Both the position numbers and the translations under genes were made by a program. 63,145 nt of DNA from a virus, in the IMG/VR virus record IMGVR_UViG_3300005528_002232, positions 1 to 63,145 of that record. One strand, given 5' to 3'. The notes beneath the pieces were generated by a model. The model had not been told where the DNA came from. It did not search any database and was given only the letters and a program-made list of their open reading frames with translations. The stretch's first letter is position 1; the number at the start of each line of letters is the position of its first letter. This document shows positions 1-63,145 of the stretch, one piece after another.

Positions 1-1
1 T

Positions 2-406
2 GGTAAAACAATTTACACAGAACTTCTTTCTATTATCTCAGATCCAGATTATGGTGATATCACAGATTTAATGAACGGTCGTGATATTGATGTAGAATTC
101 ACACCAGCAGAAGGCGGAGCATTCCCTAAAACATCCATTCGAGTAAAACCAAACACTCAACCAGCTACTGATGATAAATCAGTTGCCGAGAAGATTATGA
201 ATCAGCCACAAATTACTGATATCTTTCCTGAGCCAACTTATGAAGAATTAGAAGCGGCATTGACAGAATGGATGAATCCAGAAAATGCAGATTCAGATGT
301 AGAAGAAACAGAAGAGCAAGCACCAGCAGCAGCACCAAAGTCTACAGCCCCAGCAGCTAACAAAGTAGATGATGTTGCATCTGCATTCAATGATCTTTTC
401 AATTAA
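2..406 (+). CDS. Single-stranded DNA-binding protein, gp32-like (C-terminal part)
   Basis: The reading frame is open from base 2, so the start lies outside the window and 134 codons remain. The first residues (GKTIYTELLSII) resemble the T4 gp32 segment GKKIRDKIN in the DNA-binding core. A Glu/Asp-rich and Ala/Pro-rich linker follows, and the protein ends in the acidic, aromatic tail VASAFNDLFN, like the protein-interaction tail of phage SSBs. The role would be to coat ssDNA and recruit recombinase, helicase and polymerase. It lies directly upstream of uvsX. The assignment rests on tail type and position because the OB fold is mostly missing. Confidence 0.7.
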   Translation, partial: GKTIYTELLSIISDPDYGDITDLMNGRDIDVEFTPAEGGAFPKTSIRVKPNTQPATDDKSVAEKIMNQPQITDIFPEPTYEELEAALTEWMNPENADSDVEETEEQAPAAAPKSTAPAANKVDDVASAFNDLFN

Positions 407-416
407 GGAGTTATAA

Positions 417-1580
417 ATGGCAAAGAGTAAAAGCAAACTAGAACTGGAAGATTCGTTAGCAAGTACATTAGCGGATAGCATCAACAAGCAATTTAAAGGA
501 CAAGCTCTTAAGACAGCTTTCTTTTTAGAAGGAGATGCAGATTCCCCAAGCAATGTAACAGAATGGATTTCATCTGGTTGCGATATGCTCGATTTGGCAA
601 TTTCAAACCGACCGAACGGAGGATTCCCAGTAGGTCGGATAACTGAAGTTACCGGATTAGAAGCATCCGGAAAATCATTGCTTGTATCACACGTAGCTGC
701 TGAAACACAAAAGAAAGGCGGGTTAGCAGTTTATATTGATACAGAAGCGGCATCAAGTGCTGAATTTATGTCGGCAATTGGAATTGATTTAAAATCAATG
801 CTTTATGTTCCATTGGAAACAGTTGAAGAAATATTCGAAACCATTGAAACAATTGTTGAACAAGTACGTAAGTCAGACAAAGATCGTTTAGTTACAATCA
901 TTGTAGATTCAATAATGGGTGCATCAACAAAAATTGAAATGGCGGCTGAATATGACAAAGATGGTTATGCTACAAGTAAATCAATCATTCTATCCAAAGC
1001 AATGCGTAAAGTAACCAATTGGATTGCACGTGAGAGAATTTGTTTGATTATGACTAATCAGCTTCGTACCAAATTAGGTGTATCATTTGGAGATGCATGG
1101 ACTACATCGGGTGGTAAAGCAATTCCATTTCACGCATCGGTTAGATTGCGTCTTAAAAATACCGGAATGATCAAAGCAAAAATTGATGGCGTTGATCAAG
1201 TAGTCGGAAGCAAGACAGAAGTGCAAGTTGTTAAGAATCGTATGGGACCACCACATCGCAAAATTAATTACGATATCTATTATGATTCAGGTATTGATAA
1301 TTACGGCGGTTGGTTGGAAACTATGAAGAAATATAGTTTAGTTAAACAATCTGGAGCACATTATACATTGGATGATGTTGATATTGAAACCGGAGAAACA
1401 TTTGGCGAAATTAAATTTCAATCAAAGACTTTTGTTGAAAAGATAATTAATCAACTAGAAATAAAAAATCGATTGTATCAAAGAATTTGCGATGCTTACA
1501 TTTTTAAATATCAAGCAGGTATTGATGGGGGTATTGACGATGTAATAATCGATGAATCAGTTATAGATGAAGAAGGCTAA
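417..1580 (+). CDS. uvsX: UvsX/RecA-like recombinase
   Basis: Strand-exchange ATPase of 387 aa, close to T4 UvsX length. Walker A GLEASGKS is at residues 80-87 and Walker B VTIIVDS at 159-165. The L2 region begins near residue 213 with TNQLRTKLG and continues through SGGKAIPFHASVRLRL. An AAGGAG Shine-Dalgarno sits 7 bases before the ATG, which is uncommon in this window. It lies between the ssDNA-binding protein and a 5'-3' nuclease, as expected for recombination-dependent replication. The stop shares one base with the next start, suggesting coupled translation. The family call is firm. Confidence 0.95.
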   Translation: MAKSKSKLELEDSLASTLADSINKQFKGQALKTAFFLEGDADSPSNVTEWISSGCDMLDLAISNRPNGGFPVGRITEVTGLEASGKSLLVSHVAAETQKKGGLAVYIDTEAASSAEFMSAIGIDLKSMLYVPLETVEEIFETIETIVEQVRKSDKDRLVTIIVDSIMGASTKIEMAAEYDKDGYATSKSIILSKAMRKVTNWIARERICLIMTNQLRTKLGVSFGDAWTTSGGKAIPFHASVRLRLKNTGMIKAKIDGVDQVVGSKTEVQVVKNRMGPPHRKINYDIYYDSGIDNYGGWLETMKKYSLVKQSGAHYTLDDVDIETGETFGEIKFQSKTFVEKIINQLEIKNRLYQRICDAYIFKYQAGIDGGIDDVIIDESVIDEEG

Positions 1581-2644
1581 TGAATAAGTATCAACAGCTA
1601 TTCAAAAAGTTACAAGAAGAAAAAGTAAACGGTCCGTCAGATGTCAATGATCATATCATGGTATTTGACGGATTGAATACTTTTATCAGAGCTTTTGGAG
1701 CAACTCCGTCCACAAATGAAGATGGAGATCACATTGGAGGAATTACAGGATTCCTTTTTTCTATTGGTAAAGCAGTACGAGATTTTCGTCCTAGTAGATG
1801 CGTTATTGTGTTTGATGGCAGAGGTGGTAGTGCTCGTCGTAGAAAAATACATGGCGATTACAAAGCAAATCGAGCCAATAAAACTAGATTGCGTAGACAT
1901 GATCATCAACAATTTGCTTCTATTGAAGATGAACAAGAAGCAATGCGCTGGCAATTTAGTAGATTGGTATCATATCTAGATAATTTACCAGTTACCTTTT
2001 TAGCAATCGATGGAATTGAAGCAGACGATACAATTGCTTATATTGCACAAATGTATAAAGACATTAGCAAAAAAATAACTATAGTATCTACGGATCGAGA
2101 TTTTTATCAATTGGTTGATAACAAGTTGCAAGTTTGGTCACCTATCAAAAAGAAAATGTATGATGAAGCTGCAATTTTAGAAGAGTTTGGGGTACATCCC
2201 AATAACTATGTAGTTTATAGAACATTTACTGGTGATGCTTCGGATAATATTTCCGGGGTAGATGGTATTGGACCTAAAACCATATTAAAGACATTTCCAG
2301 AATTAGCAGATCCTACGGAATTTACTTTGGATGATTTGCAACAAAAATGCAATGATAAACGCATTCTTAAGGAAGGTAAAATGTATCAAAAAGTTTTAGA
2401 TAACTACGATACCGTTGAAACTAATTATCGATTAATGAATATCAAATTGTTGAATATTCCTGCGCAGAATTGTAGCACAATCCGAGGAATTATGAATCAA
2501 TCTATTCCTATGCTTAATCGACAAGAATTTCAACGCTTGTTTATGGAAGATAAAATGTGGAATGCAATGAAGAATCTTCCAGACTGGTTGACAAATACTT
2601 GGCTATCTTTAAGTGCCTTCGCTCAACAAACACATAAAAAATAA
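1580..2644 (+). CDS. 5'-3' exonuclease / FEN-type RNase H
   Basis: 354-aa structure-specific nuclease of the T4 RNase H / T5 D15 / PolI 5'-nuclease family, likely removing RNA primers and flaps. Metal-binding acidic motifs appear in order: MVFDGLNTF near residue 28, IVFDGRGGSARR near 77, GIEADDTIAYIA near 145, STDRDF near 170 and GDASDNISGVDGIGPKT near 218. The last is the helix-three-turn-helix DNA-binding signature. It follows uvsX with a one-base stop/start overlap and precedes the helicase. It is slightly longer than T4 RNase H (305 aa). Confidence 0.9.
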   Translation: MNKYQQLFKKLQEEKVNGPSDVNDHIMVFDGLNTFIRAFGATPSTNEDGDHIGGITGFLFSIGKAVRDFRPSRCVIVFDGRGGSARRRKIHGDYKANRANKTRLRRHDHQQFASIEDEQEAMRWQFSRLVSYLDNLPVTFLAIDGIEADDTIAYIAQMYKDISKKITIVSTDRDFYQLVDNKLQVWSPIKKKMYDEAAILEEFGVHPNNYVVYRTFTGDASDNISGVDGIGPKTILKTFPELADPTEFTLDDLQQKCNDKRILKEGKMYQKVLDNYDTVETNYRLMNIKLLNIPAQNCSTIRGIMNQSIPMLNRQEFQRLFMEDKMWNAMKNLPDWLTNTWLSLSAFAQQTHKK

Positions 2645-2645
2645 T

Positions 2646-2676
2646 TTGGATAAAACATTTCTTTTTAATATTATTG
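2646..2676 (+). promoter_or_regulatory. Class I promoter: TTG-N20-TATTATTG
   Basis: TTTGGATA, then a 20-base gap, then TATTATTG, ending 4 bases before the helicase ATG. The same layout occurs at about a dozen gene starts in this window. The short distance to the ATG predicts a leaderless or nearly leaderless mRNA. Confidence 0.6.
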
Positions 2677-2680
2677 TTAC

Positions 2681-4048
2681 ATGACAGATAAATTAAGTGA
2701 ATATGGATGGGGCTTTCAAGTAAAAGTTATTGCCGCTATGTTTACTGACAGAATGTTTTTACAACAAATTGCAGACATCATCCGGCCTGACTATTTTGAA
2801 TCAGATGCCAATTGTTGGTTGTTAGAAACAGTATTAGAACATTTTCGACAATACAAAGCACCGCCTACAAAAGATGTATTGAAAGTAAAATTAACAGAAT
2901 TAAGTGATTCTGGCCCAGAAGCTATTTTGAAAGCTGCAATATTAGAACAGCTCAAAGACGTATTTCGATACATGGAGTCAGATGATTTGACATTTGTTAA
3001 AGATGAAATATTAAACTTTTGCAAAAATCAAGAAATCAAACGAGCTATTATGGATTCGGTAAATTTACTTCAACGAGGTAATTACGATGAAATAAAAAGC
3101 AAAATTGATACGGCTATGAAAGCTGGTGCTGATACCAATATTGGGTTAGAATATAAATCTAATATATCAGCACGATATGCAGAAGCATCACGACACACTA
3201 TAACTACGGGTTGGGATGTTATTGATGACTTAATGGATGGTGGATTAGCGCCAGGCGAATTGGGTGTAGTAATGGCACCTGCAGGTATCGGTAAATCTTG
3301 GATGCTTATTAATATAGGTGCTAATGCAGTAAGAGCCGGCCATTGTGTTATACATTATACATTGGAGCTCAATGAAAACTATGTAGGACAACGCTATGAT
3401 TCGGTATTAACAGGAATTAATGCACAGACATTGAAGCATCATCAAGATACCGTTGAAGAAAAAATGAAAACTCTGTCAGGAGATTTGATTGTAAAGTATT
3501 TCCCAACTAAATCGGTTGGAGTAATGGGACTTAAAGCTCATTTAGAAAAAACAATTATGCTAGGAAATAAACCTGCATTAGTAATTGTGGATTACGGTGA
3601 TTTGTTGAAAATCAATGCAAAAAAGGACAAACACGAAGCATTAGAAGAACTTTACGAGGAGTTACGAGGAATGGCAGGGGAATATGATATTCCAGTATGG
3701 ACTGCGTCTCAAGCAGGAAGAAGCGCCTTAGAAGAAGATGTTATTGAAGCAGATAAGATTGCATCATCATATGGAAAAGTGATGGTTGCTGACTTTTTAA
3801 TGTCATTGTCCCGTAAAGTAGAAGATAAAATGTCAGGTACCGGTAGAGGTCACGTTATTAAGAATCGTTTTGGTCCAGATGGTATTACATTACCAAGTAA
3901 AATCAATACCAATAACGGACAATTTCAATTCTTTGAACCGCAGACTACACAGGGTAAACAAACTACTCAAACAATGAAATCTGGTGAAAACATTATGAAG
4001 AAAAATTTAGCACAAAAGTTCAAAGATTTAGGTGGAACTTTAGGGTAA
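2681..4048 (+). CDS. Replicative DNA helicase, DnaB/gp41-like
   Basis: 455-aa hexameric RecA-fold helicase. The N-terminal ~150 residues are helical, like the DnaB N domain. The catalytic domain has GGLAPGELGVV, Walker A APAGIGKS at 199-206 and Walker B LVIVDYGDLL near 302-311. The downstream SQAGRSAL and the GHVIKNRFGP segment match the arginine-finger region of gp41/DnaB proteins. No helicase loader or primase was recognised in the window. A class I promoter lies just upstream and a terminator about 20 bases downstream, so this gene ends the first replication operon. Confidence 0.93.
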   Translation: MTDKLSEYGWGFQVKVIAAMFTDRMFLQQIADIIRPDYFESDANCWLLETVLEHFRQYKAPPTKDVLKVKLTELSDSGPEAILKAAILEQLKDVFRYMESDDLTFVKDEILNFCKNQEIKRAIMDSVNLLQRGNYDEIKSKIDTAMKAGADTNIGLEYKSNISARYAEASRHTITTGWDVIDDLMDGGLAPGELGVVMAPAGIGKSWMLINIGANAVRAGHCVIHYTLELNENYVGQRYDSVLTGINAQTLKHHQDTVEEKMKTLSGDLIVKYFPTKSVGVMGLKAHLEKTIMLGNKPALVIVDYGDLLKINAKKDKHEALEELYEELRGMAGEYDIPVWTASQAGRSALEEDVIEADKIASSYGKVMVADFLMSLSRKVEDKMSGTGRGHVIKNRFGPDGITLPSKINTNNGQFQFFEPQTTQGKQTTQTMKSGENIMKKNLAQKFKDLGGTLG

Positions 4049-4052
4049 ACCG

Positions 4053-4065
4053 ATATTTATATTAG
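4053..4065 (+). promoter_or_regulatory. Class II motif ATATTTATATTAG
   Basis: One copy of an AT-rich element (ATATTTAT followed by A/T-rich bases) found in intergenic gaps. Here it sits just upstream of a terminator hairpin rather than close to a start codon, so its promoter role at this site is doubtful. Confidence 0.3.
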
Positions 4066-4069
4066 ATTG

Positions 4070-4099
4070 GGTTCGGGTAGAAATATCCGACCTTTTTTT
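4070..4099 (+). terminator. Rho-independent terminator
   Basis: A 9-bp stem with one bulged T pairs bases 4070-4079 with 4084-4092 around a GAAA tetraloop, and seven Ts follow immediately. It sits between the helicase and the ribonucleotide reductase genes and separates two transcription units. Confidence 0.85.
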
Positions 4100-4144
4100 A
4101 TCTAAAAACAATTTATATTTTTATTAACAAGGAGATTACAAACA

Positions 4145-6001
4145 ATGGAGATTTCAAACAAAATTTTGAGTGAAATTACGGTGTATATGAAATACGCCAA
4201 ATACATTCCCGAACTCAATCGTCGAGAAACATGGGAAGAATTAGTTACAAGAAACATGAATATGCACATCAAAAAATATCCAAAATTAGAATCGGAAATT
4301 AAAGATGCATACAAATTCGTGTATGATAAAAAAGTATTACCTTCAATGCGCAGTTTGCAATTTGGCGGAAAACCAATTGAAATCTCCCCTAACCGAATTT
4401 ATAACTGTGCTTATTTGCCAATTGACGATTTTCGAGCGTTTGGTGAAGCAATGTTTTTGCTACTAGGAGGTACAGGTGTTGGATATTCCGTTCAAACACA
4501 TCATGTAGAAAAATTGCCAGAAATTCGCAAACCAAATCCAAAACGTACTCGCAGATATCTTATAGCAGATTCAATTGAAGGATGGGCAGATGCAGTAAAG
4601 GCACTAGTTAAATCTTATTTTGAGGGTGGATCTACTTTTACGTTTGACTTTTCGGATATTCGTGCTAAAGGTGCAAGATTAGTTACTTCGGGAGGAAAAG
4701 CACCAGGCCCACAACCATTGAAAGAATGTTTAATCAAGTTACAAGGAATTTTAGATGCAAAAGAAGATGGAGAAAAATTATCAGCAATTGAAGTGCATGA
4801 TATGGTATGTCATATCGCAGATGCAGTATTGGCAGGTGGCATTCGCAGAGCAGCTCTTATTAGTTTGTTCAGTGCCGATGATGAGGATATGATTGCATGT
4901 AAGTCTGGTGCATGGTGGGAACATAATCCACAACGCGGACGTGCAAACAATTCAGCAACATTAATGCGTCATAAATTGACAAAAGAATTCTTTATGGATT
5001 TGTGGAAACGAGTTGAATTGTCAGGAGCAGGCGAACCAGGTATTTATTTAACAAATGATAAAGATTGGGGGACTAATCCATGTTGCGAAATTGCTCTTCG
5101 TCCATTCCAATTCTGTAACTTGTGTGAAGTAAATGCATCAGATATTGAATCACAGGAAGATTTAGAAGCACGTGTTAAAGCAGCAGCATTTATTGGAACG
5201 CTTCAAGCAGGATACACTGACTTTCATTACCTTCGTCCAATTTGGAAACGTACAACTGAAAAAGATGCTCTTATTGGGGTATCAATGACAGGTATTGGTT
5301 CTGGAGTTGTATTAGGTTATGATATGAAAGCAGCAGCAAAGGCAGTTAAAGAAGAAAATGAACGAGTAGCTGCATTGATCGGAATTAATCGCTCAGCTCG
5401 TACAACCACAGTAAAACCTGCAGGTACTACATCATTGGCATTAGGAACTTCATCGGGTATTCATGCATGGCACAATGATTATTATATCCGTAGAATCCGT
5501 GTTGGAAAAAATGAAGCAATTTATTCTTATTTGGCAATTAATCACCCAGAACTAATTGAAGATGAATATTTTCGTCCACATGATACTGCAGTAATTTCTA
5601 TTCCGCAAAAGGCGCCAGATGGAGCTATCATGAGAACGGAATCACCTTTTCAATTATTGGATCGTATCAAAAAGGTGCACTTAGAATGGGTTAAACCAGG
5701 TCATAGAAGCGGAAATAATACTCACAATGTATCTGCAACAGTTTCACTTAAAGCAGATGAGTGGGAATTGGCAGGAGAATGGATGTGGAACAATAGAGAT
5801 CATTATAACGGCTTATCTGTATTACCATATGACGGTGGTACCTATACTCAAGCACCATTTGAAGATTGCAGCAAAGAAACATATGAAACAATGATGAAAT
5901 CTCTGCACAACATTGATTTGAGTCAAGTAATTGAATTAGATGACAATACAGATCTGTCAGGTGAATTAGCTTGTGCCGGCGGAGCGTGTGAGATAAAATA
6001 A
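4145..6001 (+). CDS. nrdJ: Class II (adenosylcobalamin-dependent) ribonucleoside-triphosphate reductase
   Basis: 618-aa monomeric class II reductase that makes dNTPs using coenzyme B12. It has the first redox cysteine in RIYNCAY (C88), the active-site region NPCCEI (311-316) with CNLCEVN (324-330), PAGTTSLALGTSSG, and the C-terminal redox pair CAGGAC (C610, C615) as in the Lactobacillus leichmannii enzyme. It is shorter than that 739-aa enzyme and shows no obvious ATP cone. An AAGGAG Shine-Dalgarno precedes the start. Thioredoxin, encoded at 9995, is the likely reductant. B12 must come from the host or its surroundings. Confidence 0.93.
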   Translation: MEISNKILSEITVYMKYAKYIPELNRRETWEELVTRNMNMHIKKYPKLESEIKDAYKFVYDKKVLPSMRSLQFGGKPIEISPNRIYNCAYLPIDDFRAFGEAMFLLLGGTGVGYSVQTHHVEKLPEIRKPNPKRTRRYLIADSIEGWADAVKALVKSYFEGGSTFTFDFSDIRAKGARLVTSGGKAPGPQPLKECLIKLQGILDAKEDGEKLSAIEVHDMVCHIADAVLAGGIRRAALISLFSADDEDMIACKSGAWWEHNPQRGRANNSATLMRHKLTKEFFMDLWKRVELSGAGEPGIYLTNDKDWGTNPCCEIALRPFQFCNLCEVNASDIESQEDLEARVKAAAFIGTLQAGYTDFHYLRPIWKRTTEKDALIGVSMTGIGSGVVLGYDMKAAAKAVKEENERVAALIGINRSARTTTVKPAGTTSLALGTSSGIHAWHNDYYIRRIRVGKNEAIYSYLAINHPELIEDEYFRPHDTAVISIPQKAPDGAIMRTESPFQLLDRIKKVHLEWVKPGHRSGNNTHNVSATVSLKADEWELAGEWMWNNRDHYNGLSVLPYDGGTYTQAPFEDCSKETYETMMKSLHNIDLSQVIELDDNTDLSGELACAGGACEIK

Positions 6002-6216
6002 TGATGGTACCTACTCAATATGATTGGATATATCAGCTGTATGTGAGGGAGTTTGGAAACAAGCTCCTTCCTACAGACTTTTATTATGAAAATGGATATC
6101 GAGTAATGACTGAATCATATCATAAAAGAAGAGGCTCATGTTGTGGCAATGGTTGTAGACACTGTCCTTTTGATCCAGCGCATAAAAAAGGCGAAAAAAC
6201 TTTGAAAGCCCAATAA
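6001..6216 (+). CDS. Small DUF5522-like Cys-rich protein
   Basis: 71-aa protein with the compact motif SCCGNGCRHCPF at residues 46-57, typical of small DUF5522-type proteins found in Bacteroidota and elsewhere. The four clustered cysteines suggest metal or Fe-S binding. The ATG overlaps the reductase stop by one base, so the pair is probably co-translated. Its role is unknown; a redox or metal-related link to the reductase is only an inference from position. Confidence 0.65.
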   Translation: MMVPTQYDWIYQLYVREFGNKLLPTDFYYENGYRVMTESYHKRRGSCCGNGCRHCPFDPAHKKGEKTLKAQ

Positions 6217-6231
6217 ATTATTCTATATTAT
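6202..6231 (+). promoter_or_regulatory. Class I promoter: TTG-N19-TATATTAT
   Basis: TTTG at 6201-6204 and TATATTAT at 6224-6231 lie upstream of folE, whose ATG is at 6248. Spacing is one base shorter than most class I sites and the predicted leader is longer. Confidence 0.45.
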
Positions 6232-6247
6232 AATTAAGAATTAAGTT

Positions 6248-6949
6248 ATGACAACAAAACAAAGAACAAATTTAGAGTTAGTGCATCCTGGTTTTGCTAA
6301 CGGTGTTTCTATGCAATTAGCAGTTAAGCAAACATTAGAAGGTCCTGATGCTAGACTAACTGCAGAAGAAAAACAAGAAATTATTGATAAAGCTGCATAT
6401 CATTACGGACAATTTTTAACAGCATTAGGAGTAACATGGGAAACGGATCCAAATTCAGCTGATACTCCACGTAGAGTAGCAAAGGCATATGTAAATGATT
6501 TATGGGCCGGCCGATATAATCCAATGTCAGACATTACAGCATTTCCTAGTGACGGATATGATGGTATTGTATTTGAAGGAGGTATTCCATTAACTTCAAT
6601 GTGTAGTCATCATCATCAGACAATTATGGGTAATGTACATGTTGCATATATTCCAGGTGAGAATAGCAATGTTATTGGTTTGAGTAAATTGAATCGTGTA
6701 GTAGAACACTTTGGCAGACGAGGTGCAATTCAAGAACAATTGACAGTAGCAATACATCACGCAATAGATGAATTAATTGAAAACAATAAAGGTGTTGCAA
6801 TCATGATTGAAGCAACGCATAATTGTGTGCAATGCAGAGGTGTTAAGCATGGCGGAGCTTCAATGAAGACAGCAAAGCTATCCGGAGCATTCTTAGAAGA
6901 TGGTAATGCAAGATCAGAATTTTATCAATTTGTAAAAGGTTATAATTAA
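6248..6949 (+). CDS. folE: GTP cyclohydrolase I (FolE-type)
   Basis: 233 aa. Converts GTP to 7,8-dihydroneopterin triphosphate, the first step to both folate and 7-deazaguanines. Zinc ligands fit C119 and H122 in SMCSHHHQ and C193 in ATHNCVQCRGV. The GLSKLNRVVEHFGRR and QEQLT segments are standard for the family. The CSHHHQ form, instead of CEHH, is one I associate with phage copies. Directly followed by queD and queE, so the likely purpose is DNA base modification rather than folate supply. It overlaps queD by one base. Confidence 0.93.
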   Translation: MTTKQRTNLELVHPGFANGVSMQLAVKQTLEGPDARLTAEEKQEIIDKAAYHYGQFLTALGVTWETDPNSADTPRRVAKAYVNDLWAGRYNPMSDITAFPSDGYDGIVFEGGIPLTSMCSHHHQTIMGNVHVAYIPGENSNVIGLSKLNRVVEHFGRRGAIQEQLTVAIHHAIDELIENNKGVAIMIEATHNCVQCRGVKHGGASMKTAKLSGAFLEDGNARSEFYQFVKGYN

Positions 6950-7425
6950 TGGCACGTTACATTTCAACAAAACTATTTGAAAACTATTCAGTAGCAATAC
7001 GTCAATGGAAAGCTCAACATTCTCATTGTCAACTGCTACATGGATATGCACTTAAATTTAAAGTATGGTTTGCATCTAACGAACCAGATATTGAGAATCA
7101 ACTTGATGATATGAATTGGATTGTTGATTATGGAGGTTTCAAGACACCACCAAAAGGCAATGGTCTTAAAGATTGGATGGATCATATGTGGGATCATACT
7201 ACACTTATTCAAGCAGATGATCCTTATAGAGATATGTTTGAAATGCTTCAAGTATCTGGATTAGCAAAAGTACATTTTCTAGAAAAGATGGGTGCTGAAT
7301 CGTGTGCTAAACTAGTATATGATAAATTCAATGAAGTTTTAGCAAATACAGATGCTGGCAGATGTCGATGTATCAAAGTAGAATGTTTTGAAAACGATAA
7401 TAATTCAAGTATATATGAAGAATAA
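6949..7425 (+). CDS. queD: 6-carboxytetrahydropterin synthase (QueD-type)
   Basis: 158-aa T-fold enzyme, second step of preQ0 synthesis. The motif FxxxxAIRQWKAQHSHCQLLHGYAL carries the catalytic-type Cys (C27) and the metal-site histidines. HGY replaces the usual HGH, which fits the known FRQW/SHC/LHGYAL subgroup of QueD-like enzymes. WMDHMWDHTTL and MGAESCAKLVYDKF match the active-site His/Asp and the conserved Glu regions. It sits between folE and queE in a tight operon. The start overlaps the folE stop by one base. Confidence 0.88.
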   Translation: MARYISTKLFENYSVAIRQWKAQHSHCQLLHGYALKFKVWFASNEPDIENQLDDMNWIVDYGGFKTPPKGNGLKDWMDHMWDHTTLIQADDPYRDMFEMLQVSGLAKVHFLEKMGAESCAKLVYDKFNEVLANTDAGRCRCIKVECFENDNNSSIYEE

Positions 7426-7780
7426 TAATGAGACATATCTATCGCTTTTTGAATATTTAGGTAAAGGATCTGGAGGTACCAATATTGGTCGAGAAGTAAC
7501 AGCAGAAGCTATTAAACGAGGCGTTGAGATTAAATGGAGAATGTTACCGAAAGAAGCTCAGAAACCGGAATATACTCAAGTGCAATTGTATCCTATATCA
7601 TTTTTAGATGATTATTTTGCTAATATGTCGGAAATGGATTTAACTCCAATTGTAAGGCGTTCTGAATTAATTAAATTGCAGGAACGATTGCAATTGCTTG
7701 AGTCTTTATTTCAAAACGTAATTAACAACTTGAATATATCAACAAATAAAATAGAAGATGACGATGACCTCCCATTCTAA
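7415..7780 (+). CDS. Unknown protein with SSB-like acidic C-terminus
   Basis: 121 aa from the ATG at 7415, which overlaps queD by 11 bases; an ATG 27 bases earlier would overlap by 38. No enzymatic motif is visible. The C-terminal third is a predicted amphipathic helix (SELIKLQERLQLLESLFQNVINNL) followed by KIEDDDDLPF. That tail copies the DDDIPF tip by which bacterial SSB recruits partner proteins, but the body does not look like an OB fold. It lies between queD and queE, so it may be linked to base modification or replication. Confidence 0.6.
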   Translation: MKNNNETYLSLFEYLGKGSGGTNIGREVTAEAIKRGVEIKWRMLPKEAQKPEYTQVQLYPISFLDDYFANMSEMDLTPIVRRSELIKLQERLQLLESLFQNVINNLNISTNKIEDDDDLPF

Positions 7781-8546
7781 AAGAATTACAGATTACACGA
7801 AAATACTTCCAATAGTAGAATTATATCGTTGTGTACAATCAGAAGGATCTCGATTTGGCAGACCTACAATTGCAGTTAGAACTACAGGCTGCACTCATCG
7901 TTGTTGGTTTGGCGAAGGAGGTTGGTGTGACTCTTGGTACACTAGCATTCACCCAGAAAAAGGCACATTTACATTTAATGATATCATTGATATTTATGAT
8001 AAAAATCCACATATCAAAGAAATGATGTTAACGGGTGGATCTCCCACAATGCATCCTGCATTAGTTAACGAACTAACACATTTTGCACATGAAAGAGATA
8101 TTCTCATTACTATTGAAACTGAAGGCTCGCATTTTATTGAGACTGATTATCCTATTGGGCTTATCTCTCTTAGCCCTAAGTTTAGCAATAGCGTTCCCAG
8201 GGTGGGTGTTGCTACGCCGCAAGGCACGATTACGGATGAAAAGATGGTTGCGCAACATAACAAGTTTAGGCTGAATTATTCAGCAATGAATGCAATGATA
8301 ACCACTCATTCTGATTATCATTTTAAACCAGTATGGGATGGCACTGAAGAGAATCTTAAAGAAATTGAAGAAGCACGCGAATTTTTAGAAATTCCTAAAG
8401 AAAAGACGTATATTATGCCCGCCGGCGATACTCGAGAAGAATTAATCAAAATGTATCCGATAGTATTTGAAATGTGTGCCGAACGAGGATATAACATGAC
8501 AGGAAGAGATCACATAATAGCTTTCAATACGCAGCGCGGGGTGTAA
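7758..8546 (+). CDS. queE: 7-carboxy-7-deazaguanine synthase, radical SAM (QueE-type)
   Basis: 262 aa. Converts 6-carboxytetrahydropterin to 7-carboxy-7-deazaguanine (CDG). The N-terminal substrate motif ELYRCVQSEGSRFGRPTIAVR is typical. The cluster cysteines are C45, C49 and C57 (Cx3C then Cx7C), a QueE-like spaced variant of CxxxCxxC. MMLTGGSP near residue 92 is the GGE-like SAM motif and IETEGS matches QueE. The start overlaps the previous gene by 23 bases; ATG 7764 is an alternative. It completes a folE-queD-queE cassette. Confidence 0.9.
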   Translation: MTMTSHSKRITDYTKILPIVELYRCVQSEGSRFGRPTIAVRTTGCTHRCWFGEGGWCDSWYTSIHPEKGTFTFNDIIDIYDKNPHIKEMMLTGGSPTMHPALVNELTHFAHERDILITIETEGSHFIETDYPIGLISLSPKFSNSVPRVGVATPQGTITDEKMVAQHNKFRLNYSAMNAMITTHSDYHFKPVWDGTEENLKEIEEAREFLEIPKEKTYIMPAGDTREELIKMYPIVFEMCAERGYNMTGRDHIIAFNTQRGV

Positions 8547-8582
8547 ACTGCATTAGACACTGAAAAAGAAATATAATACTGC

Positions 8583-8597
8583 ATATTTATAATAAAG
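8583..8597 (+). promoter_or_regulatory. Class II motif ATATTTATAATAAAG
   Basis: AT-rich element ending 7 bases before the HNH gene ATG. It matches the copy at 21534 at all 15 positions. There is no TTG at the -33 spacing. Possible phage late promoter. Confidence 0.4.
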
Positions 8598-8604
8598 GAT
8601 TGTT

Positions 8605-9294
8605 ATGACATATGTACGTACAGAAAAAATAGGAACTAAATATAAATTTATACATGGCAGAACATGTGATGTATGTAATTCATATTACGAAACAATTTCC
8701 GGAAATAAAAAAACATTAACAGCTAAAAATAATTGGTGTAGTGCGAAATGCAGAAAAATGTATTTTAAACAAACATCATATAAAACTTTGGAATGTAAAT
8801 TTTGTAACAATATGATAACTGTATATAATTCAAATACGTCAAAATTTTGTAGTCATATATGTTATTCACAGTATATGAAATTGCATCCTGCAGAATTTGG
8901 TTTAGATAAAAAAGCGATTAATATGCATATATATTCAAATACACCAGAATCAATTGCAAAAGGGATACAAACAAAAAAAGAAAAAGGTTTAATTCAACGG
9001 TGGGTAGATGAACGAAACATTGAATGGAAAAAGTATTGGAAGGTTTGCAATTATCATACTAGAAAAATGCGTAAAGTGATGTTAGAAACATGGGATGGGT
9101 ATGATTACATTGATGGCGAATATATAAAAGATAATTTAACATTACATTTTAGTGATAAAAATTATCCTAGTTTAGATCATATCAAACCACGTAGTAAATG
9201 TTTTGAAGAAGGAATGACAGTTAGAGAATGTTGCGATCCATCAAATTTAGCTTGGACAAAACGAATAAATAATAGTAGAAAATATAATAAATAA
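8605..9294 (+). CDS. HNH endonuclease (homing type)
   Basis: 229 aa. The N-terminus carries three CxxC-type zinc sites (TCDVCNSYY, WCSAKCRKMY, ECKFCNN with FCSHICYSQ), and the C-terminus has the HNH core YPSLDHIKPRS near 188-198 with DPSNLAWTKRINNSRK. This is the layout of free-standing phage homing nucleases. It uses more A/T-rich codons (AAA, AAT, ATA) than its neighbours and stands in its own gap with an AAAGGA Shine-Dalgarno and a class II motif. These features fit a mobile gene inserted between modules. Confidence 0.85.
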   Translation: MTYVRTEKIGTKYKFIHGRTCDVCNSYYETISGNKKTLTAKNNWCSAKCRKMYFKQTSYKTLECKFCNNMITVYNSNTSKFCSHICYSQYMKLHPAEFGLDKKAINMHIYSNTPESIAKGIQTKKEKGLIQRWVDERNIEWKKYWKVCNYHTRKMRKVMLETWDGYDYIDGEYIKDNLTLHFSDKNYPSLDHIKPRSKCFEEGMTVRECCDPSNLAWTKRINNSRKYNK

Positions 9295-9295
9295 T

Positions 9296-9439
9296 ATGAA
9301 ATCACATTCAACTTGGTTTAAAAGAACCCTTAATCCTATATTAAGAAAAATATTTAAAGTAGAAATTTGTTCTATTTCCTTTGAAGAAAAGATAATTGGT
9401 TATGGAATCAGAAAAATGCTTACTAAAAGAGGTGTGTGA
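9296..9439 (+). CDS. Small basic protein, unknown
   Basis: 47 codons, ATG to TGA, filling the gap between the HNH gene and the next zinc-ribbon gene with one base on either side. It begins MKSHSTWFKRTLNPILRKIF and is rich in Lys/Arg and Ile. No family is recognised. Its exact tiling between neighbours supports it as a real small gene, but no domain does. Confidence 0.45.
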   Translation: MKSHSTWFKRTLNPILRKIFKVEICSISFEEKIIGYGIRKMLTKRGV

Positions 9440-9440
9440 T

Positions 9441-9752
9441 ATGGAAAACGAAACTAAAAGAGTTAAACTTGAAAGAACTGAAGGCACCCCAGTTGACTTA
9501 TCTAATTGGTATGCCAATCAGAAAAAACGAGAATTAGCAGAACAGGAAAGAAAACAAAAAGAAAGAGAACAAGAAGAAGAACGAATCAGTAAGATTGAAT
9601 GTCCTGTTTGTAAATCTACTGATAAGATACACCATATTAAAAGACAAAGTAATGGTATTTATGGACCTGGACATTCAAGTTGGATTACAGATAATTACTT
9701 AGTTTGTAGAAATTGTGGGATCCATTATAATGATATTAATAAATTGAAATAA
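9441..9752 (+). CDS. Zinc-ribbon protein with charged helix
   Basis: 103 aa from the ATG at 9441, which lies one base after the previous stop; an upstream ATG at 9396 would overlap that gene. A highly charged segment near residues 30-50 (KKRELAEQERKQKEREQEEE) is a probable single helix or coiled coil. A C-terminal zinc ribbon follows, CPVC and CRNCG about 30 residues apart. It resembles small phage nucleic-acid-binding proteins, but the function is unknown. Confidence 0.65.
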   Translation: MENETKRVKLERTEGTPVDLSNWYANQKKRELAEQERKQKEREQEEERISKIECPVCKSTDKIHHIKRQSNGIYGPGHSSWITDNYLVCRNCGIHYNDINKLK

Positions 9753-9754
9753 AT

Positions 9755-9937
9755 ATGAGCGTTGATGATATAAAAAACCTAAGATTGGGTGAAGTAGTTA
9801 AAGTTAAAATAGATGAATCACACTCGATTAAAGGTATTGTACAAGGAATTGACTTATGGGAGAAAAGAATCAGAGTATCTAAGGATGAATATACTTGTGA
9901 TTGGTTCCCTCCCAGATTAATCAGCAAATTAAAATAA
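9755..9937 (+). CDS. Small conserved-type protein, unknown
   Basis: 60 aa starting two bases after the previous stop. The sequence has alternating strands (LGEVVKVKIDE, IKGIVQGIDL, KRIRVSKD) suggesting a small beta-barrel such as an SH3 or KOW-like fold, ending in PPRLISKLK. I cannot assign a family. Position among small nucleic-acid-type genes hints at an accessory role. Confidence 0.5.
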   Translation: MSVDDIKNLRLGEVVKVKIDESHSIKGIVQGIDLWEKRIRVSKDEYTCDWFPPRLISKLK

Positions 9938-9938
9938 T

Positions 9939-9998
9939 ATGTATACAGTAACAACAACATTTGGAAATTACCAAATTAATTACGTTATAACAAGATGA
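9939..9998 (+). CDS. Possible 19-residue leader peptide
   Basis: ATG to TGA, 19 codons, fills the gap before the thioredoxin gene and its stop overlaps the thioredoxin start in an ATGA junction. No Shine-Dalgarno is visible before thioredoxin, so re-initiation after this short frame could drive it. It may equally be chance. Confidence 0.25.
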   Translation: MYTVTTTFGNYQINYVITR

Positions 9999-10243
9999 AA
10001 CAACTACTTTATTTTACTGCCGAATGGTGCGGTCCTTGCAAAATGATTAAACCTGTAATGCAATCATTACAATCTCAAATGTCAATTACATTTATTGATG
10101 CAGATTCTAGTGCAGAAACTTGCAAAACATGGAATGTGCGTAATGTACCAACCGTATTGTTAATTAAAAATGGAATAGAAATAGGTCGATTAGTAGGATC
10201 TAATATAACGCGAGAAACAGTTATAAATTTGTATAATAAATAA
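9995..10243 (+). CDS. Thioredoxin/glutaredoxin-like protein
   Basis: 82-aa thioredoxin fold with active site WCGPC at residues 11-15 in FTAEWCGPCKMIKP, and the cis-proline loop NVPTVLLI. Shorter than E. coli thioredoxin (109 aa), lacking the N-terminal strand and helix, as is common in phage versions. Likely electron donor to the class II ribonucleotide reductase encoded at 4145. Confidence 0.9.
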   Translation: MKQLLYFTAEWCGPCKMIKPVMQSLQSQMSITFIDADSSAETCKTWNVRNVPTVLLIKNGIEIGRLVGSNITRETVINLYNK

Positions 10244-10254
10244 AAGGAAAAGTT

Positions 10255-10554
10255 ATGAATTGGAAACCAATTGGAGATCAAGTACTCCTTAAAGAATTAG
10301 AAAAACAAGAAAAAACAAAGAGTGGTATCATCATGATGGCAGGTATGGATGAATATGTTGAATGTGATGTGATGGAGGTAGGCGATGGATTGTTTACACA
10401 AACCGGTAACAAAATACCAATGACAGTAAAAGCCGGAGATCGAGTTAAAATATATTCTGGAAATTTAGGATCCCAGAAGAAAGTACAATTGGGAGATGCT
10501 GAATTTATATTGGTTCGCGAACATGAGATTGCTATGGTAAACACAAAACCATGA
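10255..10554 (+). CDS. groES: GroES-like co-chaperonin
   Basis: 99 aa. MNWKPIGDQVLLKELEK at the start and the mobile-loop region KTKSGIIMMAG match GroES, whose mobile loop binds GroEL. Later segments VGDG, VKAGDRVKIYSG and FILVREHEI follow the standard beta-barrel pattern. It has an AAAAGGA Shine-Dalgarno. A full groEL is encoded 46 kb away at 56128, so the phage carries a complete chaperonin system. T4 encodes only the GroES analogue gp31. Confidence 0.9.
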   Translation: MNWKPIGDQVLLKELEKQEKTKSGIIMMAGMDEYVECDVMEVGDGLFTQTGNKIPMTVKAGDRVKIYSGNLGSQKKVQLGDAEFILVREHEIAMVNTKP

Positions 10555-10787
10555 TTGAAGCATTAGGATGGGTCTGCACGGCATTGGTATTGATTGGTTT
10601 CATTGTCAATGCCCGCGGACATTTTCTTCCTGCTTTGATTTGGTGGATAGTAGGAGATATTGGTTGGATTGTATATGATATTTACATAAATAATATTAGT
10701 CATATGGTCCTGGGATTAGTTATAATAGCAATAAACACATACGGTATCATCAGATACTATAAAAATAAAAAATGTATCAAGCAATAG
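10551..10787 (+). CDS. Small membrane protein, about three helices
   Basis: 78 aa, overlapping GroES by 4 bases (ATGA). Hydrophobic stretches at roughly residues 3-21, 26-45 and 50-68 suggest three transmembrane helices, with a basic C-terminus (YYKNKKCIKQ). The pattern LGWVCTALVLIGF and ALIWWIVGDIGW recalls small PnuC/SWEET-like half-transporters, but similarity is weak. Inner-membrane localisation is likely; function unknown. Confidence 0.6.
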   Translation: MIEALGWVCTALVLIGFIVNARGHFLPALIWWIVGDIGWIVYDIYINNISHMVLGLVIIAINTYGIIRYYKNKKCIKQ

Positions 10788-13279
10788 GTTACGACAAGAA
10801 AAACGGCATTATGCACGTTTGGGATGATGAATTAGGACATCAAAAGTTTCCATTTCAACCATATGGATATTTACCAAATACACAAGGACAATATCAATCA
10901 TTAGACGGCACTAGATTAGATCGTGTTGCTGGTAATCACAGAGATAATCCTAAATCATATGAATCTGATTTAAATGAAGAAGTTAGAACTCTAATTGATT
11001 TGTATTATGAATCAGATGAGCCTTCAAAAGGACATAGAGATTTCTTTTTTGACATTGAAACAGCAAAAGATGAAAATGGTTATAGTACAATTGATGATGT
11101 ACGTACATCAATTACTTCAATTGCATACTATGATAAAGTCGGCAAAGATCGTCGAGTATTAATTTTAGATGAATTAGGCCGCATAAAAGACCGTGAAATA
11201 CAAGGTGACGGCTATACTTTAGAGATATTTCGAGATGAAAGAGACTTATTAACTAGATTTATTAATATATTCGCAGAAATACAACCTACAGTAATTACAG
11301 GCTGGAATACTGATGGATATGATATTCCGTATTTGATAGGTCGTTGCAAAAAAGTATTAGGTGCACAATCCATTAAAAAATTATCTCCCGCAGGAGTAGT
11401 TGAACAAAGCAAATCCGGTAAGTGGAAAATTTTAGGTGTATCTAGTTTAGATTATTTAAAATTATATAAAAACTTTACATATACAGAACTTCCTAATTAT
11501 CGATTAGATACAGTAGCACAATTTGAATTAGGTCGAGGCAAAGTTGAATACGAAGGTGATTTAGATACACTATTTACACAAGATATTCACAAGTTTGCTT
11601 ATTACAATATGACTGACGTTGATCTGGTTTATGAATTAGACGACAAGTTGCAAATGTTGAATTTAGCACGTTCAATTTGTCACAAAGGTCACGTTCCATA
11701 TGAAGATGTATATTATGCATCTAAATATCTAGATGGTGCTGCAATTGTAGATTTAAAGCGAAACGGATTAGTTGCGCCTAACAAACAGTTCCGATTCATT
11801 GAAGAAGAAACAATAGCTGATGCATTAGCAGGAGCATATGTAAAAGCACCGGTACCTGGATTATATAAATGGATCTATGACTTGGACTTAACATCATTGT
11901 ATCCTAGTATCATCATGACATTGAATATATCTCCAGAAACAAAAATTGGAGTTGTATCAAATTGGAATCAGGAATGTATGATGCGAGACGAAGCAACTCA
12001 GGTCACGATGAATGGAAAAACAATTCCAGATATTAGATCTTGGTTAGTTGAAAATAATTACAGTATTGCAAGTAACGGTACAGTCTATAGAAATGATCAA
12101 CGCGGATTTCTTCCAACGATTCTTGAAAAATGGTTTGATGAACGTGTAATATTCAAAGACAAACGAGATACATTTGCAGTAGGTACTGAGGAGTATAAAT
12201 TCTATGATGCATTGCAGTTAACGCAAAAAGTATTGCTCAATTCATTTTATGGAGTATTAGGATTAAAAACATTTCGTTTTCATGATCTAGATAATGCAGG
12301 TGCTATTACAGCAGTAGGGCAAAGCATAATTAAATTTTCTGGTCGTGTTATTAATAATCAATATCAACGAGAATTAGGCACGGATCATTTTGTTAATGCA
12401 TCTGGAGATAAAGCAGAGTTTGCATTTTACACGGATACAGATTCAACCTTTTGTAGCAGCGAACCTTTAATCAAACATAGATTTCCAGGATGCGATGTTG
12501 AAGATGAACAATTCATGATTGAACAAACAAATGCAATTGCATCTGAGATTCAAGGCACTGTTAATACAATGTATAATCAATATGCAAAAGTATTTCATAA
12601 TACCGAAAAACATAGATTCCAAATTAAGCAGGAATACATTGCAAAATCTGGTTTATGGATTGCAAAGAAACGATATGCACAATGGGTTATTTTCAAAGAA
12701 GGAAAACCTACAGATAAATTGGATATAAAAGGATTAGATGTTGTAAGATCAAGTTTTCCGGCTGACTTTAAAAAGATCATGAAAGAAACATTGTGGTTTA
12801 TTCTTAAAGGCAAAGACAAGCAAACAACTTCTACATTGATACATGATTTCAAAAGTAATATTAAAAAATCAGAAGTATTGAATATTATGAAGAATTCAAG
12901 TGTTAAAGAATTGTCAAAATATATCAAAGGCCGAAAACCATTTTCTGGATATATCAAAGGATCCACTGCACACGTTAAAGCTGCAATCAATTTCAATGAT
13001 ATGTTAACACAATTAAATACAGATGTGTTACCTATATCAGATGGAGAAAAAATTAAATGGGGTTACTTGCTTAACAATCCATATGGCTTTGAAACTATAG
13101 CATTACGAGGTTATCAAGACCCACCAGAGATTGTAGCCTTTGCAGAACAGTATATTGATCATAACAAAATGTTTTCAAGTGAGTTAAGCAATAAGTTTGA
13201 TGATTTTTATTCTGCAATGGGATGGGGCGCATTACCGGAGAATAATAATGCAAATCGATTCTTTTCATTTGGAAAATAG
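10772..13279 (+). CDS. DNA polymerase, family B (gp43-like)
   Basis: 835-aa replicative polymerase with 3'-5' proofreading. Exo I is FFFDIETAKD (D94, E96); Exo II is in TGWNTDGYDIPYL. Polymerase motif A DLTSLYPSI is near 371-379, motif B QKVLLNSFYGVLG near 485-498 and motif C YTDTDST near 553-559. A KKRYAQW motif near 630 is also typical. Slightly shorter than T4 gp43 (898 aa). The start overlaps the upstream membrane-protein gene by 16 bases. Works with the clamp and loader at 16754-19709. Confidence 0.96.
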   Translation: MYQAIGYDKKNGIMHVWDDELGHQKFPFQPYGYLPNTQGQYQSLDGTRLDRVAGNHRDNPKSYESDLNEEVRTLIDLYYESDEPSKGHRDFFFDIETAKDENGYSTIDDVRTSITSIAYYDKVGKDRRVLILDELGRIKDREIQGDGYTLEIFRDERDLLTRFINIFAEIQPTVITGWNTDGYDIPYLIGRCKKVLGAQSIKKLSPAGVVEQSKSGKWKILGVSSLDYLKLYKNFTYTELPNYRLDTVAQFELGRGKVEYEGDLDTLFTQDIHKFAYYNMTDVDLVYELDDKLQMLNLARSICHKGHVPYEDVYYASKYLDGAAIVDLKRNGLVAPNKQFRFIEEETIADALAGAYVKAPVPGLYKWIYDLDLTSLYPSIIMTLNISPETKIGVVSNWNQECMMRDEATQVTMNGKTIPDIRSWLVENNYSIASNGTVYRNDQRGFLPTILEKWFDERVIFKDKRDTFAVGTEEYKFYDALQLTQKVLLNSFYGVLGLKTFRFHDLDNAGAITAVGQSIIKFSGRVINNQYQRELGTDHFVNASGDKAEFAFYTDTDSTFCSSEPLIKHRFPGCDVEDEQFMIEQTNAIASEIQGTVNTMYNQYAKVFHNTEKHRFQIKQEYIAKSGLWIAKKRYAQWVIFKEGKPTDKLDIKGLDVVRSSFPADFKKIMKETLWFILKGKDKQTTSTLIHDFKSNIKKSEVLNIMKNSSVKELSKYIKGRKPFSGYIKGSTAHVKAAINFNDMLTQLNTDVLPISDGEKIKWGYLLNNPYGFETIALRGYQDPPEIVAFAEQYIDHNKMFSSELSNKFDDFYSAMGWGALPENNNANRFFSFGK

Positions 13280-13299
13280 CAATTATTTTATTATAATAT
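13269..13299 (+). promoter_or_regulatory. Class I promoter: TTG-N20-TATAATAT
   Basis: TTTGG inside the last codons of the polymerase gene and TATAATAT at 13292-13299, with exactly 20 bases between TTG and the second box. The next ATG is 3 bases downstream, predicting a leaderless transcript. Confidence 0.6.
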
Positions 13300-13302
13300 G
13301 GT

Positions 13303-13728
13303 ATGATTGGTTATAGAACTCATTGGTATGGTAAAGAAGTAGAAGGTCGCTTTACCGATATTGAAACTTTATTTATTGCTGATGTAAAGGCATTAGATAA
13401 AATTGTAGCAAATAAAATAGCACATGTTTATTTTTGTTCCGGAGCTACACAGCAGTTAATTGAACAAGAGCGATGGGATATGGTATTCAGAATGATTTCT
13501 GATACTAGTTTTGTAACATTAGAAGTTACTCCTGGTATGTTAGAAAAGATACCACCAATGATTAGAATTCGAGCTCACATCTTATTAATGTTGGATTGTA
13601 AAGATGCTGGATTGCTAAAGAAAACAGATAGTATTAAAGTTGTGTATGCAGATTATTCATTGTATTGTACCACAGTGCATAATATGCAACAAGTAACTCC
13701 AGATGATTATAAATTCGATAGACAATGA
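13303..13728 (+). CDS. Unknown protein
   Basis: 141 aa, no recognised domain. It begins MIGYRTHWYGKEVEGRFTD, is mixed alpha/beta in pattern and has two Cys-containing stretches but no metal motif. It starts a new transcription unit just behind the polymerase (class I promoter) and overlaps the cytidylyltransferase gene by 4 bases. Confidence 0.6.
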   Translation: MIGYRTHWYGKEVEGRFTDIETLFIADVKALDKIVANKIAHVYFCSGATQQLIEQERWDMVFRMISDTSFVTLEVTPGMLEKIPPMIRIRAHILLMLDCKDAGLLKKTDSIKVVYADYSLYCTTVHNMQQVTPDDYKFDRQ

Positions 13729-14141
13729 AAATAGGAGTAATTGCTGGTAACTTTGATGTAATACATCCAGGTTATATTAAGATGTTTAATGAATGTAAAA
13801 AACATTGTACTAGGTTGATTGTATTGTTACATGAAGATCCTAGTATCGAACGTCCAGAAAAAATGAAACCTATCTTATCAGTAGCCGAACGTAAAGAAAT
13901 GTTGCTTTCATTAGAAATGATTGATGAAGTTATAACGTATTCTACGGAAAAAATACTTTATGAATTTATTAAAGGTATTGATCCGGATATTCGTTTCCTA
14001 GGAGATGATTACATTGGAAAAGATTTTACCGGTAAAGATTTAGGTACTCTTATTCATTACATTGATAGATCACATGGTTGGTCTACAACTAAATATAAAC
14101 AATTAATTGCAGATGAAGTACAGCGTAGTAGTAACATTTAG
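13725..14141 (+). CDS. Cytidylyltransferase-like nucleotidyltransferase
   Basis: 138 aa, glycerol-3-phosphate cytidylyltransferase / TagD fold. The nucleotide-binding motif is GNFDVIHPGYI at residues 8-18, with Tyr in place of the usual second His (HxGH). RHGWSTTK-like HGWSTTKYK near the end replaces the ISTTxI motif. Such enzymes activate small phosphorylated sugars or alcohols with CTP. Its substrate is unknown. Here it precedes a QueD-like protein and a glycosyltransferase, so it may feed a modification pathway. Confidence 0.8.
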   Translation: MKIGVIAGNFDVIHPGYIKMFNECKKHCTRLIVLLHEDPSIERPEKMKPILSVAERKEMLLSLEMIDEVITYSTEKILYEFIKGIDPDIRFLGDDYIGKDFTGKDLGTLIHYIDRSHGWSTTKYKQLIADEVQRSSNI

Positions 14142-14463
14142 TATTGAAGGGTTTCATTGTTGGCCCGCTGCTAAAGATGTGTTCCCGGAAGTAGCATTCT
14201 TATCGGATAGACATCGACACATGTTTGGATTTCGATGTTATGCACATGTAACGCATACGGATCGAGACAAAGAATTTATTTTATTAAATCGAGAGATAAA
14301 ACGAAATCTTCATATGTATTTCGAAAAAGATGCATATAATGTACTAGAATTTGGTGCAATGTCATGCGAAGCTATTGGAGAATTTTTATTAGATCAATTT
14401 CCAGAATTATACAAAGTAGAAGTTTGGGAAGATTGGGAAAATGGAGCGATAATTGAAAGATAA
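14113..14463 (+). CDS. QueD-like T-fold protein
   Basis: 116 aa from the ATG at 14113, overlapping the upstream gene by 29 bases. The motifs FSIEGFHCWPAA, DRHRHMFGF, DREIEF-like DRDKEFILL, GAMSCEAIGEFLL and VEVWEDWENGA follow the order of QueD (metal His pair, DFxxL, PTAEN-like helix, final Glu). It is a distant paralogue of the queD product at 6949 and resembles small phage proteins often seen without annotation. Lying just upstream of the glycosyltransferase and DpdA genes, it may act on the deazaguanine pathway. Confidence 0.6.
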   Translation: MKYSVVVTFSIEGFHCWPAAKDVFPEVAFLSDRHRHMFGFRCYAHVTHTDRDKEFILLNREIKRNLHMYFEKDAYNVLEFGAMSCEAIGEFLLDQFPELYKVEVWEDWENGAIIER

Positions 14464-14464
14464 G

Positions 14465-15493
14465 ATGAGAATATTTTTAGTTGACATAGAATCAGTACCA
14501 ACTCGTTATACCTGCGAATGGAAGACTCATGTACCAAAATTATTAGAAGAAGCTGGATTTGAAGTAATTGTTGTAGAGGGAGATTTGAATATTCCAGAAG
14601 CAACCACTCCAGGTGCATTCTTAAATTTTGGTGGTACTAACATGTATAAAGCAAAGCAAGTTCATTCTTTAAGTTACATGTTTACCCGAGGACATATTCA
14701 GCCAGGAGATCATATTATTTTTACAGATGCATGGCATCCGGGTATTATCAATGTAAAATACATGAGCGAACTCCTAAATATTCCCGTTGTAACGCACGGA
14801 CTATGGCACGCGGGGTCATATGATCCAAATGATTTTTTAGGTCGTCTCGTAGGAGGAAAATCGTGGATACGACACGCAGAACAATCATTTATATCTGCAT
14901 TTGATTTCAATTGGTTAGCAACACAAGCTCACTTTGATTTAATGAGTAAAACATATGATATATCATTCAATTTAACATTTCATCGTACGGGCTGGCCAAT
15001 GGAATATACCAAAAATATAATTCAACCAAAAGCTTGGGCAGAAAAAGAAAACATCATAGTGTTTCCGCACCGTATAGCTCCTGAGAAACGATTAGACTTA
15101 TTTCAAGAATTAGCAGCTCGTCCAGAATTAGCACATTATCAATTCTGTGTAGCAATGGAAATGAATTTAACTAAACCAGAATATCATGAATTGCTTCGAC
15201 GAGCTAAGTTTGCAGTATCATTTGCAGATCAAGAAACATTAGGTATATCAATGTATGAATCAGCTTGTGCAGGAGCATGTCCGATTGTGCCAGATAGATT
15301 ATCATACACTGAAATGTATTCGCCGATGTTTAAACGTGCGAATAGTATAGATGATGTGGTTCAAGCAATATTAGAATATGAAAATGCTGATATAACAACT
15401 AATATTAATCAACTGGTTACAGCATTACATAAAAACTTTTTTTCAGCAACAAAATTAATTAATAAACTAAAGGAATACAATGAGCGAAGCTAA
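14465..15493 (+). CDS. Glycosyltransferase, GT-B fold (GT4-like)
   Basis: 342 aa from the ATG at 14465, two codon-free bases after the previous stop; a TTG at 14453 is an alternative. The C-terminal half has the GT4 nucleotide-sugar pattern: FPHRIAPEKRLDLFQELA, then SFADQETLGISMYESACAGACPIVPD, containing the E-x7-E type motif. The N-terminal half carries THGLWHAGSYDP. It lies between a QueD-like gene and dpdA and overlaps dpdA by 14 bases, away from the main sugar locus, so a DNA-base or cofactor substrate is possible. Confidence 0.75.
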   Translation: MRIFLVDIESVPTRYTCEWKTHVPKLLEEAGFEVIVVEGDLNIPEATTPGAFLNFGGTNMYKAKQVHSLSYMFTRGHIQPGDHIIFTDAWHPGIINVKYMSELLNIPVVTHGLWHAGSYDPNDFLGRLVGGKSWIRHAEQSFISAFDFNWLATQAHFDLMSKTYDISFNLTFHRTGWPMEYTKNIIQPKAWAEKENIIVFPHRIAPEKRLDLFQELAARPELAHYQFCVAMEMNLTKPEYHELLRRAKFAVSFADQETLGISMYESACAGACPIVPDRLSYTEMYSPMFKRANSIDDVVQAILEYENADITTNINQLVTALHKNFFSATKLINKLKEYNERS

Positions 15494-16742
15494 AAGATTC
15501 ATATACTTTCCATCATTATCTGCAGGATCTATGGTTTCTGCATTTAAGAAAGATATGAAATTTTCAAATGGTGACCCTGTAAAGTTTTTTGACTCTCGTT
15601 ATCCAGAAGATTGGAGACATCCATACTTTTTGATTACGGCAGGACATCATTACAAAAAAATGGATTTTCGAGATCAACTAGGATTAGAAAAAGATGTATT
15701 AGTATTTGGAGATTCTGGAGGATATCAGATTGCAACTGGTGCTTTGCCGTATAGTAATGAACTTCGTGAAAAGATTTTTCATTGGTTAGAAGCAAACAGC
15801 GATGTTGCAGCAAATTTAGATATACCACCTAAAACTAAATATAGAAATCAATTTGCAACATGTGCAGATATTAGTTATGATAACTTTGCTTGGTTTGAAA
15901 AACATCAAAGCGGTAAGACTAAGTTTTTGAATATGTTGCAAGGATCGAATGCTGAGGAATATACATGGTGGTATCATAAATTCAAGCATTTTGATTTTCA
16001 AGGATGGGCGATTGGTGGTCCACAAAAATTAGTTGATTTCATGTTTGCATTATCATTAATGCTTAAAGAAGGAGAATTTGAAAAAACTCGTAATGAATAT
16101 CTTCACTTGTTAGGAATTAGTAAAATTTCCGATTTCTTTATTTTAGCAACAATGCAAAAATTAATGAATAAACATTACGGAGGAAGAATTACAGTAACAA
16201 CGGATTCATCATCACCAGGACAATATCCAGTATTTGGAACGTATCTTCATTCAACAAATTTCAAGACACAAACATTCTCTGAATTGTATTTTCCAAAGAA
16301 TGCTGAGTATCGACGTAAGTCACATATCAAACAAGGCAAAACGGGTGATGTAACTGGAATTGATTTGACACAACATGTACCTTGTCAATTAGGATGTCCA
16401 GCTTGTGCTGATTTTACATATGAATATCTCGGCGGTAAGACGGATGCTGGATTAGATAGATATTCACAAGAAGCTATGCCTAGAATGGTTGTTCATAATA
16501 CCCATTTGTATGTGAATGCTGCAAAAGAAATAAATCAATTAGTTGATAGTCACGTTGAATTGTTAGAAACAGTAGTTCCTAAAGATTTATATGATGTGAT
16601 TTTATCATTGCATGAAATGTTTGCAGATCCAGATGCAGCACCACAAGTATACGAAAAGTATATTAAAACATATAAAAAATTCGGAGGTGATTCAATTTCA
16701 ACTACCGATGCAGAAAACTTTAATAAATTCTTTAAATTTTAA
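15480..16742 (+). CDS. dpdA: DpdA-like DNA 7-deazaguanine transglycosylase
   Basis: 420-aa tRNA-guanine transglycosylase homologue of the DpdA type, which exchanges guanine in DNA for a 7-deazaguanine. The TGT motif GDSGGYQ is at 77-83 with nucleophile-type Asp in ANLDIPP (D114) and GWAIGG at 175-180. Zinc ligands C302, C306, C309 and H338 follow (PCQLGCPAC, then VVHNTH). TDSSSPGQ at 241-248 is a DpdA-like feature. With folE, queD and queE this makes a phage DNA-modification pathway that would resist host restriction. AAGGA precedes the start. Confidence 0.85.
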   Translation: MSEAKRFIYFPSLSAGSMVSAFKKDMKFSNGDPVKFFDSRYPEDWRHPYFLITAGHHYKKMDFRDQLGLEKDVLVFGDSGGYQIATGALPYSNELREKIFHWLEANSDVAANLDIPPKTKYRNQFATCADISYDNFAWFEKHQSGKTKFLNMLQGSNAEEYTWWYHKFKHFDFQGWAIGGPQKLVDFMFALSLMLKEGEFEKTRNEYLHLLGISKISDFFILATMQKLMNKHYGGRITVTTDSSSPGQYPVFGTYLHSTNFKTQTFSELYFPKNAEYRRKSHIKQGKTGDVTGIDLTQHVPCQLGCPACADFTYEYLGGKTDAGLDRYSQEAMPRMVVHNTHLYVNAAKEINQLVDSHVELLETVVPKDLYDVILSLHEMFADPDAAPQVYEKYIKTYKKFGGDSISTTDAENFNKFFKF

Positions 16743-16753
16743 TCAGGATAAAA

Positions 16754-17464
16754 ATGGAAAAAAGCAAATTACAATCATTAATTAATCGTTATTATCTTGC
16801 TGGTAATTGCGAGGCAGTTAAACTAAAAGAAAATGCCGAAGGAATCGGATGTGAATTAATTGATATTGATCAAACCGTTGTAGGTAAAATTCAATGGAAA
16901 ACGACTCCTTTCATGAAAGGCGAATTAGGAATCAATCATACAGGCGCCTTAATTAAAATGTTATCAGCACTAGGTGAAAATATTGAAATTGATGTTAAAG
17001 ATTCTGCAGGTAAAAACTATGCAATGAAAATCAGCGAAGGAAAAACTGAAGCAACCTTTATGTTAGCTGATACCACTGTCATTCCAGCAGTACCTGCAAT
17101 CAATGCAGAGCCTGATTATCAAATTCAAATTCCAGTTAATGATGAGTTTATTACTAAATTTATCAAAGCAAAAAATGCTTTGCCTGATGCTAAAAACTTT
17201 GCAGTTCAAGTTAAAGGTGGTGTAATTCGTTTTATTATTAATTATAGTACCGTAAATGCAGACAACATCACATTTGAAGTAGGCAATACTCCAGGTGCAG
17301 ATATGGATCCAGTTTGTTTCTCTGCAGATAAATTGAAAGAAGTACTTGTAGCAAATCGAGGAGATGCTGGTCAGTTGCATGTATCACCAGATGGATTAGC
17401 TCGTATAGATTTTGTTGGAAATGATTTTGATTCAACATATTGGTTAGTAATGTTACAGAATTAA
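16754..17464 (+). CDS. Sliding clamp, gp45-like
   Basis: 236 aa, near the 228 aa of T4 gp45. It shows the weakly conserved clamp pattern: MEKSKLQSLINRYYLAGNCEAVKL, a central linker with IPAVPAINAEPDYQ and a closing FDSTYWLVMLQ strand. Trimeric processivity ring for the polymerase encoded at 10772. It opens a clamp, dUTPase, clamp-loader run, the typical T4 order with dut inserted. An AGGA box precedes the start. Confidence 0.85.
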   Translation: MEKSKLQSLINRYYLAGNCEAVKLKENAEGIGCELIDIDQTVVGKIQWKTTPFMKGELGINHTGALIKMLSALGENIEIDVKDSAGKNYAMKISEGKTEATFMLADTTVIPAVPAINAEPDYQIQIPVNDEFITKFIKAKNALPDAKNFAVQVKGGVIRFIINYSTVNADNITFEVGNTPGADMDPVCFSADKLKEVLVANRGDAGQLHVSPDGLARIDFVGNDFDSTYWLVMLQN

Positions 17465-17469
17465 TTGTT

Positions 17470-17895
17470 ATGATAGTACCAGTAAAAAACACATCCAATA
17501 ATCCGATCCCGCAGTATAAGACTCCGGGATCCGCAGGTTTAGATATTTGTTGCAACGAGGACATATTTTTGGATTCGGGTACTAGAATTCTAGTTAACAC
17601 CGGATTATATGTAGAAATTCCGCAAGGATATGAAATACAAATTAGACCAAGAAGCGGATTGGCATTGAAACATGGAATCACTGTATTGAATTCTCCAGGC
17701 ACTATTGATTGTGATTATAGAGGAGAAATAGGAGTTATTTTAATTAATCATGGTCCTAGAGCTGTTGAATTTGAAAAAGGAGATCGAATAGCTCAAATGG
17801 TTCTTTGCAAAGTAGAACATATAGAATGGTTGCCTACCGGAGCATTATCCGGAACTAAACGAGGTGACAAAGGATTTGGATCAACAGGTATTTAA
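17470..17895 (+). CDS. dut: dUTPase (trimeric)
   Basis: 141 aa from the ATG at 17470, six bases after the clamp stop; an in-frame start 30 bases upstream would overlap the clamp. All five family motifs are present: GSAGLDI, RPRSGLALK, NSPGTIDCDYRGEIG, GDRIAQMVL and RGDKGFGSTG. It hydrolyses dUTP to dUMP, preventing uracil incorporation and feeding the ThyA encoded at 60574. Firm assignment. Confidence 0.96.
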   Translation: MIVPVKNTSNNPIPQYKTPGSAGLDICCNEDIFLDSGTRILVNTGLYVEIPQGYEIQIRPRSGLALKHGITVLNSPGTIDCDYRGEIGVILINHGPRAVEFEKGDRIAQMVLCKVEHIEWLPTGALSGTKRGDKGFGSTGI

Positions 17896-17897
17896 GT

Positions 17898-18824
17898 ATG
17901 TACGGAAACACAGAAAATACACTCTGGGTAGAATCGTTTCGCCCAGATACATTAGAAGGATATATAGGAAATGAACATATCATTGAAAAAGTTGGCATAT
18001 TTATTGCTAATGGCGACGTTCCTCACTTGTTATTTTATGGCACAGCTGGAACTGGGAAGACCACGTTGGCAAAAATCATTGCCTCTAGTGTGGACGCCGA
18101 TGTTATGTATATAAATGCATCGGATGAAAACTCGGTGGATGCTGTTAGAGATAAAATTAAAAGATATGCATCTACAGTTGGATTTCGTCGTTGGAAAATC
18201 ATTATTTTAGATGAAGCAGATTACTTGACACCTAATGCTCAAGCCGCACTTCGCAATTTAATGGAGACTTATAGCAAAACAACACGATTCATTTTAACAT
18301 GTAATTATGTTGAAAAGATTATTGACCCAATTCAATCTCGTTGTCAGACATTTGCAATAACTCCACCCAATAAAACGGATGTAGCAAAGCGATTAGTGCA
18401 AGTACTTGAAGAAAATGAAATACGATATGACATCAAAGACGTAGCAGCAATCATTAATGCATCTTATCCAGATATTCGTCGTGCAATTAATGCAGCACAA
18501 GCATCCGTAGTTAACGGAGTATTGCAATTAGACAAAACAAGTAGCATACAAGCCAATTACATGACGGAAATTTTGGATGTTCTGCGTAATAGCAAAGATA
18601 AAAAGGCAGCATTTACTAAAATTCGTCAAATTATTGCGGATAGCAAAGTGCGAGATTTTACGCCATTGTATACATTTCTATATGATAACTTAGATGAATT
18701 TGCTCACGGCCATATTGCACCGGTAATATTGATTATTGCAGAGTCGCAATTTAAAGATGCTAGTGTAGTAGACAAAGAAATCAATGCAATGGCAATGTTT
18801 GTAAATATTTTAGGAGAAATATGA
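17898..18824 (+). CDS. Clamp loader large subunit, gp44/RFC-like AAA+ ATPase
   Basis: 308 aa. N-terminal WVESFRPDTLEGYIG is the RFC box I. Walker A FYGTAGTGKTT near 47-57, Walker B IIILDEADYL near 100-109, sensor/arginine finger IQSRCQTF near 148. Length matches T4 gp44 (319 aa). It loads the clamp at 16754 together with the gp62-like subunit at 19257. It overlaps the next gene by 4 bases. Confidence 0.94.
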   Translation: MYGNTENTLWVESFRPDTLEGYIGNEHIIEKVGIFIANGDVPHLLFYGTAGTGKTTLAKIIASSVDADVMYINASDENSVDAVRDKIKRYASTVGFRRWKIIILDEADYLTPNAQAALRNLMETYSKTTRFILTCNYVEKIIDPIQSRCQTFAITPPNKTDVAKRLVQVLEENEIRYDIKDVAAIINASYPDIRRAINAAQASVVNGVLQLDKTSSIQANYMTEILDVLRNSKDKKAAFTKIRQIIADSKVRDFTPLYTFLYDNLDEFAHGHIAPVILIIAESQFKDASVVDKEINAMAMFVNILGEI

Positions 18825-19042
18825 GTAATAAATTAAATGTAAATATCGGTCCTAATGATATGCAACCGATACAATGCAAAGAATGTGACGGATTGTATTT
18901 TCGTCAGGTAATGGCAATTAACAAAGTGTCAAAGTTTCTAACAGGCGGAGACAAAGATACAATGGTACCAGTACCGGTATTTAGATGCGATGATTGTGGT
19001 GCTATTCCGGAAGAGTTTCAACCAATTAAATTGAAAAAATAA
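18821..19042 (+). CDS. Zinc-ribbon protein
   Basis: 73 aa with CKECD at residues 19-23 and CDDCG near 54-58, a rubredoxin/zinc-ribbon type pair of CxxC knuckles. AGGAG precedes the start. It lies between the two clamp-loader genes. Small zinc-ribbon proteins at this spot may be transcription or replication accessories, but no function can be read from sequence. Confidence 0.65.
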   Translation: MSNKLNVNIGPNDMQPIQCKECDGLYFRQVMAINKVSKFLTGGDKDTMVPVPVFRCDDCGAIPEEFQPIKLKK

Positions 19043-19254
19043 TGTCGGTGCCATATCATAAAGCTGATGTAACATTAGTTTTCAAAACATCAGCTCGTAG
19101 CAATGCAAAAATAAAAATGAAAACATTGAGAAACAAAAGCATTGATGATGTGTTAGAACGTAAAATACCAGGCATACCAGATGCAGCAGTTATTTTAGAA
19201 ATTGGTATGGGTGAATTATTTGAAGAAAAATACAAGCAGAAATATAAACTATAA
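19042..19254 (+). CDS. Unknown small basic protein
   Basis: 70 aa, begins MSVPYHKADVTLVFKTSARSN-like residues and ends EEKYKQKYKL. It overlaps the zinc-ribbon stop by one base and sits between the two clamp-loader genes. No known motif is visible. Confidence 0.6.
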   Translation: MSVPYHKADVTLVFKTSARSNAKIKMKTLRNKSIDDVLERKIPGIPDAAVILEIGMGELFEEKYKQKYKL

Positions 19255-19256
19255 AC

Positions 19257-19709
19257 ATGGCAGAAGAAAAAAAGGGTGCAACAATTTTTGATTTTATTGA
19301 TGGAGTCACACACAAAAAGAAAGAATGGCGTAAATGGTCTGAAACAGATCAGGCAAAGTTTTCTCCATTTATTGTGAATCGATGGCTATCAATGCGGCAG
19401 GATCTGATAGAACTTGTTAATGAGTTACAAACATATACAATAGGATTGTTACGACCTAGAGAAACATATCGCCTTTATCATGAAATACTACCAACAAGCA
19501 AAGGTTTTGCAAAGTATGTTAAAGGTAAAAAAGACGATAAATATTCAGACAAATTGATTGATCAGATTGCAGAACATTATCAAGTAAGCAAATCCGAAGC
19601 AATCGACTACGCCGAATTATTAAATCAAGAACAATGCACCCGTCTTCTGTCATTATACGGTTATGCTGAACGTGAAATAAAAACAATGATCAAAGGAGTT
19701 AAGAAATGA
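19257..19709 (+). CDS. Clamp loader small subunit, gp62-like
   Basis: 150 aa. The segment DKLIDQIAEHYQVSKSEAIDYAELL aligns by eye with T4 gp62 EVLIIKLLAKRYQVNTNDAINY and the earlier FSPFIVNRWLSM matches the gp62 pattern in T4-like phages. No ATPase motifs, as expected. It would complete the gp44/gp62 loader. Shorter than T4 gp62 (187 aa). Position two genes after gp44 supports the call. The end overlaps the next start by 4 bases. Confidence 0.78.
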   Translation: MAEEKKGATIFDFIDGVTHKKKEWRKWSETDQAKFSPFIVNRWLSMRQDLIELVNELQTYTIGLLRPRETYRLYHEILPTSKGFAKYVKGKKDDKYSDKLIDQIAEHYQVSKSEAIDYAELLNQEQCTRLLSLYGYAEREIKTMIKGVKK

Positions 19710-19921
19710 GCGTAAACACACAATCACACTACAGAGGTAAAGATAGCTTGTATAAATTTGCAGAAGAGTGGTCACTTAATAGCTATGAATTTGATATCAT
19801 TAAACGCATTGTAAGATGCCGACATAAAGGTACATTTGAACAAGATCTTAACAAAACAAAAGATTTAATTGATATTTATCTGCAAGAACAACGGCAACAT
19901 TATTTGGATCTTACAAAATAA
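19706..19921 (+). CDS. DUF3310-like small protein
   Basis: 71 aa. SHYRGKDSLYKFAEEW, FDIIKRIVRCRHKGTFEQDL and KTKDLIDIYLQE follow the DUF3310 pattern (conserved HY, IKYI-like and K/D-L helix) common in phage replication regions. A strong AAAGGAG Shine-Dalgarno lies upstream. Biochemical role not established. The promoter of the following nuclease gene lies inside its last codons. Confidence 0.7.
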   Translation: MSVNTQSHYRGKDSLYKFAEEWSLNSYEFDIIKRIVRCRHKGTFEQDLNKTKDLIDIYLQEQRQHYLDLTK

Positions 19922-19934
19922 TTTCATATATTAT
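19904..19934 (+). promoter_or_regulatory. Class I promoter: TTG-N20-TATATTAT
   Basis: TTTGGATC within the end of the DUF3310 gene, 20 bases, then TATATTAT ending 4 bases before the nuclease ATG at 19939. Overlap with coding sequence argues that the spacing is selected. Confidence 0.6.
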
Positions 19935-19938
19935 ATGT

Positions 19939-20907
19939 ATGAAATCTGGAAACTATATTAATCCTATCTATACGTTATCATTACGTGATGCTACATCAGT
20001 TCCTCGTAAGATATCTTATTCACAATGGTCCATGTTTGAACGTTGTCCGTTGTCATGGAAACTTGCATATATTGATGGATTAGCTCCATTTCAATCTAGC
20101 ATAGAAACTTGCTTTGGTACGGCTTTTCACGAAACATTGCAACATTATTTAACCGTAATGTATACAGATTCAGTTAAACGTGCAGATGCATTGGATTTCC
20201 GTAGCATTCTAACAAACAAGCTTCGAGAAGAATACAAACGACGTGTTGATGAATCTAACGGAGAACATTTTTCCAATCCGTTGCAAATGGCAGAATATTT
20301 AGAAGATGGTGTTGCTATATTAGATTGGTTCAAGAAACGTCGCAAACAATACTTCTCGACAAAGGATTGGGAATTGGTTGGAATTGAATTAGAACTTTGC
20401 GAACCGGCATCAGAGACAAATTCTTCGGTATATTGGTACGGCTTTATTGATTTAGTTTTGCGTCATGTACCTACCAATACAATTCATATATACGATATCA
20501 AAACAAGCCGAAGTGGTTGGAATAAATATCAAAAGTCAGATTCTTTGAAAATGGCACAACTAGTTGCCTATAAGAATTATTTTTCACGTCAGTTTGGCGT
20601 CCCTAAAGAAAACATTGTAGTTGAGTTTTTCATAGTTAAACGCAAACTTGTTGAAGAATCAATGTTTCCTCAGAAACGCATCCAATTGTTACGACCTGCA
20701 GCAGGCACAGTAACTCAACGCAAAGTACAAAAACATATTGACAATTTTATTGATCATTGCTTTGATGCAGACGGCAACAAGTTAGCAGATAGACAATATG
20801 AAGCTGTTGCTGGCAAAGGTGATAAGAATTGCAAGTATTGTCCATTTAAAACTGATTATGTAAATTGTCCCCGAGAAAATAGGATTCGTACGGATAAATC
20901 ATTATAA
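19939..20907 (+). CDS. PD-(D/E)XK exonuclease, RecB/Cas4-like
   Basis: 322 aa. ISYSQWSMFERCPLSWKL opens the fold; GTAFHETLQHYL near residue 55-66, GFIDLVLRH, IYDIKTS and LKMAQLVAYKNYF are the successive motifs of the PDDEXK_1 superfamily (His, Asp, Asp-x-Lys, Gln-x3-Tyr). The C-terminus has CKYCPFKTDYVNCP, a four-Cys arrangement like the Fe-S site of Cas4/AddB-type nucleases with C near the N-terminus (ERCPLSW). Probable DNA end processing in replication or recombination. Confidence 0.88.
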   Translation: MKSGNYINPIYTLSLRDATSVPRKISYSQWSMFERCPLSWKLAYIDGLAPFQSSIETCFGTAFHETLQHYLTVMYTDSVKRADALDFRSILTNKLREEYKRRVDESNGEHFSNPLQMAEYLEDGVAILDWFKKRRKQYFSTKDWELVGIELELCEPASETNSSVYWYGFIDLVLRHVPTNTIHIYDIKTSRSGWNKYQKSDSLKMAQLVAYKNYFSRQFGVPKENIVVEFFIVKRKLVEESMFPQKRIQLLRPAAGTVTQRKVQKHIDNFIDHCFDADGNKLADRQYEAVAGKGDKNCKYCPFKTDYVNCPRENRIRTDKSL

Positions 20908-20910
20908 TAG
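20880..20910 (+). promoter_or_regulatory. Class I promoter, degenerate: TAGGAT-N-TATAATAG
   Basis: TAGGAT in place of TTGGAT at the exact class I spacing, with TATAATAG ending 4 bases before the ATG at 20915. Confidence 0.4.
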
Positions 20911-20914
20911 TAGT

Positions 20915-21130
20915 ATGATAGCATATAAACATAAACATACTTTTGTATACGGATTTGAAATACAAAAACGTGCTCCATATGTTGGATGGCAGAAGTGTGA
21001 ATATACATTGCTAACAAATCATGATGATCCTAACGGTAAAGAAAATAGAGCCTTGTTAGAAGGTATGCTTCGAATTGCATACGGTCATATGCCAAAAGGT
21101 GTCAAATTCTTATACGAGAAAACAATATGA
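20915..21130 (+). CDS. Unknown protein
   Basis: 71 aa, begins MIAYKHKHTFVYGFEIQKRA and contains WQKCEYTLLTNHDDPNG. No recognised family. It starts a small unit after the nuclease and overlaps the SLOG-like gene by 4 bases. Confidence 0.6.
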   Translation: MIAYKHKHTFVYGFEIQKRAPYVGWQKCEYTLLTNHDDPNGKENRALLEGMLRIAYGHMPKGVKFLYEKTI

Positions 21131-21531
21131 CAAAAGTAGCAGTAATTGGAAATACTGGTTGGCAGAATAAACGCAAAGTGCAAGAAACTTTGCAAATGTT
21201 GAAACGCAAGTTTCCAGAAGAGTTAACGGTCATAGGTGCCGGAGGAAATGAAGGTGCTAACAGCATGGTTAGAAAATATGCATTAGAATTTGGTATGCAG
21301 TATCGAGAATTCAATCCGTCATTTTCTGGATATAATTTATACTCAGCAATGCCAGAAACATATTACGGCAAACCATATCATTTCAGCCAACTTCATCATC
21401 GCATGAAACTCATTGCACAGCATTGCGATTACATGATGATTATGACCAATGAAACTGCATTAGATCCAGTTTTAAAGACAGCATACAATACCGTAAAGAA
21501 ACTAGAAAAACCGGTAGTAATATTAGGTTAA
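21127..21531 (+). CDS. DUF2493/SLOG-like Rossmann protein
   Basis: 134 aa. The order KVAVIGNTGWQNKRKVQETLQ, LTVIGAGGNEGANSMVRKYALEFGMQYREFNP matches the DUF2493 (YspA/cpYpsA-like) SLOG fold, whose GG(A/N)xGA loop binds nucleotides or nucleotide-derived ligands. The C-terminal half ends CDYMMIMTNETALDP and PVVILG. SLOG proteins occur in phages and in nucleotide-signalling defence systems. The ligand here is unknown. Confidence 0.7.
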   Translation: MTKVAVIGNTGWQNKRKVQETLQMLKRKFPEELTVIGAGGNEGANSMVRKYALEFGMQYREFNPSFSGYNLYSAMPETYYGKPYHFSQLHHRMKLIAQHCDYMMIMTNETALDPVLKTAYNTVKKLEKPVVILG

Positions 21532-21533
21532 TC

Positions 21534-21548
21534 ATATTTATAATAAAG
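21534..21548 (+). promoter_or_regulatory. Class II motif ATATTTATAATAAAG
   Basis: Same 15-base sequence as at 8583, located 17 bases before the first gene of the 18-kb sugar locus. Candidate promoter for that operon. Confidence 0.45.
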
Positions 21549-21564
21549 TTATAAGGAATAATAA

Positions 21565-23058
21565 ATGGAGTTACCAAAATTAAGAAAAATTGATCCTAAC
21601 CGTCCTGCAAAAAAGAAAATTCTATTATTAGCAGATGATTTCCGTCTTCCATCTGGAATTGGAACAGTTAGCAAAGAAATTATTTTAAACACCGTTAAGG
21701 AATTTGATTGGGTGCAATTAGGTGCAGCAATCAATCATCCAGATGCCGGCAAAGCATTTGATTTGTCTCAAGAAATTGCTCGAGAAACTGGCATACAAGA
21801 TGCGTCAGTTAAATTGATTCCATGGAATGGATATGGAGACAGAAACATCTTGTTTGCAATTTTGAATCAAGAACGTCCCGATGCAATTCTTCACTTTACA
21901 GATCCTCGTTACTGGACTTGGTTGTATCAACTAGAACATGAAATTAAAACAACGTTTGGTGTTCCAATTACGTATTATTCTATTTGGGATGATTTGCCGT
22001 ATCCAATGTGGAACGCCCCTTTTTACGGCAGTTGTGATATGATTATGGGCATTAGTAAGCAATCTGATAATATTCACAGAGAAGTGCTTAAACAGAACGG
22101 ATTTGGGGTTGTAGATTATGATGATGGAGATTCAGCTCCTGCAGATCTTAAATGGAATCAAGTAGTTACCGGATTTGTGCCGCACGGATTGAATCACAAC
22201 ATGTTTAAGCCGTTACCAAAAACCGATGAAACATACAAGCAAATGTATGAACGCATTAAAACACGTAACGGCGTAGATTTTGTAGTATTTTGGAACAATC
22301 GAAATATTAGAAGGAAGCAACCAGGTGATTTAGTTATTGCATTCAAACATTTTGTAGATCAGTTACCAGCAGAACAACAGAGTCGTGTTGCATTATTAAT
22401 GCATACTCAAGCAATTGATGAAAATGGAACGGATCTTCGTGCAGTAGCAAAGGCATTAGCACCAAATTGTAAAATATTGTTTTCAGAACAAAAATTATCT
22501 TCACAAGATCTTAATGCAATGTACAATGTAGCTGATGTTGTAGTTAATATTGGTAGCAACGAAGGATGGGGATTAAGTTCAACCGAAGCGATGCTATCAG
22601 GTACTCCAATAATTAACAATGTAACTGGTGGATTGCAAGATCAATGTGGTTTTCAAGATGAAAATGGAGAATGGATTCGTTTCAATGGTGAATTTGCAAC
22701 AAATCATACCGGTAAGTTTAAGAAACATGGAAGTTGGGCAAAACCAGTATTTCCAACCAATAGATCATTACAAGGATCACCAGCAACACCATATATCTTT
22801 GATGATCGAGTAAGTTTTGAAGATGTAGCCGATGCAATTCGTTATTGGTATGATATGGATCCTGAAGTGAGAGAGTCATCTGGAATTTGCGGAAGAGTAT
22901 GGTGCATGCAATACGGATTGACTGCAGAATCGATGGGTAACAAAATGATTGAAATGTTTAACTATTTATTTTCAATTAAAAAAGAATCAAGACCATCATA
23001 CACATTGCATCGAGTAGAAGAACGAGTTTATGAACGAACAGGAATAGTAGCACAATGA
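21565..23058 (+). CDS. Glycosyltransferase, GT4-like
   Basis: 497-aa GT-B enzyme opening the sugar locus. KKKILLLADDFRLPSGIGTVSKEI is the N-terminal Rossmann start with the glycine loop. FWNNRNIRRKQPGDLVIAF begins the C domain, and VNIGSNEGWGLSSTEAMLSGTPIINN carries the E-x7-E nucleotide-sugar motif. A short N-terminal tag ELPKLRKIDP precedes the domain and recurs in the next protein. ATAAGGA Shine-Dalgarno. Donor and acceptor are unknown. Confidence 0.88.
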   Translation: MELPKLRKIDPNRPAKKKILLLADDFRLPSGIGTVSKEIILNTVKEFDWVQLGAAINHPDAGKAFDLSQEIARETGIQDASVKLIPWNGYGDRNILFAILNQERPDAILHFTDPRYWTWLYQLEHEIKTTFGVPITYYSIWDDLPYPMWNAPFYGSCDMIMGISKQSDNIHREVLKQNGFGVVDYDDGDSAPADLKWNQVVTGFVPHGLNHNMFKPLPKTDETYKQMYERIKTRNGVDFVVFWNNRNIRRKQPGDLVIAFKHFVDQLPAEQQSRVALLMHTQAIDENGTDLRAVAKALAPNCKILFSEQKLSSQDLNAMYNVADVVVNIGSNEGWGLSSTEAMLSGTPIINNVTGGLQDQCGFQDENGEWIRFNGEFATNHTGKFKKHGSWAKPVFPTNRSLQGSPATPYIFDDRVSFEDVADAIRYWYDMDPEVRESSGICGRVWCMQYGLTAESMGNKMIEMFNYLFSIKKESRPSYTLHRVEERVYERTGIVAQ

Positions 23059-24338
23059 GAAAAATAGTTATAGCAAGTCCCGTAGCAACACAAAGCGGTT
23101 ACGGGCATCATGCACGAGAAGTAATTAGCAATATTATAGAACAACGAGGAGATTCATGGGATGTTAAATTAGTTTCATTGCCGTGGGGCGGAACTCCAAT
23201 GACATATCCGTTATCTCCGGAATGGATGCGAAGAATTATTCCGTTACCATTAACAGAACAACCAGATGTTTGGGTGCAAATATCAGTTCCTAATGAATTG
23301 CAACCGGTTGGCAAATATAATATAGGAGTGACTGCAGGAACAGAAGGCGATGTATGTCCTAAAGAATGGATTGAAAATTTAAATAAAATGCAATTGGTAA
23401 TAGTTCCTAGTAACTTTACTAAAGAAGTATTTGAAAATACCGCAAAACAACAAAATTTACCACTAACAACACGAATAGAAGTTGTACCAGAATATTTCAA
23501 TGAAGTTGTATATAACAACAAAGCAGATATTCCGTTTCCGCTGCTAGATGAAATTAAAGAATCTTGGGCATTCTTATCGGTAGGACATTGGTTGCAAGGA
23601 TCATTAGGTGAAGACCGAAAGAATCTTTCTGGATTAGTACACTGCTTCTTTGATACATTTAAAAACACTAAAGATCAACCAGCTCTCATATTAAAAACAA
23701 GTGGTGCTACGTATAGCATCATGGATAGAATGGAAATTGAATCACGTATTTTGCAGATTCGAGAAAACTTTGGATCGGCTAAACTTCCCAATGTGTATCT
23801 TGTGCATGGAGAATTAGCAGATTTTGAAATGAATGCCATGTACAATCATCCTAAAGTTAAAGCCATGATATCATTTACTAAAGCAGAAGGATTTGGTAGA
23901 CCATTATTAGAATTCTCAACTACAGGTAAACCAATTATAGCTCCACATTATTCTGGACAAGCCGACTTTTTAAAGAAAGATTTTATTTGTGCATTGCCAG
24001 GAGGATTGACTCCAATTCATGCATCTGCACAGAATCCATTTTTAATTAAAGAAGCTAAATGGTTTACTCCAGATTATAAATATGCTGGAAAGATGATGCA
24101 AGAAGTTCGCAAAAATTATAAAAAATGGATGGATTTAGCAAAACGTCAACGATATTTTGTTAATAGCACATTTACAAAAACTGCAATTGCAGAAACATAT
24201 AAACAAGTATTAGAACATGTTGATTCATCATTGCAATCAGTTCCACAACAAATTCAACTTCAACTTCCTAAACTGAAACGGGTCGAAACTGAAGCTCCAA
24301 AGATTACATTGCCAAAATTAAAAAAGATTGAAGCATGA
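23055..24338 (+). CDS. Glycosyltransferase, GT4-like
   Basis: 427 aa, overlapping the previous glycosyltransferase by 4 bases. N-terminal IASPVATQSGYGHHAREV and C-terminal FTKAEGFGRPLLEFSTTGKPIIAPHYSGQ are GT-B features, the latter holding the E-x7-E motif. The final ~35 residues are a tail with two copies of the motif LPKLK(K/R)(I/V)E (QLPKLKRVE and TLPKLKKIE), also seen at the N-terminus of the upstream enzyme. The tail may hold the two enzymes together. Confidence 0.87.
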   Translation: MRKIVIASPVATQSGYGHHAREVISNIIEQRGDSWDVKLVSLPWGGTPMTYPLSPEWMRRIIPLPLTEQPDVWVQISVPNELQPVGKYNIGVTAGTEGDVCPKEWIENLNKMQLVIVPSNFTKEVFENTAKQQNLPLTTRIEVVPEYFNEVVYNNKADIPFPLLDEIKESWAFLSVGHWLQGSLGEDRKNLSGLVHCFFDTFKNTKDQPALILKTSGATYSIMDRMEIESRILQIRENFGSAKLPNVYLVHGELADFEMNAMYNHPKVKAMISFTKAEGFGRPLLEFSTTGKPIIAPHYSGQADFLKKDFICALPGGLTPIHASAQNPFLIKEAKWFTPDYKYAGKMMQEVRKNYKKWMDLAKRQRYFVNSTFTKTAIAETYKQVLEHVDSSLQSVPQQIQLQLPKLKRVETEAPKITLPKLKKIEA

Positions 24339-24982
24339 AAATAAGTTACGCACTGACGGTATGCAATGAGTTCGTTGAAATACAAAGACTCATTACATTT
24401 CTTTTAGAACATAAAAGACCGCAAGATGAGATTGTAGTTCAAATGGATTTGAATCTAGATGAATTGAATACGCAAACACAAGATAAACGTGAGGTCTTTG
24501 GATATATTATGAAACATAATGAGCAAGGCAACGTACGAGTTATATTTTATCCACTAAACAATGATTTTGCTGCATTTAAAAATCATTTAACACAACAATG
24601 CACCGGTGATTATATTTTTCAAATTGACGCTGACGAAATTCCATGCACTCCGATATTAGAATCATTGCCAACAATATTACAAAGCAATCCAGATGTTGAT
24701 GTGTATTTAGTGCCACGCGTTAATACAGTTGATGGATTAACTGAGGAACACGCAATGAAATGGAATTGGAATGTAAATTCCGAAGGATGGGTGAATTGGC
24801 CGGATTATCAGTGGAGAATATATCGTAACGATGGTACAGTTACCTGGAAGAATCGAGTACATGAAGTATTAACAGGATTCAAGCAATATGCACAGCTACC
24901 AATGGAAGAAGATTATTCTTTATATCATCCAAAGACAATCGAACGACAAGAAAAACAAAATTCATATTACGAAACGTTATAA
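24335..24982 (+). CDS. Glycosyltransferase, GT2-like
   Basis: 215-aa GT-A fold protein. ISYALTVCNEFVEIQRLITFL is the usual GT2 start and YIFQIDADEIP near 88-98 holds the DxD metal site. WRIYRNDGTVTWKNRVHEVL matches the acceptor-side pattern of waaE-like GT2 proteins. Short relative to many GT2 enzymes but complete. 4-base overlap upstream, 1-base overlap downstream. Confidence 0.85.
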   Translation: MKISYALTVCNEFVEIQRLITFLLEHKRPQDEIVVQMDLNLDELNTQTQDKREVFGYIMKHNEQGNVRVIFYPLNNDFAAFKNHLTQQCTGDYIFQIDADEIPCTPILESLPTILQSNPDVDVYLVPRVNTVDGLTEEHAMKWNWNVNSEGWVNWPDYQWRIYRNDGTVTWKNRVHEVLTGFKQYAQLPMEEDYSLYHPKTIERQEKQNSYYETL

Positions 24983-25392
24983 TGGAAAAAATTTATAGTA
25001 ATATTGATTCAGATATATTATTACATATAATAGTACGAAAAGAAGATTTAAGTCCGGGTAGAACTGAAGTAGTTCCAGACAATCAATTTATACAATGTTC
25101 TTTGCTCAATATGGAAAAGGGTAAAACATTTGCTCCACATAAACATATATGGAAAGAACGTAATCGTAATATAATTGCTCAGGAAAGTTGGATTGTAATT
25201 CATGGAAGTGTAAAATGCATTTTTTATGATATCGATGATCAAATTATTGCAACTCCAATATTATATACAGGTGATGCTTCATTTACATTGCAAGGTGGTC
25301 ATACGTATGAAATTTTAGAAGATAATACATTAGTATATGAATATAAAACAGGACCATATGAAGGTCAACAATTAGATAAAACATTTATATGA
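24982..25392 (+). CDS. Cupin-like sugar-locus protein
   Basis: 136 aa. APHKHIWKERNRN, QESWIVIHGSVKCIFYD and GDASFTLQGGHTYEIL follow the two cupin motifs with candidate metal-binding His residues. It resembles cupin proteins of O-antigen clusters (WbuC-like). Reaction unknown; a sugar isomerase or acyl-carrier role is possible. It starts at the stop of the GT2 gene. Confidence 0.65.
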   Translation: MEKIYSNIDSDILLHIIVRKEDLSPGRTEVVPDNQFIQCSLLNMEKGKTFAPHKHIWKERNRNIIAQESWIVIHGSVKCIFYDIDDQIIATPILYTGDASFTLQGGHTYEILEDNTLVYEYKTGPYEGQQLDKTFI

Positions 25393-25970
25393 AAAAAATT
25401 TTTATAGATTTAGGATTTAACAAAGGACAATCAGTTAAATTTTTTTATGATTTAATACCAGATTCGGCTGAATATGAGATTCATGCATTTGAACCAGATC
25501 CAAGTAATTTTAAATCATTTAAAAATTTTAATGGTGTTAATTTTTATAAAAAAGCTGCTTGGATTCGCGATGGCGTTGTAAAATTTTATTTAGGTAGTGA
25601 ATCATTTGCTAGTACCATCAATTCATCTAAAATTACCAATATTAAACAAGATCGATTTATCGAAACGGAGTGTTTAGATGTATGTAAATTTATTACAGAT
25701 AATTTTGATAAGGATGATTATATTATTTTAAAAATTGATATAGAAGGTGCTGAATATGAATTATTAAACCATATGTTATCTAACAATTGTTTAGAATATA
25801 TTAATGATTTATTTGTAGAATTTCATTTAGGTAAAATAACTAATATAACGAGTGATCAACATAATGATCTAATAAATAAATTACAATCATTGGGATTTGC
25901 TTATGCCGATGTTGCTTGGGAAAAAGAAAATATAAAATTAAATTTAATTACATTATATGCAAACGATTAA
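25389..25970 (+). CDS. FkbM-family methyltransferase
   Basis: 193 aa. IFIDLGFNKGQS is the SAM-binding loop, HAFEPDPSNFKSF is the family acidic loop with its EP motif, and ILKIDIEGAEYELLNHM is the FkbM signature. FkbM enzymes O-methylate sugars or natural products. In a glycan locus it probably caps or decorates a phage-made sugar chain. 4-base overlap with the cupin gene and 14-base overlap with the next methyltransferase. Confidence 0.88.
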   Translation: MKKIFIDLGFNKGQSVKFFYDLIPDSAEYEIHAFEPDPSNFKSFKNFNGVNFYKKAAWIRDGVVKFYLGSESFASTINSSKITNIKQDRFIETECLDVCKFITDNFDKDDYIILKIDIEGAEYELLNHMLSNNCLEYINDLFVEFHLGKITNITSDQHNDLINKLQSLGFAYADVAWEKENIKLNLITLYAND

Positions 25971-26499
25971 ATTACATTTAGGCTGCGGATGGCGCGACTT
26001 CGGTTCAGATTGGATTCATATTGACGGCGGAGATTATTCACATTTACAATTTAATGATATAACAAAATTACCATTTAATGATGGAATTGTTGATGTTATT
26101 TACGCATCACATGTTATAGAATATTTTGATAGAACAGAAATAAAAACGGTATTGCAAGAATGGTATCGCGTTTTACGTCCCAGCGGAACATTAAGATTAG
26201 CAGTTCCAGATTTCTTAAAATTAATGTGGGTATATCAAGATACGAATGATATAAATAAAATATTAGGACCATTATTCGGTCAAATGCCCATGGGCAATGC
26301 AACCATTTACCATAAAACAGTATATGATTTTAACTCTTTAAAGGAATTATTAGAATCATTAGGATTTTACAATATAATTCATTATAATTGGAAAAAGACA
26401 GATCATGCACAATATGATGATCATTCTCAAGCATATTATCCACATATGGATAAAGAAAATGGATTATTAATTAGTTTGAATGTGGAGGCAACAAAATGA
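25957..26499 (+). CDS. SAM-dependent methyltransferase, type 11
   Basis: 180 aa. KLHLGCGWRDFGSDWIHIDGG is motif I with the acidic ribose-binding Asp, and DVIYASHVIEYFDR and LQEWYRVLRPSGTLRLAVPDF are the classic Methyltransf_11 motifs. Similar short methyltransferases are frequent in LPS and capsule clusters. Substrate unknown. Confidence 0.85.
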   Translation: MQTIKLHLGCGWRDFGSDWIHIDGGDYSHLQFNDITKLPFNDGIVDVIYASHVIEYFDRTEIKTVLQEWYRVLRPSGTLRLAVPDFLKLMWVYQDTNDINKILGPLFGQMPMGNATIYHKTVYDFNSLKELLESLGFYNIIHYNWKKTDHAQYDDHSQAYYPHMDKENGLLISLNVEATK

Positions 26500-27083
26500 A
26501 TTTTAATACCGTAACGGATTTTGAAAATAGCATTGCTAAGTTTTTTGGAGCTCCATATGCGATTGCAGTTGATTCTTGTACTCACGGTGTTGAATTATGT
26601 CTGCGATATACAAATGCAGATAGTATAAGTGTTCCAAAAAATACATATTTATCAATTCCATTTTTAGCAAATAAATTATTAATTGATTTGGAATGGCGAA
26701 CAGAAGATTGGGTTGATTACTATTATTTAACAGATTCTGTTATTGATGCAGCAGTTTTGTGGTCTGCAGATAGTTACATCCCACGGACATATATGAGTTT
26801 ATCATTTCAATATCAAAAACATTTAAGTTTAGGACGCGGTGGAATGATATTAACTGATAACAAAGCTGCAGCTATACAGTTAAAAAAAATGTCATATGAT
26901 GGTAGACTGCCGAATATTCCATGGCGAGTACAAAATGTTCAAACATACGGATATCATTACTATATGACACCAGAAACCGCTCAATTGGGTTTAGACAAAT
27001 TAGATACAGCAATACAAACAAAACCAAAACAATGGGTTTCAACTGATTGGCCCGATTTAACACAAATGGAAATTTTTAAATGA
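26496..27083 (+). CDS. Compact DegT/DnrJ-type sugar aminotransferase
   Basis: 195 aa, about half the usual ~370 aa of DegT/DnrJ/EryC1 enzymes. It keeps AIAVDSCTHGVELCL (cofactor phosphate loop), VIDAAVLWSADSY (the Asp that binds the pyridine nitrogen, D84) and SFQYQKHLSLGRGGMILTD with a probable PLP lysine K108. The C-terminal small domain is essentially missing. It is either a minimal active form or a PLP-fold scaffold. No frameshift is visible; both ends join neighbours by 4-base overlaps, so it seems intact. Confidence 0.72.
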   Translation: MNFNTVTDFENSIAKFFGAPYAIAVDSCTHGVELCLRYTNADSISVPKNTYLSIPFLANKLLIDLEWRTEDWVDYYYLTDSVIDAAVLWSADSYIPRTYMSLSFQYQKHLSLGRGGMILTDNKAAAIQLKKMSYDGRLPNIPWRVQNVQTYGYHYYMTPETAQLGLDKLDTAIQTKPKQWVSTDWPDLTQMEIFK

Positions 27084-28054
27084 AAAAAAAAGCGTTTATC
27101 ACAGGAATCGCCGGACAAGATGGTTCATATTTAGCAGAATATTTACATTCAATTGGATATGAAGTCCATGGAATTGTAAGAAGAAATTCTACTCCAGAAC
27201 ATCAAGAATCTAGAATATCACATCTAGACGATACAATTTATACATATTACGGCGATTTATTAGATCAAAGTAGCTTAGAACATTTATTAGCAAAAATACA
27301 ACCAGATGAAATTTATAATCTTGCAGCTCAAAGCCATGTTCGTATTAGTTTTGACATACCTCAATTTACAATTCAAACAAATGGATTGGGGGTTCTGAAT
27401 ATATTGGAAGCTTATAGAAATGCATGTCCAATAGCAAAATTTTATCAAGCATCATCATCTGAGATGTTTGGCAGTTCTGTAGACGCCGATGGATTTCAAC
27501 GAGAAACAACACCAATGACTCCAGTGTCGCCATATGGATGTAGTAAAGTATTTGCATATAATATTGTACGAAATTATAGAAACGCATATAACTTACATGC
27601 ATCTAATGGTATTCTATTTAATCATGAGTCACCTAGACGTGGTTCTAATTTCGTAACAAATAAAGTTGTCAAAGCCGCAGTTTTAATTAGTTTAGGATTG
27701 CAAGATAAATTGGAATTAGGTAATATGGATGCTTATCGTGATTGGGGACATTCTTACGATTATGTAAGAGCAATGCATCTCATTCTACAACAAGATAAAC
27801 CAGGTGATTGGGTTGTTGCGACTGAGGAAACTAGATCGGTACGAGATATGTGTGAGTATGTGTTTGGTAAGTTGAGATTAGATTATAGAGATTATGTGAT
27901 ACAGAATCAAAAGTTTTTACGTCCAGAAGAGTTACCGTATCTCAAAGGAGATTGTACAAAAATTAAAACAGAATTAGGTTGGACTCCGACATATACATTT
28001 GAAAAAATGATGGATGAAATGATCGAATTTTGGCAAAAGGTGTATAACAAATGA
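27080..28054 (+). CDS. gmd: GDP-mannose 4,6-dehydratase
   Basis: 324-aa short-chain dehydrogenase. NADP loop GIAGQDGSYL at 9-18, SSSEMFG with the catalytic Ser/Thr-Glu set, YGCSK as the YxxxK pair and the Gmd-specific FNHESPRRG. It makes GDP-4-keto-6-deoxymannose, precursor of GDP-fucose, rhamnose or perosamine. The aminotransferase-like gene just upstream would suit a perosamine-type product, but that is inference. Confidence 0.93.
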   Translation: MKKKAFITGIAGQDGSYLAEYLHSIGYEVHGIVRRNSTPEHQESRISHLDDTIYTYYGDLLDQSSLEHLLAKIQPDEIYNLAAQSHVRISFDIPQFTIQTNGLGVLNILEAYRNACPIAKFYQASSSEMFGSSVDADGFQRETTPMTPVSPYGCSKVFAYNIVRNYRNAYNLHASNGILFNHESPRRGSNFVTNKVVKAAVLISLGLQDKLELGNMDAYRDWGHSYDYVRAMHLILQQDKPGDWVVATEETRSVRDMCEYVFGKLRLDYRDYVIQNQKFLRPEELPYLKGDCTKIKTELGWTPTYTFEKMMDEMIEFWQKVYNK

Positions 28055-28770
28055 TTTCGATAGTTCAGAATTTTATATGTACTAAGCCAGAACGGTTGCA
28101 GGTATTACAAAAACAACTACCAACGATTGGAAAAGTTTTTAGTGATGTTGAATTTTTTGTAAATTATAATTCAACAATTAATTTAGAAGAAGTTTACTCA
28201 TTATATAAAAAACATATTTCAAAATTAAATTTTTATAATGATTTATCAGAAGAATGGGCACCTGTTACGTTATCATTAGTTAATCAAGTAACAACTCCAT
28301 ATGTGATTTTTTTATGTGAAGATACGCAAATACATGTATCTAAAGACCAGGTATATAATCGTATTTATGAATTTGTTGAATTAGATTATGACTACATGTT
28401 ATTAACAAAGCTAGAAAAATATCTACTACAAGAATATATTGATGGATACACCCCATATAATACAAATAAATCACCTGGATATAAAAAATTAAAATATGGA
28501 TATTCATATTTAGGTAAACATGCACCACATAAAAGATTAAGTACCGATGCCGTGTATAAAACACCATGGTATCGAGATCGTTTAACTGAATTTATTCTGA
28601 ACATTGATCAATGTGTTCATGACATACCAATTCGAGATAAACGAAAACCAAATTGTTACGAAGGATATTATGATTTTAATAACGGGATGGCAAGATTTGC
28701 AGAATTAAAATGTTACATTCCGAATGAAGTAATTATATCCGAATTTGATGGAGTAAAACAAAATTCATGA
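28051..28770 (+). CDS. Probable glycosyltransferase (GT-A-like), unknown
   Basis: 239 aa. An ISIVQNFICTKPERLQVL start and the short segment TTPYVIFLCEDTQIH look like a GT2-type core in which the DxD is EDT. The rest is Tyr-rich and unfamiliar. It overlaps gmd and the next gene by 4 bases each. Assignment is by pattern and context. Confidence 0.5.
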   Translation: MISIVQNFICTKPERLQVLQKQLPTIGKVFSDVEFFVNYNSTINLEEVYSLYKKHISKLNFYNDLSEEWAPVTLSLVNQVTTPYVIFLCEDTQIHVSKDQVYNRIYEFVELDYDYMLLTKLEKYLLQEYIDGYTPYNTNKSPGYKKLKYGYSYLGKHAPHKRLSTDAVYKTPWYRDRLTEFILNIDQCVHDIPIRDKRKPNCYEGYYDFNNGMARFAELKCYIPNEVIISEFDGVKQNS

Positions 28771-30971
28771 AAAATATAGTTTTTATACCTAATGTAGATT
28801 TAGGTAATGATAGAAATCAACCATATCATTATTCGGTTAAAAGTTGGCAAACATGGTGCGATCGAAACAATGTTACATTAATTGAATGGAAAGATGTTAT
28901 ATCCGATCCAAACTATCTTAAAGTCACATTACAGCGATATTGGGTACATGATATATTAGAACATAATGGAATTGAATACGACCAAGTTTTAATTGTAGAT
29001 GCTGATACTATTATACATCCAGATGCTCCTAATTTTTTTAATGAAACTAATGGAAAGTTTAGTGTAGTAGTAAATAATGGATGTTATGAATGGACAACAA
29101 GAAGTATTCAAAGATGGGGAGATGCATTATTTCCAGATCAGCCTAAAATTAAAACATGGAAATATTTTAATGGGGGGTTTCAAATAACAAATAAAGCACA
29201 TAAACCGTTTTATGATAAAGTTAAAAATTTCTATTTACAACATATTGAAACTATTAATCAATTAAACGAACAAATTAAAGCCGGTACGGATCAGACTATT
29301 ATTAATTATTTAACACAGTTATTCAATGTTGATGTTAATTATTTACCAGAATGCTATAATCTGCAAGATTTGTTTCGAAAAAATTTATTACATATTCCAG
29401 GTCACTCATGGTTTACCGATGAATTACATTTTATAAATGCTGGATGGGTATATCATTTTAATGCAATACCACAGAATCCTAGGCACGTTGCATATTGGTT
29501 AGAACGAACATATAATGAATTAAATGTATCTGTACAGGAACTGCCTAAATATAGTCCTATTAGTTCAGAATACTTCATGAATATGGAAGTAGCGAATGGT
29601 GGAATTAGTAAACAAATATTAAATCTTAATGGTAAACTAAAAACAGTACGAGAGATAGTTAACTATTGGAAAACTGCCAGTAAGCCAAATCTAGAACCAA
29701 ATAATTGGCAATATTATAACTGTATGATTGCTGGATTTCGTAAAAATGTTGCAAATCATCATGATTTGGGTTGGGATAAAATGACTGAAGAATATTACAA
29801 CTCTTTAGACAGTATGACTGATTCGGAAATTGAAACGTTTCTTAAAGAAAATCCAGTTGAATTTGATAATGGATTTATAAAACATAGTTATCATCGAGCG
29901 TATGCAATGATTGGCCGACTTGTTCGAGGAGAAAAATATATTCCATTTTATATTGAAACATCAAAGATATATGATACTCCTACAAAAATAGACGGAGTTC
30001 ATCGAGTCAAACCAGTAACTTCAAAAATACATCTATTAAAACAATTAGATGAATTGGGAATAGATAAAAATGAATATTGTTTAACGCAAAGTTCAATATT
30101 AAGTGCAATGGGTATTCGAGATAATGATGATTTAGATATAATCATATCATCTAAACTCAGAGAGCAAAATATTAAGTTTCCCGATAATGTAGAAGTATTT
30201 CCAAAAGATTATGCCAAATTTATGAAATTCGGTGCAACGAGTGATGATGATATTTTACAAAATTATTGTATAGAAATAAATGGTTATAAATTTCTAGAAC
30301 CTAGATTTTATTTTTCAAGAAAAAATATAACTAATTCTAATAGGGATGTTAATGATTGGAACAATATTAAAATGTTTTTCGAATCTGGCAGCCACAAGGG
30401 ATATCCATTCAATATTGAGTTTTATAAATGGGGCGTTACATATGTTGATAAAGTTCAATTGATTGATTTAGAATTTCAAAACTTCAAACTAATAAAAGAT
30501 AAATATAATCGCATAGTAGACGGCATTAATCACGGCCGTACTATTTACTACGATGCAGTATCAAAAACATTTATCAAAATATTTCACCCAGAATATTGTA
30601 GATTACAAAATTTTCAAAATGCAATAGAATCAGGACTTTTTAATGGAGTAGTACCGGCTTTAGATAAATTAATTTATGATGGTAATGTCTTAATTGGTTA
30701 TGTTATGAAAGAGGGCAAAACTATTGCAGATAATGATTTTGATTTTGATAAAATTCCAACGCATTTTATGAAAGCTGTTTTAGATAATTGCAAAAAACGA
30801 AATAAAATTTACTATGATTTAGTTCCCCAGAATATAATTCAATTGGAAAATGGTCAATATAGTTTAATCGATCTAGAAAGCGTATATGATTATAATCAAG
30901 AAGATATAATGTTAAAACATAATGCAACATATAAGCCTAGTAACTTATTAAAACACTTGGAATCTATTTAA
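28767..30971 (+). CDS. Three-part fusion: glycosyltransferase, nucleotidyltransferase-like, kinase-like
   Basis: 734 aa, the longest protein in the sugar locus. Residues ~1-250 look like a GT-A glycosyltransferase with DAD at 78-80 (VLIVDADTIIHPD) and YFNGGFQI. A middle part near 437-458 has SILSAMGIRDNDDLDIII, like the DxD of nucleotidyltransferase folds. The C-terminal part near 681-707 has YYDLVPQNII then SLIDLESVYD, the catalytic-loop (DxxxxN) and DFG-like (D-L-E) pair of aminoglycoside/lipopolysaccharide kinases. It could transfer a sugar and phosphorylate the product. No stop or frameshift breaks the chain. Confidence 0.65.
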   Translation: MKNIVFIPNVDLGNDRNQPYHYSVKSWQTWCDRNNVTLIEWKDVISDPNYLKVTLQRYWVHDILEHNGIEYDQVLIVDADTIIHPDAPNFFNETNGKFSVVVNNGCYEWTTRSIQRWGDALFPDQPKIKTWKYFNGGFQITNKAHKPFYDKVKNFYLQHIETINQLNEQIKAGTDQTIINYLTQLFNVDVNYLPECYNLQDLFRKNLLHIPGHSWFTDELHFINAGWVYHFNAIPQNPRHVAYWLERTYNELNVSVQELPKYSPISSEYFMNMEVANGGISKQILNLNGKLKTVREIVNYWKTASKPNLEPNNWQYYNCMIAGFRKNVANHHDLGWDKMTEEYYNSLDSMTDSEIETFLKENPVEFDNGFIKHSYHRAYAMIGRLVRGEKYIPFYIETSKIYDTPTKIDGVHRVKPVTSKIHLLKQLDELGIDKNEYCLTQSSILSAMGIRDNDDLDIIISSKLREQNIKFPDNVEVFPKDYAKFMKFGATSDDDILQNYCIEINGYKFLEPRFYFSRKNITNSNRDVNDWNNIKMFFESGSHKGYPFNIEFYKWGVTYVDKVQLIDLEFQNFKLIKDKYNRIVDGINHGRTIYYDAVSKTFIKIFHPEYCRLQNFQNAIESGLFNGVVPALDKLIYDGNVLIGYVMKEGKTIADNDFDFDKIPTHFMKAVLDNCKKRNKIYYDLVPQNIIQLENGQYSLIDLESVYDYNQEDIMLKHNATYKPSNLLKHLESI

Positions 30972-30987
30972 AAAATATACATAATAA
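30957..30987 (+). promoter_or_regulatory. Class I promoter, degenerate: TTG-N20-CATAATAA
   Basis: TTGG in the last codons of the fusion gene and CATAATAA at 30980-30987, at exactly the class I spacing. The ATG at 30994 is 14 bases from the box start. One mismatch in the second box. Confidence 0.4.
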
Positions 30988-30993
30988 GAATAT

Positions 30994-31914
30994 ATGAAAT
31001 TGTTTCGAATATTAGTTACGCATGCGGGAGGACCTGCCGCAATAAGTGTTATTAAATCTTTAGAATGTAGTAAATTTAAAGATGATATTGCCATTGTTGC
31101 TGCAGATTCAGACCCAACAGCCGCGGGATTGTTTTTAGCAAAAAAAGGAGAAACATTGCCAGATAGTTCAAATGAACAGGAATGGTTAACTGCTTTGCTT
31201 AAATTAATCAATCAGTATAATATTAATGTAATATTTCAAACCGGCGATTCTGATGTAGCATTGATGGCAAAATTTCAAGATCAAATTAGAGCCACCGGCG
31301 TTTATTTGTTAATACCGAGCAAATTAACAATTGACATTTGTCAAGATAAGTATTCATTTTATTCTTTATGTAAAGACAAATTTAAACTGCCATTAACGTC
31401 GACATCAAAATTATTATTTCCTGGTAAAAAAATTATTAAACCGATTAGAGGTAGTGGTAGTAGAAATATTCAGATTATCGATAACGGATTTCCAAAAGTA
31501 GACGAAGGATTTATAATTCAAACATTTATAGACGGCCCGGAATATTCAGTTGATGTATTATGTGATGAAGCATCCAATATGTTAACAGGAATTGTTCGCG
31601 AACGAATTCAAACAAAAGCTGGAATATCTACTAAGGGACGAATTGTTAATAATCATGAAATTTTAAATGAATGTGCTCGTATATGTATGCATTTAAATAT
31701 AAAAGGCCCGGCGTGTATCCAACTAAAGGAACAAGGTGGGCAATATTATTTTTTAGAAATTAATCCTAGATTTGGTGGCGGTTTAATTTTTAGTACATTA
31801 GCTTCAGTTAATATTCCCGAAATGATGTTAGAATATTTTAGCGGCGCTTCAATAACTATCAATCAACCAAAAGAAATAACCGTAGTTAGATATTTTAATG
31901 AGATTGTATTATAA
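30994..31914 (+). CDS. ATP-grasp enzyme (CarB-like)
   Basis: 306 aa. N-terminal RILVTHAGGPAAISVIKSL pre-ATP-grasp domain, KIIKPIRGSGSRNIQII as the ATP-binding lysine and glycine loop, EGFIIQTFIDGPEYSVDVLCD, and YYFLEINPRFGGGL with the metal-binding Glu/Asn. It resembles CarB-like ATP-grasp proteins of surface-polysaccharide loci, which may ligate an amino acid or carboxylate to a sugar. Substrate unknown. Confidence 0.85.
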   Translation: MKLFRILVTHAGGPAAISVIKSLECSKFKDDIAIVAADSDPTAAGLFLAKKGETLPDSSNEQEWLTALLKLINQYNINVIFQTGDSDVALMAKFQDQIRATGVYLLIPSKLTIDICQDKYSFYSLCKDKFKLPLTSTSKLLFPGKKIIKPIRGSGSRNIQIIDNGFPKVDEGFIIQTFIDGPEYSVDVLCDEASNMLTGIVRERIQTKAGISTKGRIVNNHEILNECARICMHLNIKGPACIQLKEQGGQYYFLEINPRFGGGLIFSTLASVNIPEMMLEYFSGASITINQPKEITVVRYFNEIVL

Positions 31915-32843
31915 TGGCACATTTTTTTAGAATATATAACAATCAACTTTCATCTTTAGGAGAAGTTAGCAAAATAGGATTTAATAAAAACAATGCATAC
32001 GCAATTCCCGATGAATATCTTGATGCACAAGAATTTGTTGTAATGCGAACGTGTCATGGTATAGGCGATTGGGCTGTAATATCAGCAATGCCACGTTTAT
32101 TAAAACAAAAATATCCAAATTGCAAAGTATATGTTCCGTCTCCTAAAATGTTGCGTTCTATATTTGGCGAGATGCTAAATACGTGGGGCTATGGCGTGTA
32201 TGATTGCTCTAACATAACCTTAGACATCTTTAAAAATAATCCATACGTAGACGCATTTATTGATAGCTATAACGGAGAAATATTTCACGATCATTATCGA
32301 ATATATGATTTAGATAATTCAAAAATACCATTAGTCGAACAAATGTTGAAATTTTGGCAATTTGAAGATTCTGAAATGCAAGATAGTAATCCGGATATAT
32401 TTTTTAACGATGCCGAAATAAAAAAAGGCAATGATATCATCGAAACATATTGGAATAACAAACCATATGCATATGTTTCAGTATCATCTACCTTTGGAAC
32501 AACATCAGACGAACAAGTTTTAATTGATGTTATTGATAATGAATTGAATTGGTTTTATTATGGCGAACGTCCTATTCAAGATACATCATTGAATTATTTA
32601 AACAGTGTTGTAGAAGTTAAACAATTACAGTTATCAATTAGAGAACAAATGTATTTGAAATCAAAAGCAATACTTAATGTTGGAAATGAAACTGGTATGA
32701 ACTTATGGTCTACTAGATTTTCAAAAACATATATTTTAGGTAACAAACGATATGGATCTAATCATGGCGGTATCAACGAGGGCAAGATTAGAAAAGATCC
32801 ATTTTCGAGTGGTAACTTTGTAAAAAATGTTATATACGTATGA
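31914..32843 (+). CDS. GT9-like (heptosyltransferase-type) glycosyltransferase
   Basis: 309 aa. VVMRTCHGIGDWAVISAMPRL is the GT9 N-terminal GDxxxxxP motif and KYPNCKVYVPSP follows. AILNVGNETGMNLWSTRFSKTYIL resembles the C-domain donor loop. Similar to heptosyltransferase-like GT-B proteins. Starts at the stop of the ATP-grasp gene. Confidence 0.75.
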   Translation: MAHFFRIYNNQLSSLGEVSKIGFNKNNAYAIPDEYLDAQEFVVMRTCHGIGDWAVISAMPRLLKQKYPNCKVYVPSPKMLRSIFGEMLNTWGYGVYDCSNITLDIFKNNPYVDAFIDSYNGEIFHDHYRIYDLDNSKIPLVEQMLKFWQFEDSEMQDSNPDIFFNDAEIKKGNDIIETYWNNKPYAYVSVSSTFGTTSDEQVLIDVIDNELNWFYYGERPIQDTSLNYLNSVVEVKQLQLSIREQMYLKSKAILNVGNETGMNLWSTRFSKTYILGNKRYGSNHGGINEGKIRKDPFSSGNFVKNVIYV

Positions 32844-33175
32844 AATTTTATGAATCAACCCCATATTCAAAAACGCAACAAATTGCATTAGTTGATATCG
32901 ATGAAACTATATGTCATTATCCAGATATTCGTCGATATGATTTAGCACAACCAATTCAGCATCATATCGATAAAATTAATGCATTATATGATGCGGGATG
33001 GAAGATAATATATTGGACAGCTCGAGGTGCAGTTTCGGGTGTAGATTATAAAGAATTTACGCTGAAACAATTAAATGATTGGAAATGTAAATTTCATGAA
33101 TTAAAATGCGGAGACGAAAAACCACATTTTGATTTAGTAATAGATGATAAAGCAAAAAGGATCGAAGAAATATGA
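32840..33175 (+). CDS. HAD-superfamily phosphatase
   Basis: 111 aa, minimal HAD fold. Motif I ALVDIDETICHYP with the DxD nucleophile pair, motif II IIYWTARGAV (Thr in ITG-like position), and motif III/IV HFDLVIDDKAKR with the closing Asp pair. Small HAD proteins of this type occur in capsule clusters and dephosphorylate sugar phosphates. Confidence 0.85.
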   Translation: MKFYESTPYSKTQQIALVDIDETICHYPDIRRYDLAQPIQHHIDKINALYDAGWKIIYWTARGAVSGVDYKEFTLKQLNDWKCKFHELKCGDEKPHFDLVIDDKAKRIEEI

Positions 33176-34122
33176 AAAACAAAAGAATTTTAATTATCGG
33201 TGGCACAGGCGCATTGGGCAGCAATTTAGTAAGACGATACTATCAAAATAACGATATTATGGTGTTATCTAGAAATGAACATAAACAAGAAGCAATGCGT
33301 TTAGAATTTCCAAATGTGACATATAAACTGGGAGATGTTAAAGACAAACAGTCAATTGCTAGATCATTTCAAGAATTCAAACCACAAATTGTTATCAACA
33401 CTGCAGCAGTTAAAACAGTTTGGGTATGCCAAGCAAATCCATATGAATCGGTTGAAGTAAACATTAATGGACATCAAAACTTATTAGATGTTATTCAAGA
33501 GAGTACACATAAAATAGAAACGGTAATTTTTATATCAACAGATAAAGCATGTAAGCCGGTAAATGTATATGGTATGTCTAAAGCAATTGCAGAACAATTA
33601 TATGTAGAATTTGCAAAACAACAAACAGATATCAAAGTAGTATTAGCAAGATATGGAAATGTTTTAAATTCAACCGGATCAATTATTCCAGTATTTAAAA
33701 AGATGATCGAAGATGGTGTTGAATCTTTACCAATCACTGATACCAAAATGACTCGGTTTTTATTGACATTAGATCAAGCTATTAATTTAGTAGAATGGGC
33801 ATACAATCATCCAACCTCTCACGGAAAAATTGCAATACCAAAAATTGAATCATTAAACATAATGGATTTAGTTAAAGCAATTGCAGAAGCATGCGGCAAA
33901 CCAGATATTGCATTTCATAAAATTCCAATTCGAGATGGAGAAAAACTACATGAAGAAATGATCAGTGAAATAGAATGGCAACGTACGGAAGATTCTGGAG
34001 ATTATTATCTAATTGGATTTCAAAAACGTAATGAAGATTATGGAAAGTTACCGTTTAGTTCACAATATCATGTAACAAATAATGTTGCTAATTTTTTTAA
34101 GAAAAATAATATTACAATATGA
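33172..34122 (+). CDS. capE: CapE-like UDP-GlcNAc 4,6-dehydratase / epimerase
   Basis: 316 aa of the polysaccharide-biosynthesis CapD/PseB/CapE family. NAD loop IIGGTGALGSNLVRR, FISTDKACKPVNVYGMSK with the catalytic Lys/Tyr arrangement, and ARYGNVLNSTGSIIPVF. The PITDTKMTRFLLTLDQA segment is typical of family members. It would convert UDP-GlcNAc to a 4-keto-6-deoxy sugar. The next gene encodes the CapF-like reductase that uses this product, which favours CapE over PseB. Confidence 0.85.
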   Translation: MKNKRILIIGGTGALGSNLVRRYYQNNDIMVLSRNEHKQEAMRLEFPNVTYKLGDVKDKQSIARSFQEFKPQIVINTAAVKTVWVCQANPYESVEVNINGHQNLLDVIQESTHKIETVIFISTDKACKPVNVYGMSKAIAEQLYVEFAKQQTDIKVVLARYGNVLNSTGSIIPVFKKMIEDGVESLPITDTKMTRFLLTLDQAINLVEWAYNHPTSHGKIAIPKIESLNIMDLVKAIAEACGKPDIAFHKIPIRDGEKLHEEMISEIEWQRTEDSGDYYLIGFQKRNEDYGKLPFSSQYHVTNNVANFFKKNNITI

Positions 34123-35186
34123 TTATTGGATTAAATGGATCTGGTTTTATTTCATATCATTTAAATGTATATTTTAAATACAAATGTACAGATATTGAAG
34201 TAATTCAATTGCAAAGGAATTTATTTGCAGATTTGCATAATTTAAAAAAATGCGACGTCATTATCCATATGGCAGAAAAAAATCGCGGAGATGAGAATGA
34301 ATTATACAACAATAATATTCAAAGTACAACCGATTTAATTTCAGCATTAGATAGTATTCAAACACAGCCATTGGTTATCTATACATCATCGATTCATGAA
34401 GATGCAGATAATGTATATGGCAAATGGCGTAGAAACAATAAAGAACAATTCGCAAAATGGGCAAAAAATAACAATTTTATTTCAATTAAACTGCCGAACA
34501 TATATGGCCCATTTTGTAAACCAAATTACAATTCATTTATTGCAACGCTATGCGATTCTTTAATACAAGATAAAAAAATTAATGTTATAGATAATCCAAT
34601 ATCGTTGTTATATGTAGAAAATTTATGCAAACAAATTCATGAAATAATTTTAGGTCATCGATTTGATGTTGAGTTTGATGTTATGTCATCAATAGGCATC
34701 GTTACCGAAATGTTGACTAATTTTTTATCATATATTCAAACAGGCAAAATACCAAAATTTCAAAGTGAATTTGAATTGAATATGTTTACAACATTTCGAT
34801 CATATATTATGAATCCTGTATTTGATGTTAAACATATAGAAGATAATCGGGGTGAATTAAAAGAATTAGTTATTTCGAAAGAACAAGGACAAATATTTTA
34901 TTCGACTACAAAACCTAACGTAACTCGAGGAAACCATTTTCATACAAAACGAGTTGAACGTTTTTGTATAGTACAAGGACATGCAAAGATTGAAATGCGA
35001 AAGATTGGTAGTAATAAAATTATTTCTTATAATATAAAAGATTCGGACAATAAAGTTATCGATATGCCGCCATATTATACTCACAATTTAACCAATGTTG
35101 GTAATGATGATTTGATATGTGTATTTTGGATGAATGATATTTTATCCGAACAAGCAATTGATGATACGTATTTTGAGGTAGTTTAA
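34119..35186 (+). CDS. capF: CapF-like SDR-cupin bifunctional reductase
   Basis: 355 aa. An N-terminal short NAD-binding part (IIGLNGSGFISYHLN; DVIIHMAEKNRGD in place of the usual HLAGVNR) is followed by a C-terminal cupin: GQIFYSTTKPNVTRGNHFHTKRVERFCIVQGHAKI, closing with MPPYYTHNLTNVG. This two-domain order is diagnostic of CapF/WbjC. With CapE it makes UDP-N-acetyl-6-deoxytalosamine, the precursor of UDP-FucNAc. The third enzyme, CapG epimerase, was not found here. Confidence 0.87.
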   Translation: MIIGLNGSGFISYHLNVYFKYKCTDIEVIQLQRNLFADLHNLKKCDVIIHMAEKNRGDENELYNNNIQSTTDLISALDSIQTQPLVIYTSSIHEDADNVYGKWRRNNKEQFAKWAKNNNFISIKLPNIYGPFCKPNYNSFIATLCDSLIQDKKINVIDNPISLLYVENLCKQIHEIILGHRFDVEFDVMSSIGIVTEMLTNFLSYIQTGKIPKFQSEFELNMFTTFRSYIMNPVFDVKHIEDNRGELKELVISKEQGQIFYSTTKPNVTRGNHFHTKRVERFCIVQGHAKIEMRKIGSNKIISYNIKDSDNKVIDMPPYYTHNLTNVGNDDLICVFWMNDILSEQAIDDTYFEVV

Positions 35187-35815
35187 TGAAATTTTTAAAT
35201 TTTGATAGAGTTTTATGTTTAGCGCCGCATCCAGATGATGTTGAATATGCAATGATGGGTACGATAAGAAAATATCAAGATACGCATTTTGATATTTTTT
35301 GTATGACAGTTGGCGGACAATTTGATGAAACGAGTGATAGACCTAGACATCAAGAAGTTATGAATGTTTGGGAAAATGTAGATTCAAATGTTTCATTAAT
35401 GTTTTCTGAAACATATTACATGGATGAATTAGGACACGACGGCTGGGTGAATTTTATTGAGACAAAAATAATTACGGATGAACATGCATGCATATTTATT
35501 CCAACATCAGACGATTCGCATTTTGAACATAAATTTGTTAACGAATTATCATATCCACTAACGAGAATTAAAAATCTAAGTATCATTGAATATAGAACGC
35601 CTAGTACTTTGGATACATGGTATCCAAACATGTTTGTTGATATTACAGATCAATTCGATGAAAAGTTTAATCAGTTACAATATTTTACTTCTCAAAAAGA
35701 TAGATGGTATTTTCAACGTCCTGTATTTGAATCATTTCATTTAAACTATCAAAGTTATAAAAAAGGTATTAAATACGTTGAAAAATTCAAAGCAAGACAA
35801 TTGTATAGATTATAA
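35186..35815 (+). CDS. PIG-L/LmbE-type deacetylase
   Basis: 209 aa. VLCLAPHPDDVEYAMMGTIRK carries the AHPDDxE zinc motif, and TSDDSHFEHKFV supplies the H-x3-H ligand. Such enzymes remove N-acetyl groups from GlcNAc-type sugars. Next to CapE/CapF, a deacetylated amino sugar is plausible. It is co-translated with capF (one-base overlap). Confidence 0.9.
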   Translation: MKFLNFDRVLCLAPHPDDVEYAMMGTIRKYQDTHFDIFCMTVGGQFDETSDRPRHQEVMNVWENVDSNVSLMFSETYYMDELGHDGWVNFIETKIITDEHACIFIPTSDDSHFEHKFVNELSYPLTRIKNLSIIEYRTPSTLDTWYPNMFVDITDQFDEKFNQLQYFTSQKDRWYFQRPVFESFHLNYQSYKKGIKYVEKFKARQLYRL

Positions 35816-35833
35816 ATAAAAAGGTAAATATAT

Positions 35834-36382
35834 ATGAAACAAATTGAATTAATTAATGAATATTTTGATCAGTGTAAACTTCATACAACACCCGAAAGTA
35901 GATATATACATCATTTAATGGATATATTATATCAATATGGAAAAAAATGCGAAGGCGGCCATATTGTAGAAATTGGCGTAGAAACTATGATATCATCATG
36001 GGCATGGTTAAAGTCAAATCCTAGTAAAATTACATTATGCGATATATCATTCGATCGAGCTAAACCTAAATTAAAGGATTATCAAGAAATTTGTAATGCA
36101 AATAAAATTGAACTAATTCTTGAGGAAAAATCTTCTCATAAAATGCGCATATCTAATGTAGATTTATTATTTATTGATGGGTTGCATACATATGCGCATG
36201 TTTTAAAAGAATTAAATTTATTCGAAGGCGATGTTAAACAGTATATTATTATGCATGATATTATCAAGTTCCCAGGAGTAAATTCTGCTATGAATGATTT
36301 TCTGTCTTTAAATGAAAATTGGACAATTGATTTAGTTATCGAAGAATTTCCTGGTCTTAGTGTGCTAAAACGAGTTGTATGA
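35834..36382 (+). CDS. SAM-dependent methyltransferase, type 24-like
   Basis: 182 aa. HIVEIGVETMISSWAWL is motif I, ITLCDISFDRAK motif II and VDLLFIDGLHTYAHVLKEL the Asp-Gly-His pattern of Methyltransf_24 proteins. The gene has its own AAAAAGG start site. Substrate unknown; glycan or small-molecule O-methylation is likely in this context. Confidence 0.8.
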   Translation: MKQIELINEYFDQCKLHTTPESRYIHHLMDILYQYGKKCEGGHIVEIGVETMISSWAWLKSNPSKITLCDISFDRAKPKLKDYQEICNANKIELILEEKSSHKMRISNVDLLFIDGLHTYAHVLKELNLFEGDVKQYIIMHDIIKFPGVNSAMNDFLSLNENWTIDLVIEEFPGLSVLKRVV

Positions 36383-37317
36383 AAATAGCATTTTTTACTG
36401 AGATGGGCTTCCACGGGAAGATTTCCAGAACCCATGATAATATGAGAACTGAATTTGCATGGATGTGTGCGTTAGATGCAGAACATTTTAATATTAAACA
36501 TGCAATGGAGTCTACTGAGTATATCGAAAGTCCGGTATTTGATTTAGGAATTGTTATTATTCCAAAAAACAATCCAGAATTTGATATTAACAAACTACGA
36601 ATGGTTTGTAAACAAGTAGCTATAATGCAAGAAGGTCCTAACTGGCTTTGGCAGGATTATCCATTACATCAACAAATTTGGTATTTTAACACATTAACTA
36701 GTGCAGATATTATTTTTACTCATAATGAATCCGATCGTAAATATTATCAAGGATTAACGACACATCCAGATGTTCGTGTTTTACCATCTTTAATGATTGA
36801 GGATGCTGTTGGCCAGTTAGATGTAATCGATCGTAGCGGTGTTATTATTGGAGGTAATTTTGTTTCATGGTATAGTGGTTTTGATTCATATATGATTGCT
36901 CAAGAATTAGATAATACTGTATGGGCACCATCGATGGGGAGAAAACAGTCACATGAAGATCAGCTATTAAATCATTTTCCGTATATGAATTGGACAACCT
37001 GGATTCAGTCACTTAATAAATTTAAATACGGCATACATTTAATGCGAACTCATGCCGCGGGTACCTTTGCCCTAAATTGTTCATATCTAGGAATTCCATG
37101 CATTGGTTATCGAGGATTAGATACACAAGAACAACTTCATCCAGATTTAACAGTTGAACTAGGAGATTTACAATCTGCTAGAATGATTGCGCAAAAACTT
37201 AGGATAGATGAAGAATTTTACTTATATTGTAGTAATACAACAAAAAAATTATACAAAGAAAAATATCATGAAAATAAGTTTTATACAACCTTCCAGGAAC
37301 AATTTAAAGTATCTTAA
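36379..37317 (+). CDS. Probable glycosyltransferase (GT-B-like)
   Basis: 312 aa. N-terminal MKIAFFTEMGFHGKISRTHDNMR begins a Rossmann-type domain. IIFTHNESDRKYYQG and GIHLMRTHAAGTFALNCSYLGIPCIGYRG match the interdomain and donor-binding part of GT4-like proteins. Weak consensus, but all neighbours are sugar enzymes. Overlaps the next gene by 50 bases at its end. Confidence 0.65.
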   Translation: MKIAFFTEMGFHGKISRTHDNMRTEFAWMCALDAEHFNIKHAMESTEYIESPVFDLGIVIIPKNNPEFDINKLRMVCKQVAIMQEGPNWLWQDYPLHQQIWYFNTLTSADIIFTHNESDRKYYQGLTTHPDVRVLPSLMIEDAVGQLDVIDRSGVIIGGNFVSWYSGFDSYMIAQELDNTVWAPSMGRKQSHEDQLLNHFPYMNWTTWIQSLNKFKYGIHLMRTHAAGTFALNCSYLGIPCIGYRGLDTQEQLHPDLTVELGDLQSARMIAQKLRIDEEFYLYCSNTTKKLYKEKYHENKFYTTFQEQFKVS

Positions 37318-38470
37318 ATGGTCTTATGATGCAATTAGAAAAAATCAAGGTAAACATGAAGTAGAAATTTGCGTTGCTGATGATTTCAGTGATAAAGATG
37401 ATACATGGGAATGGTGTCTTGAAATGATGGATAAAGATACAAATTTTAAAGCTATACGAAATGAAGGCCCTAACAGACTTGGTCATACTATATTATATGA
37501 CCGATTAGTTAATGAGGTTGCAACACACGATATATGTATCATATATCATGCTGATATGTATCTATGTCCAGGCGCATTAGATGCAATTGAAAAACATATT
37601 GGTACAAAACGCATTGTTTCGTTAACTAGGATTGAACCACCATTACATCCAGACGGTCCTGAAAAAGTATTAGCTGATTGGGGAATTGAACCTGAAAACT
37701 TTAATGAAGTTGCATTTTTACAATGGTTTACTAATTGTCACCCGTTAAAAGGAAATCATGTTACAGAAGGAGTATTTGCGCCATGGGCATTTATGAAATC
37801 AGATTTCCAAGAAATCAAAGGACATGATACATTATATGCACCACAGTCTAAAGAAGATTCAGATATATTTAATCGTTTTCAATTAAATGGTGTTAAATTT
37901 ATACAAACATGGAAAGGTTGTGTATATCATATGACTTGCAGGGGTAGTAGATTCAATCCAACACTAACAACTCCCGGAACTAACAGTTCGGAATGGGAAG
38001 CTCAAAATTTACGTTCAACGCGTAATTTTATACGTAAATGGGGTCATTTTTGCAAACATGATGAATTAATGAAACCTATTATTCCGCCAAAATATAACAT
38101 TGCATTTCGAGTCAAATCATGTACTGCTTCATTATTAGAACTTTTAGAACCATGGTGTGATAGAATTTATATTGATGATGATATGCAAGTTTTAACTGCA
38201 GATTATATTGAACGGGAACAATCTAATACTACATTTGATTTGACTAAACGAGTATTTTGTATTGGTTTTAATGATCCTATGTCAGAAAATGATATTGTAG
38301 TAGAAATAGATAGCAATCGAATGAGTAATCAAGATTATATGTATATTCAGCAACTTGCTGAAATTATTCAACAATCCGGAGAAATAGGATCATTTCAATT
38401 AGGAACATTAAACATAACAATTAATCATTTAGAAACATATGAGAAAGATTTAATAATATGCAAAAAGTAG
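37268..38470 (+). CDS. Glycosyltransferase, GT2
   Basis: 400 aa from the ATG at 37268, chosen because MKISFIQPSRNNLKYLKWSYDAI is the expected GT2 start; an in-frame start 60 bases upstream gives a non-homologous extension. The DxD site is in CIIYHADMYLC. VFAPWAFMKSDFQEIKGHD and EDSDIFNRF match the acceptor/base region. A ~150-residue C-terminal extension has no clear family. Its start overlaps the upstream gene by 50 bases. Confidence 0.82.
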   Translation: MKISFIQPSRNNLKYLKWSYDAIRKNQGKHEVEICVADDFSDKDDTWEWCLEMMDKDTNFKAIRNEGPNRLGHTILYDRLVNEVATHDICIIYHADMYLCPGALDAIEKHIGTKRIVSLTRIEPPLHPDGPEKVLADWGIEPENFNEVAFLQWFTNCHPLKGNHVTEGVFAPWAFMKSDFQEIKGHDTLYAPQSKEDSDIFNRFQLNGVKFIQTWKGCVYHMTCRGSRFNPTLTTPGTNSSEWEAQNLRSTRNFIRKWGHFCKHDELMKPIIPPKYNIAFRVKSCTASLLELLEPWCDRIYIDDDMQVLTADYIEREQSNTTFDLTKRVFCIGFNDPMSENDIVVEIDSNRMSNQDYMYIQQLAEIIQQSGEIGSFQLGTLNITINHLETYEKDLIICKK

Positions 38471-39366
38471 TAGTAACCGGTGGGGCTGGATTTATAGGCT
38501 CAAATATGACTGATTATTTGTTACAACGAGGATGTCATGTAATTGTAATTGATAACTTATCTACGGGTAAAGCAGAAAACATAAATAATCTAGCAAAATT
38601 TTATAACAAAGATTTAGCAAAAATCGATGTTGATGAATTAACTGATATATTCAATGAAGTAGATTTTGTTTTTCATTTTGCCGCTATGGCTCGGGTGCAA
38701 CCATCTATAGAAGATCCCATTACATTTAATACGGTAAACGTTCAAGGTACACTTAAAGTATTGTTAGCAGCACATCGAGCTGGTGTTAAACGAGTTGTAT
38801 ATAGTGCATCGTCATCGGCATATGGAGATGCTACACAATTTCCGACACCCGAAACTCATGGTACCAATCCATTATCTCCATATGGTCTTCAAAAATTAAT
38901 CGGAGAACAATATTGTAAAATGTTTAGTCAGGTATACGGATTAGATACGGTATCTCTTCGTTATTTCAATGTATATGGAAATCGAATGGCAACTGAAGGA
39001 GCTTATTGTTTAGTAATGGGAATATTTGCAAAACAAATGTTAGATGGATTGCCGCTAACTATTACAAATGATGGAGAACAACGAAGAGATTTTACATACG
39101 TAGATGATGTAGTACAAGCTAATTGGTTAGCAGCTACATACATCGACCCGTTAAATGGAGAAGTTTTTAACATTGGAAACGGAAAAAACTATTCAGTTAA
39201 TGAGGTAGCTGATATGATGGGTGGGGAAAAAACGTATGGATATCCTAGAATCGAGCCTAAAGAAACATTAGCAGATAATACAAAAGCTCGTAACATCTTA
39301 GGATGGAATCCTGTTGGAGATTTACCGACATGGATCAAACAATATAAAAAAGATTTAGGTATTTAG
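38458..39366 (+). CDS. NAD-dependent sugar epimerase, GalE-like
   Basis: 302 aa. VVTGGAGFIGSNMTDYLLQRG is the NAD loop, VYSASSSAYGD holds the catalytic Ser, PYGLQK the YxxxK, and SLRYFNVYGNRM and RRDFTYVDDVVQA are family hallmarks. Likely 4-epimerase on a UDP-hexose or UDP-HexNAc. It is the last gene of the sugar locus. Confidence 0.9.
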   Translation: MQKVVVTGGAGFIGSNMTDYLLQRGCHVIVIDNLSTGKAENINNLAKFYNKDLAKIDVDELTDIFNEVDFVFHFAAMARVQPSIEDPITFNTVNVQGTLKVLLAAHRAGVKRVVYSASSSAYGDATQFPTPETHGTNPLSPYGLQKLIGEQYCKMFSQVYGLDTVSLRYFNVYGNRMATEGAYCLVMGIFAKQMLDGLPLTITNDGEQRRDFTYVDDVVQANWLAATYIDPLNGEVFNIGNGKNYSVNEVADMMGGEKTYGYPRIEPKETLADNTKARNILGWNPVGDLPTWIKQYKKDLGI

Positions 39367-39390
39367 TTTTCTGTTATTTGTTTGTAGTTG

Positions 39391-39407
39391 ATATTTATAC
39401 TTGAAAG
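39391..39407 (+). promoter_or_regulatory. Class II motif ATATTTATACTTGAAAG
   Basis: In the 56-base gap between the sugar locus and the lysis genes, 16 bases before the putative holin ATG. A TTAGGAG Shine-Dalgarno follows. Position before lysis genes supports a late-promoter role. Confidence 0.45.
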
Positions 39408-39422
39408 TATATTAGGAGCTAC

Positions 39423-39641
39423 ATGAAAAAATTTATTACAGAAATGTTTACTGGCGGAGATACATCTATCAAACGAGTTATTGCATTTATTGGATTTTTA
39501 TTTATTGCCGTTACAATGTTGTTGAATTCATATTCTCATGAATCTGTTAAACCATCTACAGATCTAGTAGATGCAGTTAAAACCATTGTAATTATTTGCA
39601 TTGCCGGCAATGTTGCTGAAAAATTTCTATTAAAAAAATAA
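39423..39641 (+). CDS. Putative holin (two-helix membrane protein)
   Basis: 72 aa. Two hydrophobic helices at about 17-35 (KRVIAFIGFLFIAVTMLLN) and 50-66 (VKTIVIICIAGNVAEKF) with a charged N-terminus and a basic C-terminus. Size, topology and position directly before the endolysin fit a class II holin. No sequence family is recognised, so this is by context. Confidence 0.6.
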   Translation: MKKFITEMFTGGDTSIKRVIAFIGFLFIAVTMLLNSYSHESVKPSTDLVDAVKTIVIICIAGNVAEKFLLKK

Positions 39642-39657
39642 ATACAAGTAACAAGTC

Positions 39658-40119
39658 ATGAAAATAACAAAAACAGGTACCGGTGGTATTGAACTAATCA
39701 AAACATTCGAAGGATTTAGAGGAGCACCATATAAATGTCCTGCAGGTATTCCTACAATAGGATATGGTGCTACATTTTACCCAGATGGTAAAAAAGTAAC
39801 AATGACTGATGCTGTAATTACTGAGACAAAAGGAACCGAACTATTACAGAGCATGTTAGCAAGTTTTGAACGCTATGTTGATTCATATTGCCGAGATGAT
39901 ATCAATCAAAATCAATTTGATGCATTAGTGTCATTTGCTTACAACTTAGGCCCAGCAAATTTAAAATCATCAACACTATTGAAAAAAGTTAATGCTAATC
40001 CGCAAGATGAAACCATTCGCGATGAATTCATGAAATGGGTCAAAGCTGGTGGTAAAACACTTAAAGGATTAGTAAGACGTAGAGAAGCGGAAGCAAATTT
40101 ATATTTTAAAAAGGATTAA
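39658..40119 (+). CDS. Endolysin, GH24 lysozyme
   Basis: 153 aa, T4-like lysozyme without signal peptide. The catalytic triad positions are E17, C26 and T32 in TFEGFRGAPYKCPAGIPTIGYG, i.e. E-8aa-C-5aa-T, the known variant in which Cys replaces the T4 Asp20. QNQFDALVSFAYNLG and LVRRREAE are conserved fold motifs. It hydrolyses peptidoglycan glycan strands during lysis with the adjacent holin and M15 peptidase. Confidence 0.93.
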   Translation: MKITKTGTGGIELIKTFEGFRGAPYKCPAGIPTIGYGATFYPDGKKVTMTDAVITETKGTELLQSMLASFERYVDSYCRDDINQNQFDALVSFAYNLGPANLKSSTLLKKVNANPQDETIRDEFMKWVKAGGKTLKGLVRRREAEANLYFKKD

Positions 40120-40122
40120 TTT

Positions 40123-40581
40123 ATGCAATTGAGTAAAAATTTAGTTTTAGCAGAAGTTATGCGAAGTGAAACTGCGAAACGTAAAGGTATTAGCAATATG
40201 CCAACACTAGAGCATATTGAGAATTTCAAACTATTAGCTGAAAAAGTATTCCAACCAATTCGAGAACATTTTGGAAAGCCAATTCACATTTCATCAGGCT
40301 ACAGAAGTGCAGCTCTTAACAAAGCTGTCGGAGGAAGTTCATCTTCACAACATTGTTCCGGTGAAGCAATTGATATTGATATGGATGGAACAGATATCAC
40401 AAATGCCGAAGTATTCAACTTCATCAAAGACAATCTAGAATTTGATCAGCTTATTTGGGAATTCGGAACAGATAAAAATCCAGATTGGGTTCATGTATCA
40501 TATGAATCAAAAGGACGTCAACGCAAACAAATCCTAAAAGCTGTTAAATCTGGCGGCAAAACTGTTTATAAACCTTACTAA
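40123..40581 (+). CDS. Peptidase M15 (peptidoglycan endopeptidase)
   Basis: 152 aa of the M15_3 family. SGYRS at 58-62, zinc ligands H77 and D84 in QHCSGEAIDID, and H124 in WVHVSY. It cleaves peptide cross-links in peptidoglycan. Directly follows the GH24 lysozyme, so the lysis cassette has both glycosidase and peptidase. No signal peptide. Confidence 0.9.
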   Translation: MQLSKNLVLAEVMRSETAKRKGISNMPTLEHIENFKLLAEKVFQPIREHFGKPIHISSGYRSAALNKAVGGSSSSQHCSGEAIDIDMDGTDITNAEVFNFIKDNLEFDQLIWEFGTDKNPDWVHVSYESKGRQRKQILKAVKSGGKTVYKPY

Positions 40582-40598
40582 TAGATTATGGTAGTAAC

Positions 40599-42413
40599 AT
40601 GAAGTTTAAAATCATATTAGCTTTATTGTTACTACCATATACAGTTATCGCACAGCACTTCGATCACGAACAACATGTAGAAACTACATGGGATCAAGGC
40701 ATACCTTTATGTCCTGAAGATGCATACATAACCGGATTGATTGAACAATTAGATCCGGAGTTTTTAACTACTCCAAACAAACCTATTACTAAAAAGAATG
40801 CTAAACTCTGCAGAGAGATTGCAATTGCATTTTACAATCGAGAAATGTATGATGCAGCGGATTGGTATTTGTATAAAGCCAAAACATATGTTGAAGTTGT
40901 AGAGATTCAACCCGAAACAATTGTAAAACAACTGACTCCAGAGATTTCTGATGCAACTGCAGAACAATTGAAAAGTTTGCAACAAGATGCTAAGTTTCTA
41001 GAAAGTATTCCAGACAGTTATGATCAACTCAATGAAACACAAATCAAACAATTAGCAGAACGTATTGATAAACAAATTCAAAAATTAACAACAGAACGTG
41101 CTGTACTTGTAAAAAACAAAGCAAGTAAAGATGTCATTGATGCAAAAGACAAAACCATAGATCATTTAGAAAAAGAAAAGCATGTTATAGATTTAACTGT
41201 CAAAGAAAACGTTTTAAAGAAACAAACATCCATATTAAAAACAGAACGCCAAACTTTATACCGTTATTTGGTATCAACGGGTGCTGTAATTGCAGTTTTA
41301 ATCTTGTTGATATCATATATTGCCTTGAGAAAAAGAGTGGCTTATAAAGAATCTGTGATATTAAAACAAAAGAATCGTTTCAATGAATTTGAACAATTTG
41401 TAGATTCATCAGTGCTTGTTAGCAAAACAGATGCTAAAGGACGAATAACTTATGTAAATGAAAAGTTTCAGCAAGTATCGGGTTGGACTGCCGATGAAGC
41501 TATGGGTCAAGATCATCGAATAGTTAATTCGGGATATCATAACAGAGAATATTGGCAGGATATGTATGATACTGTATTGCGGCAACGTAAAATATGGAAT
41601 GGTGTAGTTACCAATAAAAACAAGTCCGGAGAATTGTATTGGGTAGATTCTTATATTAAAGCTGAGTTTGATGAAAAAGGCCAATTGCAAGGATTTACTT
41701 CAATTCGATACGATGTTACTGATGTTGTAAAAAGTGCACAAGAAATAGAAAAACAAAATACATACTTAGAACATGCAGCAAAGATTCTGCGACATGATAT
41801 GCATTCTGGAATCAACACGTATATCCCACGTGGTGTAAATTCTCTAGAACGAAGATTAACTGATGATACTATAAAAAATTTAAAATTAGAAGCTCCTTTA
41901 AAAATGATAAAAGAAGGATTGACTCATACTCAAAAAGTTTATAAAGGAGTATATGAATTTACCAACCTAGTTAAAAAAGACGTAGTACTTAATAAAACTA
42001 CATGTGACTTGAAACAAATACTAGAATCTTATTTGACTTCAACATCATACAAAAGTCAAGTTATACTAGAAGATCTTGGCAATGCAGATGTAAATGAACC
42101 ATTATTTTGCACTGCGGTTGATAACTTGATTCGTAACGGATTGAAGTACAATGATAGCTCAACTAAGTTTGTGAAGATATATATAGAAAATGGTGATGTA
42201 GTTATACAAGACAATGGACGAGGCTTGACTCAAGACGAATTCAATCATCTGTCTAAACCATATACCAGAAAACCCGGACAAAAAGAAACAGGTACTGGTT
42301 TAGGATTAAACATATGTGTAGCAATATTAACAGAACATGGATTTAAAATAAGTTGTGATAAAAATGAAATAGGAACAAAAATTAAAATTAAATTAGGAAC
42401 TGGGAATGATTGA
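40599..42413 (+). CDS. Membrane sensor histidine kinase with PAS domain
   Basis: 604 aa. A signal peptide ends in VIAQ at 19, followed by a periplasmic-type region with coiled-coil (residues ~145-220), a transmembrane helix at about 224-243, a PAS domain at 265-378 (SKTDAKGRITYVNEKFQQVSG), and a kinase core. The phosphoacceptor is H399 in LRHDMHSG, the N box is DNLIRNGLKYN near 507-517, and the G boxes are IQDNGRGL and GTGLGLNI. The receiver gene follows with an 8-base overlap. A whole two-component kinase in a lytic-type phage genome is unusual. Confidence 0.9.
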   Translation: MKFKIILALLLLPYTVIAQHFDHEQHVETTWDQGIPLCPEDAYITGLIEQLDPEFLTTPNKPITKKNAKLCREIAIAFYNREMYDAADWYLYKAKTYVEVVEIQPETIVKQLTPEISDATAEQLKSLQQDAKFLESIPDSYDQLNETQIKQLAERIDKQIQKLTTERAVLVKNKASKDVIDAKDKTIDHLEKEKHVIDLTVKENVLKKQTSILKTERQTLYRYLVSTGAVIAVLILLISYIALRKRVAYKESVILKQKNRFNEFEQFVDSSVLVSKTDAKGRITYVNEKFQQVSGWTADEAMGQDHRIVNSGYHNREYWQDMYDTVLRQRKIWNGVVTNKNKSGELYWVDSYIKAEFDEKGQLQGFTSIRYDVTDVVKSAQEIEKQNTYLEHAAKILRHDMHSGINTYIPRGVNSLERRLTDDTIKNLKLEAPLKMIKEGLTHTQKVYKGVYEFTNLVKKDVVLNKTTCDLKQILESYLTSTSYKSQVILEDLGNADVNEPLFCTAVDNLIRNGLKYNDSSTKFVKIYIENGDVVIQDNGRGLTQDEFNHLSKPYTRKPGQKETGTGLGLNICVAILTEHGFKISCDKNEIGTKIKIKLGTGND

Positions 42414-42843
42414 ATCAATTTTATTAGTAGATGATGAAGATTTGTTTCACTTAGTATTTGAAGATGCTTGTAGTTTGTTGGATATAACATTATCGTTGCA
42501 AGCAATTAATAGTTCAGACGAAGCAGAACGAATGTTTAAAAATTGGTTTGAAAACGGATTGGTTGAAGAAAAACCGGCTTGCGTATTTGTAGATTTAAAT
42601 ATTATTGGATCTAGTTTTGACGGAATTGAATTGATACGCAAAATTAATTTTGAATACGGTAATCACGTAGTAATCGGAATTATATCATCCTCAGATGAAG
42701 CAACAGAACAAACAAAAGCACAAACAGCTGGAGCTCAGTTCTGGATAATCAAATCAGATGAAATTGAGCCGAGACTAGAAGAATTCCGGAATGACTATCA
42801 ACGTTATCAAACTAGAACGGCTCCTTTTAAAGTATATAGATGA
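42406..42843 (+). CDS. Single-domain response regulator (receiver)
   Basis: 145 aa. ILLVDDED gives the acidic pair D9/D10, CVFVDLN the phosphorylation Asp D63, GIISSSDEAT the conserved Ser near 94-96, and FWIIKSDE the Lys K116. There is no output domain, so it acts by protein contact, as CheY does. It overlaps the kinase gene by 8 bases and the downstream membrane coiled-coil gene by 4, forming a three-gene cassette. Confidence 0.9.
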   Translation: MIESILLVDDEDLFHLVFEDACSLLDITLSLQAINSSDEAERMFKNWFENGLVEEKPACVFVDLNIIGSSFDGIELIRKINFEYGNHVVIGIISSSDEATEQTKAQTAGAQFWIIKSDEIEPRLEEFRNDYQRYQTRTAPFKVYR

Positions 42844-43415
42844 TAAAATTTGATCAGGATACAAAACAAAAATTAAAAGAGTTATATCAAAAGCGTGGTA
42901 TAGGACTCGAAGGAAACATCATTAGAATGATAGACTCATCAGATGATTCTGAGTTTGCAACGTATCTGCAAACATGTAGTGATAAAGACAAAGACAATCG
43001 TCGCAAACGTTTAGAAATAACCAAACAAATTCAAACACAAAACAAAGAGTTGGTAGAATCTCAACAAGCCAATCAACAACTAATGGTAGAATTGCAAGAA
43101 GCATTGGATTCTGCAGAACAATCACGTTGTGATGCTGAGAAGGCCCGGGATGCTGCAATGGATGATTTGGACATGATGCAGAAACGTACTCAGTTTGAAT
43201 TAATCAATCTCATAGTAAAAGTGTCTCTCATAATCATAATAGGAGTTGGATTCATAACTACAACTATTTACATGGTTGCCTTATTTGCCGATAAAGACAC
43301 GCAAATCATCGGATCTACCTGGAGTAACATGTTTGGCATCTTGTTAACCAATGCATTTAGTATAATTGGTACTATAATGGGTGTTAAGTATGCATCCGAA
43401 AAATCCGATAAATGA
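42840..43415 (+). CDS. Coiled-coil membrane protein of the two-component cassette
   Basis: 191 aa. Residues ~55-115 form a long charged coiled coil (QIQTQNKELVESQQANQQL; EALDSAEQSRCDAEKARDA), followed by two hydrophobic helices at about 121-147 and 160-180. No catalytic motif is visible. Its start overlaps the receiver stop by 4 bases, so it is a candidate target or partner of the receiver at the membrane. Function unknown. Confidence 0.7.
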   Translation: MIKFDQDTKQKLKELYQKRGIGLEGNIIRMIDSSDDSEFATYLQTCSDKDKDNRRKRLEITKQIQTQNKELVESQQANQQLMVELQEALDSAEQSRCDAEKARDAAMDDLDMMQKRTQFELINLIVKVSLIIIIGVGFITTTIYMVALFADKDTQIIGSTWSNMFGILLTNAFSIIGTIMGVKYASEKSDK

Positions 43416-43416
43416 T

Positions 43417-43446
43417 TTGAATATCATGCATTTTTTTATATATTCA
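43417..43446 (+). promoter_or_regulatory. Class I promoter: TTG-N19-TATATTCA
   Basis: TTTG at 43416-43419 and TATATTCA ending 4 bases before the ATG at 43451. Spacing is one base shorter than the class I norm. Confidence 0.4.
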
Positions 43447-43450
43447 TAGT

Positions 43451-43798
43451 ATGAACTATAAATACATACTATTATCCATAGCAATTTTCTTGTTGGGACA
43501 GGGCATTGTTTGGATTCAAACCAACGGACCATTATTGTGGCCATGGGCAGTAAAATGGAAATGGGCATTAATTGCATTAGGAATTCCTATTACTTGGCTG
43601 TTTATGGAGGCAACCCGCTTTGCTGTAGAAGGATTTGGCGGTGTTTTTTGGCCTGGAAGATTTGTTTCATTTGTTACTGGAATTACAATATTTGCTATTA
43701 TGACTTGGCTGTTTCGAGATGAAGCTATTAACATGAAAACGGCTGTATCTTTGTTGTTAGCATTCATACTACTAATGATACAACTCTTTTGGAAGTAA
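43451..43798 (+). CDS. Four-helix membrane protein, unknown
   Basis: 115 aa with hydrophobic helices at about 5-22, 34-52, 67-87 and 93-112 and a Trp-rich character (WPWAVKWKWALIALGIPITW). Small integral membrane protein; no family recognised. It follows the two-component cassette but has its own predicted promoter. Confidence 0.6.
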   Translation: MNYKYILLSIAIFLLGQGIVWIQTNGPLLWPWAVKWKWALIALGIPITWLFMEATRFAVEGFGGVFWPGRFVSFVTGITIFAIMTWLFRDEAINMKTAVSLLLAFILLMIQLFWK

Positions 43799-43800
43799 CA

Positions 43801-43813
43801 ATATTTATTATAA
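43801..43813 (+). promoter_or_regulatory. Class II motif ATATTTATTATAA
   Basis: The element ends at the base before the ATG at 43814, with no separate Shine-Dalgarno. Confidence 0.35.
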
Positions 43814-45169
43814 ATGCTACAAGAATATCAAACACAAAGCACTCTCAATCCAAAACTTTGGATAGGCGATAAACTTCGTCCCAAGCTTCGTGTCGGCTTT
43901 ATGAAAATCGCAAAAGCATTTCATGATTTCCTAGAAACCAAATGTGATATTAAAGATGTTATCATTATAGGTAGTAGTGCTAATTACAATTGGACGGAAC
44001 ATAGTGACATAGATTTACATGTTGTGGTTGATTATCTTAAAGCTGGTGATAATCTGCATCTAGTTAAAAATTATATGCACGCCAAAAAAAGCATATGGAA
44101 CATGACGCATCCTTTAACATACAAAGGCATGAACATTGAATTGTATGCACAGGATTCCAATGAAAATTTACATTCAACCGTAGGAGTATATTCAGTGATG
44201 CGAGGTAAATGGTTGCATAAACCAAGTGCTGATACAGTTTCAATTGATGATGAAGCTATACAACAAAAGGCAGAGCCATATGAATATGAGATTGATTCAT
44301 TGAAAGAATCAGATCCGAACATACAACAGCGAATTGAACATATCAAACAACGACTTCGTCATTTGCGACAAACGGGTCTAGAAGCCGAAGGAGAATATTC
44401 AGTAGAAAACATGGCATACAAACATCTTCGTAATAAAGGTTATTTAGAACGTTTAAATCGATTGGAACAAAAAGTAACAATTGGCCAATTGTCTGTAGAA
44501 CATGTTGTAAATGAAGCCGATGACTCATCAATCATACATAAAACCAAAGATAAAATAAAACAGTTTGCATCAGCAATGCGTACAGAGTCTGCAGAGACTA
44601 AACAAGCTTTGAAAATGCTACTTCAACACATTAATGGAGAAAAATTAAATTCGGAAGAATGGTTGTTTGTTCGCAATCAAATGAAAGATGTAGTCAAGTT
44701 GTTAGGTCTAACTACAATGGCTGTTACACCTGGTGGGAGTCTTGTTGCATTGTTAGCAAAAGCTTTGAAAATGGATAAATACATTTTGCCTTCTTCATTT
44801 CAAAAGAAACACGAAAAAGAAGTTGTAGAAGCATTAGCAGCACATGTAAACAAACAAAAAATACTAGATGAAGCTGGTTGGGCTGAAATCATACGCAAAA
44901 CAGATGCAGTAACAGATCCAATGGGACAATGGAAACACCCAGGACGATGCACAATGATTTCAACAACAGATGGTTGTATAACAATGAAACAAGTAGCACA
45001 TCCGGTAATGGGAATTGATGATACAGGCCATATGCTCATGATGGCTCCAGAACACGATTATCAGTTTCCAGGACGTAATGTGTTTGAAATACCACATACA
45101 GCTCAATGGCAGACCATGATTATGCAATTGAAAAATAGAATGAACAATGGATCAATATATGCAAAGTAA
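43814..45169 (+). CDS. Nucleotidyltransferase with LETM1-like C-terminal segment
   Basis: 451 aa. The N-terminal domain has the MNT-type active site GSSANYNWTEHSDIDLHVV (GS at 53-54, D65 and D67). A segment at about 270-335, with NSEEWLFVRNQMKDVVKLLG then VTPGGSLVALLAKALKMDKYILPSSF, resembles the LETM1 domain. The C-terminal ~90 residues are unassigned. Contains VVNEADD and ILDEAGW, which look like T4-type prohead protease sites (xxE-A). It opens the set of virion-type small genes. Confidence 0.65.
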   Translation: MLQEYQTQSTLNPKLWIGDKLRPKLRVGFMKIAKAFHDFLETKCDIKDVIIIGSSANYNWTEHSDIDLHVVVDYLKAGDNLHLVKNYMHAKKSIWNMTHPLTYKGMNIELYAQDSNENLHSTVGVYSVMRGKWLHKPSADTVSIDDEAIQQKAEPYEYEIDSLKESDPNIQQRIEHIKQRLRHLRQTGLEAEGEYSVENMAYKHLRNKGYLERLNRLEQKVTIGQLSVEHVVNEADDSSIIHKTKDKIKQFASAMRTESAETKQALKMLLQHINGEKLNSEEWLFVRNQMKDVVKLLGLTTMAVTPGGSLVALLAKALKMDKYILPSSFQKKHEKEVVEALAAHVNKQKILDEAGWAEIIRKTDAVTDPMGQWKHPGRCTMISTTDGCITMKQVAHPVMGIDDTGHMLMMAPEHDYQFPGRNVFEIPHTAQWQTMIMQLKNRMNNGSIYAK

Positions 45170-45344
45170 AGGTTTAGGTGACGACATCAAAAAAATAACT
45201 GCTGCAACGGGTTTAGATCAACTTGCAAAACGCATCGCACAGATACTAGATGAAGATTGTGGATGTGATGATCGAGCTGAATGGTTGAATGAAAAAACAC
45301 GTAATTGGCCAATATATAAGAAACGAAACGATACTAAACGATAA
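45147..45344 (+). CDS. Small conserved phage-type protein with DCGCD motif
   Basis: 65 aa, overlapping the previous gene by 23 bases; a second ATG at 45159 is possible. The pattern KGLGDDIKKITAATGLDQLAKRI followed by DEDCGCDDRAEWLNE resembles small proteins seen near structural genes of Bacteroidota phages and prophages. The function is unknown; the clustered Cys/Asp may bind metal. Confidence 0.6.
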   Translation: MDQYMQSKGLGDDIKKITAATGLDQLAKRIAQILDEDCGCDDRAEWLNEKTRNWPIYKKRNDTKR

Positions 45345-45345
45345 T

Positions 45346-45360
45346 ATATTTATATTAAAG
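45346..45360 (+). promoter_or_regulatory. Class II motif ATATTTATATTAAAG
   Basis: Located 6 bases before the ATG at 45367 and merging with an AAAGGA Shine-Dalgarno. Close match to the motif consensus. Confidence 0.4.
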
Positions 45361-45366
45361 GATACA

Positions 45367-45840
45367 ATGAAATCATTGAACGAATGCGGATGCAATTCAA
45401 ACATGGATCATAGCGAAACTCGTAACTACATGTTTTTTGAGAATCTTAAAACCATTAAAAAATCTGTTGATGCTATGCTTCAAATGGATCCGCAGCAAGT
45501 AGATCGAATGCTATCCGCAGGGCATGGTTGGGCAGTAGATCATATTGCAACATCCAAAGATGATGTAGAAGAAGTTGGGGCATTCATTATGAATCAAATG
45601 CAAACACGTTCTTCAGCATTATATGGTGGCAATGATGCATATAATTCACAACCAGCATTTGTTCCCGTAACATTGGATAGTCCAGACAAAATGAAAAATT
45701 TTATTCGAGAAATCATACGCAAAGTAAAAGATGGTTATCGATTGTATAGTCATTCAGGACGAAACTTAGGAACATATGATACTCGTTCCGGAGCTGAAAA
45801 CAGAGAGCGACAAGTTCAATATTTTAAACATAAGAAGTAA
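45367..45840 (+). CDS. Phage protein with conserved YRLYS...REREVQYFK C-terminus
   Basis: 157 aa from the ATG at 45367, chosen because AAAGGA lies just before it. Residues 2-9 include the Cys pair ECGC. The C-terminal KDGYRLYSHSGRNLGTYDTRSGAENRERQVQYFKH is a motif shared by many phage-encoded proteins. Central region has MLSAGHGWAVDHIATS. No enzymatic residues recognised. Probably virion-associated given neighbours. Confidence 0.6.
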   Translation: MKSLNECGCNSNMDHSETRNYMFFENLKTIKKSVDAMLQMDPQQVDRMLSAGHGWAVDHIATSKDDVEEVGAFIMNQMQTRSSALYGGNDAYNSQPAFVPVTLDSPDKMKNFIREIIRKVKDGYRLYSHSGRNLGTYDTRSGAENRERQVQYFKHKK

Positions 45841-46259
45841 TGGAAAAACTTAAACATCTTTTAATTGAAGCTAAAACCGGATGTCCTGTTGCAACACAAG
45901 ATATACATGTTAATCTAAAAAATAGACAACATGCAATTGATGAATATTATTATGGACCAGCAAATCCAGATAAACCAGGTACATATTGGAAAGATGCTGC
46001 TAAACGTTGGAAAATAGATGAAGCTACAGCAAAAACAATGAAATGTGGTAACTGTGCAGCTTTTGATGTTTCAGACAAGATGTGGAAGTGTATGGCTAAA
46101 GGTATTGAGGGTGACGAAAAAAATATTGATGCTATGGCTACTATAGAAAAGGCTGATTTAGGTTATTGCAATTTTTTACATTTTAAATGTGCCGGTACTC
46201 GTAGTTGCACTGCTTGGGTAACTGGAGGAGCACTTGACGACAAGGATCTAACAAAATGA
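45840..46259 (+). CDS. Conserved phage protein with Cys clusters and T4-like N-terminal signal
   Basis: 139 aa. It begins with a 10-residue leader MEKLKHLLIE followed by Ala, which matches the T4 gp21 cleavage rule. After it comes the phage-conserved pattern GCPVATQDIHVNLKNRQ, CGNCAAFDVSD, GYCNFLHFKCAGTRSCTAW, with six or more cysteines that suggest a metal site. I take it to be a virion-internal protein. It overlaps the upstream gene by one base and the downstream gene by 4. Confidence 0.7.
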   Translation: MEKLKHLLIEAKTGCPVATQDIHVNLKNRQHAIDEYYYGPANPDKPGTYWKDAAKRWKIDEATAKTMKCGNCAAFDVSDKMWKCMAKGIEGDEKNIDAMATIEKADLGYCNFLHFKCAGTRSCTAWVTGGALDDKDLTK

Positions 46260-46654
46260 TAAATCTAAAACAAATATTATCCGAAGGGGACGTTGTTGAT
46301 CCTAAACAATTGGCAAAACCATTTTTTCAAGAGTTTTCAAAACAAATGAAAACATCTCCCAAATTTTCATATTTAGGCCTAAAAAATAAAGAACATGTAT
46401 TTTGTGCACCTATTGAAGATTTAGGTACATTGAAACTAATATTTTCTAAAGCAGAATTTGTTGCTAAAGTATGTGATAAGTATGCATACTTTGGAATTGT
46501 GTATCTGTTAAATGGATTGGAGCAATTTGATGCTACGGTTTGTTTAATAACACGCAACAAAAATTCATATGAAACTAAATTGTTTGATGATTCAGATTCT
46601 GACTTTAATAATTCAAAAACCAATTTTGCAAATATTATAAAAAACATGATGTAA
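46256..46654 (+). CDS. Unknown protein with T4-like N-terminal signal
   Basis: 132 aa beginning MINLKQILSE-G, the same 10-residue leader and cleavage-site pattern as four other genes nearby. The body (FSYLGLKNKEHVFCAP, TVCLITRNKN) has no recognised domain. Predicted to be packaged in the phage head and cut after Glu10. Confidence 0.6.
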   Translation: MINLKQILSEGDVVDPKQLAKPFFQEFSKQMKTSPKFSYLGLKNKEHVFCAPIEDLGTLKLIFSKAEFVAKVCDKYAYFGIVYLLNGLEQFDATVCLITRNKNSYETKLFDDSDSDFNNSKTNFANIIKNMM

Positions 46655-47316
46655 TGTTAAGTTATAACGTATTTAAACCAAGTTATGCAAACATTCAAAT
46701 TTCAAAACCGTTACCAACTGATATAGCAGAGCATGTATTACTAAATAGTACGTGTCATGTTGACCACGAAGGTTTTGATTTAAATGAAATTGAACAAGCA
46801 TATTACGCACATAATGATATCATATTAGAACATGATACTACATGGTATAAAGATGGAGATGCTGCAAAAGGCGCTCATGCAATTATTCAGCCATGGTTAA
46901 CACAAAATGAATCATCTGAATTAATTCTAGATCATAGTCAGTTTGTTTTTAGATATCCTTTATCCGGAGATGCAGCTAACCAAGTAAAACAATACGCAAA
47001 ACAACGTCCGGAACTATTACGTATATTAAGTACTAGTTTTAAATGTGGTTTAGATTTATGTATTGATTATTTAACTGAAGATAGGGTACAGCCAGTAGTT
47101 CATATTGAATGGGATTATAACAATGTGCAAGATATGCTTATCGATGTGGATTATGTAGAAAACGTATTGCGCAATACAGATTGGAATGAAATAATATCAG
47201 TTATTAAAAGATTCAATCGATTATCAAAAGGATCTTTAGATGCATTTCAACAAGCTGATTTCAGATCCATGTTGTTATTTGGTCAAAAATCTTATAAATT
47301 GATTCCAACGTTGTGA
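46654..47316 (+). CDS. Unknown protein
   Basis: 220 aa, begins MLSYNVFKPSYANIQISKPL. No recognised domain and no leader like its neighbours. Acidic, with Asp/Glu-rich segments. It starts at the stop of the preceding gene and is followed by a class II motif. Confidence 0.6.
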   Translation: MLSYNVFKPSYANIQISKPLPTDIAEHVLLNSTCHVDHEGFDLNEIEQAYYAHNDIILEHDTTWYKDGDAAKGAHAIIQPWLTQNESSELILDHSQFVFRYPLSGDAANQVKQYAKQRPELLRILSTSFKCGLDLCIDYLTEDRVQPVVHIEWDYNNVQDMLIDVDYVENVLRNTDWNEIISVIKRFNRLSKGSLDAFQQADFRSMLLFGQKSYKLIPTL

Positions 47317-47330
47317 TATTTATTTAAAAG
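47316..47330 (+). promoter_or_regulatory. Class II motif ATATTTATTTAAAAG
   Basis: Just behind the stop of the upstream gene and 9 bases before the muramidase-like gene ATG at 47340. Confidence 0.4.
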
Positions 47331-47339
47331 AAAATATAC

Positions 47340-48245
47340 ATGATACGTTTAAAATCATTGTTAAATGAGGGAAATGGTCCATTGAAAGGTCAATGGCTGG
47401 ATAAAGGATTATCAATAGCAAAACAACTTGAAAGTCGTGGATTCACAAAAGAGCAAGCTGCAGCTATTGTAGGAAATATGTGGGCAGAGTCTACATTTAA
47501 TCCTTCAGCTGAAAATAGTATCGGAGCAATTGGATTGTTGCAATGGTTAGGTGACAGAAAAAAAGCTCTTCTTAAATTTGCAAAACAAAAAAGTCGTCCG
47601 TGGTCGGATTTTAATTTGCAACTAGATTTTATTAAATACGAATTATTAGATGCATATAATGGCGAATATTCATATGAAGCTAATCAATTTTCTAAAGCTA
47701 TGCGTCACGGAAAAACCGTACAAGACAGAGCTGAAGGATTTGCTAAATTTAGTGAACGACCCGGAGCTGGAGAATTAACTGATAGTTTACCTACAAGAAG
47801 AATTGCAGCACATAATGTATTTACTGCATTAACCAAATCAACAAAAAAATCTACAAGTGATCTTAAAGATGCTATCGGTAAAACAGTGTATGCACTAAAG
47901 AAAAATGGATATGTTAATGTACGTGAAGAAGCAGTAGTAGATGCCGGAATATTTGATAATTTACTAACAACTATTAAATATCCAAATCCAGTTGGCGTAG
48001 TAAAATCAGTTGTAACTGGGGAAGACGCAAAAACATGGTACCAAATAAAATTGTCTACTGGAGAAATTGGATACGTACGAAATGATGTTGTAACTACAGA
48101 AAATGAAGCATACTACGTAGTACAACCCGGAGATACATTAACGCAGATTGCAAATAAATATAAAACAACTATATCTGCTATACAAAAAAAGAATCCGGGA
48201 TTAGATCCAGACAAGATTCGTGATGGTCAAAAAATAAAAATATAA
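47340..48245 (+). CDS. Tail-lysozyme/SH3/LysM cell-wall hydrolase with T4-like N-terminal signal
   Basis: 301 aa. Leader MIRLKSLLNE-G, then a phage tail-lysozyme domain (FTKEQAAAIVGNMWAESTFNPSAENSIGAIGLLQWLGDRKKAL, residues ~35-80, with the catalytic-type Glu in WAEST), a bacterial SH3-like segment (YVNVREEAV to EIGYVRNDVV) and a C-terminal LysM (YYVVQPGDTLTQIANKY). It would cut peptidoglycan during DNA entry. The leader suggests it is packaged inside the head. Domain order as in virion-associated muramidases. Confidence 0.82.
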   Translation: MIRLKSLLNEGNGPLKGQWLDKGLSIAKQLESRGFTKEQAAAIVGNMWAESTFNPSAENSIGAIGLLQWLGDRKKALLKFAKQKSRPWSDFNLQLDFIKYELLDAYNGEYSYEANQFSKAMRHGKTVQDRAEGFAKFSERPGAGELTDSLPTRRIAAHNVFTALTKSTKKSTSDLKDAIGKTVYALKKNGYVNVREEAVVDAGIFDNLLTTIKYPNPVGVVKSVVTGEDAKTWYQIKLSTGEIGYVRNDVVTTENEAYYVVQPGDTLTQIANKYKTTISAIQKKNPGLDPDKIRDGQKIKI

Positions 48246-48246
48246 C

Positions 48247-48277
48247 TTGGATAAGTTAATGAATTTACATATTATTG
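48247..48277 (+). promoter_or_regulatory. Class I promoter: TTG-N20-TATTATTG
   Basis: CTTGGATAA, 20 bases, TATTATTG ending 4 bases before the ATG at 48282. Nearly identical to the site at 2646 in both boxes and in spacing to the start codon. Confidence 0.6.
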
Positions 48278-48281
48278 TAAT

Positions 48282-48512
48282 ATGGAAACAAAGAATTTTA
48301 TAGATAACGTATTTGTCAAATCCATTAACATAATGGCCACCAACAAATGGCAATGGCCAGAACGTTGGGATATTGATAGAAAAATACGTTTTCTAACTGA
48401 TTCACTAAATTATGCAAAAGAAAATGAGTTTTGGGAACAAGCCGCAATCATCAGAGATGTCAAAGAAAAAATCAACGAAGAAAAGGGGTCAATATCAAGT
48501 AGTATTGATTGA
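48282..48512 (+). CDS. Small protein with UVR-like helical motif
   Basis: 76 aa. RKIRFLTDSLNYAKENEFWEQAAIIRDVKEKI resembles the UVR motif (A-x-x-x-x-x-F-E-x-A-A-x-x-R-D) of UvrB/UvrC and of ClpC-interacting McsA. It overlaps the ClpS-like gene by 56 bases in another frame. Given its neighbour it may have a Clp-related role, but this is inference. Confidence 0.6.
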   Translation: METKNFIDNVFVKSINIMATNKWQWPERWDIDRKIRFLTDSLNYAKENEFWEQAAIIRDVKEKINEEKGSISSSID

Positions 48513-48723
48513 TGACAACGTAAACACATTTGATCATGTTATTGAATGTTTGATTGAAATCTGTGGACATAATTATTTTCAAGCCATACAATCTGCTTTA
48601 ATTACACACAATGTTAAACAATGTTCTGTGTTTGTAGATGATTACGATCTATGCACGGACATATGCAGTGAATTAGTTGAAGATGGACTAAATGCAATTG
48701 TTACAAAGTATAAATCATTATGA
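48457..48723 (+). CDS. clpS: ClpS-like adaptor
   Basis: 88 aa from the ATG at 48457 (an earlier start at 48412 is possible but would overlap the upstream gene by 101 bases). YQVVLIDDNVNTFDHVIECLIEI matches the ClpS N-degron pocket, with DDN in place of NDD, and ALITHNVKQCSVFVDDYD keeps the conserved His. ClpS delivers N-end-rule substrates to ClpAP. In a phage it could retarget host proteolysis. Overlaps the UVR-like gene and the next small gene. Confidence 0.75.
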   Translation: MSKKKSTKKRGQYQVVLIDDNVNTFDHVIECLIEICGHNYFQAIQSALITHNVKQCSVFVDDYDLCTDICSELVEDGLNAIVTKYKSL

Positions 48724-48893
48724 ATTGGATAAGAAAAATACGAATTGGATTTCTACATGCAAAATATCATAGAAATCTAAAACGAGCAGAAGCTGCACGA
48801 ATCGATCGGGATGTAGTTAAATTTAAAAAATATGTATATCAAGCAGAGGATGCTTGGAGAAAATTAGTTATATTAGCAGAAAAAACAAAATAA
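48720..48893 (+). CDS. Small basic protein, unknown
   Basis: 57 aa starting in an ATGA overlap with the ClpS-like gene and ending 3 bases before the next ATG. It begins MNWIRKIRIGFLHAKYH and is strongly basic, mostly helical. No family recognised; tiling between neighbours supports it as real. Confidence 0.55.
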   Translation: MNWIRKIRIGFLHAKYHRNLKRAEAARIDRDVVKFKKYVYQAEDAWRKLVILAEKTK

Positions 48894-48896
48894 GTT

Positions 48897-49283
48897 ATGG
48901 GTAAAAGATCAGTATACACCGGTGAATCAGCAAAGGATCGTTCCGTTAATTTAATGGACAAATTCATCACAAAAAACAACAATAAAGCCAAGCAACATCC
49001 GAAACTTCCTGGACGTAGAAAGGATCCTAATGTTCCATTAGAATTGTGGCCATTAAAAGATCAAATTGAATATTGGGAGAATCGTACGGATGCTGATCGT
49101 TTTGATGAAGAGTATTCATGTTATTCAACTTGGTATGATGAAGTTAAACGCAAAAGCGGTGTTTATCCTCAAACATTCATAGACTTTACCAGCAAATTAA
49201 AACCAGAGATGCGAGCCATGTGGGAAAACAAAGTAATGCCGCGTCACGCAGTAATGGAACTTCGCAAAAAAGGAGTATATTGA
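48897..49283 (+). CDS. Unknown basic protein
   Basis: 128 aa. It begins MGKRSVYTGESAKDRSVNLMDKF and has KLPGRRKDPNVPLELWPLKDQIEYW; the C-terminus LKPEMRAMWENKVMPRHAVMELRKKG is helical. No domain recognised. Its stop is one base before the HNH gene start. It may be a DNA-binding accessory. Confidence 0.6.
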   Translation: MGKRSVYTGESAKDRSVNLMDKFITKNNNKAKQHPKLPGRRKDPNVPLELWPLKDQIEYWENRTDADRFDEEYSCYSTWYDEVKRKSGVYPQTFIDFTSKLKPEMRAMWENKVMPRHAVMELRKKGVY

Positions 49284-49284
49284 T

Positions 49285-49836
49285 ATGTCAATGCAATACA
49301 AATATGTGTATGGTCGAGGCAGGGAATCTTTTAATCTTCCCGAGTCGGATATACGATATGCAATTGCAAATACTAAATCAAATGCCGAAGCAGCACGCTT
49401 CTTAAAAATATCTTTTGATACCTGGAAGAAATATGCTAAGATGTATGTTGATTCCGAAACCGGGAAAACATTGTATGATTTGCATACCAATCAGGCCGGG
49501 GTAGGTATTCCAAAAGATACTGCAAAAGCAACATCAGGGCCATATGCAATAGACAAAATACTTTCCGGAGAATATCCAAACTATCCTACATGGAAGCTAC
49601 GTAATCGCATATTGGCCTTGAACATAATGCCAGAAGCGTGTGCATGTTGTGGATATGCAGAACGCAGAGTTACAGATGATACGGTACCATTACTATTAGA
49701 TCATATGGATGGAGATGAAACCAATCATCGCATAGAAAATTTGCAAATGCTTTGCTTGAATTGTTACTATCAACAATCCGGCAATCCTTTCAACAAAGAC
49801 AAAGAACATTTTTGGAACTATAACCAACTAGGTTGA
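49285..49836 (+). CDS. HNH endonuclease with helix-turn-helix N-terminus
   Basis: 183 aa. N-terminal IRYAIANTKSNAEAARFLKISFDTWKKYAKMY looks like a helix-turn-helix. The HNH part has CACCGY near residue 118 and LLLDHMDGDETNHRIENLQMLCLNCY near 136-161, with both zinc CxxC pairs (CACC, CLNC). Free-standing phage HNH gene, possibly homing. Second HNH in the window after the one at 8605. Confidence 0.85.
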   Translation: MSMQYKYVYGRGRESFNLPESDIRYAIANTKSNAEAARFLKISFDTWKKYAKMYVDSETGKTLYDLHTNQAGVGIPKDTAKATSGPYAIDKILSGEYPNYPTWKLRNRILALNIMPEACACCGYAERRVTDDTVPLLLDHMDGDETNHRIENLQMLCLNCYYQQSGNPFNKDKEHFWNYNQLG

Positions 49837-49848
49837 TATTTATTTAAA
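49836..49848 (+). promoter_or_regulatory. Class II motif ATATTTATTTAAA
   Basis: Directly before the ATG at 49849, with no room for a Shine-Dalgarno. Overlaps the HNH stop region. Confidence 0.35.
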
Positions 49849-50595
49849 ATGATATCACTCAAGAAAATTATAGTAGAAGGACGATATGATAGCTTGGTAA
49901 CTGAGTTATCACGTAAGCTATTAGCAGTAGTTAAAGACAGCATTAGTTGTGTGCAAGATCCTAAAGGCGAATTTGCTGGTAAACGTATTTATTTTGAATC
50001 TACATCAGATGCGCCAAACATTGACGATAATAATTTTCCAGAAGTATATTTTGAAGAAGTTGAGAACGTAACTATTCCATTAGAATTTTATTTAACTTTA
50101 AAAGTTCAATGGATTAAAGGGTTAAATGATTTTCGATATGGTGGAGATGCTTACAATGAAACAAAGCGAGACTCAGATGACTTACCGTTAATAGAAGTTC
50201 GGTTTGAATTAGATCCAGCAGATTATCCAAAAGTTTTAAATGAAGTTGCAACAGAATTACGTGATATACTACGTCATGAAATTGAACATGTAACACAATC
50301 TGGTTGGAACACTATATCAAGTAAATACATTAAATCGGATATGCCGCTACGTAAAAAAATAGAAATGGGGGCATTACCTCCGTCAAAATATTTTACGTTG
50401 CCAAAAGAAACTCCGGCTATGATTCAAGGTCTTTATTTCAAAGCTAAAAAATCAAAACAGCCATTTAAACAAGTTGTAGATAATTATTTAAGTAAATGGG
50501 TGACTAATGGCACTATGTCTACACAAGAAAAAGAACAAATAATAAATACATGGAGACAATACCTTCCTAAATTAGGTATACGGCAGGAGTTGTAG
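49849..50595 (+). CDS. HExxH-type metalloprotease-like protein with T4-like N-terminal signal
   Basis: 248 aa. Leader MISLKKIIVE-G at residues 1-11 fits the shared head-targeting pattern. LRDILRHEIEHVTQSGW near residue 142-158 has the zinc-protease motif HEIEH. The C-terminal half is helical with LSKWVTNGTMSTQEKEQIINTW. Phages carry similar proteins of unknown target. If packaged, it could be injected with the DNA. Its stop is shared with the next GTG start. Confidence 0.65.
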   Translation: MISLKKIIVEGRYDSLVTELSRKLLAVVKDSISCVQDPKGEFAGKRIYFESTSDAPNIDDNNFPEVYFEEVENVTIPLEFYLTLKVQWIKGLNDFRYGGDAYNETKRDSDDLPLIEVRFELDPADYPKVLNEVATELRDILRHEIEHVTQSGWNTISSKYIKSDMPLRKKIEMGALPPSKYFTLPKETPAMIQGLYFKAKKSKQPFKQVVDNYLSKWVTNGTMSTQEKEQIINTWRQYLPKLGIRQEL

Positions 50596-51314
50596 TGACA
50601 AAATTGAAAACATTATTATCAGAAGACTTGCATCGTTGGGTAAAAGAAAAATGGACAGACCAACATGGACGTCCTTGTGGTAGTGCCGAAACAAAAGGTG
50701 TTAAGAAATGTCGACCTTCACGTAAAGTATCTAAAGACACTCCTAAAACTTGGAGTTCATTTGACAAAAAAGAGAAAGAAGCTCTAGTACGTCAAAAACG
50801 TCGTGTTGGTATGGGTGATCGTACTCCAAAAGCTGAAGCTGTAATTGATGAAAAGAAAAAAGCTAAACGAGATGCATGTTATCACAAAGTAAAAGCAAGA
50901 TATGATGTATGGCCATCTGCTTACGGATCATTAGCATTATCAAAATGTCGCAATGTAGGCGCGGCGAATTGGGGAAATAAAACAAAGGAATCTATGGAAG
51001 AAATGACAGTGTGCAACGAATGTGCGGTTGCAATGTTAGAAGATATCAAAGCAGGAAAATTGGGAGTTCTGACAGAAGCAGAATACCAAGGACGTAGTGT
51101 TAAGTTAGGCAAACCAATGCGAGGTGATGTCAAGAAATTCAAAGTCTACGTTAAGAATGACAAAGGTAACGTTGTAAAGGTTAACTTTGGTGACCCTAAT
51201 ATGAGAATACGTAAAAGCAATCCAGCACGTAGACGTTCATTCAGAGCTAGACATCGTTGTGATACTCCAGGACCTAGATGGAAAGCAAGATATTGGTCAT
51301 GTAGAAAATGGTAA
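50595..51314 (+). CDS. DUF5872-like phage protein with T4-like N-terminal signal
   Basis: 239 aa with a GTG start preceded by GGAG. Leader MTKLKTLLSE-D. HRWVKEKWTDQHGRPCG and KKCRPSRKVSKDTPKTW match the DUF5872-type basic phage domain. A second conserved domain ends the protein (FKVYVKNDKGNVVKVNFGDP; RARHRCDTPGP; RYWSCRKW). Between them is GVLTE-AEYQG, a further prohead-protease-like site. Highly basic, possibly DNA-binding and virion-internal. Confidence 0.68.
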   Translation: MTKLKTLLSEDLHRWVKEKWTDQHGRPCGSAETKGVKKCRPSRKVSKDTPKTWSSFDKKEKEALVRQKRRVGMGDRTPKAEAVIDEKKKAKRDACYHKVKARYDVWPSAYGSLALSKCRNVGAANWGNKTKESMEEMTVCNECAVAMLEDIKAGKLGVLTEAEYQGRSVKLGKPMRGDVKKFKVYVKNDKGNVVKVNFGDPNMRIRKSNPARRRSFRARHRCDTPGPRWKARYWSCRKW

Positions 51315-51315
51315 T

Positions 51316-51346
51316 TTGGTTATTTGATTGTTTTTTATTATAATGG
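51316..51346 (+). promoter_or_regulatory. Class I promoter: TTG-N20-TATAATGG
   Basis: TTTGG at 51315-51319 and TATAATGG at 51339-51346, with the ATG at 51351 four bases later. This favours 51351 over the upstream in-frame TTG as the start. Confidence 0.55.
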
Positions 51347-51350
51347 GAAT

Positions 51351-51533
51351 ATGGAAATGGCAGATCGTATTGAAGAAATCATGATGGAAGCGTATGCATA
51401 TGGCATACATCGAGAAGTATTTGAAACTGTAGATCAGATCAAACACAATCATCCGTATGATTTAGCTGAAGCATATGAAATTGCATTTCAACAAACCATG
51501 TCACGTTATGAACAATCAGATTCTGAAGATTAA
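51351..51533 (+). CDS. Small acidic protein, unknown
   Basis: 60 aa from the ATG at 51351, chosen because the predicted promoter ends just before it. It begins MEMADRIEEIMMEAYAYGIH and ends QSDSED. Helical, acidic, no family recognised. It starts a unit that runs into the secreted-protein gene. Confidence 0.55.
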   Translation: MEMADRIEEIMMEAYAYGIHREVFETVDQIKHNHPYDLAEAYEIAFQQTMSRYEQSDSED

Positions 51534-51660
51534 CCTAGGAGCTACCCGAGACTCACAAAAACAACAAGGTTTCTTTGACGGCCGTTTTGTTAGCAGAACA
51601 GAACAATCCAAACGGACATATACTCGAAAAACAAAACACAAACACAAATCATATGAATAA
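51508..51660 (+). CDS. Small basic protein, possibly ArfA-like
   Basis: 50 aa from the ATG at 51508; an in-frame ATG at 51475 is possible. The last half has FDGRFVSRTEQSKRTYTRKTKHKHK, whose pattern D-x-x-F-x-x-R-x7-Y-x-RK-x-KH recalls the ribosome-rescue factor ArfA (DPLFRQRVE...SYMRKGKH). It overlaps both neighbours and could be chance, although the basic, lysine-rich composition is coding-like. Confidence 0.35.
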   Translation: MNNQILKINLGATRDSQKQQGFFDGRFVSRTEQSKRTYTRKTKHKHKSYE

Positions 51661-52750
51661 ACTAGTACTATTCTTAGCATTAATCATAAGCAGTTTGGGT
51701 CGCACTCAAACAGTTATTGATTTTGATAACATGGAAACCTCAGGGCCAATGTATATTTTTGCAGGTTGGTGGACACCAGCAGCGACTGCCGGATGGTTTA
51801 CAAATGCTTCAGTTAGTCCCACACAAAGTGCAGTAATATACGGATCGGGAACTGGGACATCTGCAGTTGAACAAGATTGGTATGTGCTACCTAACGTAAC
51901 GGGACTGAATCCTACCAGGTCATATCAACTTAAATTTCGATTAGCATCTTATACGTTTTCAAACTCAACAGCAACATCTAGAGGAGTTGATGTAGCAGAT
52001 TTTGTAGATGTGCAAGTATCCACCGATGGTGAAATAACTTATGTATCTGAACTAAGGATTACTGGAAACGGCAATGCACAATGGCCATATACTTCTACTG
52101 GAGTTGTAACACATACAGCAAACGGCATATTCACTAATTCAGCAGCTCCAACGGGAGATGTATACCAAGCACCTGCAGGCATAACAACTACCGGGCCAAC
52201 ATTTATCACATTGAATCTTCCTGCCGGCATTACACAAGTAGCAGTTGACATTCTTTGCAGAATTAATTCTGCTGGTGAGGAGTGGTGGTTAGATAACATA
52301 GAGTTGATAGAGTTGATACCACTGCCGGTTGAATTGATTTCGTTTGAAGGTTTCAACACAAAAGATGGCAACGTGCTTACATGGAAAACAGCAACAGAAC
52401 ATAATTCAGATTATTATATAGTAGAACGATCTATTACCGGAGAATTCACAGAAAATGATGTTATTGGTTTGAAACCTGCTGCAGGTAACAGTCAGGAATT
52501 ACTTTCATATGTGTTTGTTGATAACGACTTTGAACATGCAATTAATTATTATCGTCTCATTCAAGTAGATAAAGATGGTCAATATGATCTTTACGGACCG
52601 ATTGCAATCAACAATCAACAACAACTCAAAAAGATTGTTAGACTATTAAACTCAACGGGACAAGAAGTATCAGAATCATATATAAATCTGCCGGCCGGTA
52701 TGTATATTGAAATTTATGATGATGGTACCATGAAAAAAATCATCAAATAG
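51653..52750 (+). CDS. Secreted protein with type IX secretion-type C-terminus
   Basis: 365 aa from the ATG at 51653, which begins the signal peptide (MNKLVLFLALIISSLGRTQT; cleavage near Q19). The middle is a beta-rich jelly-roll-like domain ending WWLDNIELIELI. Then LPVELISFEGFN, LTWKTATEHNSDYYIVERS and INYYRLIQVDKDGQYDLYG, the module that precedes sorting signals in Bacteroidota cargo. The C-terminal LNSTGQEV...PAGMYIEIYDDGTMKKIIK fits a type A sorting domain. Likely exported by the host type IX system to the cell surface. Confidence 0.8.
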   Translation: MNKLVLFLALIISSLGRTQTVIDFDNMETSGPMYIFAGWWTPAATAGWFTNASVSPTQSAVIYGSGTGTSAVEQDWYVLPNVTGLNPTRSYQLKFRLASYTFSNSTATSRGVDVADFVDVQVSTDGEITYVSELRITGNGNAQWPYTSTGVVTHTANGIFTNSAAPTGDVYQAPAGITTTGPTFITLNLPAGITQVAVDILCRINSAGEEWWLDNIELIELIPLPVELISFEGFNTKDGNVLTWKTATEHNSDYYIVERSITGEFTENDVIGLKPAAGNSQELLSYVFVDNDFEHAINYYRLIQVDKDGQYDLYGPIAINNQQQLKKIVRLLNSTGQEVSESYINLPAGMYIEIYDDGTMKKIIK

Positions 52751-52751
52751 G

Positions 52752-52782
52752 TTGGATCGTAACAATTTATTTATTATATTTA
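52752..52782 (+). promoter_or_regulatory. Class I promoter: TTG-N20-TATATTTA
   Basis: GTTGGATCGTA, then TATATTTA at 52775-52782, 20 bases between TTG and box. Start codon 20 bases downstream. The same GTTGGATCGTA occurs at 54008. Confidence 0.6.
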
Positions 52783-52802
52783 AAGTATAAAAATAATGAG
52801 TT

Positions 52803-53939
52803 ATGAAAAGAAAAACGTTTGGTATTATTAATGGCAATCAAGTCATTGAAGTTGGAACAGGTAATGACATCACTGCATTGTTCCGTGACATTATGATTAA
52901 GGCAGCAATAAAGAATGGCAAAGCCTTAGCATTCGATCAAGACACAGGTAGAGCACGACAAGTAGATATGTCAGAAATTCCCACAGAACCTGTTATTCCC
53001 ACATCACAACCAGTTAAGGATGCAGATCCAGTATTAGCATTGATTACCAATGCTCCTAAGATTAAACCTAGGGACTTGGAGATGTCTGATATTAAATGGA
53101 AGTATCTGGTACGATCAGCAGTTCGAGGTAAAAACATCATGATGGTTGGTCCTGCAGGTTGTGGTAAGACACAAGCAGCAAAGGCATTGCCGATAGCAAC
53201 CAATCGTCCTTTCTTTTATTTTAACTTGGGTGCTACTCAAGATCCTAGAGCAACGCTTATTGGTAACACGCATTTCAAAGATGGTCAGACAACCTTTGAT
53301 GAGTCTGCATTTGTAAAAGCAATTCAAACAGAGAATGCAGTTATTTTGCTAGATGAGTTATCTCGTGCGCATCCTGAAGCTTGGAACATTCTTATGACAG
53401 TGTTAGATGAAGGTCAACGCTACTTGAGATTGGATGAAGATATTAGTGCTCCTACCATTCATGTAGCTCCGGGAGTATCCTTTATTGCAACTGCAAACAT
53501 TGGTACCGAATATACATCGACACGGGTATTGGATCGTGCATTGATGGATCGTTTTGAAATCATTGAAGTAGATATTTTATCAGTAGAACAGGAAGAAATT
53601 CTTTTGACAAAACGATATGGTGACAAAGTATCAGCCGATCTTATTCATGCAGTAGCAGACATTGCGGATGCTACACGTAAAGAATGGAGAAGTGAAACTG
53701 GCAAGTTGTCTACCATGATATCAACCCGTATGACAGTTCGTGTATGTGAATTGTTGAGTGATGGGTTTGATTTGGGAGAAGCAGCTGAGGTAGCAATCCT
53801 TCCGTTTTTTGATGCATCAGGTGGTACCGATTCGGAAAGAACCTTTGTGAAACAAATCATTCAAAAGCATATGGCAACGGCTGAGAAAGACATTTTCAAT
53901 ACCGGTGAAGTTAATGATCACGATAACATTCCATTTTAA
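52803..53939 (+). CDS. MoxR/CobS-like AAA+ ATPase
   Basis: 378 aa. Walker A VGPAGCGKTQAAK near 114-126, Walker B VILLDELSRAHPEAW near 179-193, sensor/arginine region IATANIGTEYTSTRVLDRALMDRF. It ends DNHDNIPF-like (DHDNIPF), an SSB-tip-like sequence. MoxR-type ATPases work with VWA proteins as metal-insertion or remodelling machines; the VWA partner is the next gene. Own class I promoter upstream and terminator downstream. Confidence 0.9.
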   Translation: MKRKTFGIINGNQVIEVGTGNDITALFRDIMIKAAIKNGKALAFDQDTGRARQVDMSEIPTEPVIPTSQPVKDADPVLALITNAPKIKPRDLEMSDIKWKYLVRSAVRGKNIMMVGPAGCGKTQAAKALPIATNRPFFYFNLGATQDPRATLIGNTHFKDGQTTFDESAFVKAIQTENAVILLDELSRAHPEAWNILMTVLDEGQRYLRLDEDISAPTIHVAPGVSFIATANIGTEYTSTRVLDRALMDRFEIIEVDILSVEQEEILLTKRYGDKVSADLIHAVADIADATRKEWRSETGKLSTMISTRMTVRVCELLSDGFDLGEAAEVAILPFFDASGGTDSERTFVKQIIQKHMATAEKDIFNTGEVNDHDNIPF

Positions 53940-53959
53940 GATCTTTTTCATAGCTCAAA

Positions 53960-53997
53960 GAAGGGGGTAAATTGTTTAATCAATTGCCCTCTTTTTT
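53960..53997 (+). terminator. Rho-independent terminator
   Basis: GAAGGGGG pairs with CCCTCTTT, then AATTG with CAATT, around a TTTAAT loop, with a small internal bulge. A run of six Ts (53992-53997) ends it. It lies between the MoxR and VWA genes, so despite the functional pairing the VWA gene has its own promoter. Confidence 0.8.
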
Positions 53998-54008
53998 ATG
54001 CATTTTGG

Positions 54009-54039
54009 TTGGATCGTACTGAATAATTTCTTATATTTA
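54009..54039 (+). promoter_or_regulatory. Class I promoter: TTG-N20-TATATTTA
   Basis: GTTGGATCGTAC at 54009-54020 and TATATTTA at 54032-54039, 20-base spacer. Overlaps a class II-like ATATTTAT. The VWA start is 20 bases downstream. Matches the site before moxR almost exactly. Confidence 0.6.
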
Positions 54040-54059
54040 TAATATAAAATAATTGAGAT

Positions 54060-56084
54060 ATGCAAAAGAATCTAGGGTTTAAAGGCTTTTATAACACTGC
54101 AGCATCAAGCTTCTGGCTGGGGCAAGATTTTGATGTTTCATTCAAAGAAAACAATAACGTTGATTATACTAAATTGGCTGCGGCTCAACGTGCCATTGGT
54201 AATTTTGTTAACATTGTTACAGGCAAACAAATACCAGTAGTATTTCAAAGCAATGATAACAGCTACACTGATGGCGAGCGTGTTGTTATTGGTACCAAGT
54301 TGGAAGATAAAAATTTCGATCCTGCAGTAGGATTGGCATTGCATGAAGGATCACATATTGCATTCACAGACTTTTCTTTATTTGCTGGGGCTACTCGATT
54401 GAGTAATAGTCCATTTGCAAATGCCATTCGTTTGCGAGGGATGGATCCGAATATGGATATGACTGAAGAAGACTTTGCTGTCATTAAAGATTTGTTGAAT
54501 TGGATTGAAGATCGTCGCATTGATTATAAAGTATATACCAATGCTCCAGGATACCGTGTGTATTATGAAGCAATGTATGACAAATACTTCAATGATAAGA
54601 TTATTGATAAAGCTCTTCTTGCAGGAGAAAAATGCGAAGAGAATATGGATTGTTACATGTTCCATATTATTAATTTTACTAATCCTAATCGTCAATTAGA
54701 TACCTTAAAGGATTTGCGAAACATATGGAATTTGATTGATTTGAAATCAATTAGTAGATTAAAAACAACCACAGATGCGTTGGAAGTTGCGTGTGACGTA
54801 TACAAAATTTTGAAAGCTGCAATTAAAGATGCCGAGGCAGAACAAGAAGTTAAAATGAATAAAGCTGGTGGTAATTTTTCTGGAGAAGAAGGACCTGACG
54901 GTGATGGTGAAGCTTCAGATAGTGGTGATCCAATTGGTGCAGATCAACCCGGAGATATTAAAACATCTCAATTATCGGATAAGGAGTTAGCTAAACTAGA
55001 AAAAGCCATTGAAGCACAACGTGAATTCATTAAAGGTAATGCAAAGAAAACGGGTAAGTTGTCAAAGCAAGACAAACAGCTAGTAGATGCCATAAAAGAA
55101 TCTGGTACCGAGACACGCGATGTTGCAACAGGACCAAAAGGTGATGAATGCCCGGTAACAACGGTTGTAATTAAAAAGTTAACTCCGGCAATCATAGACA
55201 ACTTACCAGAACTATTTCAACATCATTCCTCAGCTGTATTGCAAGAAAATTTATCTATATCATCAGATAATTATAGAACTAGATATATCAAAGCAATGGA
55301 TGATGCCGTGCAACAAGGAATATTGTTAGGTAGACGTTTAGGATCTAAATTGCAACTAAGAAATTCGGATCGAAGTCTTAAATCTACAAGACTTACTGCG
55401 GGTAAAATTGATAGAAGATTGGTATCTCAATTGGGATATGAAAATGTAAATGTATTTCATAGAATCGTAACTGACAGATATAAAAATTATTTTATTCATA
55501 TTTCAATCGATGCATCAGGCTCGATGGCTGGAAATAAGTTTCATCAAGCTATACTTAGCGCCGTTGCAATTGCTCAGGCAGCATCAATGACAACGGGAAT
55601 CCGAGTACAAATATCTCTTCGAGGTACTGATAATCTTAATAGCAGTCGAGAAAAATGTGTCACGATGTATGCATATGATTCGGCTCATGACAAAATGAAT
55701 AAGATTAAAACTTATTTCAAATTCTTAAGCACATTTGGTTGTACTCCAGAAGGAATTGCATTCAAAAGTATTGAAAAAGATCTTAAGGCAGATGCTAAAG
55801 GTGATGAATTGATTTTTATTAATTATTCAGATGGTGAACCCACTCCAGTATCCGGAGGTCATCATCAATACAATGGCATTGAATTTACACGTCGCATTGT
55901 TAATCTATTCCGCGAATCAGGTATCAATGTTATTAGTTATTTCATAAAAACCGAGCATTATGGTGGAAGTTCTAAAGAAAACTTTCATATAATGTATGGT
56001 CCGGATGCAAAGTTTATTGATCCGAGTGATATGCGAGACATTGCAAAAACAATGAACTCAAAATTCTTGGAAATGGTTAAGTAA
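54060..56084 (+). CDS. VWA-domain protein with N-terminal HEGSH metallopeptidase-like motif
   Basis: 674 aa. Near residue 96 is ALHEGSHIAF, an HExxH metallopeptidase-like motif in a helical N-terminal region. A central acidic, low-complexity stretch follows (GEEGPDGDGEASDSGDP). The C-terminal VWA domain begins HISIDASGSMAG with the MIDAS Ser/Asp set near 484-488. This order (metallopeptidase-like, VWA-like) resembles known VWA-MoxR partners and CobT-like proteins. Probably forms a remodelling complex with the ATPase encoded upstream. Confidence 0.85.
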   Translation: MQKNLGFKGFYNTAASSFWLGQDFDVSFKENNNVDYTKLAAAQRAIGNFVNIVTGKQIPVVFQSNDNSYTDGERVVIGTKLEDKNFDPAVGLALHEGSHIAFTDFSLFAGATRLSNSPFANAIRLRGMDPNMDMTEEDFAVIKDLLNWIEDRRIDYKVYTNAPGYRVYYEAMYDKYFNDKIIDKALLAGEKCEENMDCYMFHIINFTNPNRQLDTLKDLRNIWNLIDLKSISRLKTTTDALEVACDVYKILKAAIKDAEAEQEVKMNKAGGNFSGEEGPDGDGEASDSGDPIGADQPGDIKTSQLSDKELAKLEKAIEAQREFIKGNAKKTGKLSKQDKQLVDAIKESGTETRDVATGPKGDECPVTTVVIKKLTPAIIDNLPELFQHHSSAVLQENLSISSDNYRTRYIKAMDDAVQQGILLGRRLGSKLQLRNSDRSLKSTRLTAGKIDRRLVSQLGYENVNVFHRIVTDRYKNYFIHISIDASGSMAGNKFHQAILSAVAIAQAASMTTGIRVQISLRGTDNLNSSREKCVTMYAYDSAHDKMNKIKTYFKFLSTFGCTPEGIAFKSIEKDLKADAKGDELIFINYSDGEPTPVSGGHHQYNGIEFTRRIVNLFRESGINVISYFIKTEHYGGSSKENFHIMYGPDAKFIDPSDMRDIAKTMNSKFLEMVK

Positions 56085-56097
56085 ATATTTATATTAA
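56067..56097 (+). promoter_or_regulatory. Class I promoter: TTG-N20-TATATTAA
   Basis: CTTGGAAATGG inside the VWA gene end and TATATTAA at 56090-56097, exact 20-base spacing. A 30-base leader with an AAAGGA Shine-Dalgarno follows before groEL. Confidence 0.6.
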
Positions 56098-57743
<1,646 letters not shown>

Positions 57744-57744
<1 letters not shown>

Positions 57745-57974
57745 TGGAACAGCGATTGTTTGACAAGCTCAAAAAATTAACTAGTAAAAAACGTCGTAGG
57801 CCGGTGGAAGATATCCATCGGTCTATGGACATTGTGGAATTTATTCTGCATGAAGCAGAGGATTTTGGAGTATTGATTCCAACAGTTACATATGCATTAC
57901 GACACATGAAAGAAAATCCCAAATTGGATATATCAGATGCAATAGTACTAGGATATGAAGATTGCACTAAATAA
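57744..57974 (+). CDS. Unknown small protein
   Basis: 76 aa, begins MEQRLFDKLKKLTSKKRRRP. Basic N-terminus then a helical acidic part (MDIVEFILHEAEDFGVLIPTV). No family recognised. Start overlaps the groEL stop by one base, so it may be co-translated with it. Confidence 0.55.
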
Positions 57975-57994
57975 GAACGTTTAACGAGGTTACA

Positions 57995-58336
57995 ATGAAA
58001 GTAAATAAAGAAGATATCGGTGGAGAAATAATACGTGACACCGAAGTATATCAAGTAATAGACAATAAATTATTGAATAACTTGACATTATCTAAAACTA
58101 TACTATATCCGTTGCAAAGAACGGGTGGTCATAGCCATGAAGGATTAGAAGAAGTATACTTTTTCATGTCTGGATCGGGTAGGATGCAATTGGATCATGA
58201 GAACACAGAAAGCATGTTAAGTGTAAGAGCAGGAGATATTGTATTGATTCCTGCAGGAGCATATCATCGTGTATACAACGACATGATGGATACCAATTTA
58301 GAATTTGTTTGTGTGTTCCAAAGTTATACCAGATGA
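57995..58336 (+). CDS. Cupin-domain protein
   Basis: 113 aa cupin_2. GGHSHEGLEEVYFFMSGSGRMQ is motif 1 with the metal-binding His/Glu set, and GDIVLIPAGAYHRVYN is motif 2 with the closing His. Similar to sugar isomerase or mannose-6-phosphate-type cupins. ACGAGG lies before the start. Role unknown; it may act on a sugar made in the 21-39 kb locus. Confidence 0.85.
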   Translation: MKVNKEDIGGEIIRDTEVYQVIDNKLLNNLTLSKTILYPLQRTGGHSHEGLEEVYFFMSGSGRMQLDHENTESMLSVRAGDIVLIPAGAYHRVYNDMMDTNLEFVCVFQSYTR

Positions 58337-58545
58337 TACCAGTATACAAACACGGAGATTCTGCATACGTTGTGTTGCGACAAAAGCCGATACATTACTT
58401 TGCACCTAAGTTAGAAGAACAACCTGATATGCAGCATGTGCAACAATACATGCAATGGTGTGGTGCTGATCATGTATTGCGAACACAGACACATTTCATG
58501 TTTTGCGAAACAGTTCCGGATATAGATTTTGAAATTGTGGAATAA
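58333..58545 (+). CDS. Unknown small protein
   Basis: 70 aa from the ATG at 58333 in an ATGA overlap with the cupin gene; an earlier in-frame start is less likely. It begins MIPVYKHGDSAYVVLRQ. No recognised family. Its 3' end carries the upstream box of the next promoter. Confidence 0.55.
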   Translation: MIPVYKHGDSAYVVLRQKPIHYFAPKLEEQPDMQHVQQYMQWCGADHVLRTQTHFMFCETVPDIDFEIVE

Positions 58546-58558
58546 TTTCATATAATAG
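58529..58558 (+). promoter_or_regulatory. Class I promoter: TTG-N19-TATAATAG
   Basis: TTTTG at 58527-58531 and TATAATAG at 58551-58558, with the next ATG 3 bases downstream. Confidence 0.5.
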
Positions 58559-58561
58559 GTT

Positions 58562-58828
58562 ATGACAGAAAAGGAAGTACAACTGCTAGGATTTCAAAAA
58601 GAAATCTATGATGAGTGGGATGACAGTAGAGGTAATACTGGTTATGAATATTATTATTATCATGACATTACTAAAGGATTATCCTTTATTTCATCAGATT
58701 CACAAGAAAGCGGAAAGGATGATAACTGGTACATTGAAGTATTCAATACAGAAGATCCTATTCGTTTCCATAAATTTGAAGAAGTACAGGCTTTGATTAA
58801 TTTATTTGAAAAACATTTGATCAAATGA
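58562..58828 (+). CDS. Unknown small protein
   Basis: 88 aa, acidic and Tyr-rich (NTGYEYYYYHDITKG). Begins MTEKEVQLLGFQKEIYDEW. No family recognised. Own promoter; overlaps the next gene by 4 bases. Confidence 0.55.
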   Translation: MTEKEVQLLGFQKEIYDEWDDSRGNTGYEYYYYHDITKGLSFISSDSQESGKDDNWYIEVFNTEDPIRFHKFEEVQALINLFEKHLIK

Positions 58829-59049
58829 CAGTTCGAGAATTGATAGAACAACTAAGTTTGTTGGATCCTGAGTTACATGTATTCGTTACTGGATATGAAG
58901 GCGGATTTCATTATGCTAAAATTTCAAATGTTAAAGATATTAGTTTGAATTGGCATACTGAATGGTATTATGGACCACATGAACTAACTGAAAGTGTTAG
59001 AGAGGAATTCAGATCACAACACGAACAAGTAAAAGGAATAGTATTATGA
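58825..59049 (+). CDS. Small conserved phage-type protein
   Basis: 74 aa. TVRELIEQLSLLDPELHVFVTGYEGGFH resembles small phage proteins with a LIxxLxxLDPEx-VxV-GYEGG pattern. The rest is mixed. No biochemical role known. ATGA junction to the next micro-frame. Confidence 0.6.
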   Translation: MTVRELIEQLSLLDPELHVFVTGYEGGFHYAKISNVKDISLNWHTEWYYGPHELTESVREEFRSQHEQVKGIVL

Positions 59050-59148
59050 TACGATGGTTTGAATTGCATTTTGGATTCTTGTTTGTCAAATCCAATCGAA
59101 GAGTTGCTTACGCTGAATATTTAAGAAAAAAGTATAGCAAAGGATAGT
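59046..59148 (+). pseudogene. Possible frameshifted 33-residue gene
   Basis: From ATG 59046 the frame stops at TGA 59115-59117 after 23 codons (MIRWFELHFGFLFVKSNR...). In the frame one base away, from about 59101, RVAYAEYLRKKYSKG runs to a TAG at 59146-59148, right before the next gene. Together these would read as one 33-residue peptide. A one-base change near the A run (CGAAAGAG, around 59097-59104) would explain it, by real mutation or sequence error. Confidence 0.4.
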
Positions 59149-59853
59149 ATGAAAACAATTACATGGAAAGGTTATGATTGGATTCCGCAAGAGCGTTGGG
59201 GACAAGTACATCACGAAAAATCACATTGGTGGTATGATGCATCATGTGTGAGTGTGGATGCTGATGATGCAATGCATTTAACTACAAAATACAATCCAAA
59301 GTATTTTACCGAAACCAAACAAGTTGCTTGGGTAGGTGTTGGATTAGTTTCATGCACAGAACGTTTTGGATTCGGCACATTCAGTGTAACAGCAAAATTA
59401 CCTGAGGGAGAAAACTTGTGGCCGGCTTTCTGGATGTGGAGTTGGGATACATGGCCGCCTGAGATAGATGTTTTTGAAGCCTATTCTGATTCACGTGGAA
59501 ATTACTTTAAACCTAGACTACTTAATCCTGCAGGATTTTGGAATGTGCAAACCAATGTACATTATACAAAGGATTCGCAAAACAAAATGATTAAAGGTAA
59601 GACACATTGGTTTGGATTTCGAAACCCAGCAAAGCATTTTATTACTTATTCAGTAACATGGAAACCAGATGTTGTAGAATTTCGTTATGATGGTCGATTG
59701 GTAAGAACTGTAACGGATGCTAATATTTTAAAACAATTGGCTGCTACTAAGATGAATGTGATACTGAACAATGGAGTGACAGAAGAAGTAGATAGAATGT
59801 CACCTCCGGTATCTGATTTTATTATACAAGACTTTAAATATACACCTTTGTAA
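59149..59853 (+). CDS. Glycoside hydrolase family 16-like enzyme
   Basis: 234 aa. The active site EIDVFE is at 105-110 (nucleophile E105, helper D107, acid/base E110) in WPPEIDVFEAY, with Trp-rich neighbours (NLWPAFWMWSWD; WKPDVVEFRYDG) forming the jelly-roll cleft. GH16 enzymes cut beta-glucans, agar or carrageenan. There is no signal peptide, so it is either carried on the virion as a depolymerase or released at lysis. Unusual in phages. Confidence 0.88.
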   Translation: MKTITWKGYDWIPQERWGQVHHEKSHWWYDASCVSVDADDAMHLTTKYNPKYFTETKQVAWVGVGLVSCTERFGFGTFSVTAKLPEGENLWPAFWMWSWDTWPPEIDVFEAYSDSRGNYFKPRLLNPAGFWNVQTNVHYTKDSQNKMIKGKTHWFGFRNPAKHFITYSVTWKPDVVEFRYDGRLVRTVTDANILKQLAATKMNVILNNGVTEEVDRMSPPVSDFIIQDFKYTPL

Positions 59854-59855
59854 AT

Positions 59856-60149
59856 ATGGCTAAACCAATATTCATAGTAAAGATCCCAGTACGCATAAAC
59901 GACGAACAGCAACGAGCACAGCTAGAACATGTAGGAAGAGATCTGCAAACAAAGCTCAAAGATTACCATGTGCTCACTATTGCTGAGAATCGTAATGACG
60001 ATAAAGGTATTCAGTTTGAGTGCTTTAATGCTGGGGAAGTTGATGAGACAACTATACAGGAGATTCAGGACAAGATTTTTAAAATAATTGAAACCAATGA
60101 ATTATCAGATTGGGATGTAACTTTAATGGATGGATTGGAAGATGAATGA
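59856..60149 (+). CDS. Unknown small protein
   Basis: 97 aa starting two bases after the GH16 stop. MAKPIFIVKIPVRINDEQQ and FECFNAGEVDETTIQ suggest an alpha/beta fold, ending TLMDGLEDE. No family recognised. Confidence 0.55.
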   Translation: MAKPIFIVKIPVRINDEQQRAQLEHVGRDLQTKLKDYHVLTIAENRNDDKGIQFECFNAGEVDETTIQEIQDKIFKIIETNELSDWDVTLMDGLEDE

Positions 60150-60303
60150 ACAGGAAATAATCAAGGTACAACAAGAATTAATTGACTTACTGTACTCACA
60201 AGTTGTGGACTTATCAATGATGTCCAAGATTGAATTAGGTGATGATGTAATTGCAGAGATTAAACGATTAAAAGAGTTACTAAATGAACAGACTACACGT
60301 TAA
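60142..60303 (+). CDS. Unknown helical small protein
   Basis: 53 aa, ATG at 60142 overlapping the previous stop by 8 bases and the next start by 20. It begins MNEQEIIKVQQELIDLLYSQ, a helical sequence with heptad-like Leu/Ile. The coding call rests on its continuous frame and fit between neighbours. Confidence 0.45.
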   Translation: MNEQEIIKVQQELIDLLYSQVVDLSMMSKIELGDDVIAEIKRLKELLNEQTTR

Positions 60304-60577
60304 ATTCATTAAATGGTTAACCAATAAATTTGGTTACAAGATTGCAATGGTTAAAGTATTGAATGGAACAACGACTATTGAAGGTGATAGTGAATTATTA
60401 AAATACACCGATTTATCAGGTTATCTTTTTAAGAAAGAACCACTTAAAAGAGTTACGCCATCTAAAGCACCTACATCAGCTAAAGAAATGTGGTTAGCAG
60501 ATACTACACCCGATGTAAGTAAAGTACAACCAATCACAAAATTAACACCCGATCAATTAAAAGAAATTGGGTTATGA
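60284..60577 (+). CDS. Unknown small protein
   Basis: 97 aa, begins MNRLHVKFIKWLTNKFGYK and ends ITKLTPDQLKEIGL. The middle is Lys/Pro-rich (KKEPLKRVTPSKAPTSAKE). No family recognised. It overlaps thyA by 4 bases. Confidence 0.55.
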   Translation: MNRLHVKFIKWLTNKFGYKIAMVKVLNGTTTIEGDSELLKYTDLSGYLFKKEPLKRVTPSKAPTSAKEMWLADTTPDVSKVQPITKLTPDQLKEIGL

Positions 60578-61605
60578 ATAACATAGATAAACAATACCAA
60601 GCACTCCTACAAGACATCCTAGACAATGGTGTTCGCAAGGAGGATCGTACTGGCACAGGAACGCTATCAACGTTCGGAAGACAGATCCGCCACAAAATGT
60701 CAGAAGGATTTCCGCTACTCACAACAAAGAAGATGTATTGGAAAGGAATTGTAACAGAATTGTTATGGTTCTTACGTGGTGATACTAATATAAAGTTTCT
60801 TGTTGATAATGATTGTCACATTTGGGATGGTGATGCTTATAAAAAATACAAAAGTACGACCGACAATCCATTATCAATCATGGAGTTTATTGATACAATA
60901 AAAAATGATTCTTTACGAGCAAAGCATTGGGGTGACCTTGGACCTGTGTATGGTAAGCAATGGAGAGGTTGGGTACAGAATGTTAGCCGTGATTTAGATA
61001 AACAAATAGACCAAATCGCAAACCTAATCCGTGACCTCAAAACAAACCCAGACTCAAGACGATTGATGGTTTCAGCTTGGAATGTAGGTGAATTGGATTC
61101 GATGACACTTCCACCTTGTCATTATGGATTTCAAGTTTATACAAGAGAATTGAGTTTTGATGAAAGAGTTGAATACTTTAAGAAAACGTATCCTGATAAA
61201 TGGGATGAATATGAATTGCCAAAAGATAATTTTAGTTGGTATAATATCCCAAAAAGAGCAATTTCTTTAATGTGGAATCAACGTTCAGTGGACGTATTCT
61301 TAGGTTTACCGTTCAATATTGCTTCTTATGGTCTTCTTCTCGAAATCATAGCTAAAGAAGTTAATATGGTTCCTGATGAATTGATTGGTAACTTAGGTGA
61401 TACACATTTGTATTTGAATCACATTGAACAAGCAAAAGAACAGTTAAACAGAGAACCATACCCGTTACCTAAATTAGTTATTAATGATGAATTTTGGAAT
61501 CCGGATGCTGGAGTAATTGAACAGATCGATTACATTAAGTCTGAGGACTTTGAGGTTAGAGATTATCAATCACACCCAACAATTAAAGCACCTTTAAGCA
61601 ATTAA
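60574..61605 (+). CDS. thyA: Thymidylate synthase (folate-dependent)
   Basis: 343 aa. Converts dUMP to dTMP. DRTGTGTLSTFG, WFLRGDTNIKFL, GPVYGKQWRGW, catalytic Cys in LPPCHYGFQVY near residue 180, and RSVDVFLGLPFNIASYG are standard. It is about 80 residues longer than E. coli ThyA, with an insertion after YTRELSFDERVEYF and before PKRAISLMWNQRS. It works with the dUTPase and reductase in the window. Confidence 0.96.
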   Translation: MNNIDKQYQALLQDILDNGVRKEDRTGTGTLSTFGRQIRHKMSEGFPLLTTKKMYWKGIVTELLWFLRGDTNIKFLVDNDCHIWDGDAYKKYKSTTDNPLSIMEFIDTIKNDSLRAKHWGDLGPVYGKQWRGWVQNVSRDLDKQIDQIANLIRDLKTNPDSRRLMVSAWNVGELDSMTLPPCHYGFQVYTRELSFDERVEYFKKTYPDKWDEYELPKDNFSWYNIPKRAISLMWNQRSVDVFLGLPFNIASYGLLLEIIAKEVNMVPDELIGNLGDTHLYLNHIEQAKEQLNREPYPLPKLVINDEFWNPDAGVIEQIDYIKSEDFEVRDYQSHPTIKAPLSN

Positions 61606-61665
61606 TATGTTATACAGATTAAGATACAAGTTACTAAAATATATTTTATATTTAATGAGAAAATC

Positions 61666-61971
61666 ATGAAAAAATTAATTTTATTGTTAGCGCTAACACT
61701 TTCTACAAATGTCTTTTCACAAATGGCACCGCCTAGACAGTATTTCAAATTGAATTTACCAAAGTCTCGTAAAACAGAATTTAGAACTGGTCCTGCCATG
61801 TTAATAGGTGGAGCTGCTTTTATTGTAGCAGGAATGTTAACACAACAAATCTATGAAGGATCATCAACTACACAATTAAAACCGGTTTATGCACAACCTA
61901 GAACATGGGCTATTGTATCTGGTAGCCTAGTGTTTACAGTTGGCATTCCACTTACAATTGTAGGCAGATAA
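61666..61971 (+). CDS. Small secreted/membrane protein
   Basis: 101 aa. Signal peptide MKKLILLLALTLSTNVFSQ with cleavage just before or after Gln, then a short basic part and two hydrophobic segments at about 44-60 and 80-97. It may be anchored in the inner or outer membrane. No family recognised. Start overlaps nothing upstream; its stop shares one base with the thioesterase gene. Confidence 0.6.
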   Translation: MKKLILLLALTLSTNVFSQMAPPRQYFKLNLPKSRKTEFRTGPAMLIGGAAFIVAGMLTQQIYEGSSTTQLKPVYAQPRTWAIVSGSLVFTVGIPLTIVGR

Positions 61972-62372
61972 TGGAATTGCTGAGTACACATCTAATTAAA
62001 AAATCTGATTTAGGGTTTCATGGAAATCTTTTTGGTGGAAAACTTCTTTCATGGATCGACACAGCAGCTGCAGGCTATGCAATGCAACTATGCGATACAC
62101 CCCGTATGGTAACGGTTTCAATTGATCAATGCAACTTTGAAAAGCCGGCACGAGAAGGACAATTATTAAAGGTTTACGGATATCCTAGCAAAATAGGAAA
62201 TAGTTCTATAAACATCTACATGGAAGCACGTGCTCATAATGTATATACAGGCAAACAAATTGTAGTGCTAAAGACCAATATTACCTTTGTGCATATAGAT
62301 GAAGAAGGACATCCGATACCATTAGGGGAAAAGGCACGTGCTCGTGTCGGTAGGATGTTAGAATCTAAATAA
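61971..62372 (+). CDS. Hotdog-fold acyl-CoA thioesterase (YciA-like)
   Basis: 133 aa. The motif HGNLFGGKLLSWIDTAAAGYA with the conserved Asp is that of YciA/BACH-type acyl-CoA thioesterases, and TVSIDQCNFEKPAREGQLL and KIGNSSINIYMEA complete the hotdog. It would cut acyl-CoA to free acid and CoA. Not a normal phage gene; it may alter host lipid metabolism or, with the two secreted proteins, be part of a moron cassette. Confidence 0.87.
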   Translation: MELLSTHLIKKSDLGFHGNLFGGKLLSWIDTAAAGYAMQLCDTPRMVTVSIDQCNFEKPAREGQLLKVYGYPSKIGNSSINIYMEARAHNVYTGKQIVVLKTNITFVHIDEEGHPIPLGEKARARVGRMLESK

Positions 62373-62389
62373 TTAATATATATTAATAT

Positions 62390-62971
62390 ATGAAGAAGTT
62401 ATTGCTAATATTTACATTGTTATATGGCACTGCGTTAGCCCAATGTAATGGTGCGCAATCATTTACATTAACACCTCCCCCGGTAGGTAATCAATATTTG
62501 CCAGGACAAGTAGTAACCATGTGTTACACGATGACGGGTTATTCACAGGCAGGTAGCAATTGGATCGAAGGATTTGATTTAACACTAGGACCTGGTTGGG
62601 CATCCGTAACGCCACAAACAGCTCCTGCTAATTGTGGAGGTAATGCATCTGGAGGACAATGGATCTGGTTGAATTCAGTTAATACTCCGGTAGGTGTCGT
62701 TGGGCCTGGATACTTTTTTGATTTAACTACGGATGGCAATCCAGCAAATGATTTTGGTGATTCTGGAGCATGCACATGGACTTTTTGTGTAACACTTACA
62801 GTAGCGCAGGGATGTACACCTCAAAGTTTAGCTATATCAGTAACTCCAGGATCAGATGGTTTGTGGGGAAGTTGGAATAGTACTAGTTGTGACGGAGCTA
62901 CACCTTTTGCAGTATTTAACGGAAATATTAACCCACAGCTTCCTAGTGTAGGAGCTATATCACACAATTAA
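62390..62971 (+). CDS. Secreted beta-rich protein of Bacteroidota type
   Basis: 193 aa. Signal peptide MKKLLLIFTLLYGTALAQ cut before Cys or after Gln. The rest (TLTPPPVGNQYLPGQVVTMCYTM; WIEGFDLTLGPGW; NDFGDSGACTWTFCVTL) has the Cys/Gly-rich, beta-strand composition common in surface proteins of gliding Bacteroidota. No complete sorting domain at its C-terminus. Followed 4 bases later by a second secreted gene. Confidence 0.65.
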   Translation: MKKLLLIFTLLYGTALAQCNGAQSFTLTPPPVGNQYLPGQVVTMCYTMTGYSQAGSNWIEGFDLTLGPGWASVTPQTAPANCGGNASGGQWIWLNSVNTPVGVVGPGYFFDLTTDGNPANDFGDSGACTWTFCVTLTVAQGCTPQSLAISVTPGSDGLWGSWNSTSCDGATPFAVFNGNINPQLPSVGAISHN

Positions 62972-62975
62972 CGTT

Positions 62976-63145
62976 ATGAAAAAACTATTATTATTATTAT
63001 TGAGCTTAGTTGCATGTACGACGGCGTATACGCAGTTTACAACTATTAATCCGGATACCGTTTGCTATCAAACACCAGGATCAATTTATCAAGTCACTAA
63101 TACTCCAGGCGTAACATATACATGGACCGTTGCTGCTCCAGGTGT
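62976..63145 (+). CDS. Secreted PKD-like protein (start only)
   Basis: The frame opens at ATG 62976 and runs off the window after 56 codons. A poly-Leu signal peptide (MKKLLLLLLLSLVAC...AYTQ) is followed by DTVCYQTPGSIYQVTNTPGVTYTWTV, the Ig/PKD-like repeat start typical of Bacteroidota adhesins and gliding-associated proteins. The real size and C-terminal sorting signal lie outside. Confidence 0.6.
   Translation, partial: MKKLLLLLLSLVACTTAYTQFTTINPDTVCYQTPGSIYQVTNTPGVTYTWTVAAPG

Follow-up and report, generated by a model that had tools for sequence, protein, structure and literature searches.

Why would a virus carry a sensor histidine kinase of its own directly behind its lysis genes, and what might such a kinase control? 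Holin clocks are the known means by which phages time lysis, to which T-even phages add direct antiholin sensing. The locus that raises the question lies in IMG/VR virus record IMGVR_UViG_3300005528_002232, of which all 63,145 bases (positions 1 to 63,145) were analysed and are called the window here. The window encodes a T4-like replication set (UvsX, a DnaB-like helicase, DNA polymerase and ribonucleotide reductase). A sequence-only reading had described a complete cassette of a kinase, a receiver and a two-TM protein with 8- and 4-base overlaps, placed it after holin and endolysin genes, and proposed that it could sense envelope state, redox or co-infection and time lysis, the two-TM protein being the membrane effector. 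The cassette was confirmed as three intact + strand ORFs, which we call HK, RR and CC, with HK/RR overlapping by 8 bases and RR/CC by 4 bases. As for its site, GH24 and M15 endolysin genes do lie upstream, whereas the holin is reduced to a candidate with a weak PHROG match. The features are as follows, with signal peptide and TM positions assigned by eye from the sequence.

39423..39641, + strand: small membrane protein, holin candidate (PHROG match, E 0.08)
39658..40119, + strand: GH24 endolysin (phage lysozyme; match 2.5e-44)
40123..40581, + strand: M15 peptidase endolysin, 17 bp upstream of HK (match 2.3e-22)
40599..42413, + strand: HK, sensor histidine kinase, 604 aa (ORF call, domain matches, motif conservation)
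HK ~aa 223-243: its one TM
41409..41723, + strand: HK PAS (aa 271-375), of the MmoS/Aer/NifL FAD kind
41793..41795, + strand: H399, predicted phospho-acceptor histidine, in RHDMHSGIN
HK aa 503-599: HATPase_c
42406..42843, + strand: RR, stand-alone receiver, 145 aa (ORF call, receiver match, conserved residues)
42592..42594, + strand: RR D63, predicted phospho-acceptor
42751..42753, + strand: RR K116
42840..43415, + strand: CC, coiled-coil two-TM protein, 191 aa, proposed output protein
CC ~aa 119-149: TM1, continuous with the rod
CC ~aa 155-188: TM2, WSNMFGILLTNAFSIIGTIMG
43451..43798, + strand: 115-aa multi-TM protein, 3' of CC in the window and in loci L041, L063, L064 and G274

The rest of the window has several features of its own. 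Signal peptides ending in A/S-Q (at 40599, 61666 and 62390) and the scarcity of Shine-Dalgarno-like sites, present at 22 of 76 genes, would probably fit a Bacteroidota host. The T4 late-promoter motif TATAAATA was found 11 times against 12.7 expected, and sigma-70-like sites were fewer than in shuffled sequence. Consecutive genes at 6248-8546 for GTP cyclohydrolase I, a 6-pyruvoyl-tetrahydropterin synthase/QueD-like protein and a radical SAM (QueE-like) protein likely form a 7-deazaguanine pathway, perhaps for DNA modification, the QueD and QueE names being inferred. GroES-like (PF00166, 10255-10554) and GroEL-like (PF00118, 56128-57744) genes stand 46 kb apart, and a DnaK-like gene adjoins the cassette in several other phages that carry it. 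A ClpS adaptor (PF02617, 5.8e-13) at 48412-48723, also present in the sister phage L214, could redirect host ClpAP. Immediately upstream of the lysis genes, glycosyltransferase, epimerase and sugar-nucleotide genes fill a long stretch (~21565-39366) that is partly different in L214, which suggests an exchangeable sugar decoration.

HK runs from a signal-peptide-like N-terminus through a periplasmic TPR-like and coiled-coil region, the TM, the PAS domain and the DHp region to HATPase_c, with Pfam matches to HATPase_c (1.2e-13) and PAS (6.6e-9, PAS_9). The N-terminal half of its predicted structure has low confidence, and we make no claim about the fold of the periplasmic part. The N box, the D box (DNGRG at 538) and the GTGLGLN box are present, and these boxes are conserved together with H399, as in the histidine kinase of a two-component system. 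The DHp region matched no Pfam DHp family at E 0.1; among the HKs of the family, the block YLEH.A...RHDMHSGIN.Y.PRG.SL..RL is nearly invariant. N-terminal to this block the family HKs vary, carrying GAF (assigned by eye), one or two PAS domains, or a periplasmic rod. About ten loci have tandem HK pairs, usually a PAS-type HK followed by a signal-peptide/coiled-coil HK lacking PAS, and the window HK fuses both sensor kinds in one chain. Between the tandem HKs of L042, L047, L049, L070, L072, L078, L082 and L100 lies a secreted-looking coiled-coil protein of ~200 aa, perhaps a partner of the sensors in the periplasm.

Among solved structures, the HK PAS is closest to MmoS PAS-A (3ewk, 2e-32), followed by Aer and NifL. 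The flavin-pocket residues that distinguish Aer and MmoS are H53/N85/R115 and H132/N164/R195, respectively (PMC9668731). The window HK has all three diagnostic residues as H306, N339 and R370, and the triad is kept in 49 of the 49 HKs that fit the motif search. Because the domain is MmoS-like and its flavin triad is kept, our best prediction is that this PAS senses respiratory state through flavin redox, and the redox sensing proposed earlier is thus likely. With its periplasmic part, HK may have the envelope as a second input.

RR matches Response_reg at 1.3e-6, slightly below the Pfam gathering score. The acidic pair D9/D10, the phospho-acceptor D63 and K116, by which a two-component receiver is recognised, are invariant in 20 diverse relatives. 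The median amino-acid identity of 42 non-redundant receivers is 79%; their 4-fold degenerate sites, by contrast, agree at 0.33-0.39 in pairs below 90% identity, close to the random expectation of 0.34. With G274 excepted, the DNA polymerases of the cassette phages are hardly alignable with that of the window (fragments at 25-37%), and their DnaB helicases are 26-29% identical to it where found over most of their length. RR is therefore old and unusually constrained, since it keeps ~79% identity despite saturated synonymous sites and diverged polymerases and helicases. Recent horizontal transfer as the cause of RR similarity was rejected for most pairs by the same saturation and accepted for G274.

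The trio is no one-off: a search for the three-gene order in other phages found it in about 110 viral contigs, essentially every one that is long enough, which rules out a chance arrangement. Scanning IMG/VR with HK gave 39 loci, and scanning it with RR at least 595 matches, of which the best 80 were kept. CC lies 3' of RR in essentially every contig that continues, mostly overlapping the RR stop codon, and each of 20 records searched (20/20) has a single receiver of the RR kind. Outside these viruses, a search of 84,980 species of bacteria and archaea gave one CC match, on a metagenomic-bin contig with phage-like genes (PhoH-like, nuclease); a search of the phylum around this bin returned that phage contig and three weak partial matches only. 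RR was found in none of 72,556 plasmids, and neither RR nor CC in 50,697 records of cultured phages, where HK matched only PAS or ATPase fragments of host-like proteins. PADLOC gave no meaningful match for the cassette, so it has no link to a known defence system. The cassette is a phage-owned module of large uncultured phages, which bacterial genomes and cultured phages essentially lack. Very probably it is a two-component relay specific to phages, with a conserved membrane protein as its third part. In the lineage of the window itself it is probably accessory, because only one of 21 records retrieved via the window's polymerase has the receiver; most of these records are fragments, but several exceed 140 kb. 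The reading of the cassette as complete holds, and it is under selection; its HK sensors, however, are freely swapped while RR and the CC tail are fixed.

One exchange can be followed in G274. This phage is a sister of the window: their polymerases share 85% identity, their helicases and holin candidates 89% each, their lysozymes 87% and their CC proteins 75%. For HK and RR, by contrast, G274 matches L110 (87% and 94% identity, respectively), a phage of 304 kb in which the helicase is 28% identical to that of the window. Tree tests reject a clade of the window and G274 for HK+RR (p-AU 0.0018) and the placing of G274 with the L110 group for CC (p-AU 0.00021), these p values being indicative, as the groups were named after the pattern was seen. 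HK and RR thus came into G274 as one swapped unit, upstream of the native CC, so that RR must suit divergent CC proteins if the two interact. The HK-RR and CC histories of L085 versus L110 seem to differ in the trees as well, as a second such case.

CC had no match above the cut-off among domain families and nothing significant in PDB profile and fold searches, and its single BFVD relative is an uncharacterised protein of an uncultured Caudovirales phage (A0A6J5PRT3). It consists of a cytoplasmic N-terminal head with an LEGN motif, a coiled-coil rod that runs into TM1, and TM2; the predicted structure (mean pLDDT 88, pTM 0.46) has a short helical head, a helix from 37 to 149, and TM2 at 155-188. 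Between two conserved anchors the rod measures 50, 57, 64, 85 or 92 residues, all 1 modulo 7, and such heptad-only lengths were found in all 112 of 112 CC proteins (65 distinct). Insertions and deletions of whole heptads imply that the coiled-coil phase must be kept from the head to the membrane, as in signalling rods. TM2 is polar and nearly invariant, suggesting oligomer packing or a pore. Set against class II holins, small 2-TM proteins (N-in/C-in) that make membrane lesions, CC has two TMs and no signal peptide, together with a cytoplasmic head and rod of 118 residues and no match to a holin family. Because structural and family matches are lacking and separate holin candidates exist, any role given to CC is guesswork. 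In L003, the gene 3' of CC (8159-9760) encodes ankyrin repeats and a weak guanylate-cyclase-like C-terminal match, possibly an extra signalling output in one lineage.

The lysis-gene adjacency noted for the window recurs well beyond it. Four endolysin types are found repeatedly beside the cassette, namely GH24, M15, GH19 with a peptidoglycan-binding domain, and a YkuD-like family that corresponds to the C-terminal half of an annotated endolysin and has an H...SxGC pattern like YkuD, by eye. Of 25 large records, 14 have an endolysin no more than 5 kb from RR, where uniform placement would give 3.7; the P of 1.7e-7 for this enrichment presumes independent records, whereas these are related. Cassette neighbours supplied two of the four profiles, a bias in favour of near genes, but the search extended over whole records. 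The other 11 of the 25 have none of the four types within 5 kb of RR: five lack them altogether and six have one 6 to 30 kb off. Among 56 locus representatives, the flank holds an endolysin-type gene in 35 and any lysis-type gene in 43, the latter count including small membrane proteins that are merely holin candidates. Lysis-type neighbours are often within 100 bp of the cassette, on either side and either strand. The neighbour is thus recurrent, but its kind varies by lineage (GH24 with M15, GH19, or YkuD-like), and in about one locus in four no lysis gene is recognised close by. Since late genes cluster, the adjacency may mean shared timing rather than shared function.

Taken as a whole, we read the locus as a redox/envelope phosphorelay whose membrane output, CC, adjusts late events at the membrane and the time of lysis in particular, and we put the chance that this is correct at about even. 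An HK dimer would be located in the inner membrane, where the periplasmic rod (in the window) and the FAD-binding PAS would read the infected cell's envelope and its redox/respiratory state and so set autophosphorylation of H399. The phosphate would then move to D63 of the stand-alone receiver, a transfer to which the residues and the gene linkage point. Phospho-RR (or RR) may dock onto the cytoplasmic head of CC, a putative contact suggested by linkage and co-conservation, and the heptad-locked rod would pass the change into the two TM helices. These helices would promote or hold back a late membrane event, most likely holin triggering and hence the time of lysis; that lysis is the output, we infer from the neighbourhood alone.

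The same phosphorelay and CC output might instead serve another late membrane decision, such as superinfection exclusion, a pause or pseudolysogeny in energy-starved cells, or holding of the membrane potential, with lysis genes nearby because all are late genes. A redox/energy-type PAS suits an energy check, the holin candidates are separate genes, and about a quarter of the loci are free of a recognised lysis neighbour; but four unrelated endolysin types abut the cassette on either side and strand, which is more specific than general late clustering, and we regard this possibility as unlikely, though serious. HK and RR could also rewire host signalling, the receiver binding a conserved host target or draining host kinases and CC being linked but separate. 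A stand-alone receiver without an output domain, conserved over most of its length and more than a phage-internal partner strictly needs, would agree with this. The nearly constant position of CC behind RR, mostly overlapping its stop codon, and the co-conservation of the DHp region with RR argue against it and make it improbable. Histidine kinases and receivers are bacterial inventions and the PAS is bacterial in kind, as would be expected of a recently captured host operon carried as neutral cargo; close bacterial copies of the three-gene operon were not found, though, and the lone, phage-like CC match, the absence of RR from plasmids, one copy in each of 20 records, and residues kept intact despite saturated synonymous sites leave almost no room for a recent host copy with broken residues.

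The fullest form of the lysis-tuning phosphorelay, which we offer tentatively, would be a wholly phage-evolved three-component system in which exchangeable redox/envelope sensors, a nearly frozen receiver and a heptad-locked transducer gate lysis by phosphorylation. A phage-owned histidine kinase relay, if true, would add to the means by which viruses sense the state of a cell and respond to it. The family also lends itself to testing, since its sensors are exchanged, its receiver hardly changes, there is one candidate output protein and lysis genes recur nearby.

Compared with known systems, the cassette shares with canonical two-component systems the H, N, D and G boxes, the D63/K116 receiver, overlapping genes and modular sensors, but it differs in having no Pfam DHp match, a receiver lacking an output domain, a fixed third gene and a phage-restricted distribution. 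With the MmoS, Aer and NifL FAD-PAS sensors it has the flavin residues in common; here the PAS belongs to a phage HK that also has a periplasmic rod, and FAD binding is predicted. We found no paper on phage-encoded kinase/receiver cassettes in the openly accessible literature, and the receiver relatives described in a jumbo-phage survey are HK-free only (PMC7824862). These cREC proteins resemble RR as a receiver-like fold encoded by large phages; they are reported never to occur with histidine kinases and are linked to NAD/ADP-ribose enzymes (PMC7824862), whereas RR is always directly 3' of HK. CC resembles chemoreceptor-type signalling rods in its cytoplasmic rod, which changes length only by whole heptads, and differs from them in lacking methyl-accepting or CheA/CheW elements and sequence similarity, and in placing the rod N-terminal to the TMs. 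In T4 lysis inhibition, the antiholin RI directly binds the holin T from the periplasm, with no kinase or receiver involved (PMC11413866). HK, RR and CC have no homology to RI or T and include no periplasmic antiholin, CC being a cytoplasmic rod with two TMs; what the two would share is a phage-encoded envelope sensor tied to lysis genes and proposed to delay or trigger lysis.
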